From NCBI GenBank assembly GCA_916610825.1, contig OU744454.1:2648501-2712500 (forward strand): a DNA stretch of 64,000 bases. Direction: 5' to 3'. Positions 1 through 64,000 of the stretch are shown here, piece after piece. A model generated the notes under the pieces. It was not told where the DNA came from. It saw only the letters and a program-made list of their open reading frames with translations, and did no database searches. Source of the stretch: Haliclystus octoradiatus (Eukaryota; Cnidaria; Staurozoa; Stauromedusae; Haliclystidae). Made by a program: the position numbers and the translations under genes. How positions within the stretch are numbered: the first letter of the stretch is position 1; every line of letters begins with the position of its first letter.

Positions 1-1171
1 TTTTCAGTAGTTTTTCAGTATTTTTTCTAAAAGTACTGAAAATAAATCAGTAGTATATTGCAGTAGTAATTTAGTACTTTCAAATCTCATAGTGTATACA
101 GTGATAACAACAGAGAGAATAAAATTGTTTCATATTAACCTCAAGAGATGAAATAGCCTACTTGTTTTACCTGTTTAACAATTTGATAAATGAGCTAAAA
201 CACACTGAATAACTGATGAAGATACACCGTATAGGCCATTAGGCCTACATAATATAGGCATAGCCTTACCTCCAAGCTTGTATGGTTGAAGTAGATTTTG
301 ATTATTATTGGCATTCTTGCATTCAACATTTCTTACAAGCTTTTGAGCCTAGCAAAATAATGTGCATTTTTAAATCAAAGTGTTTCATTGTTAGATATCT
401 AGCCTACTATTATTGAGTTCTTGAATGTGATAGCACCACCACAAATAATATGTAGGCCTACAGTGTCTGACAAAAGGTTTACCCTATCAGATTCCTAAGA
501 AATTTTAAACATTTTCTTCTGGATTTTTGACTCATAAATCAGAAAAAGGTTATTTTTTTTATGAATTTGCTCTAGCCTCCAGGGATCAAGGATCCCAGGA
601 TCCTCATTATTGCCGGAGGCTGAAGATGAGTTAAGATTTTCAAATCACTTTCTGAAGGTATTATATATGCAGCAAATTCAACCATAAAATTATGTTTAAA
701 ATCGAATTTGTAATCAAAAAGTTCAACGCTGAACGGTTAACGGAGAAAATTTGCAATGGGAAAGTTGAGAAATGATTATGGATCTTAAACTTTTTGGTTT
801 TAACACAGAACAATCATTTGACTGAATGCTCAATGCAACGTAAGGCATTTATTTTGGCTATTAAACTAGGAAGTATGATTCAAATGTAAATATTCTTCAG
901 GCATTTGAATTAAAAAACATTTAGTTCCTATAAAACGCGAACCGAGAGTCAGGCCTTTTCGATGGCGTGAAACGAGAATTTCTTAAAAATAGTCCTGTAA
1001 ACAAAAATTTGACATCATTAATTAAACATAATATTTCGTTTAAAAAGATATATTCATAAAATTAATTTTCTGTGTGAAATTGGTCAAATATGAAATAAAT
1101 AATATCATGTTATAGAAGGAATTATTTGTCTTCTAATTAGGTTTGAAAAGCGTGGCCTCAATAAATTTAAA
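1..1171. other. AT-rich intergenic region
   Basis: No supportable gene. Around 467-600 there is a degenerate segment starting with GTCTGACAAAAGG that resembles the hAT-like MITE family seen at 6468 and 13933. The rest is AT-rich sequence with no recognisable structure. Confidence 0.5.
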
Positions 1172-1450
1172 TCAATGATTTCTACAAACAAGAATTGGGT
1201 GATTTGACATGGGTGAAAGGTGAATTTTGAAAAATCCCCTGTGATCCAAGAAGTGTAGTACGTACGTAGTAGTATAGACAGTCACATTTATAGGAATAGG
1301 TCCCTCTTTTGCCCAATATATTTGCCACACAAAGAATGCCAGACATACGAGATTTGCACCCACTAGGAAATCCCCCTGTTTATCATTGGAGTAAAGTAGC
1401 TTCTGATGTGTCAGTTTGAAGGGGGCTATACCATATCGATTGGCCTGCAT
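1172..1450 (-). CDS. Possible exon of a small membrane protein (TMEM223-like?), uncertain
   Basis: An open stretch of 92 codons on the minus strand. It has a polar N-terminal part (QKLLYSNDKQGDF) followed by a hydrophobic segment (LVCLAFFVWQIYW). That order recalls the first membrane segment of TMEM223, an inner mitochondrial membrane protein, but I rely only on the general pattern. A possible donor (GTACGT) lies near 1265, so the coding part would end there and the remainder of the open frame would be intron. No partner exon is found on this strand. A coding-like segment with a similar TMEM223 flavour lies on the opposite strand at 1592-1878. It could equally be a chance open frame. Confidence 0.22.
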   Translation of the reverse strand: MQANRYGIAPFKLTHQKLLYSNDKQGDFLVGANLVCLAFFVWQIYWAKEGPIPINVTVYTTTYVLHFLDHRGFFKIHLSPMSNHPILVCRNH

Positions 1451-1591
1451 AGTGGCATTCTATATATTTCTTTTGTTTCGCTTTACAGGGCTTTTCCTCT
1501 GGTTTTAGTTTAAATTAAAAGTTTGACGATAGGACCATTTCAATGTATTTCATGATTCAAAGTCTTGAATAAGGGAAAAAACTTGTAAGCA

Positions 1592-1878
1592 GCCTGACTT
1601 GTACTACACAAAGTAGACAATGGGCTGCAAGATTGGCTGAAAGTACATGCCGATTTCCGATTTGCGGTATGATGGCACTATGCAGCCTGGCTCTCGGTTG
1701 GTGTGCTGTGATAGCCTACATTGCAATACATGAAATTAGATATTTGATGAAAATTGTCAACATCTTATCAGGGCTTTTGTTTACCTTACCGACAATTACA
1801 TTTTGTGCTAACTTTGATATGGTTCTCAATTTCTTGCAAATGAAAGAAAGTTATGCAGCTCGCGGCTTTTGTAAATGA
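1592..1878 (+). CDS. Possible exon or remnant with a hydrophobic segment, uncertain
   Basis: The frame is open from a plausible acceptor (AAGCAG, about 1591) through a GC-richer stretch. It encodes SRQWAARLAEST, then a hydrophobic segment (MMALCSLALGWCAVIAYIAI), then HEIRYLMKI, and stops at 1878. No ATG opens the frame; the first Met codon is internal. Base composition is more coding-like than the surroundings. The hydrophobic-plus-basic layout is compatible with the second membrane segment of TMEM223-type proteins, but orientation is opposite to the 1172-1450 segment. Function is not assigned. Confidence 0.22.
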
Positions 1879-3658
1879 CTTTTGTAGCATGACGACCGTT
1901 TGAGCTAAAAATGAGCTTACAAAGTATTGGATTGGAAAAAGTGCTGTGAAATTATGAATCATTGTTATTGACGTACTATTTCATGTATTTCATTGCATTG
2001 TACTACAAAATTCAATTAATTCACATGAAGTGCAAGCTATTGATAAAAGGGAATCCCCTGGGGGCTACTTCAAACATGTGTTATTTATAATGTAACACAA
2101 GTGGGCAAAATTATGAATCGAAAATTCGCAATCAAAATTGTTGATGTAAGAAAGACAAAATGGACAAAAAAAATGACGTTTAGTACCACCAAATAATCAA
2201 CACACGGCAATGTGAGACAGCATTGAATACTGAAGCATTTCTTAGCGGGAAATCGTGTTTATCAAATTCTCAAATACAACAAACTTACCAAAATTAATGC
2301 AAATATCGGTAGCATTCGCAATGCAAAATTAGTTGAATCCAACCACATTTTATTTAGACAAACCACTCGCGTAGGTCAAGATAGTTACGTTTGTTTTACA
2401 TCAAGACACCCTGTAGCTACTCAATTTTACAGTCATCAAAACTCCCCACTCCACAGAGCTGTCAAAAATTGTAAAATCTTTTTGATAACATGATTTGTCA
2501 TCATTCGCCTATTTTCGGGACCGGAAGAGGTCAATTCTCACCTCTTGGGTTTCGTGGTGAGAATAACACCAAGTAAAAAATTTATTGGAATGGATTGATA
2601 ATGGTAATCCGATTTAAATAGGATTTACTAGCTTACATAATCGAGTGGCATGATCGTTGCGGTTAAATTAAAATGACCTGCTTTGAGCGACCATAAAAAG
2701 ACCGTTATGTAGAGGTGAAGAACAGTTGTTGATATTTCTAATTTCCTTGCATGTTAACGGAATAAGCTTCTTGGTATATATAGCTACTCTGGAGCGTGTG
2801 TTTATTTTGATCAAATATTTTTTATACAAAATACAGCCATCCCTGCTATAACGGCCACCTGTAAATAATGACCACTTGCATGCATGATTTCTAAATACTG
2901 TAGTATTATTCTCATAGAATCAACCCTGTATACAGTGTGTTATCTGGCTTTAATTAATAGAGGAATAGCAGTTCAAATGGTGACCCATTACACACTTCTG
3001 TTTTAGGACTCTCCGAGGAGTCTTTGGACATTTATACCTGGAAAACTTTTCAATTTAATGATATCTCAGTTCTGAGGAGCTCCCATTGATGCATAATTGA
3101 GATCGATTGAGAACAAAATAATGAATTTACTCGTTAATTGTACAGGAAAGAATAGCAACAACAATTATCAGAAACACATTAAACTTCACCTTTAACATGC
3201 ATGAGAATAATATTTAGTAAATTGTTCACACCTTTAACACATGCTCTAGTCTGTACGGACAAACTAATCTAAACGTGTAAACTAGCATTTTCAACATCGA
3301 ATAGTACCAAAGCACAAAACAACAACAACATACAATTTATTTTAAAATTATTTTAACATATTTTGTAACATTATAACAATAGTAATAACAAAATTCTACT
3401 CAAATTTTCATTTATAATAACAATATACTTTATACATTTGCAAATACATACAATATTTTAGAGGTTCAGATTATCTCTTTGAAGAATGTTAGGGCCTAGC
3501 ATTTTTTGTTTTATCAATAATAATATATTTTCAAACGGTAATGATTTGTTTGAAACATTATTTTGTTTAATAAATTACTTATCATTTTCTATAAGACCGT
3601 TTATATTCAATAATTCAATACTTGAAATAATAAATGTGTAAATATACAAAATGCCGTC
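1879..3658. other. Intergenic region downstream of ATG4
   Basis: No gene seen. A fragment of the mariner-like MITE (CTATAACGGCCACCTGT) lies at about 2850-2880. The stretch at 3300-3600 is very AT-rich and probably contains the ATG4 3' UTR and polyadenylation region; a minus-strand AATAAA occurs near 3336. Confidence 0.5.
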
Positions 3659-6600
3659 TTAAATGCTATTTATAATTTCATATTCTCCATCGGTGTCAAA
3701 GGTTTTTTCCTCTTCTGTCCATTCGAAACTTAATTCTGTGAAATCTAAAAAACATTAATAGGTATATTTAGTCATAGTCTGCGTACAGACCATCTGTTAA
3801 ATTATAACTGGGTGAAACAGTAAAGTTTATTGTTATCCTTTCTACTGCATTGTTTCACTGCAGTCATAGTCTTACAGAGAGTCTGCATGCAAGCAATTCC
3901 AGCCATCACTTTGAGGCACTGATATACATTTTTCAGACAGGAGGTATTTGTAGTTTTGCTTGACAAAATGGGTGTGACATATGCGTATTTGGTAGCTTCA
4001 TGACTTCAATACTCTAACAGATTGAAATCTGACAAAATCTGCTAAAATAATTTTGGTTTGGTATTCTCTTTTGAATAGCTTAAATACACTTTCTCAACAA
4101 TTTAGTTACTGTAAAACTAAATCAGCCCAAATTAACCAACCAACACGGGCAACTCATTGCTCGTATCTTACAGCGGTCATACCTGATTTTGTACAGTCAA
4201 GATCATCACATGGTCGATTTGGAAGTTCAAATGGAGGCCAATGCCTTGGCCGCCTCTTATTCAATTCAAACATTGGTCGCTTTTCTTTATCCATAATTAA
4301 CTGAAATAAAAATCCAATAGGTTAACATTAAGGAGGTTTGACACAGTAAGACACAATTTGGAAATAAAAATAAGGCCACCCTCTATGTTTTTTCGAAACA
4401 ATGTGACCGATTATAAGGAGCTTGGTTCTTAATACATGGTGGAAAGAAATGATTAAGGTATATTTATGCCATAGGCTGAGACAAATAAAGAGATTAATAA
4501 AGAGCATTTACAATCATTGCTTTTAGTGAAAAGAGTCACTCGTAAGAGTGGTACGAATGCCTCCGGCTTCAATTACAATCTCAATTATGTACTTACTTAT
4601 ATGTCAGAGTACATTTTTGCAATAACTTGAAAAACAATCTGGCCAACCAAAATTTTGTTTTCACTATCAGTATTGAAGTATACTTTTACATCAATGGTGG
4701 AAATTAAAAAAAAAAATTGGCTCTAGGGTCAGTCCAGGTCAAATTGAACGGCTTCGTTCCAAAAAAAAAATTGATTTTGTATAAAATTTTTATACATGTA
4801 GATTTGGGTACAGAGATATCGTATATGGAGTATTTTTGATCTTAAATGAAAAATAACGATTTTATTAGTAGTTTAATTTGTACCCTTTTTGTGATCAATG
4901 ATCCATAAAGACCTTCTTTTCCTTGTAGTTAATTTATTTGTTGGTTTGACAAAATGAAATTTCATATCAAAATAGAATAAATAGTTTTCTATTGATTGAT
5001 GTCATTTTATTTGCAAAATTCCAAGTAGTTGTTACATATACGATATCTCTACGATATGTATAAAAATTTTATACAAAATCAATTTTTTTTTTGAACGAAG
5101 CCGTTTGATTTGACCTGGACTGACCCTCTAGCTGCTCCAAACCTCCTTAAATATCAGTTTTATTTTGAACATCAATAAAGAAATGTTACGGTATACCAGT
5201 ATCTAGTTTCTATTTACCTTCTATTTTAACTCTATATACATCACTTATTGATATTTCTCTATACCCTATGATAAGTAATGTTTTATTTTCAGAATTTTAA
5301 AGGTCACATGTTTGTGAGGATTAAAATTAAAAATATCCTCATTTGTTTCATTTGCCTGTCAACCATCACGCTACAAATATATATACATATATACATTGCT
5401 CACTATTTGACCTAGCTATAACAGGCGAAGTCAGTCCTTTGTTAACCGAGCAATACTTATGACGACTAATGGCTAGAAACAAGTGCTTGTCTGCTGCTAT
5501 ACATACATACATACATCTATTAGTAAAAACATTAAAGTTGATGCAATTGTTTTTAAACGAGAACTATGCACACAAAGGAAATGTCACATAGAATCAAAGC
5601 TAGGTTTGAAATTATCATACAGTACAGTAAAACCTGTTTATAAAAGCCAGCTATGAGATGTAGATAAATTGACCATTATAGACAGGTGGCCTTTATATAC
5701 AGGTTTAATTCAATAAAAAATACAATTTTAGACATGGAAGAGTGACCACTATAGACAGGTGGCCGCTCTATAGAGGTGATCGTTATAACAGGTTTGACTG
5801 TATTCGAAATTAATTAATTAATTAATTAAGGTTTTGATTCAAATTACCTCATTCACACATGCACACCAATCATCAAAGTCACTTTCAGTGTGACAGTAGA
5901 ATCCCTGAAAAACAACAAGACATTTAAATTCAGTCAACAATAGTTGGGTAATTCAGTCAACTATGTACATCTATATTGCTGGGTTTTGTATAGTAGGTAA
6001 AAAGTAATGTAGATGGTGTCGACATACCGAAGGCACCCGTACCACTCCTCTATTTCTAGATAAGTGGCATTTTTCGCTGAGAGTAATGATTTTAAACGCT
6101 CTTTGTTGATCTCAGCAGCGACACTGCAGATCAATTTCAAAATATTTCATGGCAGATATGCCTCTGTTATCAATGCACAAGGAAGGATGCACTGCAGCTA
6201 CTCACAATGCAATTTCCTCTGGACCATTCCATCCGCCATCTATAGTAGCTTCTTTAATGACAAATACAAAACACATCTTCCCCTACAGAAAAATCCCCAC
6301 TTTTGTCGACCCTAGCATTGTACATGTGTGATTAAATATATCTGGATCAACTACATACAGTAGAAACTATTTATATGGTAACCTTGTATAATGGATACTG
6401 TTTATAGCGTACATTATTTTCCTTGTGAAATTTAGTATCATTCTTCTTACAAATAATTGGTTGTAACCAGGGTCCGGCAAAATGTTTTACTTTCCGCAAA
6501 CCTCAACTTTTTAGATAAACATTTGAGTGATTTTACTGACATAAAATCATGAAATCAAAATTTTATTTTTATATTTTTCTAATAATTTTAATTTATGTAT

Positions 6601-7964
6601 TCAGCATTATGCCTTTTCCTTCTGAATTTTGCTAGCCTTCCGCAAACCAGGTTTCCAAGTTTCCGGACTTTGTCGGACCCTGGTTGTAACAGCACTTCGC
6701 CTATAGCGTATTTTTTGTAAGTTCCCTAAGGGGTGCCGTTATAAACAGTTTCTACAGTATGTATATTATTCTTGATTTTTAATTTATAACTTTTCTTTCA
6801 TTTATTGATATACTGTATGATGAAAGTGATTTGTATGTAGCTTTCAGTCCATTTTAATGATTAGTAGACTAGCTATACTTCTGGAAGTGCTACCTGCATG
6901 TATTTGAACTTTTAAAATTATGCGTATATATTATATCTATCTATATAACTTCCTCGTTAGTAAAGAGAAAGATAGATTTTGATACTGTATGGTCTGCATG
7001 CAGGCTAGTTGGACCCTGTATCAAAGGCATGCCAAATGCAGGGTCAGATTTGAGTAAGAATTCCAATAATCTGGGCATTGCCAGAGTGACCACTATCGAC
7101 AGGTGGTCGTTGTATATAGGTGACCGTTATAAAAGGTTTCACTGTAGTGTAGATTGTTTATTGGTTTGCCATAAAAACAGAAGATTGGTAGGTATATCAT
7201 ATTGAGTACATACTAATGCAATTGACGGATCCAATTCAGAAAAGTTCATAAAACATGGATATGCACAATGGTATGTCTGTAAAGCGAAAAAAGAAAATGA
7301 TAATTTTAACAAAGTACAACGGAAAATATAATACCCCTTAAAGACACATGCCTATTGAACTTACTTGATCTGGGAATCTGTTGTATTTCTCTGGATCGAT
7401 AAAAGGTTGCGTTGTATGTGGATCAAGATACAATAATTTATTACCTGAGAAAAACATTAAATGAAATAGCATATTGTGAAATAATTAACATGGTAGTACT
7501 GATAGGAAATATAAGGACTGATACTAAAACTTCAACACACTTCACGGTACAATGGTGACATTGTCAAGTTGAAAGGTTATGCTTTAGTCCTTTATAATTC
7601 AATTTAATCCAGACTGTTCTATTACTCACCACAGGGATGGGATCAATGCTAAGTTGATCTTAATTGAGATGATCAGAGCCGGAGCCATCGATTTACAGTT
7701 GCTCTGATTATTGATATACAGTCAAACCTGTTAATAACGATCACCTCTATACAGCGGCCACCTGTCTATAGTGGTCACTCTTGCAATGTCTAAAATAGTA
7801 TTTTCTATTGAATCAAACCTGTATATAAAGGCCATCTGTATATAGTGGTCAATTTATCTACCTCTGATAGCTGGCTGTTATATACAGGTTTACTGTATAT
7901 TACATATCAATAGATTTGATCTGAGCTACAGGTTCTTAAATTGGGAGCTCTATATCATTCAAGT

Positions 7965-8013
<49 letters not shown>

Positions 8014-11000
8014 TATTGTTTTTCTATAGCGCTATTTCTTAAAATAATTCAAAAGCGCTTTACAAGATGGTTATAAGATAGTAAAATGCTAGTATAGTGA
8101 AAATTAACTATTAACTATTAAACAAAAAGTCGTAAAAAATGAATAAAAATGAACAAAACGTGGAACTAATAATTAATTGTCGGTAATATTATATGCTCTT
8201 TTAAAAAGATATGTTTTTAGATCGCTTTTAAATTCCGACAGTGAAGTCAACATTCGTAATTTCAGAGGAATGGCATTCCAATACTTGGGCGCAGCGTATG
8301 AAAATGCCCTCTGTCCGTACGATTTTAATTTGCAATTAGGAATTTTGAGCAGCCTTTTGTCTTCCGAATGCAAATTCCTGGTAGGAATATACAATGTTAA
8401 TAATTCTTCTAAATATGAAGGCGCTAATCCATTTAAAGCCTTGAACGTTGTTACTATTATTTATCGGTAATAGGTTATAGGTATTTAAGTTATCGGTAAT
8501 AGGTCACTTCAAAAATCATTTCCATTTAACAGTGAATATCGAATATAGTACTAAAGGTCTATTGAGTACAAACTAATACAAATGAAAACATTAACGCAGA
8601 ATCTACATTTCCATACCATTAAAACCAATAAAGAAATGAGCATGATTTGGTTTTCCACCTATAAACCCAAGAGATTGCTTCATTGTTAAACACACCTAGA
8701 AACATAACAATCATATAGTTAAACCTACTATAACACAACCACCTCTACATAGCAACTGCATGTCAATAGTAGCCATTTCATTTAAATAGGAAAACCATGT
8801 TTTACATTGAATCAGCCCTGGTACAGTAGAAAACTTTGAAAATTGCACAGTATATTATTAGTTAGCTACCATTGCACACATTTTATCATCATCATATATC
8901 AAACATGATACTGTGCTACATTGAATCTTGTTATAGAGTTGACCAGGATCGCTACTCTGAGCACAATCAACACTGTGAATCAATTTCAACCTAACTCGTG
9001 GCAAATAGGCACATTAACTGTTAAGGTACAGCAATCATTCTTAACCTGAGACCAACAAATGTTTTCTGCTTCAAGAAACCTGTTTTTGTGTTCAAAAACA
9101 TTTGAAAAACTTTTTTTCTGAAATCGTCCCTGGAATATTGCTCTTTCTATAATTTCATTTGAGTAAAGGTAAAAAATTGATTTTCTTTTAAATTTTGGCC
9201 AGCCATCCACAAACCTACTTGCCAGGTTTTGTTGGATCCTTCTCTTTATAATTAAAAAATGGTCAGACTATTCTATCCAGCCTCACATGCTAGCAGGTGA
9301 TATTGGTTAATCATTTGAATATCTTACTAACCCCTTTGTGATAAACAGTCCAGGAGTTCATGAACAGTTCATGAATAGTTTATGAGCTTTACATGGCCCT
9401 GATTTTCATGATCTGTCCATGAACTGTTTATGAACAGTTTTTAACATTTTGGGGCCATTTAACGTTAATGAACCTTTCATGAACTCCTGAACTGTTTTTT
9501 GCAAGGGTCCATCTGATGAAAACAGCTACTAGCTTACCCAGTTTACAATCAGAATAAATAAAACAAGTAATTCAGTGACTTAAAATAAGATTGATCTAAA
9601 ACCAAGACACCTACTTTGAGAGATGAATAGTATTCGGAATTGACTTCAGTAAGACCAAGTCGAAGTGGAATAAATAATAATAGAGGCCTCCATGGTCTTT
9701 CTCCTTCGTTAAATGTTGGTTCTGAGAGTGAACGATTCGATCGTCTTCTTGTTGATGATAATGATGGACTATCTGAGTCACCAGATGCCGTCGATCTTCT
9801 TTTCCCACATGAGCATGGTGTTGAACCCGGAACATAGGGTCCACCAGAACTTGTTGGGGTTGAAGGGGGTGTAGTACATGCCCCATAGCAGCCCCAGGCG
9901 CTATATGAAGATTTACATAGTCTCTCTAAAATAGTCAATAAAATAATGAATATTGAAAGAAATAAAATCAAAGTTGTATAGTATTACATACAAAGCAAAG
10001 AAATTGAACTTAATTAAATTTTCAATATGTTAAAGTCCATATAAGGGGAAATCTGAAAAGCTATGAAAACAATGAAATATTGAAAAAATCTAAAAAAAAA
10101 CTCTAGCTCTAATTGAATAGCCTCGAGCATTTTAATGATAATTTGAGCTCACAAATGACTAGACAGTCAAATTTGCTTTTACATTTTCTTATAACTGTAA
10201 AATGTTGTTCAAAATCTTGCAAGTGAAGAAAAATGTTCTTGCCGAAGATGTTTGCCGAGATTACTTTTACTGTGTTCTTCTATGCGTTTGTTGAATGACG
10301 GCATGTGTAACCGACACAGTCTTACTTAGCACAGACCACATTCAAAATGATATAAAAGGTATTATGTAGTAAGTAAACTCGGCTTCATTTTGTTGATTAG
10401 TAAATTCTAACATTGGCTCAAAGCCAAAACATATGTAAAGATTCTAATTGGAATTTGGCCTTCCCTGCCCCCATTGTCGGGTACTTTTTTCATACAAATA
10501 AGCTATCAAATTTACACTATTATCTTTTAATATTTTGAAATTTAATTTTATCAATTAAATTTCAGGTAATATGTATCATTTGATCTAATTGTATCTTTAT
10601 GAGGGCTGCAGGCATGCATCTCCAATGTCTACCAGTGTCTACTTGGCCTGGGTGAGGAGACGGCCCATCTAACTCTGGTATTTGGTTGAAAGTCATGGTT
10701 GCTGGATTTATAATGCTGGCATTGCCTATAAATGAATTTAATAAATGTTTAACTTACTAGCATCCTCGATAACAACTGTATTGTCAAGAGCAACATGAAC
10801 AGCGATACCACTCCAGTCATCAAATAATGCCAATTTGCTGGAATTGAAATAAAATATGTAAATAATATAAGGAATATCCATCGGAATTTTGATATATTGG
10901 GTACTTTTTTTTATAAATCAATACCCCACATAATATTTACATTAGGAACACTTTCTTATGAATGTAAAGTTTATTAAAAACGTTTTTCCCAGGAATTCTA

Positions 11001-14000
11001 ATAAGAATATTAAGACTTATAAATAAACTTTTCATAAGCTGAAGAAAATTCCTATTAGATTCAAGTGAACAAAATTTATTGCAATTTTCTTGTTAGGGGG
11101 CAGCCAAAATTGGAAAGAAAAAGTAAATAATTTTTGTTCGAACTCTGCGTGTTAATAAACTGTATCTGTTGACATACCGAATTACTTGAGCAATTGTATT
11201 TGGACCAAACCATTGTCCAATTTGTTTCCCTTCGCCTACACCCATTTGAGCTATGATAAACAAAACAACCAAAAATACATTTTAAAAAAATGTATAACAT
11301 TTCAATGACCTACGTGAATATCATTCATAACCTACCAATCTGATGTATTGAATATAAGCTATCTTTCTTGTCTATGAGTGATTCCAAAATCTGCACACAC
11401 AAATAATCAGACACAAGGATTTAAATTTTTAAAATACAGTGAAACCTGTATATAACAGCCAGCTACTAGAGGTAATAAATTGACCACTATAGACAGGTGA
11501 CCTTTATATACAGGTTTGATTAAATAGAAAATACTATTTTAGACATTTCAAGAGTGACCATTATAGACAGGTGGCTGGTGTACAGAGATGACCGTTATAG
11601 CAGGTTTGACTATAGTCTGATTTCTAGGATATCTAGATAAATCTTAAGGACATTACACATTAGGCATAATAGGAAAATGTAGAAATTAGACTTTTACAAG
11701 GGAAACTATAGTCTGAAATGCGCTAGATGTCTGAATAATTAAGATTTACAGAAAATATTTTTGAAAAAAATATTTTTAGTGTAATGAGGGGAGGTTCAAT
11801 AGCTTGGTCTCCCATAAATTACTTTTGTTGGAAAATATTTGTAGGCCAGGCTAGCTGTAAAACAAGTGTGTTGTAATCTGGTATATTCTTTCTACTTACT
11901 AATCGATATTTTTGATTCTTTTCCCCATATCTCCATCTCCAGTCTATATTTAAAAATTGAATACACAGTGTTACTTAAAACATAGAACCTACTGGTATAG
12001 ATAGTGAAACCTGTATATAACAGCCAGCTATATGAGAGATAGATAAATTGACCACTATATGCAGGTGTCGATTTACTAGGGCAAACTAAGACTTTTTACA
12101 TAGAATAGAATTAGAATGCAATTTATATCTCAACTAGGGATGAGACGATTGTTCTGAAAACCATCGGATTTGCCGATTATCGGCGCCAATTTATACTAAT
12201 CAGAAAATAATCGGCATCGGCAAATCAACCACTTTGTCAATCGTTAAACCGATTGTTTCCAGACAATGAAATTCAATATAAAATTTCTGTATTCAAAAAT
12301 TCATTAATTTAATGTTTTGATTTTGTCTTAATTAAAAGTTTATATCGCTCAGTGCAGTCGCTCTGTTTTGTTTACATGGTTTTCCAATTCAAGACCTATT
12401 CAAAACGTTCGAATGATTCGTCATGCAGCTTGACACCTTCTATTGTTATAAAGTGAAAAAGATCAACACATTAGCGTTGATGAATAAAACACGTGAGCAT
12501 GGTTGAATGAATAATTTTATTGAGAAAGAAAAAGCGGTTGTTGGGTTTTATTTAGTAGGATACAGTTTTGTAAATAGTTAAAGTAGTTTGATGTTTAAAA
12601 AATGCTTGTACAGAGATTTTACCTTTATTATTCTGGATGAAATACTCTTAAAGCTGGAAATATATACGAATTATTAACGGGAAAAAGTCGCTTCGTGACT
12701 TTGTTCATCGTTGCCTGCTTTACTGTGTGGACAGGCAAACTTTTGCTATCTTCAAATTTAAAAAACATAACCATATTTCATTTTGTTTAATTCAGCTAAT
12801 GGCAGACTTCAATATATAATGTAATTTCTTATTATAAACTCATGATATATGTCTATGGCTGTGTGTTTTCTCCTGCTCTTTTGTTTAGAAATTTGATTTG
12901 TTGTATTGGAAACAATCGACAAAAACCGATTAATCGACCGATTGTTATGACTAATCGGCGGCTAACTAATAGGCATCGAGCATCGGAAAATTTCATTATC
13001 GTCTCATCCCTAATTTCAACCAAAATTAGAAAACAGTATATACAGTGAATCCTGTATATAACAGCCAGCTACAAGAGATAATGATAAATTGACCATTATA
13101 GACAGGTGGCCTTTATATACAGGATGGATTCAATAGAAAATACTATTTTAGACACTGAAAGAGTGACCACTATAGACAGGTGGCCGCTATATAGAGGTGA
13201 CCGTTATAACATGTTTGACTGTAATTTTAAAGCTTAAGAGTTATATATATATATATGTATATGATGGTTTCATTACTAGTTAGCTGATATCACTCTATAA
13301 GCAACAATTGATTGTTTTTCGATAGAGAAATAGGGTCTACACCAAAGGTATAGGTCTACTTGACTTAATAATCTATAATAATGACACATTTGCTTGTTTA
13401 TTTACAAACAATTGAATACTACAAAAAAAAAACATGTATGCATCGACGAGGAATCGAATCCCGGCCTCCAGCACTCCACATAGAGTGTGGACCCTGTATA
13501 CTCTGCCACTGATATGCCAATTGCAAATTGAAAATAAAATACGACAAATTTAAACGCATCCATTAAATAAGTGATTGATTATACTCACAATGCCTTTCAA
13601 TAAGAAAAGTTTGATGACGAAAATAATACCACATCTCAGTTATTTTTGTCTTGATAATTATTTTTTAAGGTATGTATTTTAAAGAAATTAATGGATTGGG
13701 CTTCGAAGTTACGACATTGAATTTGATCCATTCTAGGCATTCTAACGTTAAACATCATCAATCATTACTGAATTAAGATTATGAATAATTTTATCATTCT
13801 TTTTCAGATATTATATTAACAGACCTAGATGCAGTGGTTAATGAACCAGTCTGTGTTCTAAGGGATGATAATTTACAATTCAGAAACCATTAGCTGACAT
13901 CAGGGAGGGCATTCGGTAACAAACAACAAAATCAGGATCTGACAAAATGTTTTACCTTGCGCAAACCTTATATTGTTAGATAAACGTTAGAAAAATGTTT

Positions 14001-16704
14001 AAGTAATTTTACTGACATAAAAGTGTATAGTCGAAGCTTTATTTTAGCTTTATATCTAACATTTTGGTTAACCTTCTGAATTTTTCTAGCCTTCCGCAAA
14101 CTAGGTTTCCAAGTTTCTGGAATTTGTCGGACCCTGAACAAAATACATTGTTATACACAGGCATCATACAGTAAATCAATAAGCCTAAATTAATCTCCTA
14201 AAGTAAATAAATAAATAAAATAAAACTTGAAAAGACTGATTTAATTAGTGATTATTCAATAACTATTTGAACAGACCTCTACCAAGATGTCGGCATAACA
14301 ATGCTTGCCCTAGCATCATTTGACCACATCTTAACATACAACCCCATCCTGCATCTGACGAAGGACCTGTACCACCTTAAAAACAAAACAAAACATATAC
14401 ACTATATTATATAGCCAACATATTAAAAATATAGAATGTAAGACTTATAAGGTCGGTGTGAAAGAGAGACAGAAATATACAAAATGATTCTTCTAATAAA
14501 AATAAAATTTATTCTTCCTTCACTCATTGTATGTGTGCAACTCTCTCTTAACTCTCATTTGCATCATATCTCTTTATGGGGTCAAATACATGCCTAATCA
14601 CGCAGCGGTGTTTGAGTCAAAATTGAACATAGAAATGAAGTAATCTAAGCTTGACTGTTATGTCCAACCAACATCATTAGATTCATTCATATTTCTACAT
14701 GCACAACGATTAACATAACTTTCCATTATTGTCATTTCTATTACACATCATTGCTTTTATCGGGAGGATTAATTGCACATGCTGCTAGGCAATACTGCTG
14801 AGAAGGTTTTTCGTCTCAAATAAATCTCAAGTCCATTTTCTGTCATATGTTTCCAGGTATCTGCTTGAGTTGAAGTATTGTTGCTGTTGAGTTGGGATCG
14901 TACTCAATATTAGCAATACAAGAGACAATAAACAAGACTTGATAGTTGTGATAACTAAAAATAAACTGCTTTATTAACAACTGTTAACAATTATTAACTT
15001 TAATAACCGATTAAGCACTAAGCTTATATATGAAGATAAACGAGGCTAAACCTAAAGGAGGTTGATATAGTTGCAAGCACTACATTGCATAGCAACACAA
15101 TGATCCTGCTAATGTGTTTGATGGTTTGACCCTGCACTGTAAAGCACATAGCATATACCTGTATACATGTTTTTGAGTTAACGGTAGTAAGATACTCCAA
15201 GCAAGCTTAAATCAATGTCACTTACAGGATACCATATACCTTTCTGATTTTTGGAACCCTTAAAGTTTGCATAAGCTGGTACAGACAAAAATATTATATT
15301 TTTGATGACCCTATAGTCTGCAACTTACCAATTGGTGGGAAATTCTTTCTGTATGTCACCCAGAGTTTAGTCAAGACGTCTTCATTGAATACCTTCAAAT
15401 CTGTTTTCAAATACACACATAACCTACTCTCAAAATAGTGAAAATATCCTACATTGAAAATGTGAACACTTCCATCGATATGAATCTCAATTGGTTTGGT
15501 TCATTGGATTGATTGGAGGGCTAGGCTAACACACACTTTCCGTATTTGTATTCATATTTACGTCTGGTTCCCATATACACCAAATCGCCTGCGTCGTTGC
15601 CTGTGACATTCTTTACAGTGACAGGCTTTACTACACAGGTAATGTTGAAAACACGAGCCAGCGAGGCGATTAAAGCTGTGCTTTGAGGTTTGATCGCTTT
15701 AATAGCTTAATTTTATGACTTGACCTTGCAAACATGCTTCAAAATATATTTTCCAGTCCTAAATTTTTTGAGAAAAATGGCATTAGGGGTTCAGGTTTCA
15801 GAGTATGACAGGGCTGCCACAGAGATACTATTATGTATTTCTGTTATATAGGTGCCCCCAAGGAGTTGTAAAAATAAGTGCTGTCTTCCCGACTACAGAG
15901 TTTGTAATTTGTGCGGCTAATTTATGCTTCAAATCATATTTTGGTGTGGCTGGAATCACTCTTCTTTCCGGTTCTGTGACTGGATTTAGTTGGCAACGTA
16001 TAGACAATTGTAAAAACAAGACAAAATGTGCGGCCAGAAAGGGCCCAGATCCAAATACCCGACGCACCCGATATTCAGCGATATTTTGATATTTTACGAT
16101 CAAACGTCAACAAAGTATTTGCTATTGCGCACCCGAGATCTCGGCGAAAACTGCCCTTTTCTGCAGACTGGCCCAGATCAATATTAAAATTGTTGTTTTG
16201 AGGCTCAGATCTTAGCCACCGACAGTAAACTATGCAGTCTGGCCCCTCTTTTCTCAATGGCCATTGATCATCTTTATCTCAGCTCAACGGGCCCAGTCTC
16301 CAGCCTGGCTAGGATTTAAATAGGACTGCCAATTAGCTATCCTCCAAGAAGTTTGTGATGAACTACATGCAGATTCTGCATCCGTACTTGCAGACTAAAG
16401 TGCACATAACAATTGAAAAATAAAACACTACTTCATGTACACATAACTATATACCTTTAGAAGTACATTATGTTACGGATTATATGATATATCAATCAAG
16501 CTTTAAGCAGTTCAACATTTGACTTCCAGAGTTTGTCCAGTTTATCCAAATATTTTAACCTTTTCATCGGCAATTCCTTAATATCGACTTACCCAAATCT
16601 GGTCTATAATATTTCCCAAGTATCCAAACAGGTTCTGTTGTATTTAAATAAGTTTCAACAGGGTCAACAGCAAATCCTTCGTATGTTAAACACGCAGCAT
16701 CCAT
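3659..16704 (-). CDS. ATG4B: Cysteine protease ATG4 (ATG4A/ATG4B type), 14 exons, 440 aa
   Basis: Cytosolic cysteine protease that trims the C terminus of ATG8/LC3/GABARAP and later removes it from lipid. Exons in order: 16593-16704, 15329-15400, 14283-14375, 11900-11943, 11336-11390, 11178-11250, 10758-10837, 9615-9925, 8617-8695, 7365-7444, 7214-7276, 5848-5904, 4183-4300, 3659-3744. All have GT-AG borders, phase closes everywhere, and the total is 1323 nt with stop. The N terminus [11 protein letters not shown] parallels vertebrate ATG4B. The catalytic Cys is C74 in [10 protein letters not shown]; Asp and His are D314 and H316 in [19 protein letters not shown] and [17 protein letters not shown] are family blocks. 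Exon 8 adds a Ser/Pro/Arg-rich insert, making it longer than the 393-aa human ATG4B. The C terminus ends EYEII, a candidate LIR (Y434, I437). An in-frame ATG at 16719 would add five residues. Confidence 0.96.
4332..5146. mobile_element. Possible TTAA-flanked element enclosing a smaller foldback MITE
   Basis: GGAGGTTTG at 4332 and its complement ending at 5146 are each bordered outside by TTAA (4328-4331 and 5147-5150), the target of piggyBac-type elements. The terminal repeats are only about 9 bp, so this outer element is weakly supported. It lies between the last two ATG4 exons and also contains the last-but-one exon's downstream intron sequence only. Confidence 0.3.
4726..5126. mobile_element. 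Foldback MITE with TCTA target duplication
   Basis: Inverted repeats start GGGTCAGTCCAGGTCAAAT and end in the complement. They continue inward through a TATAAAATTTTTATAC-like stretch and an ATATCGTAT block. The element is about 401 bp and is flanked on both sides by TCTA (4722-4725 and 5127-5130). It lies in the last intron of ATG4. No coding capacity. Confidence 0.7.
5625..5800 (+). mobile_element. Mariner-like MITE, full-length copy
   Basis: About 176 bp, beginning CAGTAAAACCTG and ending GGTTTGACTG, flanked by TA on each side. It contains the repeated phrase ACAGGTGGCC. It is one of many copies in this window and sits in an ATG4 intron. Confidence 0.75.
6010..6240 (-). repeat. SINE copy (family also at 23268 and 56213), reverse orientation
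   Basis: On the minus strand it matches the middle and 3' part of the SINE at 23268-23570. Shared features are a block reading GTAGCTGCAG, the phrase GATCTGCAGTGTCGC, and a 3' part with GAGTGGTACGGGTGCC. It lies in the ATG4 intron between exons 11 and 12. Confidence 0.6.
6468..6682. mobile_element. hAT-like MITE with exact 8-bp TSD
   Basis: A 215-bp element with termini CAGGGTCCGGCAAA and its near complement ending GGACCCTG. It is flanked by perfect direct repeats GTTGTAAC (6460-6467 and 6683-6690). An 8-bp duplication and a CAGGG terminus are typical of hAT elements. It is inserted inside a longer imperfect palindrome (about 6355-6761) whose ends read CAGTAGAAACT and AGTTTCTACTG-like. No ORF of note. 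Confidence 0.8.
7719..7895 (-). mobile_element. Mariner-like MITE, full-length copy, reverse orientation
   Basis: Starts CAGTCAAACCTG after TA and ends GGTTTACTG before TA. It is homologous over its length to the copy at 5625. A partial copy of the same family lies at 7083-7147. Confidence 0.75.
7966..8470 (-). mobile_element. 5'-truncated non-LTR retrotransposon 3' end
   Basis: On the minus strand the open frame at 8394-8173 encodes the end of a reverse-transcriptase ORF. It contains [20 protein letters not shown], a block common at the C terminus of CR1/L2/jockey-type polymerases, followed by [14 protein letters not shown]. It is followed by a short 3' UTR with AAAGCGCT and a terminal (ATT)n tail at 7966-8012. 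It lies in the ATG4 intron between exons 9 and 10. It is heavily truncated and not functional. Confidence 0.75.
9346..9511. mobile_element. Palindromic MITE of the GTTCATGAA family
   Basis: Inverted-repeat element built from GTTCATGAACAG-like units. One end reads CAGTCCAGGAGTTCATGAA and the other is the complement followed by GCAAGGG. Relatives occur at 49493-49970, 57150-57265 and 57942-59710. It is in an ATG4 intron. Confidence 0.55.
11437..11612 (+). mobile_element. Mariner-like MITE copy
   Basis: Begins TACAGTGAAACCTG and ends GGTTTGACTATA, with the family's internal ACAGGTGRCC motifs. It lies in the ATG4 intron upstream of the AQMGVGEG exon. A truncated relative begins at 12003. Confidence 0.7.
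12135..13012. mobile_element. Non-autonomous hAT-like element, about 878 bp
   Basis: Terminal inverted repeats TAGGGATGAGACGAT and complement. Subterminal regions are rich in repeated CGATTAATCGG-like words. It is flanked by near-identical 8-bp direct repeats ATCTCAAC (left) and ATTTCAAC (right). The centre has no transposase. It lies in the ATG4 intron between exons 3 and 4. Confidence 0.75.
13043..13221 (+). mobile_element. Mariner-like MITE copy
   Basis: Begins CAGTGAATCCTG after TA and ends GTTTGACTG before TA. Full-length relative of the copies at 5625 and 42023. Confidence 0.7.
13440..13518 (-). repeat. tRNA-like sequence (SINE head or tRNA pseudogene)
   Basis: On the minus strand there is an A-box-like TCAGTGGCAGAG (13501-13512) and a B-box-like GGATTCGATTCC (13450-13461) at tRNA-like spacing. 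The acceptor arms do not pair well, so it is not called as a functional tRNA gene. It lies inside ATG4 intron 3. Confidence 0.5.
13933..14136. mobile_element. hAT-like MITE with exact 8-bp TSD
   Basis: Same family as 6468. Termini are CAGGATCTGACAAAATG and a complement ending GGACCCTG; internal AGATAAACGTTAG is shared. It is flanked by perfect direct repeats AACAAAAT (13925-13932 and 14137-14144). It lies about 150 bp downstream of the ATG4 catalytic-Cys exon on the minus strand's upstream side. Confidence 0.8.
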
Positions 16705-17195
16705 AACAGGACCGGCCATGTTTTTCTCATCAAAAGCATTATTTCTGTGTTTATGTACCAAACCGAGAACGAAACATTCATGGAGGACATCATCCGCTCC
16801 GCTGACACAGGAGAAGGATGCCGTCAATGACGTCACTGGATAGCTAGTTCGGATGTTCGGATTGGATCCTGATAAGATTTTAATCCCAAGATTAGAACAT
16901 TTAATTGAGCTTTTCAAAACAGTGTTTGAGTATTTAATAACATCAATTACTAACAATTTTCCATTCATTCGTAGTAATCCGTTAAAAATAATGCATCTGC
17001 CTATTCTACATAAAATCAGTCAAGAATCAAACACTACGGTCATTCGAATATTATAATTATTTTGCAAAGTATTTAATAAGTAGAATAACCTATATACAAT
17101 ATATATAGTTGTCAGATAAATATAAATGTAAATGTTATAGTAGAATTAGAAGCTCAATTAAAGCAGCTTCATAATGACTCTGCAAAGACATATTC

Positions 17196-17401
17196 TGTTA
17201 TGCTAATGCGTATTACCATAATTAGACTAATATCGACTTCCCCTTTCCCCTGTGTATTGCCCTTTTATTTTATTAATTACATTTGACTCCGTTTTGAAAT
17301 CTCTACGAGAGTGGATGTTATTTTATCGCTCTCAATCATTTTACCCTCATAACATTGAAGTCGATATTAGTCTAATTATGGTAATACGCATTAGCATAAC
17401 A
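17196..17401. repeat. Perfect inverted repeat, 45-bp arms, 116-bp spacer
   Basis: Arms 17196-17240 and 17357-17401 are exact complements and begin TGTTATGCTAATGCG. The spacer is pyrimidine-rich at one end. It is about 0.5 kb upstream of the ATG4 start and could be a young foldback MITE. Confidence 0.8.
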
Positions 17402-18042
17402 ATTCTACATGTGACACCTCTTTAAGACTCAAATATTATCTTTATAATGTCATATACTATATTACATTTCATCATCAGATCATCAGATCGATATACTGTA
17501 TGTTCATCTCATATTGAGAGTTACTTTGAAGGTATTTGATGCAATTTTGATTAGAATCCAATCATAACCCAATGCTATACATAATCGCTATATAAGTATA
17601 TATACTGTATCGTATAAGCCGGACATGGTAAAGTCACATAATGATTAAAATGCTGCTTCAATGTTCACAAAAAGGAGGGGATATTAATAGATGCTTCAAA
17701 AAATGTTTCTAATGAGCCGTATTGATCTCCACAAGCCTTGACCATCAAACGGTTCCTTATCGGAAAGCTATATCGAAGAACATCACGCACTTTAGTTTGT
17801 TTCTATCAAGGAAAAAAGACAGGATAATAGCTACGTAATGTTCATCGATCGTCTTGTATAGAGTATTACACAAATTCCTGGTGAAGTCAAGGTAACTTAT
17901 ATCAGTCAGCAGCTGAGATTATTCCAATATTGATACATCGGACTGATTTGAACTTATATAAATTAAATTTGTGTTGTGATTGGATTCCTGCTGATGTGGT
18001 AGGCATTAGTCACATTAAGAACTTAGTATCAGGTACAGCCTT

Positions 18043-18087
18043 CCCGGCAAACAGTGCACGTTCCGTGAACGTTCACTGTTTGCCGGG
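18043..18087. repeat. Hairpin 1 (18-bp stem, 9-nt loop)
   Basis: Left arm CCCGGCAAACAGTGCACG pairs with 18070-18087 with a single mismatch. GC content is much higher than the surroundings. It is immediately followed by a second hairpin. It could be a MITE terminus or a structured RNA. Confidence 0.75.
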
Positions 18088-18091
18088 CATT

Positions 18092-18146
18092 CCATAACGG
18101 CCCTCAACTCCACGCAGACGCTACGTGGAGTTAAGGGCCGTTATGG
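18092..18146. repeat. Hairpin 2 (23-bp stem, 9-nt loop)
   Basis: Arms 18092-18114 and 18124-18146 begin CCATAACGGCCCTCAAC. They pair over 23 positions with one G-A difference, which is a G-U wobble in RNA. It lies 4 bp after hairpin 1 and about 210 bp beyond the GPCR stop at 18356. Confidence 0.75.
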
Positions 18147-18355
18147 CATGAGGCTAGACGAATTACTATGCATGAATTGAAATTAGATTTCCATGTACGA
18201 CTAAACCACTATGATTCATCGTGAAAATGTTAAGAATTCGCATCAGTTTGCCGAAATATCCAGATTCGGAATCCAAACCTCTGCCTATTATATATAGTCT
18301 GCGAAATCACTATATAGTTCTCTGTGAATTGATATACATATTTCCACAGCTTTCA

Positions 18356-19544
18356 TCAATGAAAGAGCCTTGTCTTGATGTTCGCTAATTGTCTTCTTGA
18401 ATATCGACGGAAATTAAAATCCATTCGTAAAGTGGCAATTACGCTAAGCCAAGTATACGTTCCCGTAAGCCACGATGATAGAATAAAAACCAACTCGGCA
18501 TTGCAACCCAATGCACTTTCATTTACAACTGTCAGATAAGAACAAAATAATAAAAATGGACACCAACTTATTAAAAATATGCAAGATAAGCAGACGATTA
18601 AAGATCCACTTCGTAATTCACGCTTCATGCGTTTCAATAAAATCCATCGACGCCAATTATCTTCGCGCTCAATAACACTTATTTTGGCATCGTGACCTTG
18701 ATCATAGATCTCAGTGACTTCAGTTTCATAATTATTTATATCAACGCGTATTTCAGTCGGACACGTTTTTACAAATGCTTCTTCGGTAACTCTTCGTGGA
18801 TTATCGCTACCAATAAACCAAGCGTTCTTCAATGACATGCGTACAACTCTTTTCTTTTCAAAAATCTTTTTTAACTCGCGTCGAGCAGCGACAGCTAGAC
18901 CAATAACAACGTAGATAGACACCAAAGTTGGTGTTATAATGTTCATGAACAAAAAACAAGCGTGAAATTTACTAACAACACGTATTGTTATCTGCATAAC
19001 GTTATTTCGATCGTGCATAACACAAAAGCCAGCAAATACAAATGTTGCATAAAGCCAAATGCACGCTAAAGCTATTTCAACAACTCTATTTGTAACCAAA
19101 CGACGATATTGAACAGCATAACGAATAGCTGCAAATCTTTCAAAATTGACAACAGTGAATACGAAAACAGACGTTACAGCGACTGCTGAAAACGCTGCGT
19201 TTGTTAGAGTCGTTAGCGTCCCGTTAGTAGAATGATGACTAGGGATGTTAGCAATGCAATACATAAATATCTGCAGGCTGAGTCGCGCAGACAGATATCA
19301 AACTACTTAACGTCAGACTAGCCAGAAATGTATCAGTTATAGAACTCACCGTTGAATGCATCAACTTTACAATTATGAAACAATTTCCAATTAAGGAGAA
19401 TAAACAAGTTATGATTCCAGTAATTCCAATTAAACGAGATATAGATAGCCTGGTGGAAGAATAATCGTCACATGACGCCATCTTTCCATCCAAGATTAAT
19501 TCAATATCTTCCGGATGAAGCAGAAAAAATGATTTTATAAACAC
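18356..19544 (-). pseudogene. Rhodopsin-like GPCR with a frameshift between TM2 and TM3
   Basis: Two minus-strand frames together make one seven-helix receptor without introns. 19544-19248 carries the N terminus, TM1 (SLIGNCFIIV) and TM2. 19264-18356 carries TM3 to the C tail. The frame changes at about 19261-19275, next to an AAA run (TTT on the coding strand) where one base too many would explain it. TM3 ends in ERF in place of DRY, followed by AAIRYAVQYR. TM6 has SWCPF, close to CWxP. TM7 lacks NPxxY. The TM2 Asp is absent. ICL3 is long and charged. AIRYAVQYR matches the RYALRYH stretch of the two intact neighbours, so it is a diverged paralogue. It is either a pseudogene or a sequencing or assembly error. 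Ligand unknown. Confidence 0.75.
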
Positions 19545-19893
19545 GCTATGTAAATAGCACCTGTGGAAAAGTTTAGGAAATAGTATTTGAATAAATATTG
19601 TTGATAAATGAAAATGAAATTTGTTTCACAAACAATAACGTGATAATTTCGTATTATTGTCAATTCAAAATAAATGCAGCTGGAAATGATGAATTTTTAG
19701 AAAAATTATTTCCACAAATACTGAATTTATTTTTTCTTATACTCCCATGAAAAAAATGTATATACAGAATTTCATTAAAATCTCTCTTAGATAATAAATT
19801 TACAAATAATATATCGTAAAGATAGTAGTTGTATATGATGTACGATTATATCTTATTTACATTCGTAATAGATCCTTCGTCAGAATTGTGTTT

Positions 19894-21620
19894 TTAAATT
19901 GATAAAGGATGGAGTGACATACGCAGTTGTGTTGTTTTAGAACATTTATTATGATGAATGCTATTTGACCGTTCGTTTTTAATTATTTTACCAATAACTT
20001 CGTTTTGCTGTGAAATTTTTGATTGAAGATCATCTCGCTGCTGTAACTCATTGATTAGTTGTGTCGACATGTCTGAAGAGAGAAAAACAAAAATATAAGC
20101 CTTCAAGTTATACCCTTTTATTATGAACTCAGTAATTATGGATTTAATCCGATTCAGAATCTGGTTTTTCTTGAGTTGCCTTTTCCAAATACTGAAATAA
20201 TTCAATATACGCAATATAACAACATTATTTGGAAAAGATAGTGTTCAGAAATTTAATTAATCAAAAGTGGATCAATGATTCCAACAGGATCCATAGTGGC
20301 TGATTTATAAATCCGATTGAAGCGGGCATTAGTAATCTGACAATAATGTCTCATCAATAATAGGCCATAGTTTAACTCAAAGTCATCTATTTACATCTAT
20401 TTATTATACTAGCTAGCTATGTTGTTTCGATTATCAAGATATATGTTAGACAAGAACATAGGTTATAGAATATTCTATAATCTATGACAAGAATAACTAC
20501 TAGCCTAGGCCTAACCACAAGTTCAGAGACATCTATTCACGTCTACTTATTGCCGGGACTTATTGTAAATAGATGGATCCGTACTATCAGCTAGCTATGC
20601 AGTTTTTATTATTAAATATTAGGTTAAAATAGATAAGAATAACATACCACGAATTTTTTCTTTCATTTGAGCTATCATGTCTTGAATTTTATCAGAATCC
20701 ATTTCAAGAACTAGAAAACAAAATAAATAAATAATTAATTTTAAAAAGTGTTTCTATTTAATGAAATTATATTTAATTACATTGGATTAGCGAGAGGTCA
20801 CTCAAGAAATTCAGGATTGTGAATTAATTAGCAAACACGTGGATGGCACATGTGAAACGATAAATGTACGGCAAGCAACACTATTCAACACAAGGCTCGA
20901 TTACTACCAATAAAATTGAAAAGAAATTTGCGTAATACAGGAAAATACAAAACAATCAAGTTAATTTAACAATTTAAAAATTTCTTTTCAACCAAAACAA
21001 TAACCAATTACATAAGTACCAGCTTTTTGAATCAATCAAAAACGTGCAACGCAAAAATTAACAGAAAACATTTGAATATTTAAAATTATATAAAAAACAT
21101 TCTGATGAACGCAAAGTAAACGCGTGAATCTCCGAGTAATGGATCAAAACCTGTTTTAACGTGTGTTTATTAACTACTGAATAAATAATATTTTATACTT
21201 ACGTTTATTTTTATCGATTGTTGAAGTAGCTGTTCTTGTATTTAATTTCAGCTGTTTAGGCTGTTTATTTGATATATTTTCTTCGTATTTTATAATCGAT
21301 TGTTTGTCAACAACACCAGTTGAATAACATTTATAATGTTGATTATTTTCCATTGCTTTTCTTCGTATATCATGATTTCTTTCAACAATATCAGTCCATC
21401 GTAACAAGCACTCCTTATGAGCAAGAGACGAAAGCAAATCTTCGCTTGTAGTTGAATTTCTTTCGTTAATGAAATCATCTGATAGATTACATGATATAAG
21501 TTCTTCGTCAGTATATTTATGACATAAATCGCAGCATTCTGTATCTAAGTCAATTGTTTCAAAACCATAATCAGATATTTTTTCAATATTCATCATACAG
21601 AATGATTGTTGCTTGTCCAT
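19894..21620 (-). CDS. Three-exon protein, 219 aa, with FEZ/UNC-76-like coiled coil
   Basis: Exons 21203-21620, 20648-20710 and 19894-20072 join in phase through GT-AG borders (donors GTAAGTAT and GTATGTTA). Residues about 1-140 include a Cys/His-containing stretch (CCDLCHKYTDEELISC, later HKECLLRWTDIV) that could bind zinc but fits no family I know. Residues about 141-195 form a heptad-like helix with IRDMSTQLINELQQRDDL. In layout this resembles the coiled coil of FEZ1/FEZ2 (UNC-76), kinesin-1 adaptors for axonal transport. The protein is much shorter than FEZ (about 390 aa) and lacks a recognisable FEZ C-terminal block. The start at 21620 has a good context (AAAATGG). Gene structure is well supported; the family link is tentative. 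Confidence 0.6.
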
Positions 21621-23267
21621 TTTGATAAATTTTTTCGTAAATAAAACTTCAACTCTTCCTTCTCCTTTCGATCAAAGAAATGTCAAAACCCAGTACGCTT
21701 CCACTTTTAAACTGTTCCAAGCAGCTTATTATGTCACAGATAAAAAATATAATCTTGTTGACCAAACGGGGCATTCCTCAGTTTTTCCCAAACACGACTG
21801 AAAGCTGTTTACGGAACTGAATTGAAAGTAGGCCTACACATGATTTGCGATTTCGAATGTTTAGGTTTTGATCTGGTTTTGATAGGTTTTGATCGGTCAG
21901 CGGCTGTAACAAATGACGTCACGTCACTATAAACAAAGTAGATGACGTAATGTTTTATGTTCTCGTTTGTTGTTAGGTTTCTCAACCCACGGGAAAATCC
22001 CCACGCCCAACAGACATTTGAATGAGTGTATATTTGGGATAATCCTAAAATATTGATTACTTTCCATCAAAGCAGGGTATATAGGTAATTTACCTTCTTT
22101 AAAAAGCTTACAAGAGAGTGTTTTAACCTCATAAAAAGAAAGTTCTCTTCAAATCAAATTCAAAGGCCGCTGCTCCAAGCTCCAAATTGAGTAACATCGG
22201 GATTTGATTCTAGAGGGATTGAAGGTGGTTAAACGAATGAATCAGCTTTTGACTATATAGATATGTCTGCAACAGATCATGGACAGATCAAAAGAGATGT
22301 TAGGAAACTAGGCTACAAGCAATGCTCTCTCAACTGATCGAGGCCGCATCCGTCCCGTCGACGGCGATGCGGCAGTTAGTATAGATGTTAGATATTTGAC
22401 CCTTAACTCTCATGTGATATCTAGACTCTACAATGTAAAGAAGAAGAATATTAAATATACACAAATGGCAAAGTTCCGCATGATGTTACATGCAATACAT
22501 AGGGTATTGTGCGTTTCAAAAAGGCATCTTCTGTCTGCCCTTTTCGCATCTCTGCCTCAAGGGTAGGACAGAAGATGCCCCTCCTGTCATGTCATTGATA
22601 TGTGTAGATGACTTCAACTTCTTTAATAAAATTAGTCCTGTAATGGCTTTCGTCCGCACAGTTTTCTTGCGGTATGCCAGTTGATAGATGTATAGGGTAT
22701 TCTTGGTTGTAGGACAATCTAAGTTGAGTATCATCTGTTATCCATCAGAGAGCTTTGAAGTAGTTTTGACAGCTTCGTAGATTTTAACCTTTCGCAGTGA
22801 CGGTGATATAGAGATATTTTTATAATCGTCCGAATAATCCACGAATTTCAACTGTCAGAAACGGCAGACAAAGAAATTTATATCCATGCTTATATCTGCC
22901 TAATTGCCTATGACGAAAGTCTGCGTGGTGCATGGCGTGTGTAGTCCAATTTCCACTGTTCACTCAGTCACCGTTTTTTCAAGCAAGATATTTGAGTTAT
23001 TATACAGTTATGTAGAATTGACACAATGATTCAAAGGATGATATCATTAAGTGCATGGGTATATGTCATCGTACAGCTCAAAGAAAAGTTTTCCATGGAT
23101 ACCCTTTCTAGATTCTAATGATGTTTCGCAAATTCCCTTCTCACCGCACACCCTCAATATGACACAGAGTTGGAAATGTTTGGCCAGTTACGCGATGAAT
23201 ATTTCTAATTTGGTCCCTGATCTAATTTGGTCCCTAATTAATTCTCATCTGTTGTGAAACGGCACTA

Positions 23268-23570
23268 AGGAGGATTAACTCAGATGGCAGAGCAACCGAA
23301 CTTCAGATCGGATCATATCTGATTGACTGTGGTTCAAATCCCCCGAAGGTCAACTCAGCCTTGACTTAGTAGCTGCGGCGCATCGTTGCGCATTGACAAT
23401 CGAGACCTATCTGCCATGAAATCTGTTGAAATTGATCTGCAGTGTCGCAGCTGAGATCAACAAATAGTGTTTAAAATCTTTGCTCTGAGCGAAAAAAGCC
23501 ACTCATCTAGGAATAGAGGAATGGTACGGGTGCCTTCGATATACCGACACCGTCTACATTACTTACTTTT
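23268..23570 (+). repeat. tRNA-derived SINE
   Basis: A-box-like CAGATGGCAGAGC (from 23281) and B-box GGTTCAAATCC (23331-23341) have tRNA spacing. They are followed by a body containing GCATCGTTGCGCATTG and GATCTGCAGTGTCGC and an end with GAATGGTACGGGTGCC. Copies occur at 56213-56545 (+), 6010-6240 (-) and 61258-61370 (-, 3' part). Confidence 0.7.
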
Positions 23571-23892
23571 TTAAACGGCACTCTAACTGTTGCAAGTTAT
23601 AACATCACCCACGCTCATAGTGAGATTACAGTCAATTATATTATATATTCATACGATTGTGCATTTAAAGCCGTATGTAATATAAACAAAAATCACCTGC
23701 GTTTAAAGTTTGCTAGAAATTGACAAAGAAGCAAACGAACAGATCAAAAATAATAATTAGTGTTATTGTCATATACAGAGATATGGCTACCTATGTGTTT
23801 TATTGATGTGACTTTGTTCCGTTGAAACGTCCCTCCGTTGGGATTTTTTGAGAATTGCCTCCGCCGTGTTCTATATGTATATATATAGCACA

Positions 23893-24055
23893 ATATAAAG
23901 AGGAGTCAAAGATTACACATTTTGTTACTGTAACTTAAAGCTTCACGCTTTATTGCGATCATCAGACCTGAATACATGCATCAGTCCTGATGATCGCAAT
24001 AAACCGAGAAACTTTAAGTTACAGAAACAAAATGTGTAGTCTTTGACTCCTCTAT
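23893..24055. ncRNA. Inverted dimer with hammerhead-like cores (copy A)
   Basis: Palindrome with about 68-bp arms (starting GAGGAGTCAAAGATTACAC) and a short loop. Each strand carries CTGATGA followed by a short stem II and GAAAC (plus strand, core at 23987) or GAAGC (minus strand). Stem III is present on the plus strand (ACTT/AAGT), but stem I pairs poorly, so this copy is probably inactive. The tail on the right has CAGCTCAG then GAGCACTG. Confidence 0.5.
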
Positions 24056-24750
24056 TTATACTTACAGCTCAGTCGACAGACTTTGAGCACTGTTTTATAC
24101 TGCTATTGGATAATATTGATTATTGTATAGCATAATAGATACAATATGAAGTTGCTTGGATAGAAATGATCTGTTCAGCAAACCAATATCAACGCAAAAT
24201 GACAGATTATATACATAAATAGCATATCATATGATAGGTTTTCTAAAATAAAAAACTTCATTCGAATAACAATAATAATTTCTTTACCCTGCAGTTTTCT
24301 TCTAATTTAATCAAAATCTCAGTTAAAAAAAATGTATTATTGTTTTCACAACAAGAAAAATCAAATTCATTTACTTGTGTACGTAGATATAGTCAGTTGC
24401 AGGTGATTTCTTACAAAGGAACAATTATGCTGCAGTAATGCACATGTGAAAATATAAATTTCTCTGTTAACCTTCGATCCATACAAATATTGTTGAAGCC
24501 AGTATATAACGAGTTACTTTTAGATCTATATACAGTATATAGTTTGAAAAAAAATCCAATTATATTAATTAATGATTTTGTGTGCGGAGATTAATGCTTT
24601 GACGTCAAATGAGAACCATATGCAGCTTGACATCGATATATACTATCATATACGTGGTCCAACTCTCTAACCACTACACCAAGGCCGCACTTTCGTTTAA
24701 TTAAAGAGGATATTTGTCGTGACCAATCAAGATCTCCATATATATATATC

Positions 24751-25866
24751 ATGAATTCAACTGAAATATGTACAGAAATTGGTTATATATTTCCAAAATT
24801 AATTTCTGGATTAATCATTCTATTAGGTTTAATTTCATTAATTGGTAATGGCATATTATGTTATGGGATGTTAAAAACAAGAAAATTACGTACAAATATT
24901 AATTGCTTAGTGCTATGTATGTCTATGACAGATTTAATTAGTACAATATTCGTACAAACTATTGATTCTTATTTTTTTATTTACTATCCAATTTTTAATT
25001 TACAACCACTAATTACTATTTTATGGAACGCAATGTATACAGCGTTAATGTCGTCAACAGTTTACTTTTTATTTATGGTAATGCTGGATCGTGTTATAGC
25101 CGTACGGTATGCTTTAAGATATCATACGATAGTTACATTCAAAACAGTTACATTGATTATAACATTTGGTTGGTTTTATACTTTATTTATATTTGTTACG
25201 TTAGCTGTTATACAAGATACTCCATTAAAAGATGAATACGATTTTTTAGTACATGAACATTTTTATCTTATATTACTTTCAATTACTATATTATTACCTA
25301 TATTACTAACAGGTATTATGTCAATCTATTTAGCAAAAGTTGCAAGAGTTCATCAAGCTTGCATTTTGAGAACCAGTAAATTATTAAATTTCAAAGCAAT
25401 TTCCGATGTTGAGGAACAAAGTCAGAAAAGGAATAAAATGGTCCTGAATCCATCTCGACCCATAACAGCAACAACAACAACAGAATTGGAAAAACCAAAA
25501 CGAACAAAATGGCGAACAAAAAGTTTACAACGAATTCGAACTGTTAAAATGAATTTGAAATCATTAAAATTAGCTTTACTATTAGGTATCACATTAATCT
25601 TATCAGTATTACCATTTTTAATTTTTAATTTTTTAATTATGCTTGAATTCATTGATTATACTTGTAAAGTTGTATTTATTGATCATGTACTATCGTGGAT
25701 GACATATTGGACTTCATGGCTAAATATATTTGTATATATTAAAACTAACCGTGATTTTCGAAAGCTATATAGGCGAATGATATTATGTTGGAGAAAACCA
25801 TCAGCTGTTGGTATAGAAACAATTAGCGTAAGTTCGTTGAATAATCAATCTAGTATTACAATATAG
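24751..25866 (+). CDS. Orphan rhodopsin-like (class A) GPCR, 371 aa, intronless
   Basis: Seven-helix plasma-membrane receptor. There is a short N terminus with an N-glycosylation site (NST, residue 2). TM1 has GN (N33), TM2 has D61, and TM3 ends DRV (113-115) followed by IAVRYALRYH. TM4 has W141 and TM5 has P183. ICL3 is long and basic (about 200-270). TM6 has VLPF (W6.48 replaced). TM7 has NIFVY at 325-329 in place of NPxxY. No Cys occupies the usual start of TM3, so the standard TM3-ECL2 disulphide seems absent. Helix 8 begins NRDFRKLYRRM, and Cys346 could be palmitoylated. It is clearly paralogous to the gene at 33205. AATAAA at 25935-25940 is a likely polyadenylation signal, 69 nt after the stop. 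Ligand and G protein are unknown. Confidence 0.9.
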   Translation: MNSTEICTEIGYIFPKLISGLIILLGLISLIGNGILCYGMLKTRKLRTNINCLVLCMSMTDLISTIFVQTIDSYFFIYYPIFNLQPLITILWNAMYTALMSSTVYFLFMVMLDRVIAVRYALRYHTIVTFKTVTLIITFGWFYTLFIFVTLAVIQDTPLKDEYDFLVHEHFYLILLSITILLPILLTGIMSIYLAKVARVHQACILRTSKLLNFKAISDVEEQSQKRNKMVLNPSRPITATTTTELEKPKRTKWRTKSLQRIRTVKMNLKSLKLALLLGITLILSVLPFLIFNFLIMLEFIDYTCKVVFIDHVLSWMTYWTSWLNIFVYIKTNRDFRKLYRRMILCWRKPSAVGIETISVSSLNNQSSITI

Positions 25867-26545
25867 CCATGTGTGTGTTTGTATAACTTTATATATATAT
25901 ATATCTTTGTAACTGTTTGTATAGTAACTTTTTAAATAAAATGAATTTTTAAAAAAGTTATTACAACAAATGTTAGTTGAACAAAAACGTTAACCGTCAC
26001 GTGCAATTTCAAAGTTGAATAACTTTTTGATTTTTATGTTTTTTTAAAAGCTCGCGGAAGATTTGTAGTAAATGTAACAAGGTGCCAGATGCAAAAAAGG
26101 ATTTGAAAATCGGTTGTAACAGAATTACACGTTTGTGTTTCTAGATGACCCACTAAATCTTGACAAAAGGGCCTCGGACTAGTTCAAGTTGCACACTTTT
26201 TCATAATTTTTTTCTTGGGATTGTCTTTAAGTTAGTTTCTGATTAACTCTAGGTCTAGATCATTAATTTCCAGTTCTGCTATACACCAGTTGAAAAAGTC
26301 ATTTTTGGGGTAAAAGATTTGACATATGCTCTGCACATCATTATTCTTAATACGTGCATATAGAAAAATTATCTAAAATTCTATGGACAAATTCAAATAA
26401 AAATGAAAGTTTCTATGTATATGATGCTATAATCGAGTTTCCTCTTTCTTTAAACGAGGCACCAAATAGCCTGCTCGCAGACTCACTGTCAAAATGTAAA
26501 CTTGGAAAACAGTAGACTGTTTACTGTTTACCAAATTTACATTTA

Positions 26546-27024
26546 GGCCCTGTTTACAAGGAGGGCGAGTTACTCGGGTAGGCGAGTTACTCGGGTTGGC
26601 GAGTTACCCGGGTCTATTGTTTATGCGCGTTCTGTTTACAAGCAAAGTGAGAAAGTTGTCTCGCCCACCCGAGTAACTCGCCTACCCGAGTTACTCGCCT
26701 TGGCAGACCGGGTAACTCGCCTACCCGAGACAACTTTCTGTCACTTTTTGACTTGTAAACGGATATAGGCGAGTAACTCGGGTAGGCGGGTTAAAAAATT
26801 AAAAATGGTAGCTTTAATTTTCTATTGTTTCGAACGTTTCCGCTGTAGACATCTTTTGTTCTCTAATCGTTCCATTTCAGCGCGCATGCTTAGATTGGCT
26901 TCAAATTATTTAACTCGGGTAGGCGGGTTACTCAGGTGACCCTTGTAAACACACAACACATTTTAACTCGGTAAGGCGAGTAACTCGCCTACCCGGGTAA
27001 CTCGCCCTCCTTGTAAACAGGGCC
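26546..27024. mobile_element. PIF/Harbinger-like MITE with TTA target duplication
   Basis: 479 bp with terminal inverted repeats GGCCCTGTTTACAAGGAGGG and complement, flanked by TTA (26543-26545 and 27025-27027). Both halves contain repeated GAGTTACTCGGGTAGG words. The GGCCC terminus and TTA duplication fit PIF/Harbinger. It is itself inserted in a second palindromic repeat whose ends read AGCCTGCTCGCAGACTCAC (26470) and GTGAGCAGGCT (27033). No ORF. Confidence 0.8.
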
Positions 27025-27330
27025 TTAGACAGTGAGCAGGCTAGGCAACAAAATGAACAGTTTTATTTTCATATTATTTGAAACTTGAATCAAATATGAA
27101 ATATTCAGCTATGATTTAAAATTTTTGAATCAAGAATATTATAGAGTTTATTTTTCAAGATTTTCAAGATGAAAAAAAAAGCCTGGGAATGAAAGTAGGA
27201 AAAAGGAAGACTGGTAAAGATATAAGAGACGGACATTTAGTCCTAGACTTCAGCATTCAATCCGTATCCTCTGTGCGGAGCCCGGCTATAAGAATCCATC
27301 AAGCAGAATCCTAAAAGTTCATGATAGGCT

Positions 27331-28318
27331 GAATCGGATTCCAGCTCCAGACATGTAAGAAAGTTAGACACTAACTCTAAACCCGATTCCAATATCCAGA
27401 GAAACTGAATCGGATTCCAGCTCCAGACATGTAAGAAAGTTAGACTCGAACTCTAAACCCGATTTAAATATCCAGAGAAACTGAATCGGATTCCAGCTCC
27501 AGACATGTAAGAAAGTTAGACTCGAACTCTAAACCCGATTTGAATATCCAGAGAAACTGAATCGGATTCCAGCTCCAGACATGTAAGAAAGTTAGACTCG
27601 AACTCTAAACCCGATTTGAATATCCAGAGAAACTGAATCGGATTCCAGCTCCAGACATGTAAGAAAGTTAGACTCTAACTCTAAACCCGATTCCAATATC
27701 CAGAGAAACTGAATCGGATTCCAGCTCCAGACATGTAAGAAAGTTAGACTCGAACTCTAAACCCGATTTAAATATCCAGAGAAACTGAATCGGATTCCAG
27801 CTCCAGACATGTAAGAAAGTTAGACTCGAACTCTAAACCCGATTTGAATATCCAGAGAAACTGAATCGGATTCCAGCTCCAGACATGTAAGAAAGTTAGA
27901 CTCTAACTCTAAACCCGATTCCAATATCCAGAGAAACTGAATCGGATTCCAGCTCCAGACATGTAAGAAAGTTAGACTCGAACTCTAAACCCGATTTGAA
28001 TATCCAGAGATTCTTGATCGGATTCCAGCTCCAGACATGTAAGAAAGTTAGACTCTAACTCTAAACCGGATTCCAATATCCAGAGAAAATGAATCGGATT
28101 CCAGCTCCAAACATGTAAGAAAGTTAGACTCTAACTCTAAACCGGATTCCAATATCAAGAGAAACTGAATCGGATTCCAGCTGCAGACATGTAAGAAAGT
28201 TAGACTCTAACTCTAAACCGGATTCCAATATCCAGAGAAAATGAATCGGATTCCAGCTCCAGACATGTAAGAAAGTTAGACTCTAACTCTAAACCGGATT
28301 CCAATATCCAGAGTGACT
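27331..28318. repeat. Tandem repeat, 76-bp unit, 13 copies
   Basis: Units begin GAATCGGATTCCAGCTCC at 27331, 27407, 27483, 27559, 27635, 27711, 27787, 27863, 27939, 28015, 28091, 28167 and 28243. Two unit variants alternate (GATTCCAATATCC versus GATTTGAATATCC, preceded by CTCTAAC or CTCGAAC), suggesting higher-order duplication. The last units share CCGG in place of CCCG. Open frames here are by-products. Confidence 0.9.
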
Positions 28319-28324
28319 CCAATA

Positions 28325-28615
28325 AAACGTCCAATAATTTGATCAGGGACGGGGACGGGGGTGCCACTTTGGAAAAAGGTAAAGTACCCAAAAAGTTCCA
28401 AAAATTCTGTTGATGCTACTCAAAAAGTTACAGCAGGTTGATTGATTTCAATTAAATACACAAAAATGAAAAATTCTTAAAAAAGTCAAAAATAGGATAC
28501 CCAAAAGCTCCAAAATTTGATATCTCATACCCAAAAAGTTTTTTCTCAACTGGAATATTGACCCAAAAAAGTGGCACGTCCCCGTATAGCCGTCATATGG
28601 GAGTTACCCCCCGGG
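28325..28615 (-). mobile_element. Interspersed element with GGGTAACTCCCATATGACGG end
   Basis: On the minus strand it begins near GGGTAACTCCCATATGACGG and contains ACTTTTTGGGTATGAGAT and GGTACTTTACC-like words. It ends CCAAAGTGGCAC near GTCCC. A second copy lies at 41193-41512 (+). Both are non-coding and about 300 bp. Confidence 0.6.
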
Positions 28616-29623
28616 TAACAGATCAAAGGTGTTAAACTCCATTAATTTCCTTGGAATTAGGAAAGACTATGGCTTGTTAAAATCACGGCCCTAAATGCCT
28701 TGTTATTGCATCAAAGCTGCTGTTTCATCGTTTATGATGAAGATTTTGGATTGAGTGGTGATAGTGACGATTGTGGTAAAGTGAATAGATGCATTGCAGA
28801 GAGAGAGAGAGTTTCCTGTTACTACTATACACATAGATGCCATTGAAAAAGGTATTATTCAAACTTTATCTAAAATTTAAGAATTACTCTTTTCTGGACC
28901 TTCTTTCACCGCTTTCATTGGTTACCAGTCGTATCGTCCAGTGGTGATATCGTCCATTTCCGAGAACGTCCTACCGAATACCATAACGTCCAGTTTCGAA
29001 AAGGTCCAGGCATACTAACAGCTATAGATTATTCCCTTCGTTAATTAATGAATCAAAAACGACAGTTTATATTGATATAAATATTAATTATAAAACATGA
29101 ATAACTTTCAAGGGCAATAATATTAGTGTTTTGTTTTCGTCAATTTTCGAAATTTTACGCGTTCATTCCAATGAAGGCCAATTAAAGTTTGGTCAACTTA
29201 CAATGAGTAAATGATGTAAAAACCGTCTGTTTAATACTAGGTCTTGTGATGTATCTTCTATTAAATCTCTAAAACATTTGTTCAAGTTTGTAATACATTG
29301 GTCTATTTAGTATTGTAGTTTGATTGACCTGTTTTCGAATTTTCACGAGTTCGACTTCCAGCGCGTATTTTGGTCAAGTTATAATTCTTATGATTAATAT
29401 CTGATTTGATGCAATCACCTCCACCAGTATTCAATTCAAGAATATATTTTTAAATTAATTAATTAATCCAGCTAGAAATGAAGAAAGAATGTTTTTTGTG
29501 ACTGGACGTTATGACCGGATACTCTTTCATTGTAATGTTAACATCACAGCGAGATTCCGGGTACCCGTACAAGATTGCAGCCTAAGAATGTAGCTGTTAA
29601 GAACTGGTATAACGCGATAATAC

Positions 29624-29738
29624 CTAGCCTGCGCGCAGACCCAAATCTTTTTTTTATGATTAGTAGGATTATTAGTAGGTTATTATTATTAGTAGGAGTA
29701 TGATTATTAGAAAGATTTAGGTCTGCGCGCAGGCTAGA
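29624..29738. repeat. Hairpin with CGCGCAG arms
   Basis: TAGCCTGCGCGCAGACC at 29628 is complementary to sequence ending at about 29736, with a spacer of TTAGTAGGATTAT-type simple repeats. It is related to the AGCCTGCTCGCAGACTC repeats at 26470 and 58923. Confidence 0.65.
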
Positions 29739-30289
29739 TAATACCCGGCTATTTCTCGGGGATCTGGGGGCTGGACGTGCTGTCATTTGGCTAGTGCACA
29801 ACTGTATATCGATGTTGACGTTAAGTAATTTTAGGATAGAGCAAAACGACCCTTAATTTCCAGGAGGGAAATCACCATAGAAGCTTTTACTTAGTAAATA
29901 TCAAAAATCTTTTGAAATGACTAAAAACGCAGATTTGAAATAAATCGGATTAATACATTTCGGATATGCGATCGACTGAATTTCAAAAATGAAATAATCG
30001 GTTTGATGATTACAATGAGTTCTGAAATCATTCGGTGTCTTTATCCAAGTTAAACGATTAAAAATACCAATTGAACATTTGAATCCGATTACGTTTCTAA
30101 TAGCAACAATTATTAATTGTGGTTCATAGTGAAAATCTAACAAACAATAATCTTCTCAAAGTAGAATTAAAACATGTAGGGTGGATTTACGCTCACTTTT
30201 ATTTACAATTTTAAAATCATTTGTTGGTAAATGCTATTCATATATATATATATACTAAACGTGTCATATTTGTAAACCGTTGTCTTACT

Positions 30290-30486
30290 GATTGAACATA
30301 GGGCTCAATGCAAAATATAGCAGAGCTTAAATAATAAAAGTCAGAGAATGAGACAGTCATGTTTGCTACTTGAAGTTTCACGCCGTGGAGCCTGAAGCAT
30401 CATTGAATAGATTGCCTGATGATCGCCTCGGCGTGAAACTTCCAAGTAGCAAACATGACTGTCTGATTCTCTGACTTTTATTACTA
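30290..30486. ncRNA. Inverted dimer with hammerhead-like core (copy B)
   Basis: The plus-strand core reads CTGATGA (30416-30422), then stem II TCGCCTCGGCGT, then GAAA (30435-30438). Stem III is ACTT/AAGT around CC, and the cleavage triplet is GTA ending at 30448. The 5' side (ATTGC) pairs with GCAA after the cleavage site to form stem I. The minus-strand core in the other arm has lost CTGATGA. The family tail is on the left (GGGCTCAATG, then AGCAGAGCTT). The fold is inferred, not tested. Confidence 0.6.
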
Positions 30487-30924
30487 AACGTGTTATAAAT
30501 TCTTATTACAAAAAAAATCCAAATAGAAGTAAATATGGAATTGATGAATTATAAATTTTCAAAACTGTTCAATCAATATTTGAGCAAGATTACAGATTTT
30601 TGCTCAAAACAGCATTTAACAATATTATCTCTCGTCACTTTAATCTACAGTATTTAAAGAATCATATAGAATTAAATTCAAAAGTAAATATAGTTAAATT
30701 AAGAAGGTAATTTAAAAGCGTTGAAATTATTCATAGCATTAAAATACTCGAACAAATTCTACAAAGATTACGAATACATCTTTATTACTGTATTACAGTT
30801 TCACGCAGTGTGCAATGACATGACAGCTTTTACTCGATCTATCTATTTTAGATGAATCTATCTTTATTATTATATTGTATATTGTATATTATAATTATAT
30901 AATGTGGTGTAAGTTGTCTTACTG

Positions 30925-31072
30925 ATTGAACATAGGGCTCAATGCTATATACAGCAGAACTTTAAATAATATATGAAATATGAAGTCAAAAATCAAACAA
31001 TCATGTTTGTTACTCAAAGTTTCATGCCAAGGCGACCATCAGGCAATCTATTCATAATTTCATATTATATCA
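30925..31072 (-). ncRNA. Monomeric hammerhead-like element (copy C)
   Basis: Minus strand: CTGATGG (31042-31036; the usual final A is G), stem II TCGCCTTGGCAT, GAAA (31023-31020), then stem III ACT/AGT around TTG, then GTA. Stem I pairs GUU with AAC after one mismatch. Only one core is present. The outer AT-rich arms pair imperfectly. The family tail is on the left. Confidence 0.5.
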
Positions 31073-31146
31073 TTACTCTATCTATATTATAATTATAAAT
31101 GTACGAGACAAAAGATCAATAAAAGAGCCAAATGCTAAATGCAGAG

Positions 31147-31215
31147 ATCATCATCATCATCATCATCATCATCATTTATTCAGAACCTTTAAGTTATACA
31201 AACTTTTTTTCAAAG
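31147..31215 (-). mobile_element. Non-LTR retrotransposon 3' tail with (ATG)n
   Basis: On the minus strand the sequence reads AGTCCTTTGAAAA ... TCTGAATAAATGATGATG and ends in an ATG-type simple repeat. A second copy with the same 3' sequence is at about 35993-36064. These are short 5'-truncated tails. Confidence 0.6.
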
Positions 31216-31310
31216 GACTGATTAGAGATATAGAATGGTTGACTTAAAGATTACGAGTCTAGTTTGTTACTCTAGATTTCGCTAAATTTAATTAAAAATA
31301 TAAAATATCT

Positions 31311-31520
31311 GCAGGTGAATAGTGCTCAATGATTGTAAATAGCAGAGCAGTAAATAATAATAGGTCAAGAAAGGCACACCACTTTTACTGTTCACGTTGT
31401 TAAACAATCATTAGACAGAACAAAGATTTCTGTGTTGTGTATTCTGTCCAATGGTCGTTTAACAACGTGAAACTTTGACTAACAGTAAAAGTGGTGTGTC
31501 TTTCTTGACCTATTATTATT
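31311..31520. ncRNA. Degenerate hammerhead-like inverted dimer (copy D)
   Basis: Palindrome 31355-31519 with arms starting TAGGTCAAGAAAGGCACAC. The cores are decayed (CCAATGG on plus, CTAATGA on minus), but stem II (CGTT/AACG) and GTGAA(A)C remain. The family tail on the left has AGTGCTCAATG and AGCAGAGC. Confidence 0.5.
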
Positions 31521-33204
31521 ATGATTGTATGGAATATGTAATTTGAAATATATCATCCTTTTAAATTTTCATACTCTTAATTTTGAAAAAATAAAATTGT
31601 TAAACGAATTTATGGTTGAAAAACTCTATACAGTTTCAAACTATTTTTCAAAAGTGACACTTCGATTGTCTTAGATAGTATTCAAAAACTCACTAGAAGA
31701 AAATAATCGAAACTAATCTGGAAGGACCCCTACACAGAGGACTAGAAAGAAAATTATTATATGATGGGTGGGCTAAATAACGCAGACCGGATTTGAACCG
31801 TACTCGGAAAAAGTGTCCGGACAAAAATAATTTTCCACGGGAAACAAAGACACGATAAAACATTGAATTACAACATTAAATTTGTTAAATCAGTAATCAA
31901 ATTTATTTGAACGACCTTCCATAACATAAACAAACTTGATTCTGAACTTTGTTTTATTTTAAGGTTTCTATGTCTGCATTCATATTTACTGCATGAGGAA
32001 TATTACGAAATATTACGAATTACGAAAGTAACAAGATGAGGATCTTTTACAAGGACATTTGTAAATATCTTGACCAACTGAGCATTTAATTTCGACAGTA
32101 TTACACAAGGTTACAGCATTAAAATAAATAGTTATAATCCGTGAAATGTATTATTCCAAAAAAAAAACATGCATGAAAGCACAGCATTTAATGTTTGAAA
32201 AAAATTGAAAACATATTATAATTAGAGAATAAAAATAATCTAACAATAAGAGTTCAAAAACTATTTATTTAAATATACTTGATAAAAAGAAATTATTATA
32301 TCTATATTAACAACGAGACAATATCTAGTCTTTGACTTTATCTCTATACTGCCCTGCATATCCGCATCGAGCACTCTATTGATGTTTTGCAATCAATAAA
32401 GTTAATATATCTGTATTATAAGTGTTATATTTTTAATAAAAAGTAAAATACCAAATAAGAAATTTAAATTTGAATAAAAACATAATATTTACTGTATATA
32501 ATTCGCTATGGGAACGTAAAAATAGTCAAGCCGTGTTTTTGACTGATAGTATTGTTCTATGCATTTTGTTCAACAACGTAAAAAAATTGTTGGCGTCAAA
32601 TAGCGTCGTAACGGGGAAATCTATTCTTTTAACTAAACATTCGTGCATGAAAAGAACAGTTAATATCGTATTGTGAATGTTTACTGAAGCACATTATTGT
32701 TACATGAATAAGTTAATGTTCACTTTTGACTTCATCGATGGTAAAACAAGAAAATTCAGCTGCGTTTTGTAATAAAAAACAGCAGTATTATTAATGTAAA
32801 AAAGAATATTAATATAATTTTATCTTGATTTTAATAAAAATCATTGTTATATTTCATATCATTTTATAGTTTTAAAGTATTTTTAAACGATACAAAAGAA
32901 GTTTGAAACAGATTACACAGCTTTTTATACGTTTGAGTTCGCATATGCATTTAACACACAAGGCGTCGACAACGTTGGGAGTACAAAGTATATACTATTT
33001 TGTTGAAACTGTAATTTTAAACAAATTATGCATCATTATATTGTTGGATAATATACTGCTTAATGCAATCTCATTTTGGAGATTTCATCTTTGTGATTGG
33101 GACGAGGCTATATACTTGGGTAACAACATTAATTAAAAGAGTAAGAAAAAACCCGAGGAGATTTATCATTATAAATGGCATTTTGATTATAACTACACAG
33201 AATT

Positions 33205-34269
33205 ATGAATACTACAACATGCGAATTGTCACCAGTTAGCCCTGCCGCATCAAAAACAGTATCGGCAATTGTCTTATTAATGGCTATAGTAACTTTACTT
33301 GGTAATACATTATTTTGCTATGGAATATTAAAAAGAAAACGTTTACGTACAAATATAAATTGTCTGGTAGCTTGTATGTCTATATCAGACATCACAAGTT
33401 CATTAATTTTACAACCATTTGATGCATATTATTTCTATCGCTATCCTCATTATCCTTTTACAACAGCAGCGACACGTTTCTGGGTGGCCGGATTTTTTTC
33501 TCTTATGACAGCTTCGGGATATTTTTTAGCAGCCGTTATGGCTGATCGAATAATTGCAATCCGTTTTGCGTTACGCTATCATGCACTTGTTACGGAACGT
33601 GAAATACGTTTAATAATAATAGTCGGTTGGTGTTATTCAACTGTAACATTTATAGTATTGTTAATAATACAAGAACCAGAAAAATCAACAGAATTTATAT
33701 TTCCATTTAATAGACATTTTTATTTAGCTATTTTAATACTTAACGTTATCTTCCCAATTACATTAACATCATTTATGGCAATATATTTAACAAAAATGGC
33801 AAGATATCATCGTGATTTAATAATTAAATCAATGCGTACAAGCGGTGTTACAAATAATCAAGAACCATCTAGATTTAAAAGAAACAATAAAATACATCCT
33901 GTTGTTGTCGATGAACAAAATAGTAGTGATACAAATAATGGAGAAGGTAATACTAATAATGTTAACCAACAGAGAGCTACACAATTAAAACGTTTTAATA
34001 AAGAATTAAGATCATTAAGATTAGCTATATTATTAGGTATTACATTAGGTATATCATGGATACCATTTTTAATCTTAAATTTTGGACGCATTTTTCATTT
34101 TATTGAATTTACATGTGTAATACGGTTTATTGATATGGTATTAGGTTGGATGACGTATTGGACATCTTGGTCAAATTTATTTGTCTATGTATTAACAAAT
34201 AAAGATTTTAGAAAAATTTATAAAAATATGTTACGATGTCATACTACAACTAATAATAATAATCGTTAG
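33205..34269 (+). CDS. Orphan rhodopsin-like (class A) GPCR, 354 aa, intronless
   Basis: Paralogue of the receptor at 24751. N-terminal glycosylation site NTT (residue 2). TM1 has GN (N34), TM2 has D62, TM3 ends DRI (114-116) followed by IAIRFALRYH, TM4 has W142, and TM5 has P184. ICL3 is polar and Asn-rich (about 200-268). TM6 has SWIPF (284-288), nearer to CWxP than its paralogue. TM7 has NLFVY (324-328) instead of NPxxY. Helix 8 is NKDFRKIYKNM, then an Asn-rich tail. The usual TM3 Cys is absent. Strings such as LRTNINCL and GWMTYWTSW are shared with the 24751 gene, so a local duplication is likely. The 10-kb flanks are filled with hammerhead-like hairpins. Ligand unknown. Confidence 0.9.
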   Translation: MNTTTCELSPVSPAASKTVSAIVLLMAIVTLLGNTLFCYGILKRKRLRTNINCLVACMSISDITSSLILQPFDAYYFYRYPHYPFTTAATRFWVAGFFSLMTASGYFLAAVMADRIIAIRFALRYHALVTEREIRLIIIVGWCYSTVTFIVLLIIQEPEKSTEFIFPFNRHFYLAILILNVIFPITLTSFMAIYLTKMARYHRDLIIKSMRTSGVTNNQEPSRFKRNNKIHPVVVDEQNSSDTNNGEGNTNNVNQQRATQLKRFNKELRSLRLAILLGITLGISWIPFLILNFGRIFHFIEFTCVIRFIDMVLGWMTYWTSWSNLFVYVLTNKDFRKIYKNMLRCHTTTNNNNR

Positions 34270-34368
34270 ATGAAACAACTCAAGTTTTGTATTAATATTT
34301 TTTTTATTTAAAACATGCAACAATGTAAAAAAGAATTAGCACCTAAAAAACATATACATTTATATTAA

Positions 34369-34545
34369 TAATAATAATAATAATGAGAAGGTCAAGAAAG
34401 ACATATTTTTCTGTTGTAACTCTAAGTTTCACGTTATTAAACGATCATCAGCCAACATATATTTCTTAACCTTCTCATTATTATTATTATTTACGCTCTG
34501 ATATTCACTAGCATTGAGCACTATCCTTTTGCCAATAATATTAAG
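34369..34545 (-). ncRNA. Monomeric hammerhead-like element with long stem I (copy E)
   Basis: Minus strand: CTGATGA (34451-34445), stem II TCGTTTAATAACGT (4 bp, CGTT/AACG), GAAA (34430-34427), stem III ACT/AGT around TAG, then GTT. Stem I follows as TTG/CAA after one mismatch and continues into long outer arms (AATAATGAGAAGG with its complement), giving an extended stem. The family tail (GCTCTG, then GAGCACT) is to the right on the plus strand. Confidence 0.55.
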
Positions 34546-34756
34546 ATTTGATATTTCTAAATGTTATTACTAAATATCTTTATATTATATTTATATTTAT
34601 ATTGTCATATTATTTATTGAATTTTATAAAATTCAAAACCTATTTCCATGTAATTATAACTGCGATCGATGCTTGTTAATATATCATGAAACAATAATTC
34701 AATATAATTGAGTAATGAAAGGCACACACTGTAATAATATATATATATATTTAAAT

Positions 34757-34995
34757 TTAATAAAAGGAGTCAAAGACTACACATTCATAATTGTTACTAA
34801 ATTAGTTTCATTCTTACGCAATCATCAGACAAATAAACTAAATTAGTTTATTTTTTATTTAGTCTATGATTTGTCTGATGATTGCGTAAGCATGAAACTA
34901 TTAGTAACAATTATGAATGTGTAGTCTTTGACTCCTTTTATTATATTTAGCTCTGTCAAATGATATCGAGCACTATTTTTTGCTATTAGATAATA
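34757..34995. ncRNA. Inverted dimer with two near-intact hammerhead-like cores (copy F)
   Basis: Arms of about 68 bp (from 34766, starting GGAGTCAAAGACTACACA) are almost identical. Plus core: CTGATGA (34875-34881), stem II TTGCGTAAGCAT, GAAA (34894-34897). Stem III is ACT/AGT around ATT, and GTA ends at 34906. TTGT before the core pairs with ACAA after the cleavage site. Minus core: CTGATGA (34828-34822), GAAACTA, then TAGTA and ACAA, with one stem II mismatch. The tail on the right has AGCTCTG, GAGCACT and TGCTATTAGATAATAT. Confidence 0.65.
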
Positions 34996-36719
34996 TCTAG
35001 TATATTTAAATTTATAGATACTGTGTAAATGGTTTTATTTTAATAAAATTTATTATCTGTATAGGATTTTTAAAAATTGAATATTTAAATTTATTGAAAC
35101 AATTTCATATAATTTTTTCTGGCACGCACGTTTGCAACGTTAAATAATTTGATAAGTAATATTATAATATAGATGATACTTGTAAACAATAACACATTAA
35201 CATATTCAAGATTTATAACAATGAAAATCAAATATTATTCTAACTTGTCATTTCTTGAAATTAAATTCTCTGATCACAAGACATTTATTCATATAGATCT
35301 AGTGAATATATTCCGTACTTTTATCCTCTATTATGGCCCACGATGTAACCTCAACAGATAATTCTGAAGAAAAATGTATTAGGACTCTACATGGCTAAAC
35401 CTTTTATCACACACAGTAAACAACGTTGTAAAATAAAATTAAGCGCTATCTCAACTCACTACCGACAACAAAACCATGAAAATGTCATAAATGTGTTATG
35501 AAAACACTTTGAAAATGTAAAAATAACTGAAAACCACAATTTTTTTAAGCCATGAAAATGTTTGAAAACCATGAAAACATCCATATTCATGATCTTAAAA
35601 TGTGAAAATGTCATGAAAACGCAATGAAATTTCACGCTTTATATCATTTTGGTGTCAGTAGTGACTGATGTTAGATAAAATGTTATCATTACTATTATAT
35701 ACACAGTCATATAGAACTTACAATTATATTATTTCCAAAGCAGGATTTTTTTTAGGAGTAAGGGATGTGCGGGGATTAATTAATATAAAGAGAGAATTAT
35801 AAAAACAAAACATATAACTTTTTTACAATTGAATGTTTTGATAGGTTGTACTTCCACTAACCAACTCATTTAAAGGGTGTGTATATTTAAAAATGCTTAA
35901 AATGCGTTCTGCAGATTTTTTAGGTTCTGATTCGATGAATTACAGCAAGATTGGCATTTTTGATTGATAAATTTTGTGAATTCATCATCATACATCATTA
36001 TCATCATCATCATTTATTCAGAAAACCTTCAAGTTTACATCAAACTTGTTTTCAAAGGACTGATCGATTGAAAAAGTCGACTGCTGTAATGCTGTCGAAA
36101 CTAAATGTATAATATTATTTCAAATTATAAGTATTTGCCCCATCAAATTGTCAAATAGCTGATAAATATACGCTCACTTTTAAATAGAATTTATGATATA
36201 GGGCTTTTTCACGTCGGTCATATTGGTTTTCCTTAACACAATATCCTATAGGACCAGTCTTTCCACAATACACTACCAGGTTTATCAATATTTTTTTTAA
36301 TAAATCTCAATGGACTCATTAGGGACCTGAGAAAAAGCTCTATTGTCACGGGTTTGATCGAGGGAGAATACAGTAATACGAAACCCAGGGTAAAACATCG
36401 TGGGGAAATGGCGCCAAAGTTGACCACGTTTTGGCGTTTGAAAAACTAAATCAGTACAAATACTGTATGCGGTATACTTCAGATGATTACAATATTCAAA
36501 GATGGTTATAAAGTTTTGCATGTACAATAACATATTTAACATATTATCAAACATGATGACTGTAAAATTAATGATTTATGGTAATAATTCATTCATAATT
36601 TAGATATATACATTCAATGCATGATGCTGTATAAAGAATTCAAATGAGAAAGACTCACAAACATCTAGTTGCTGTTGTAGATTGATGTGATAAGGATATG
36701 AGGCTGTTTCAATAGGACA

Positions 36720-43962
<7,243 letters not shown>

Positions 43963-44821
43963 GATTTATTTTCTATAAAAAAAATAAGTCTGTAAGATCT
44001 TTCCAATTCACTTGGAAGGTCTTGAAATTTAGCGGCTAGTCAATGTTGACATTTTGACTTCTTCGAGATCTTCAACTTGTGGGATTTTTTAAAAATAATG
44101 CGGCCTGCTTCTTTGGCCTCCTTTTTCAAATCAAACAAGATATACGATCATCATAATACAGATACGGATTTTATCTAGATTGAATATAATTATCTGTATA
44201 CATTCGGATTCCAATTACATTTAATTTCTATCTAAACTCAAGTCCCTTAAAATATAGAGGCAACATGGGTATAATGGACAGCTGTTTTTCAAATCAAATT
44301 CCATTGTTACTCCGAGCAGCATCAACATTCGATTAAGTTCTCAAAGAAGTTGATGATAAATTATAGTTGTATCATTTGGCATGACGGCATCAAAGGTAAT
44401 ACCATAAAATTTATAATGAATTTTTTATCCTGGAGTATCATTATTTCTGGTAGTTTTTCAGAGGGTTTCACAATGTCACTGACTCACTTTCCCTGTCTCT
44501 CTGTCTCAGCAAGCTTTAGCAAGTAAACTGAAAGTGTAATAATTAGCACACCCGAGGACATATATAGCGTCTATTGGGAGATTTAAATCATTCATTGCAA
44601 CTGCGCCGACAGTTTCATACACACAATATTTCTTGTATCAATGGATATATATGATAGACTCAAAAGAAAAAACGTTGTGTGGAATGACAAATACATATAT
44701 ATTTTTTTATTGTCATATTCCAAACAATAGATGACATTGAAATTTATTTACAAAATGATTTATCAACGGTATTCTAATTATCTAAGCACATTGAAACCAT
44801 TAACTTGTCACATAATATTTA
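43963..44821. other. Intergenic gap between NDUFS2 and TRAPPC4
   Basis: Holds the NDUFS2 3' UTR, with a minus-strand AATAAA signal at 44711-44706 about 110 nt after the stop. It also holds the TRAPPC4 promoter region and the inverted partial copy of TRAPPC4 exon 1 and intron 1 at about 44280-44525. Confidence 0.6.
44280..44525 (+). pseudogene. Inverted partial duplicate of TRAPPC4 exon 1 plus intron 1 start
   Basis: On the plus strand GTTCTCAAAGAAGTTGATGA, then GTTGTATCATTTGG and ATCAAAGGTAATA, reproduce the end of TRAPPC4 exon 1 with its donor, which is on the minus strand at 43779. Similarity continues into intron 1 sequence: TATCATTATTTCTGGTAG against TATCACTATTGTTTGTAG, then CTCTCTGTCTCAGCAAGCTT. 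The reading frame is broken by small indels (an extra TAT after AAATTA, and GGTGAACATGACGG shortened to GGCATGACGG). Confidence 0.75.
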
Positions 44822-47800
44822 TCAACGATCAATTTCTCCAAAAACAACATCTTGCGTACCTAGGAAATTAAAAATAATAAAATGTTTCAAAATATTATCT
44901 CAAACTGTATTATGTGAAATGTGTATATGCATGTATGTACACCAGCTCTATATTATTCATGAATTCACAAAAGTACTCAAAGCCACTAGAAGCTACAGTT
45001 TAACTAGATTAGTGTTGTCTTATTTGCCATGAACAGCAGTAAATAACCAATCAACCATATTAAACCTGGATATAACTTGAATCAACATTGGAAAAGTAAT
45101 CCAGCTTAGTGTATTCAAAACTGTTTCCCAAATGGCTTAAATTTTTAAATCCAGTCATTATGTACGGTATAAACGTGGCTTAAGATTCAATGAGGCATTT
45201 GAATTTCAAAGGTTAAAAAGGCAAGTCACTGCTTGACTCCACAATATTTTTTGCTTTTTAAGAGACCTTCCCAAGTTTATATTGTCTGTTTGTCTATAAT
45301 ACTACAGGCATAATCCTTAATAGGGATATAATCCTTGATGCTACTAAAAAAAGTCGACTGTGATATATATCGACTGAAAAGATTGTGTTTGGGCGAAAAC
45401 AGCATGATATAAACGTGGCTTAAGATTCAATGAGGCATTTGAATTTCAAAGGTTAAAAAGGCAAGTCACTGCTTGACTCTACAATATTTTTGCCTTTTAA
45501 GAAACCTTCCCAAGTTTATACTGTTTGTTTGTCTATAATACTACAGGCATAATCCTTAATAGGGATATAATCCTTGATGCTACTAAAAAAAGTCGACTGC
45601 GATGTATATCGACTGAAAAATTGTGTTTGGGCGAAAACAGCATGATATAAACGTGGCTTAAGATTCAATGAGGCATTTGAATTTCAAAGGTTAAAAAGGC
45701 AAGTCACTGCTTGACTCTACAATATTTTTGCCTTTTAAGAAACCTTCCCAAGTTTATACTGTCTGTTTGTCTATAATACTACAGGCATAATCCTTAATAG
45801 GGATATAATCCTTGATGCTACTAAAAAAAGTCGACTGTGATGTATATCGACTGAAAAGATTGTGTTTGGGCGAAAACAGCATGATATAAACGTGGCTTAA
45901 GATTCAATGAGGCATTTGAATTTCAAAGGTTAAAAAGGCAAGTCACTGCTTGACTCCACAATATTTTTGCCTTTTAAGAAACCTTCCCAAGTTTATACTG
46001 TCTGTTTGTCTATAATACTACAGGCATAATCCTTAATAGGGATATAATCCTTGATGCTACTAAAAAAAGTCGACTGTGATGTATATCGACTGAAAAAATT
46101 GTGTTTGGGCGAAAACAGCATGATATAAACGTGGCTTAAGATTCAATGAGGCATTTGAATTTCAAAGGTTAAAAAGGCAAGTCACTGCTTGACTCTACAA
46201 TATTTTTGCCTTTTAAGAAACCTTCCCAAGTTTATACTGTCTGTTAGTCTATAATACTACAGGCATAATCCTTAATAGGGATATAATCCTTGATGCTACT
46301 AAAAAAAGTCGACTGTGATGTATATCGACTGAAAAAATTGTGTTTGGGCGAAAACAGCATGATATAAACGTGGCTTAAGATTCAATGAGGCATTTGAATT
46401 TCAAAGGTTAAAAAGGCAAGTCACTGCTTGACTCTACAATATTTTTGCCTTTTAAGAAACCTTCCCAAGTTTATACTGTCTGTTTGTCTATAATACTACA
46501 GGCATAATCCTTAATAGGGATATAATCCTTGATGCTACTAAAAAAAGTCGACTGTGATGTATATCGACTGAAAAGATTGTGTTTGGGCGAAAACAGCATG
46601 ATATAAACGTGGCTTAAGATTCAATGAGGCATTTGAATTTCAAAGGTTAAAAAGGCAAGTCACTGCTTGACTCCACAATATTTTTGCCTTTTAAGAAACC
46701 TTCCCAAGTTTATACTGTCTGTTTGTCTATAATACTACAGGCATAATCCTTAATAGGGATATAATCCTTGATGCTACTAAAAAAAGTCGACTGTGATGTA
46801 TATCGACTGAAAAAATTGTGTTTGGGCGAAAACAGCATGATATAAACGTGGCTTAAGATTCAATGAGGCATTTGAATTTCAAAGGTTAAAAAGGCAAGTC
46901 ACTGCTTGACTCTACAATATTTTTGCCTTTTAAGAAACCTTCCCAAGTTTATACTGTCTGTTTGTCTATAATACTACAGGCATAATCCTTAATAGGGATA
47001 TAATCCTTGATGCTACTAAAAAAAGTCGACTGTGATGTATATTGACTGAAAAAATTGTGTTTGGGCGAAAACAGCATGATATAAACGTGGCTTAAGATTC
47101 AATGAGGCATTTGAATTTCAAAGGTTAAAAAGGCAAGTCACTGCTTGACTCTACAATATTTTTGCCTTTTAAGAAACCTTCCCAAGTTTATACTGTCTGT
47201 TTGTCTATAATACTACAGGCATAATCCTTAATAGGGATATAATCCTTGATGCTACTAAAAAAAGTCGACTGTGATGTATATCGACTGAAAAAATTGTGTT
47301 TGGGCGAAAACAGCATGATATAAACGTGGCTTAAGATTCAATGAGGCATTTGAATTTCAAAGGTTAAAAAGGCAAGTCACTGCTTGACTCTACAATATTT
47401 TTGCCTTTTAAGAAACCTTCCCAAGTTTATACTGTCTGTTTGTCTATAATACTACAGGCATAATCCTTAATAGGGATATAATCCTTGATGCTACTAAAAA
47501 AAGTCGACTGTGATGTATATCGACTGAAAAGATTGTGTTTGGGCGAAAACAGCATGATATAAACGTGGCTTAAGATTCAATGAGGCATTTGAATTTCAAA
47601 GGTTAAAAAGGCAAGTCACTGCTTGACTCCACAATATTTTTGCCTTTTAAGAAACCTTCCCAAGTTTATACTGTCTGTTTGTCTATAATACTACAGGCAT
47701 AATCCTTAATAGGGATATAATCCTTGATGCTACTAAAAAAAGTCGACTGTGATATATATCGACTGAAAAATTGGGTTTGGGCGAAAACAGCATGAAATAG

Positions 47801-50800
47801 CAATATCAAAGTAGTAGTTGTGATAGTCTCATATTTGTATTGATTAGCCTCATTTTCATGTAATTAGATTCAATATGGTTAATAATCAGCCTTGTATGAC
47901 GTAATTTAGTTTGTATTTAAATAGTTTGTTTTGTAATTTATAAGTTAGTGTGTTGTTGGAAGGCGTTGTGAGTTCATCAGCTCTATGAACCAAGCCCTAA
48001 ATTAATTGTACTTGATTGCATTCAAGATACTCTTTTTGCAAATCGACTAATAGAACCAACGGCATTACTCAACATGATACATTCCTCATTTTGGCCAGAA
48101 AAAATTGATTGATGATAGTTTGAGGCCGATCCGATAAGAAATAACAGATAAATCTATGTTTTTAAAAAATCTATTTCTGCCACAAATTTATCTATTTTCG
48201 TGGCATAAATATTCAAACTTTTCAATATTCAATCTTATTTTTAATTTGTTTTTAACAAATTTGATAACATTTTCCCCTTTCTGTATTCTATAGTTTGCTT
48301 TCTGGATTTTTGGGGTGATTCGATCATGTAAAAATGATTCTTTTATTTGAGGAAAGTATTTTTATAATTATACGGTAAAAGAAGATGTAAAATTTCATTC
48401 ATCTATTCAAAGTGAAGAAAACAAATTATTTTTCCTTCAAATTAGAACCTTGGATATAATTATTTCATATTTTATTGAATTTTTAAATCTTTTGGTGGGG
48501 AATGCGCAGTATCATAATCCCCTGTTTTATCAAACCCCGGTACTGGGGCTAGGCAATAAAACAGAATTATGACTTACCAATAATAGCAACAACATCAGCC
48601 AACATGTGTCCTTTACTCATTAAATCAAGAGCAGCCTATCATGAATTAGAATAACAAATAAAATTTGAAGTAAACCGAATTTAGAGGATTCCTTCGCACT
48701 TGCTGTATCTGTATCTGTATACGAATGTTGGGAGATACAAAAAAAATGTTGAAAGCACGAGCCTCAGAGACTCCTGTTTTCAGCACTTCATGGGATATGG
48801 TTCATATAGTAGATATAGCTGGAAATATAGGTAATTTTCTCACTTCATTGAGCCAAATTCCATGAAAATTTAGTACAGGTAAAAAAACAATATATTTTTA
48901 AGAACACATGTGGAAAGCCAGTTTTTACCTCCCCGAAGACCCCTCCACTATCAAAACAAGAGGGAAAACAACATGTATTCCGAATATGGATTATGAATGT
49001 TTCACTTGAACACTAAAATAGATTGCATAGAATGCTTGCTTACCAAATGAAAGAGGCCAGGTGGACGTATTCTACAGCGATATGGTTTAGTTGAACCATC
49101 AGATACCAGATATACAGCTAGTTCACCCTGATAGTAAAAGTTAATAAAACGAAATCAGATTAAGTAATGCATTCTTGATAATACTGAACTTTATCCAGGT
49201 TAGAAATATCCACATATTCGTGATTGGCAGCCTTGATAATTGATTATGTTGTTGTTGTTGTGCGGCCTTGGTGTAGTGGCTAGGGTGTTGGACCACGGCC
49301 TGTAGGGTCTCGGGTTCAATCCCTGTCCGAAGCACTATAGGTTGGCGTCAGGAAGGGCATACGGCTATTAAACGCACACAAGCTTCAAAATACTAACAAA
49401 TTAACCAACCACCCCGGTGAATAAAAGCTGTAAGCTTACCCGGTTCGTGGAAAAATGATAAATCCAACAAAACAAAAAAGTTATCGGCACAATTATTGCT
49501 ATGAAACAGTCATGAACAGTACATGAAAAGTTCATGAAAATGTCCCTGAAAAATAGGCCATTTGTTATTCATGAACCTTTTACCATGAAAGTTCAGTGAA
49601 TTTCACTGAAGAAGCTACCGAAGGGCAGCGAAAATATTTTGATATAAATTTAAATATATATTATCTAATCACACTGTTGTTATAGTCGTTGCGTGTTATT
49701 TAGAAATGATTACCAAATTACCCAACTACAGTTTATCATACAAAACACAAAATCATATAAAAGTTTAAATAAATCAATTAAGTCATTTCAGTGAACTGTT
49801 CCTGAAAAGTAGGCCATTTGTTATTCATGAACATTTTACCATGAACAGTTCACAATGTGTCTGTAAGTTGTTCCTGAAAAGTAGGCCATTTGGTGTTCAT
49901 GAAATATAGGTCATTTGACCTTTATGAAATGTTTTCTATTTATTATGAACTGTTCATAAAAGGTTTTTAGGCAAGATAATTATTATCCTCAGCGGATATC
50001 TTTCCATAACAATGCATGCTAGAATTACATGCATTTTTCTCTGTGTGTTCATTTTAATCAACAAGAATCGCTCACATTTATATTGTAAATTATGTTTTCA
50101 ATCCTTAAAAAAATGTTGGATAACCTGCTTATACTTCTACACAATGGAAGCTTACCTTTGGAGCTTCAATAGCAGCATACGTACTACCAGGCGGTACTTG
50201 ATACCCTTCTGTGTATAATTTAAAATGATGAATTAACGACTCCATCGAATCCTAAATAAGAATATCATTACAGTATTAAAATTAAATAATTTTGTAAATA
50301 TTAATATCGACTTGAGAATGGCAATAGATTGAAACCGAAACGTTGTTAATAGTGTTTATGTATTGAATTAGATTATAAAACCCTCTATAGTGATCAATAG
50401 GAATCCTCAACAAATGAGCAGAATATAATTAACACAATCTAATGTGTTTGTTTATTCAAAATCTGATTCCAGGAAACAGTGCAGTTCCTAGAAAAAAGTT
50501 TAGCCTTTTGGAATCCTAGAACATAGTGAAACCAGTATATAACAGCCAGCTATGAGAGGTAGATAAATTGACTACTATAGACAGGTGGCCTTTATATACA
50601 GGTAGATTCAATAGAAACTACTATTTTAGAAATGGTAAGAATGACCGCTAGGCAATTTCATCAGATGTGAAACCACAAAATTTTGTCATGTCAAGTGTCA
50701 TAAGTAAAGCATGGTATCCAGACAAAATTTAACTGTTTTCCTTACAATTGATACTTTTACTATCATAATATGAATGTTTTATTAATATTATAAATTTTAT

Positions 50801-53800
50801 TTAAGAGAAAACGATGTTTTCTAGAGCGTGTCAAGGTGGTCGTTTGAAAATTTCTGAGAATCATAGCAATCTAATATTCCAAATTTCGCAATTTTGATCG
50901 GGTTATTCAACTATAAAAATATCAAAATCAATTTAATACGGCCTGCTATGTAGAATTGAATTAATAAAGTTTGAATTACGAGTGTATTTTACCTCAAAAT
51001 TACATTTTTGTTACGATCCTCTCGAAGAGCTTCATGCAACAGCGAAAGAGTCAAGAAAGTTTTGTTTAGTCCACAGCGTGACGCTTGATTGAAAAATCCT
51101 TTCATATCCAACTTAGTTGGCTACTAATTAGCATTTTTGGCCGGAAATATTGGCCTTCTAGATATCCTTGTGCTTTAAATCGATGTTATTGACTCATAGA
51201 AAATTAGTTACGGCCTTTTACGATGCGAGTGCAAGGGTCGGCATTTCAAAGCAAATACCGCAAGGGTCACAAAAACAAAGAAGCCGCAGTGTCGCACGCT
51301 CGCATGTCCGCTAAAATTGGACAAATCACATCACACGCTAATTCTGTTGTCGCTGTTGTTGAGATTAGCAGGCATGTTTTCGATTTTGTCACTTTCGAAG
51401 GAGAAAAGATTTTTCAATTATCCTCGTTGTTTAGATTAAATGCTGTTTTTGTGGCAAAGTTTGAATAAATACTACAACCATTTTACATTACCACATGGCT
51501 ATTTATTACAATTGCGTTGAGAAAAATTTTCATAACAGCGTATTATTTGTGTTTTTGAAGAAAACGTATAGGTCAGTCACAAATGCTTTCGGGACTTGTG
51601 GGAGAGTCACAAATCGTAGAAGGGTCAGTCACAAAACATATTGGTTTATTGTTGTGAATTGTTTGAGAATTTTAAGTCAACTTGATTATACATTTACATT
51701 TATATCTTGAAAGAATTTGAATGCAATGATTTCGTTTTAATTTGTGATAAGACTACACAAAGTTTTACAAACATGCTAGTTGCGTAGGTCAGTCACAATG
51801 GAATTGCCCTGCTATAGACAGGTGGCCAATGTATAGAGGTGACCGTAATAACAGGTTTGACTGTATAACAAAGATGTTTGACTGTGTATGTCTGTTTGAC
51901 GTTAGAATTATTAATTTACCTTCATTTCTGAGCGTTTTGGTGGGGATATTTTATTGTCGTCAACTTTGATGTCACCTTTTGGCATTTGATTGAGGCACTG
52001 TTGATAAGAAATAATGAAATATCATAATGCGATATATGCCTAACTGCTTTGACTAACTGCCATCCTGTACAATTTAACGTACACAGCCCTGTATGTCAAG
52101 ACTGAACTGAGATGTTGGATAAGAAATGAAAACAGCAATAATCTGATTGGTTTAGAGTTTAACACCAAATCACATCACGAATGAGAATTTCAAATTTCAT
52201 CAGGAGTTTTCAGAAACATCTCATGAGCAAGAAAGTCATGTAAATGATTGTAAAGTTTTGCAATTTATAATACAAAGCAATTGATATGAGCTATTGATAT
52301 TTGGCACACAAGAGTCACTTCAGGAGAAAACTCTAAGGCAAAATCACTCGCTGCGGCGGCTCGTGATTTTCTGATGCATTCTCGTTTCCTCCTTACATGA
52401 AAAATTGCTTAATAATTACATAGATTTGTACCTGGATTATGATATGCACACTTTGTCGCATTTCTTCAACGCGGCATAAATATCTGTAAAATAAGTTTAC
52501 AAAAAATGATTACAAGAATAGAGTTGAACAATTTTGAAAATTCTAAGTTGTGGTAAGTCTTGATAAATCATACTGAGATAGTGAATAATAATTATAATAA
52601 TGATTACTGTAAAGCAGAAAATTAAATTATCTTTTAGCTTTAATCATACTTGTTAAATTTTGTCAATCCAACTCCATCAAAGCAAAACTATTTGATTTAT
52701 TTGTCTTAAAAGTCAACATTTAATAAACTGTAAATTTCATCAGGTAAATATGAGGTTGATTATTTTTGTACCTTTACTTAAAAATAGCTGAACAAAAAAA
52801 CTGTAACAAATGTAGCCGAAACAATGTTCTTAAGAAAAATCCACTGTTGCCACTGACGTTTGTGATTTAATTGAGCAACATGCCAAGAACATAACTAGAA
52901 TGAGATTTACCTGTCATAGCAATCACCATGTTTACCAACGGGAATTTCAAAGTCATATTTTTCATAACCATCGTAAGGTTGTGATTTACGTAAGTCCCAC
53001 TTTACACCACTTCCTCTAAGCATCACACCCCTGTAATAAAATGCATTTAAGACATTTAACGCTTTCAAAAGTCTATCAATCAAGAAACTGAAATAATATG
53101 TTCCTCCTGAAACTTACGTGAACCCATAATCCAAAGCCTCGTCTTTTGTAACAACACCAATATCAACAAGACGTTGTTTCCAAATTCTATTATTTGTTAA
53201 CATCTAGAAGTTAACAAAAATCTGATTTTCAAAAAATTCACACCAACTTGAATACTTGACTAACTGTCATCTATGATGGATACGATAGAGGGTTTAGAAT
53301 TTAAAGGGGATTAACAGGATCTGACATAAGGGCCAAATTCCACAAAGCTAAAGAAAATTTGGAAGAAAATTGATACGTTAATTTATACTTATAAATGTGA
53401 AAGTCTGTTTTACGATTTTTTTCTTTCTTAAGTCTGTTTATGTAAGCTTATGTGAAAAAAGCTTTTAGCTTTGTCAAGTCATGAATAAATGATGATGATG
53501 ATGATGATGTATGTGCATGTCATGTGTGAGTGAGTGAGTGAGTGAGTGGTCCAGATTTTGGCTGTTTTCTCAGTCAGTTTTCAAGTAAGATATTTGAGTT
53601 ATATATCATTAGAACCACTGTTTTCCGGCTGTGTTTCAGATGGACTTCCATTATTTAATTTCGCTTTATGTTTCATATAATGAAAGAAAATATACTGTTT
53701 CAACTGTATTAATTATCTGTCATTCATTTGCAATATCAAATTTCATCGAATTCCTACAATACATCTGATATATAAATTAACGGATGACTCATGTCTAGTC

Positions 53801-56800
53801 ATTCATAAGCTAAACTTCAACCAAAAAACCAAGAGGAAAATGTTGAAATCTTCTAGGATTCTATAGAAGGCTAGACATGTTTCCAGACTCCGCAAGTGAT
53901 TATCAATATTTGAACTTATAGACATGTGAAATGTTGTTTTATGATAACTGAATCAATTTTGATGCCATAAAATGTTTTCGTACCTCTTCGACTTCGTCAA
54001 TACGTTGACCAAATTTAGTCATAAACTCGTAGATATCGTCCATTAATCCAAGAGGTAGATCCTGAAAAAAGATATTCCGTATATTACAAAACCAAATTGC
54101 TGAAGATTACAGATGAAAATAAGATTATTAATGATCCTCTTATATATTATTACTGTCTGTTTAAAAATAAATTATTTATCTATTTATTTGTGCTCTGTCC
54201 TTGACTTATGTATGTCAATTGATGTATCCGAAACTGTTGTCAGGCAAAGGACAGTACTGATCATACACTATTTGTTAGTATTGTATTATTATGGTATTAA
54301 TTACATTTATCTGTATTCTCAGCTCACTGACGTAAACGAAATTGTTTAATGATTTTGATCAACTAGGCAAGAATTTGTACTTAATTGTACGAAAACAAGT
54401 ATTAGTAAACGAGTATTATGCTGTTGCAGCCAACACATTTAAATATTTATTGAAGGACTATATTGGCGCTGCTCATTCCTTCATCAGGAACTCTTTCAAC
54501 AAGTTTCAACATTCTAAAAGAAGTTCCAAATATTTTTTGTAGTAGAATTCAAGGATAAATAAATAAAAGGATGATGATGAAGAACAGTTTTCAATGCTTC
54601 AAGAATTAGATACTGTAGTCTTCTTTACTATAACAATTGTAGGCTTACCTGTGAGACACCTCCTGGTCTAACATAAGCAGCATGCATTCTTGCGCCAGAA
54701 ACACGTTCATAGAACTCCATCAACTGTTAAGAAATTCATCATCGTCACGATCATAACATAAACAAATTTAAACCTTTGAGAGAGTAAAGATCTTGCAAAT
54801 AAATTTTGATTCTGATGTATATCAACTGAAAAACTTGATTGGTAAAAGTTTTAAGCTGATCCGATAAGAATTGACGGAGATATCAATGTTTTATTGCGTT
54901 TCTATTGCCGCATATTAATTTCCGTGTAGTTAGGCCTACTAATCAAATTTTTCTCAAACTAATTCAAAAGAATGTTGAGCAGGGGTGGCACCAGAGAGGG
55001 GGGCTAGGGGGCTACAGCCCCTCTGTTGGGGATGCTCAGCCCCCCTGTTGGGGAAGACTAAATTTTCTGTTGGAGAATTTTTTTTAACATATTTCGTAAA
55101 AAACAATAGGAATTAGCTCCATAAGTATTAGAGACTATTGCCAAATTGTTTCTATGTAACGTGGAAATTTGGTATAGCCCCACGGTCGGGGATGCCAGCC
55201 CCCTCGTCGGGGAAATCTTGGTGCCACCCCTGATGTTGAGTATGGGCTTCCTGAAAATAAATGTGCGCCAGAATAGACGTACTGTATTAAAACATTGCTG
55301 TCTCCCTCATTACTTATCGGATCAGCTTCAAACTTTTATCAATCAAATTTTTCAGTTGATGTACTACATCAGAATCAATAACTTGTTTGAAAGAGAGTTT
55401 CAGCAGAAGCTTCTACTGTTTTAGCCTGCATGTAGACCTCACATTCATGACCAAAATATGTAAAGTCTGCGCACCCAAGTTGAATTGCTTGTCAGGCTTA
55501 CCTTTTCTCTTTCTTCAAACATCCAAAAGAATGGCGTCATTGCACCAACATCAAGCGCATGAGTTGTAACAGCCATTATATGGTTTAATATACGAGTAAT
55601 CTCACCAAATAAAACTGAAAATCATTTTAAAACAAAATAGCAACATTTCAGTTATCCATAATAATAATTCTATGATAATGATTCATCAGTGGTGTTCAGG
55701 GTCTGACAAAAGGCTCAGCCTTCTGGTATCTTAAGAGACATTTCAACATTTTCTTATGAATTTTTTGTTGAGGTTTGACCAATAAATCTAAAAATACCAA
55801 TTTTTTCTGAATTTGCTCTAACCTTCCAGAATCAATCGATCAATTCCCCATTTTATCAAACCCTGAACCAGAATATATCATTTTGAAGAAGTTGGTAGTA
55901 AAATCTACAGTAGCACATTGATTTTCTGATTTTCATTTTCCCATTGTCCAACAGAAATATAGGGTTATCATACCTCTTATGCATTGTGCCCTTTCAGGAA
56001 CTTTGATGTTCAGAAGTTTCTCAACAGCGAGAGAGTAGCATTGCTCATTCGTCATCATAGAAACATAATCAAGGCGATCAAAATAAGGCAAAGCCTGTTG
56101 GGGAAAAATATTACAATGAATAACTTTTTATTGCATGTATGCTTGTTGCTTCTATTGGCAGCTAGAGAAAAATGGGTTATATGGTGTCCCTTAGGGCGCA
56201 GGTACTTAGGGGGAGGACTTCTTTCAGATCAAATCAGATCTGATTGGATGTGGTTCAAAACCCCGAAGGTCAACTCGGCCTTGACTTTAATCTAAAACAT
56301 CAAATGAGTACCATCTGAGGATGGCGGATGGAATGGTCTAGAGGGAATTGCATTGTGAGTAGCTGCAGCGCATCGTTGCGCATTGGCAATTGAAGCCTAT
56401 CTGCCATGAAATATGTTGAATTGATCTTCAGTGTCGCGGCTAAGATCACTTAAAGAGTGTTAAACATTATTGCTCTCAGCGAAAAGAGCAATTTTTCTAG
56501 AAATAGAGGAGCGGTACCTTCGGTAGGGCGATACCATCTTAATTACTTAGGGTGAGTGCGATTTGAAACTTTTTGAAAAATGCACAATGTGATCCAGAAT
56601 TGGACAAGATATCGTATCATTATCTTTTAATCACATATTAATGCAAAATTCTCCATGAAACTCACATAGAAAAGTGTGGAATAATATTTGTGAGAAAGAA
56701 ACAACATGCCACAGTCAAACCTGTTATAGCGGTCACCTCTATACAAGGGCCAGCTGTTTATAGTGGTCACTCCTGCAATGTCTGGAATACAGTGAAACCT

Positions 56801-59800
56801 GTATATAACGGCCAGCTGCGAGAGGCAGATAAATTGACCATTATAGACAGGTGGCCTTTATATACAGATTTGATTCAATAGAAAATACTATTATAGACAT
56901 AGCAAATGCGACCACTATAGACAGGTGGCCGCATTATAGAGGTGACCGTTATAACAGGTTTGACTGTAGTATTTTCTATTGAATCAAACCTGTATATATA
57001 GGCCACCTGTCTATAGTGGTCAATTATCTACCTCTCGTAGCTGGCCGTTATATACAGGTTTCACTGTATCAGACTTTGACAGTCTATGATTCCAGAACTT
57101 TCTTATTTAAGGTAAACAAAAAATAAAACCAAATCTTTTATAGACTCAATTTATTTTCATGAACAATAATTAACAATTCAAGAACAGTTTATGAAAAATA
57201 TCATAAACATTTCATAAAAAGTTCATGAAAATTGGGCCATTTAACGATCACAGACTCAACATATTTTTTCGCAGGGGTATTTCATTTTTAAATTATTTTA
57301 TGTTTTGTTTTTCTAGAACAGTTTTTTAGAACAGTGTTGTAAAACATATTTACATTGATTAATGTGTAGTAGCACAAACAATAAAGGTTTGCCCTTCATA
57401 GAAAAGTGCCGACCGCCCACCAATAAAGTAACAAAAAATAGTTTTTGAATACAGTAAATCGTGAAATATTCATGATAATAAGGGCAAACCCACAGTCATG
57501 AAGTTTTAATAAATTGATCGACCTTCATGTCGGGTGGGCAACAAATAGGGATCACAGAATTATATTTTGAAGGCTTCAGATGTTGAGTTTAATTGTGTTG
57601 ACTCTTGGATAAACAAAATGTAATACAGAACAGTACTTTGTAAAAACCCTCAGCGAAGAATTCTTTCGAAATAAAAATTCATTAAAAAGAAACAGATTAA
57701 CGTTTTTTCTGTGAGAATTTTCTATATTTTGAGCAACTGATATTGATTGATGAGAAGACATCTCTCGTGTTAATTACCTGCAGGTAAGTTTTGTATTCAA
57801 TCAGTTTTTCTGTTCCCCTGTGAAGAAGTCCGATGTGAGGATCAGCGCGTTCAATCACCTGGAAATAAATACATTCTTGCAACATAAAAAACCTTGTAGA
57901 AATCATTAGCCATATTGATCCCATTATGTGGAATGTCGTACCCCTGCGAAAAATAGTTCAGGAGTTAATGAACGTTAAATGACACCAATTTCTATGCATT
58001 GTTCATGAACAAATCATGAACCTTCATGAACAGTTCACTGAAAAGTCCATAAAATTAGGCCCATTTAACGTTAAAGTGCACATGACACCAAACAATTTTA
58101 TTCCGGAATCAAGTAGCCCATGCAAAATAAATAGGAATGGCGGCAATAATTTTTCAATTTGGAGCCTTATAAGCGGAGATATTTAATTTTGAAAGTACCA
58201 TATTTCAGAAATTGTGCTCCTTCAAAAGTCGGAACTCATGCCGGAATGACAAGAGAGCCCACTATGGAAAAATAACCAAGTCTAGACTTCAAGAAATCGT
58301 AACTTTTTTCTCGCGAAAAAGAAATTGTCCACTTTCCAGAACAGATATGCCCATATCTTCGGGACACCTTGTTGGCCATATATGACTGAAATTGAACGTA
58401 AAATGTAGAGTTTAGAAAGGTTTTATTAGACTTCGATGGAGTTTTTTGTTGACTACTAAAACAGCGGCAAAACGCTTTGTATTCACTTCGCCGCGGATGA
58501 TGACCTAAACATTTATAAAATTTAAAAAAATTAATTGCGCTATTTTGGTCGGTCTCCCGCAGCTCAATGTCAGTGCTTCACTGATTTGTTAGCTTCAATC
58601 TCAATGATTGGCTATTAAAAACCATTGTATGACCCCCTGTTTGCCTTTCAGCAGACGCGTTTCTTCAACAAAAACACAATTACAGAAAGATGAAATCGAC
58701 ACACGCAATGTGTTTAATATCATACCTTAATCTAGTTTTATATTCGACGGACAACGGTTGTTGTCGACTTCTTCACAAAGCTATCCTGTCTAAGAATTAT
58801 ATTTAATCAATGAATTTAATATGCTGGAGATATTTTTATCTGATATATAAAATACAATATTATATCACAAAAGACTTAATATATTGACGACACAGAGAGG
58901 TGTCTTATATTCGGGGAAAGATAGCCTGCTCGCAGACTCACTGTCAAAATGTAAATTTGGTAAACAGTAGACCAAATTTATTCCTTTAATTTAGACCCGA
59001 TTTCATCTTTCTGTAATTGTGTATTTGTTGAAGAAACGCGTCTGCTGAAAGGCAAACAGGGGGTCATGCAATGGTTTTTAATAGCCAATCATTGAGATTG
59101 AAGCTAAAAAATCAGTGAAGCACTGACGTTAAGCTGCGGGAGATCGCCCAAAATAGCGCAATGAATTTTTTTTAATTTTATAGACGTTTAGATCATCATC
59201 CGCGGCGAAGTGAATACAAAGCGTTTTGCCGCTGTTTTAGTAGTCAACACCTTGATGCATAACATGCGTTAATCTAGTGTTTTAACACCTTTTTGACAGA
59301 AAAACTCCATCGAAGTCTAATAAAACCTTTATAAACTCTACATTTTACGTTCAATTTCAGTCATATATGGCCAACAAGGTGTCCCGAAGATATGGGCATA
59401 TCTGTTCTGGAAAGTGGACAATTTCTTTTTCGCGAGAAAAAGTTACGATTTTTTGAAGTCTAGACTTGGTTATTTTTCCATAGTGGGCTTTCTTGTCATT
59501 CCGGCATGAGTTCCGACTTTCGAAGGAGCACAATTTCTGAAATATGGTACTTTCAAAATTAAATATCTCCGCTTATAAGAGTCCAAATCGAAAAATTATT
59601 GCCGCCATTCCTATTTATTTTGCATGGGCTACTTGATTCCGGAATAAAATTTTTTGGTGTCATGTGCACTTTAAAGAACTGTTCATGAACTCCTGGACTA
59701 TTTTGCATGGGTGGAACTGACTGTATCAACATTTTTTTACATGAGAAATTAAATTAAAAGTTTGTCTGTTTAAAGATTAATATCTAAACAGATTTTACTT

Positions 59801-62800
59801 TACATTAATAGTACATACTTTGCCTAGCTATAACTAGCAAAATGCTTCAATCCTACAATTTGTCAATGTCCGCATCAGAGACCCTCATTACAAAATTTAA
59901 AAATAATATCTACTGTTAAACAATTAATTTTCATCTTGAATATTCTTATACTAGTGTCAGTCTGCTTAAAATAGAAATATTTCATGTCTACAGTCTAAAT
60001 TTCAAATAATATACGATAACAAAAAACAAGTACCTCTCCATTTATCTCAAGCACAAGTCGCAAAACACCATGAGCTGCAGGATGTTGAGGTCCAAAATTG
60101 AGGGTGATATTTGTTACTCCTTTCTCAGGAACAAACTCTAAAATAAAACATAACAGTAAAAAAAATTAAATAAACAGCACAACCAAAAAAATACTGGAAA
60201 TATCTAGGAGACAGAAAAATGAGAAATGGTGAATGACACAGTTAAATCTTGCACATTAAAATATATTTTTAACAACAGCAACTTAAATTACAGTATCTAG
60301 AAAAATTGACCACTACAACCAGGTGGCCTTTATAAACAGGATTGATTCAATAGAATATCTTTCGTATATAATACTTATATATATATAAATTTTGTATATA
60401 ATAATAAGTGGCCATTGTAGACAGGTTTTTGGTATATAGGTGGCTTTTATAGCAGGTTTGTAATTATAAATATTTTTGTTGACGTTGGCCATAATATACG
60501 CCTCAAAGCTTGCCTATTGAGTCTCACGATTTTACATTGAAACTCACAGTCTCACATTTGCTCTTACTGTGTCACGGCAAAATTCAACTTTGAGTAAATT
60601 CCATTTAATTTCTGTGTATATACTCTTTTATAATGTAATTAATGTTCAGCAACTTAATTTATACTCTGTTGGATTATGCTGGTTATTGCATCTAGACTGA
60701 TTTCAAGTTTTTAAACAAGATAAAAAACGTCAACATTATCCATAATTTTGTTGTTGATTTTTGTTTCTGCCATTTTGAATACATGACGAAACACATGTCT
60801 CAAGACCACTTAGAAATGGGCAACTCTTTTAGGTTGGCCCCTACGATTTATTCCCAGAATGCAGAATTTCAAAAATGTCATCGTTTTTCAATTCTCAAGT
60901 TGGAAGGTCTGGATTTACTGTTACTAGAAGAAGATTGTAATCAAAATGTTAAGAATTTGACTCACCTTCTGTGCCCCATTTTGATGTGACCTCATCTGGA
61001 TACATAACAGCTGAACTGTATGCATCTAAGCTACCTGGTAACTCTGGATTTTTTAATTCATCAGTGGTTTCCTTTGTGACAATTCTTTGAAATGACCTGC
61101 ACGTAAACATAGTAATGGATAATAGGGATGAGAATACAGTCAAATCTGGCAATAGTTTCGGCTTCAAGAGTAACCCAAAAGAGTTTGATACTGAGTAATT
61201 TACGGTCAAACTTTGCTACATATTTACCGTTAATAACGGACTCTGCCTTAATAAAAGTAAGTAATGTAGACGGTATCGCCTTCTTACCGAAGGCACCCGT
61301 ACCACTCCTCTATTTTTAGAGGAGTGGCTCTTTTCGCTGAGAGCAGTTATTTTAAACGCCTTAACTGGTAAAATAGTTTGTCTCCCTAGCATAGGCCTAC
61401 TGCTATAGCCAGATTCAACTGTAAATTGATATTTTGCGCAAGGCATGCCTCTTTATTTTACCAAAGTTCTTCAAAAGCCAAATAACTTTAGAAGATTGTA
61501 ATTCCTGCAGATTTTATTCCTAGATTTCATAGTGAAAGCAAATCTAGCATGTTCCCAGACTGAAAAGTTTGCTGTGCGCGCCTGAGATCTCAGGCGCGCA
61601 GCAGACTTTCCTACGTAGGATTTTAACTAAACTTGATTGAATCTCAGGCACGAAAATTGCAATATTTTCAATCTGGGCATGTTCAAAATCAATTTTGACT
61701 TGGAAATAGTTGCGCTGCGCAAAACGCAACAACGACATGTACGGATAGAAAAAACCGTGCTATTTAAGTTCGTTGTGTAACAGAAGGCGATATAGACACT
61801 TTGAACAATATCACTACTTATAGATGAAATTTCCGCACTTTTAATAAATTTTCAAATTCGAGATCGAGATCATGCAACATTCGAATTTTGAACTTGGTTT
61901 ACCTGGGTGATGTGATTGGCGGTATCAGATACAGGTCAGGCTAGGCGGCTAGTGACAGGTATTAACTATTAGTCTAATAGTATTAGATGTTCATATTCTT
62001 CAATGACTTCCCTGATTGCGTGAAACACAGCAGGGTCGTCAAGTATGCTGATGACACAGTGATTTATGTAAACGGAAAAGAAAAGGAAAACATCGAACAT
62101 TTACTAAACCAGGATTTAGAGAGCGTTGCGGAGTATTTTGATAACAATGAAGTCATTATCAACCTTAAAAGGGGGAAAACTGAAGCAATGATATTTGGCA
62201 CCGCTAAACGATTGCAAACAACTAATAAAGAACTTGATTTATCTTACAAAGGACAAAAAATAAACAACGTTTCAGAATATAAATACTTGGGAAACATCGC
62301 TGATCGTCATCTTAACTTCAACAAAAACTTCGACAAGATTTACAAAAAGGCAAGCGGCAGGCTCAGGTTACTAAAACGACTCCGTTGCTTTTTGACTCAA
62401 GATGCCGCCTACAGAATATACATAATGATGATTGTTCCATTGCTGACATACAGAGGGCCGGTGAAGTTGGCGTACACTAAAACACAGGAAAGTCGATTTT
62501 CTTCCTTAGAACGACGAGCGAAACAAATAATTGGGAGATCTGTACCAAGCATATTAAACTCGGTCAAGAAAGAGGCACTTCTGATAGTTAAACGCTCTTT
62601 GGAAAACGAAGTATGTACCAACTTTGAAGGCTACTTTCAAATTCGAGAACATCAGGTGGTTACTCGTAACAAGGGGTATCTTCTCGTTCTTCCGAAAGTC
62701 AAGCTGGAACTTGGTAAACAATCATTCAACTACAGCGGTGCAAAGATATTCAATGAACTACCACTGTCTGTCAGGAAGGCAACTACTACCAGTGCTTTTG

Positions 62801-63279
62801 ATAAACTCCTTGAAGAATTTTTTGAAAGTTAATTTTAAACACACACAACAATACTTAAATTAATTTGTTAACTCTTCTACATACTTGATATTATTTTTTA
62901 CCAGTGCTTTTATATTAAGATCTTAATTTATTTTCTTTTTGAGTTTTGTTTTTAAACAGGTGGGACATTGATAACAGCTGTAAATATGTTTTTACGTAGC
63001 TGAAGTTTTTAACCTGTATAAAAATTCATTCTTATTATTATTATTATTATTATTATTGTTCATTGTTCATCATGTAAAATAATAAAAATAATTCCTTGTT
63101 GTTGATGGTGTAGCTGTGTGAAATAAGGCCTTGAACAGCCAGACAACGGATATGCAGGCTATCTGAATTGTTCATAATTATATTTAATCTTACCTTGAGC
63201 TGCATACTAAAGGAATAAGAGAAGGTTTGGTCAATAAAGTCTGTTTCCTACACAGTAGACTTGCCAGGCGAGACGCCAT
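44822..63279 (-). CDS. NDUFS2: NADH dehydrogenase (ubiquinone) Fe-S protein 2, 49-kDa subunit of complex I, 16 exons, 466 aa
   Basis: Matrix-arm core subunit lining the quinone-binding site. Exons: 63194-63279, 60966-61096, 60034-60137, 57778-57858, 55974-56094, 55502-55614, 54649-54723, 53984-54061, 53118-53203, 52911-53030, 52432-52483, 51920-51997, 50156-50251, 49044-49127, 48578-48635, 44822-44859. Phase closes throughout (1401 nt with stop). The N terminus [20 protein letters not shown] is basic and Ser/Leu-rich, as expected for a mitochondrial presequence. Family blocks include [19 protein letters not shown], the quinone-site Tyr in DRLDYVSMM (Y144), [13 protein letters not shown]-like [58 protein letters not shown] and the terminal DVVFGEIDR. 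The length is close to human (463 aa). The start context AAAATGGCG is good. Introns 1, 3 and 15 hold large repeats. Confidence 0.97.
45171..47799. repeat. Tandem repeat, about 239-bp unit, 11 copies
   Basis: Units start AAACGTGGCTTAAGATTCAA at 45171, 45411, 45649, 45888, 46127, 46366, 46605, 46844, 47083, 47322 and 47561. Copies differ at only a few positions (CTCCACAA or CTCTACAA; GAAAAGATTG or GAAAAAATTG), and these variants recur in a pattern, indicating recent homogenisation or multi-unit duplication. The unit ends GCGAAAACAGCATGATAT and includes TCGACTGTGATGTATATCGA. It lies wholly in the last intron of NDUFS2. Confidence 0.95.
49261..49450 (+). repeat. tRNA-derived SINE
   Basis: A-box TGGTGTAGTGG (49269-49279) and B-box GGTTCAATCC (49313-49322), followed by a body with GGCGTCAGGAAGGGCAT, a phrase found in the central domains of several invertebrate SINEs. 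It lies in NDUFS2 intron 13. A reverse A-box half is at 24655-24690. Confidence 0.75.
49493..49970. mobile_element. Cluster of GTTCATGAA-type MITE sequence
   Basis: Several inverted copies of CATGAACAGTTCATGAA, TAGGCCATTTGTTATTCATG and GTTCATAAAAGG, related to the element at 9346. It lies in NDUFS2 intron 13. Confidence 0.5.
50523..50655 (+). mobile_element. Truncated mariner-like MITE
   Basis: Begins TAGTGAAACCAGTATATAAC and matches the 5' two thirds of the family, then breaks off after GAATGACCGC. A further fragment (ACAGGTGGCC to GTTTGACTG) is at about 51813-51866. Confidence 0.6.
54980..55232. mobile_element. hAT-like MITE with exact 8-bp TSD, nested in a second palindrome
   Basis: Termini CAGGGGTGGCACCA and complement TGGTGCCACCCCTG, 253 bp, flanked by perfect ATGTTGAG (54972-54979 and 55233-55240). 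Internal CAGCCCC-rich repeats. It sits near the centre of a larger inverted repeat (about 54806-55376) whose arms share GCTGATCCGATAAG and ATCAACTGAAAAA. It lies in NDUFS2 intron 6. Confidence 0.85.
56213..56545 (+). repeat. SINE copy of the 23268 family
   Basis: Shares GATGTGGTTCAAAACCCC (B-box region), GAAGGTCAACTCGGCCTTGA, GCATCGTTGCGCATTG and GAGGAGCGGTACC with the other copies. It has an extra GATGGCGGATGGAATGGTC block that is also seen in the 6010 copy. It lies in NDUFS2 intron 4. Confidence 0.65.
56712..57066. mobile_element. Mariner-like MITE interrupted by a second copy of itself
   Basis: The outer copy is in reverse orientation (CAGTCAAACCTG at 56712 to GGTTTCACTG at 57066). The inner, forward copy (56790-56966) is inserted at the central TA, which is duplicated (56788-56789 and 56967-56968). 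Removing the inner copy restores the normal family sequence GTCTGGAATAGTATTTTC. Confidence 0.85.
57942..59710. mobile_element. GTTCATGAA-type MITE split by a large foldback insertion
   Basis: The left end reads CCCTGCGAAAAATAGTTCAGG and the right end is the complement of CCATGCAAAATAGTCCAGG. The two halves are separated by the 58075-59670 foldback. It lies in NDUFS2 intron 3. Confidence 0.55.
58075..59670. mobile_element. Foldback element, about 1.6 kb with 620-670 bp arms, TTAA flanks
   Basis: Arms 58075-58698 and 58998-59670 are highly similar. They begin AGTGCACATGACACCAAA and include GACCCCCTGTTTGCCTTTC-like and CATATATGGCCAACAAGGTG blocks. TTAA borders both sides (58071-58074 and 59671-59674), compatible with a piggyBac-like non-autonomous element. 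One arm has an extra roughly 50-bp segment near 59250. The loop holds an AGCCTGCTCGCAGACTCAC repeat at 58923. No ORF. Confidence 0.75.
61258..61370 (-). repeat. SINE 3' fragment (family of 23268)
   Basis: On the minus strand GAGTGGTACGGGTGCC, then TTCGGTAAGAAGGCGATACC, match the family 3' end. It lies in NDUFS2 intron 1. Confidence 0.6.
61987..63058 (+). mobile_element. 5'-truncated non-LTR retrotransposon with reverse-transcriptase fragment
   Basis: The open frame 61987-62832 (281 aa) encodes the C-terminal part of a reverse transcriptase. [12 protein letters not shown] carries the YADD catalytic box, followed by [10 protein letters not shown] (the EYKYLG block), a thumb-like region and a C-terminal [18 protein letters not shown] typical of CR1/jockey-like elements. 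Upstream palm motifs and endonuclease are missing, so it is not autonomous. A 3' UTR of about 200 bp ends in (TTA)n at 63031-63058. It is inserted antisense in NDUFS2 intron 1. The long intact frame suggests a fairly recent insertion. Confidence 0.85.
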
Positions 63280-64000
63280 TTTGAGATGTGAAGTACTGAA
63301 GTTGATCGAAAGAATATAGTGGCATGGGGATGAGCTGCGTCACGAAGGGTTAAAACCATAGACATAATAGATATCTATCGGTCGTGGCTAGATCAGGGGT
63401 AACTCAAGGACATTTTATGATTTTTTATGAATTCTTTTATTTGTGTTAAATTTGGTTTTCAACCGATTTTCAAAATTCTTTTTGCATTTGGTACCTTTGT
63501 ATATTTACCAAAAATCTACCATGTATAATTGAGAAATAAAAAGTTACTCAACTTTTAAACTAAGCTTCGTGATAAAACTTTTTGGCTGACTAACATTTGC
63601 TGCAATAATTTTTTAATTTTTTTGTTTTATACAAGACAGATTTGTAGTAAATATATTAAGGTACGAGATGCAAAAAGAATTTTGAAAATCGATTGAAAAA
63701 AGAATTTAATACAATTAAAAGAAGCAATGAAAAGTCATAAAAATGTCCTTGAGTTACCCCTGATCTAGCCACGACCATATCTATTATGTCTATGGTTAAA
63801 ACCTCTTTTAGCGGCCATTGTCACTTTAATTCTGACCATACTGTGTGTTGCTAATACCAATACGTTAGAAAAATGTCAAAAAATCAAAGTGGCGTCATAT
63901 TCCCCGCTTGCATACGGTGTATATGTGCATAGAAGAATTGGAATATCCAGAAGAGTGTGAAACATCGACTTTTGGCAATTTTTGACTACTTCTTCTCAAT
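63280..64000. other. NDUFS2 upstream region
   Basis: Contains a foldback element at 63354-63797 within 80 bp of the NDUFS2 start codon. Outside it no gene or clear motif is seen to the window end. Confidence 0.5.
63354..63797. mobile_element. Foldback MITE next to the NDUFS2 5' end
   Basis: Arms of about 150 bp begin AACCATAGACATAATAGATA and share GTCGTGGCTAGATCAGGGG and AACTCAAGGACATTTT. One arm has six extra bases after GATAT. A related AT-rich inner segment (GATTTGTAGTAAAT, GAGATGCAAAAAG) also occurs at about 26060-26100 downstream of the first intact GPCR. Confidence 0.75.

Follow-up and report, generated by a model that had tools for sequence, protein, structure and literature searches.

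The hairpins of the window, by which we mean the whole 64-kb stretch of the 262-Mb Haliclystus octoradiatus genome analysed here, are, judging from sequence comparison, probably truncated and partly decayed insertions of a Penelope-like retroelement (PLE) with a predicted minimal type I hammerhead ribozyme in the pLTR repeat between its tandem units. Their palindromes have the look of head-to-head insertions of such an element. The initial annotation had proposed a non-autonomous, ribozyme-bearing hairpin family; the non-autonomous nature of the window copies, as pieces of a retroelement, is supported, but the genome holds an ORF-bearing partner, from which the hairpins seem to derive rather than forming a separate family. 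Its recognition of a hammerhead was essentially right, as the core, the helices and the cleavage-site rule all fit, although no Rfam hammerhead model matched in the window.

Copies in the window

The six elements described in the initial annotation (A–F) were all found where it had placed them, as were the stem I, II and III pairings it quoted (Table 1). Five of them (A, B, D, E and F) sit within inverted repeats whose arms span 38–79 nt, and element C has no inverted repeat among those listed for the window. The pattern CTGATGAN{4,30}GAAAC matches five times, against 0.27 expected. A common CTGATGA had been attributed to all six elements; B has an intact core but a decayed left arm, C reads CTGATGG, and the two arms of D read CCAATGG and CTAATGA. 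In element E, only one of the two arms carries a core. Nor is the U-U pair at 10.1/11.1 present in every copy, as had been claimed, since the right arm of A carries T..A and a seventh copy, previously missed, carries A..T. Most window copies have U-U instead of the usual G10.1-C11.1 closing pair of stem II, a state that weakens the stem.

Table 1. Hammerhead-bearing elements, cores and remnants in the window
Feature	Position	Strand	Description	Basis
Seventh copy	21102..21142	+	Hammerhead copy, solo; A..T at 10.1/11.1; A15.1 changed; stem I decayed	blastn with 7 genome cores from elsewhere, sequence
Element A	23893..24092	.	Palindrome 23893-24059, GCTC..GAGCAC box at right	
A left arm	23928..23969	-	Core-like, U-U; GAAA changed to GAAG	
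A right arm	23987..24024	+	Core-like, T..A at 10.1/11.1; stem I broken	
Element B	30302..30501	.	Box and palindrome	
B core	30412..30452	+	Intact, U-U, stem I TTGC/GCAA; left-arm partner decayed	
Element C	30936..31053	.	Box and single arm	
C core	31007..31046	-	Core-like, decayed, CTGATGG	
Element D	31322..31520	.	Box and palindrome, both cores decayed	
D core	31448..31485	+	Decayed, CCAATGG; stems II and III still partly paired	
Remnant	32308..32410	+	5'UTR box, without core	
Element E	34370..34522	.	Outer arms 34370-34407 and 34454-34491, box at right	
E core	34414..34455	-	U-U, first stem I pair mismatched	
Element F	34752..34974	.	Palindrome 34752-34949 and box	
F left arm	34791..34832	-	Core, U-U, longer loop III	
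F right arm	34871..34910	+	Core, U-U, stem I TTGT/ACAA	

Whether solo or, as most of them are, inverted, the window copies are short and partly decayed pieces of the ribozyme/5'UTR region, and most stop shortly past the arm or box. No match to three element ORFs was found in the window by tblastn at E<=0.001. Because these copies lack the ORF and several of their cores are damaged, they are probably inactive in place. Their clustering around GPCR genes, which had been pointed out, is not special, the motif occurring thousands of times genome-wide. The Rfam scan called for in the initial annotation gave no match in the window at the gathering threshold, and no hammerhead in 23000-36000 even at E<=10, an outcome which that annotation had listed among those that would refute it. 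In the latter region and at the same cut-off there were 20 matches to microRNA, snoRNA and sRNA families, all below the gathering score, which were taken as generic hairpin matches. At the genome level, RF00163 gave no match among the 73 of 24,130 candidates scored, where the controls gave no signal either. A tRNA search found none.

Core constraint and covariation across the genome

Type I hammerheads have the core C3 U G A N7 G A9 ... G12 A A A15.1, in which N7 alone is free. A pattern search with CTGANGA...GAAACT(2-4 nt)AGTH yielded about 6,900 matches in the genome, whereas reversed-pattern controls yielded 3 and 20; the patterns require CT...AG in stem III and allow a stem-loop II stretch of 9-22 nt in one case and 9-20 nt in the others. 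Of the matches, 4,210 have U7 and 2,688 another N7. Against the 4,210 places with the U7 consensus stand just 131 with a changed A6 and 30 with G as H17; among 149 sampled cores, H17 is A in 102, T in 42, C in 5 and never G. The varied positions therefore follow the type I rule, with N7 free and A6 kept, while C3, U4, G5, G8, A9 and G12-A14 were fixed by the search patterns and hence not individually assessed. These 149 cores are not a random sample, because the loci were taken from the top of the contig C1 listing for a pattern demanding T..T (L009-L068), from a broader genome pattern since the T..T pattern had missed them (L076-L108), or by ORF (L112-L133), and some of them overlap.

Pairing in stem I occupies 86% of cells in register and 27-40% when the strands are slid, and its pairs are exchanged between families. 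In 109 distinct cores, pairs I.1, I.3, I.4, II.2 and II.4 lie above all of 2,000 shuffles, which ignore the relatedness of the copies; pair I.2 does not, the value of II.3 is reached by 93 of the 2,000, and the U-U pair II.1 (10.1/11.1) has no significant covariation. Pair III.3 allows no test because the sample kept only cores with pairable 15.3/16.3 letters. Positions 1 and 3 of loop III, which are unpairable within a monomer, also covary (92 of 97, compared with 57.9 after shuffling). Since such pairing is possible only between two ribozymes, this points to dimeric hammerheads. Counting against the hammerhead reading, the full three-way junction appears in the minimum-energy monomer fold of none of 117 distinct cores. 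Covariation, which the initial annotation had proposed to look for, is thus present by shuffle comparison in stems I and II and in loop III. Taken across families, these comparisons support a core, helices and a cleavage-site rule that behave as would those of a type I hammerhead.

Regarding the 10.1-11.1 pair, U-U is common in the genome without being universal, and U-A, A-U and G-C families are also present. Among about 100 matches listed, 26 counted by eye are not T..T (13 T..A, 7 A..T and 6 others), and G-C occupies this pair in 826 genome places. One U-U family occurs as an array of tandem units whose 721-codon frames are open, and the G-C families share the same layout relative to the ORF. 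According to passages of Perreault et al. 2011 (PMC3088659), U-U here is a natural hammerhead variant, called surprising, with which cleavage is greater than with the other mispairs at this position; we therefore did not treat it as excluding a hammerhead. The mispair is the same, but what was a surprising variant there is common in one genome here. A literature search found no paper pairing hammerhead with '10.1-11.1'. A mispair at a normally near-invariant position is unusual, and many copies use it.

The ORF-bearing partner and its layout

Retroelement ORFs stand near the motif as open frames of up to 760 codons, in tandem 2.5-kb units and in head-to-head pairs. A core lies within 800 nt downstream of 28 of 29 ORF C-termini, some of these loci overlapping, and in 25 of them the distance past the stop is 122, 171 or 182 nt; the hammerhead thus takes the place expected of it in a pLTR. 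Tandem units of 2,519 bp carry three identical cores and 721-codon frames, the core recurring upstream of the next ORF. One 760-codon frame has a core on both flanks, the same core stands on either side of the ORF at loci L115 and L133, and divergent ORF pairs were also found. The arrangement is the pLTR-ORF-pLTR layout of PLEs, in tandem or partial tandem with inverted copies. By a loose similarity cut-off, with many pairs counted once from either arm, an inverted partner exists for half of 153 cores, and in 65 of 76 the identity to it stops 0-18 nt upstream of C3.

The protein itself has no convincing match in the databases used. ORF pieces and frames gave weak matches to unrelated families only in Pfam, NCBIfam and PDB; a PDB botulinum neurotoxin chain at E=0.008 consisted of low-scoring scattered pieces and was judged a chance match. 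Against Pfam at E<=10 there was no RT domain other than a zf-RVT match at 0.95, and no GIY-YIG. In the genome, the RVT_1 matches listed (150 of 7,639 candidates scored) lie at places other than the ORFs, and none of 44 listed PF01541 places is at the ORFs studied. RT-like letters (such as FDIENYYPSI, LYRDDG and FLDITLNL) can be read by eye, and YIGLTEGTFKQRYTQH was aligned by eye and with hhalign to the GIY-YIG of E. coli YhbQ, a weak match with a score of 18.9 and a probability of 3%; 20 C-terminal sequences were compared with two GIY-YIG proteins, of which UvrC scored 12.5, and with nine unrelated E. coli proteins, which scored at most 13.8. As Pfam RT and GIY-YIG models do not match, the assignment of this partner as Penelope-like rests on its architecture and on the motifs read by eye.

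The following course of events would account for the copies. Transcription may begin roughly 14-18 nt ahead of the ribozyme, which would cleave on the 3' side of GUH, for the most part as a dimer formed through its palindromic stem III, and so trim or separate tandem RNA units. Transcripts left uncut could be copied from each of the two cut target strands, and the joining of the two cDNAs head to head would leave the palindromes behind. In its full form, this proposal combines U-U as the normal state replacing G10.1-C11.1 in many retroelement families (including the one in tandem with open frames, and with U-A, A-U and G-C families beside it), predicted ribozymes acting as such dimers, palindromes of the above origin, and an ORF from a very divergent Penelope-like lineage missed by the RT and GIY-YIG models; as a whole, it is offered tentatively.

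Alternative explanations and significance

It is unlikely, on balance, that the conserved letters serve an element protein as its recognition site, such as a start of reverse transcription or an RNA-binding site, with the hammerhead likeness a non-cutting relic in the U-U families. The U-U at the most conserved pair and the lack of a stable monomer fold would suit such a site, as would the sole PLE tested in vitro, for which passages of PMC11167929 report that the ribozyme is dispensable for insertion and that the element protein binds RNA near it. A protein site would not, however, explain why H17 is almost never G, why N7 varies freely and A6 hardly at all or why stem I pairs are swapped between families; G-C families of the same layout exist, as does a tandem array of a U-U family with open 721-codon frames.

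Two further readings concern the short copies themselves. An independent retrozyme-like or SINE-like family, moving as a small (circular) RNA and borrowing only its enzymes from the PLE, is quite improbable. It would fit the many ORF-less window copies that end soon past the arm or box, and short tandem arrays do occur (a 53-nt unit in L015, 59-bp spacing at C1:11374788). In the parts of PMC7229834 available, metazoan retrozymes are likewise multicopy, AT-rich, non-autonomous retroelements with type I hammerheads, but they are arrayed in tandem as repeats of about 170-400 bp, have canonical helices and are expressed as small circles, whereas the window copies occur singly or inverted, do not form such repeats and have a minimal helix III; moreover, the same core families lie at fixed distances from ORFs. 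Ordinary foldback DNA transposons (MITEs) or microRNA-like hairpins with a chance hammerhead likeness, already disfavoured, are very improbable: the inverted repeats are long and microRNA precursors are among the best sub-threshold Rfam matches, but none of these matches reaches its gathering score, motif matches far outnumber those of the controls, 77 of the 153 cores have no inverted partner and the motif comes after retroelement ORFs.

A Penelope-like origin agrees with what is known of such elements, in which hammerheads have been found before. Minimal hammerhead ribozymes of PLEs were reportedly described by Cervera and de la Pena in 2014 and by Lunse et al. in 2017. As far as passages citing them go, these share with the present ones type I topology, minimal helix III, location in the pLTR, very many copies and a dimer model, and differ in that U10.1-U11.1 is commonest here, with U-A, A-U and G-C families alongside. 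Portions of PMC11167929, PMC3846280 and PMC6155905 treat the hammerheads and pLTRs of PLEs, their inverted copies, and the cutting and extension of two strands; minimal hammerheads are also treated in PMC6466107. The present ribozyme stands ahead of the ORF in untranslated sequence; the ORF of the anole element, by contrast, starts at stem II. The Adineta vaga Penelope (PMC3846280, main text) has, as here, a pLTR-ORF-pLTR structure with an inverted pLTR, head-to-head copies, palindromes at the inverted junction, an optional tail and a TATA-like motif in the pLTR; that main text makes no mention of a hammerhead, while here a core adjoins the junction and Pfam misses the ORF. No paper joining Naiad, Penelope-like and hammerhead was found in a literature search.

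These comparisons bear on the purpose of PLE hammerheads, which in the one PLE studied in vitro cut only when protein was added and were dispensable for insertion (PMC11167929, in part). Standard covariance models can miss copies such as those in the window. Carried in many families of one genome, the thousands of copies amount to a natural mutational scan, which shows a kept A6, the H17 rule, a free N7 and four coexisting states at 10.1-11.1, and the covariation in loop III provides comparative evidence for the dimer model.

Hammerhead copies in the window and across the genome

The six elements of the initial annotation (A–F) are present in the window sequence, and the pattern CTGATGAN{4,30}GAAAC matches the window five times versus 0.27 expected. 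Inverted repeats with 38–79-nt arms contain five of the six; none was listed for element C. The two-core elements (A, F and the decayed D) have a minus-strand core in the left arm and a plus-strand core in the right arm, and in element B the partner core of the left arm is decayed.

The genome containing the window comprises 262 Mb in 33 contigs. CTGATGATYGCN{2,20}TGAAAC gave 2,839 genome matches, with 0 for the pattern read backwards, and CTGATGAN{9,22}GAAACTN{2,4}AGTH, in which the first pair of stem II (10.1/11.1) is left free and stem III is required, gave 4,210 (control 3). Given these thousands of matches, the elements are therefore a genome-wide repeat and their proximity to GPCR genes requires no special cause.

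Hammerhead copies and other features (window positions unless a contig, C, or a fetched locus, L, is named; for elements A–F the state of the core is given)
Feature	Position	Observation
Element A	23893-24092	Intact or nearly so
Element B	30302-30501	Intact or nearly so
Element C	30936-31053	Decayed
Element D	31322-31520	Decayed
Element E	34370-34522	Intact or nearly so
Element F	34752-34974	Intact or nearly so
Seventh hammerhead copy	21102	Recovered using cores taken from other genome loci
5'UTR box remnant	32308-32410	Recovered using cores taken from other genome loci
tRNA-like stretch	23268-23345	B-box-like GGTTCAAATCC; perhaps a SINE; also adjoins one fetched core; none called by tRNA search
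GGCGAGTTACTCGGGT units	26545-27025	GC-rich, inverted and repeated, amid AT-rich window
Another inverted repeat	29609-29752	42-nt arms; by eye unrelated to the hammerhead elements
Short tandem repeat	38963-39484	Several frames open, one with a repeated unit of 11 protein letters
Open frame	61987-62832	By eye resembles a LINE reverse-transcriptase fragment (YADD); differs from the element ORF
Short-unit hammerhead array	C1:11374788-11375262	Six minus-strand G-C-type cores at 59 bp spacing, then two plus-strand
Tandem array	L015:490-1151	53-nt unit, CTGATGA/CTTATGA alternating; stem I unpaired
Recurrent motif CTGATGAAGGCTAATGGC(C/A)AGAAACATGTACTTGTC	L071, L072, L119, L124	Hammerhead-like, palindromic ACATGT; by eye no in-register stem I
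Two direct copies	L042:484-890	368 bp apart; other sequence breaks in first directly past GAAACTTAAA
Tandem ORF copies	C4:29214738-29219776	2,519 bp spacing

Core constraint and the U-U pair

N7 is the free position of the hammerhead core. The remaining core letters being fixed by the search patterns, the constraint figures cover A6, N7 and the cleavage-site residue H17: a like pattern with a non-U letter at N7 matches 2,688 genome places (control 20), A6 is other than A in only 131 (control 12), and H17 is G in 30 (control 4) versus 4,210 where it is one of the other three letters. The A6-altered matches, among 100 listed, look mostly like scattered decayed copies. When H17 was left free in 149 fetched cores, it was A in 102, T in 42, C in 5 and G in 0.

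The first pair of stem II, usually G-C, had been described as U-U in every copy, which fails within the window itself, where the right arm of A has T..A and the copy at 21102 has A..T. The 149 fetched cores, a non-random sample, comprise TT 105, TA 16, GC 15, AT 7 and 6 others; by eye, 26 among the matches listed for the 4,210-match pattern are not T..T, including 13 T..A and 7 A..T. G-C with any N7 occurs at 826 genome places (control 0). U-U is not restricted to ORF-less copies: one tandem array, with two complete open frames of 721 codons, has three U-U cores. A natural U10.1-U11.1 hammerhead was published in 2011, the mispair giving more cleavage there than any other, according to the available text (PMC3088659). 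The weak point of the initial annotation is therefore a known though rare variant, common in this genome.

Stem pairing and predicted dimers

Across 109 distinct cores, 374 of 436 stem I cells pair in register versus 27–40% when slid, and pairing at I.1, I.3, I.4, II.2 and II.4 exceeds all 2,000 shuffles, which ignore relatedness and whose fractions are not probabilities; the II.3 value was reached by 93/2,000 and that of II.1 by 483/2,000, and I.2 (94) is no higher than the shuffled mean of 94.8. Pairing at III.3 was demanded by the core filter and is hence no test of stem III. Core, H17 and stems speak for hammerhead motifs; against this, minimum-energy monomer folding gave the full junction in 0/117 distinct cores, and the Rfam hammerhead scan of the window returned no match.

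In three-letter loops III, pairing of letters 1 and 3 is possible in 92 of 97 distinct cores, compared with a mean of 57.9 under shuffling (0/5,000), and that of neighbouring letters in just 33 and 43; the middle letter is free. Counting each distinct loop once, 16 of 20 are pairable versus 11.3 (P 0.004), or 11 versus 7.2 (P 0.06) for Watson-Crick pairs only. Such a pair, impossible across a one-letter loop, would form between two ribozymes. A dimer model has been proposed for hammerheads with a weak stem III in the available texts of PMC3088659 and PMC6466107, with which the predicted inter-ribozyme pairing agrees, and the loop III covariation speaks for putative dimers.

Retroelement frame, palindromes and affiliation

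An open frame with a terminal Cys/His-rich motif lies upstream of several cores. With a 201-codon piece as query, the best 150 of 1,171 candidate places were scored, with frames of up to 760 codons; some copies are in tandem and many in divergent pairs. A same-strand core lies ≤800 nt downstream of 28 of 29 ORF C-termini, each with at least 450 nt of downstream sequence and some from overlapping loci, at distances of 122 nt (15 times), 182 (7), 171 (3), and 154, 173 and 412 (once each). At two loci (L115, L133) an identical core flanks the ORF on either side, 2,454 bp apart. This core-ORF-core arrangement matches the pLTR-ORF-pLTR (pseudo-LTR) layout of Penelope-like elements, in which hammerheads are known (PMC11167929, PMC6155905). 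Against this placement, the element ORF had no Pfam RT or GIY-YIG match and no useful match in NCBIfam or PDB, and the RVT_1 and GIY-YIG genome places, among the matches listed, are all away from element ORFs; support for these domains consists of motif letters and a weak alignment to YhbQ only. The leader TGTATRTTTTTCATT recurs ahead of the ribozyme motif, and we take it for a putative TATA-like promoter by analogy with the available text of PMC3846280.

An inverted partner lies ≤420 nt upstream in 76 of 153 cores, at a loose similarity cut-off and with many pairs counted from both arms. Arm identity ends 0–18 nt upstream of core position C3 in 65 of the 76 (most commonly 14 nt, 11 times) and spans the entire centre, 27–39 nt, in the other 11. 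The leader of solo copies starts roughly where palindrome arm identity ends. The copied RNA would start at that point, near the leader start, and would have escaped cutting by its own ribozyme; two cDNAs would then be joined head to head, giving the palindrome. The protein of the anole Penelope-like element acts on both strands of its target, cutting and extending each (PMC11167929), and similar activity might produce head-to-head palindromes; for A. vaga, the available text of PMC3846280 offers self-priming on an antisense template as the explanation. The box GCTC...GAGCAC stands downstream of 69 of 148 cores, in 57 cases 70–89 nt from the core start, and (ATA)4+ follows 17 of 148 versus 22 of 2,000 random window pieces. 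That some copies have the box and others lack it is reminiscent of the optional tail lying between two RT start sites in PMC11167929.

The elements are of a known kind, predicted hammerhead ribozymes of Penelope-like retroelements whose protein domains are putative, the window copies being short, mostly inverted remnants. The unusual points are the U-U frequency, the coexistence of four 10.1-11.1 states in a single genome, and the covariation in loop III.
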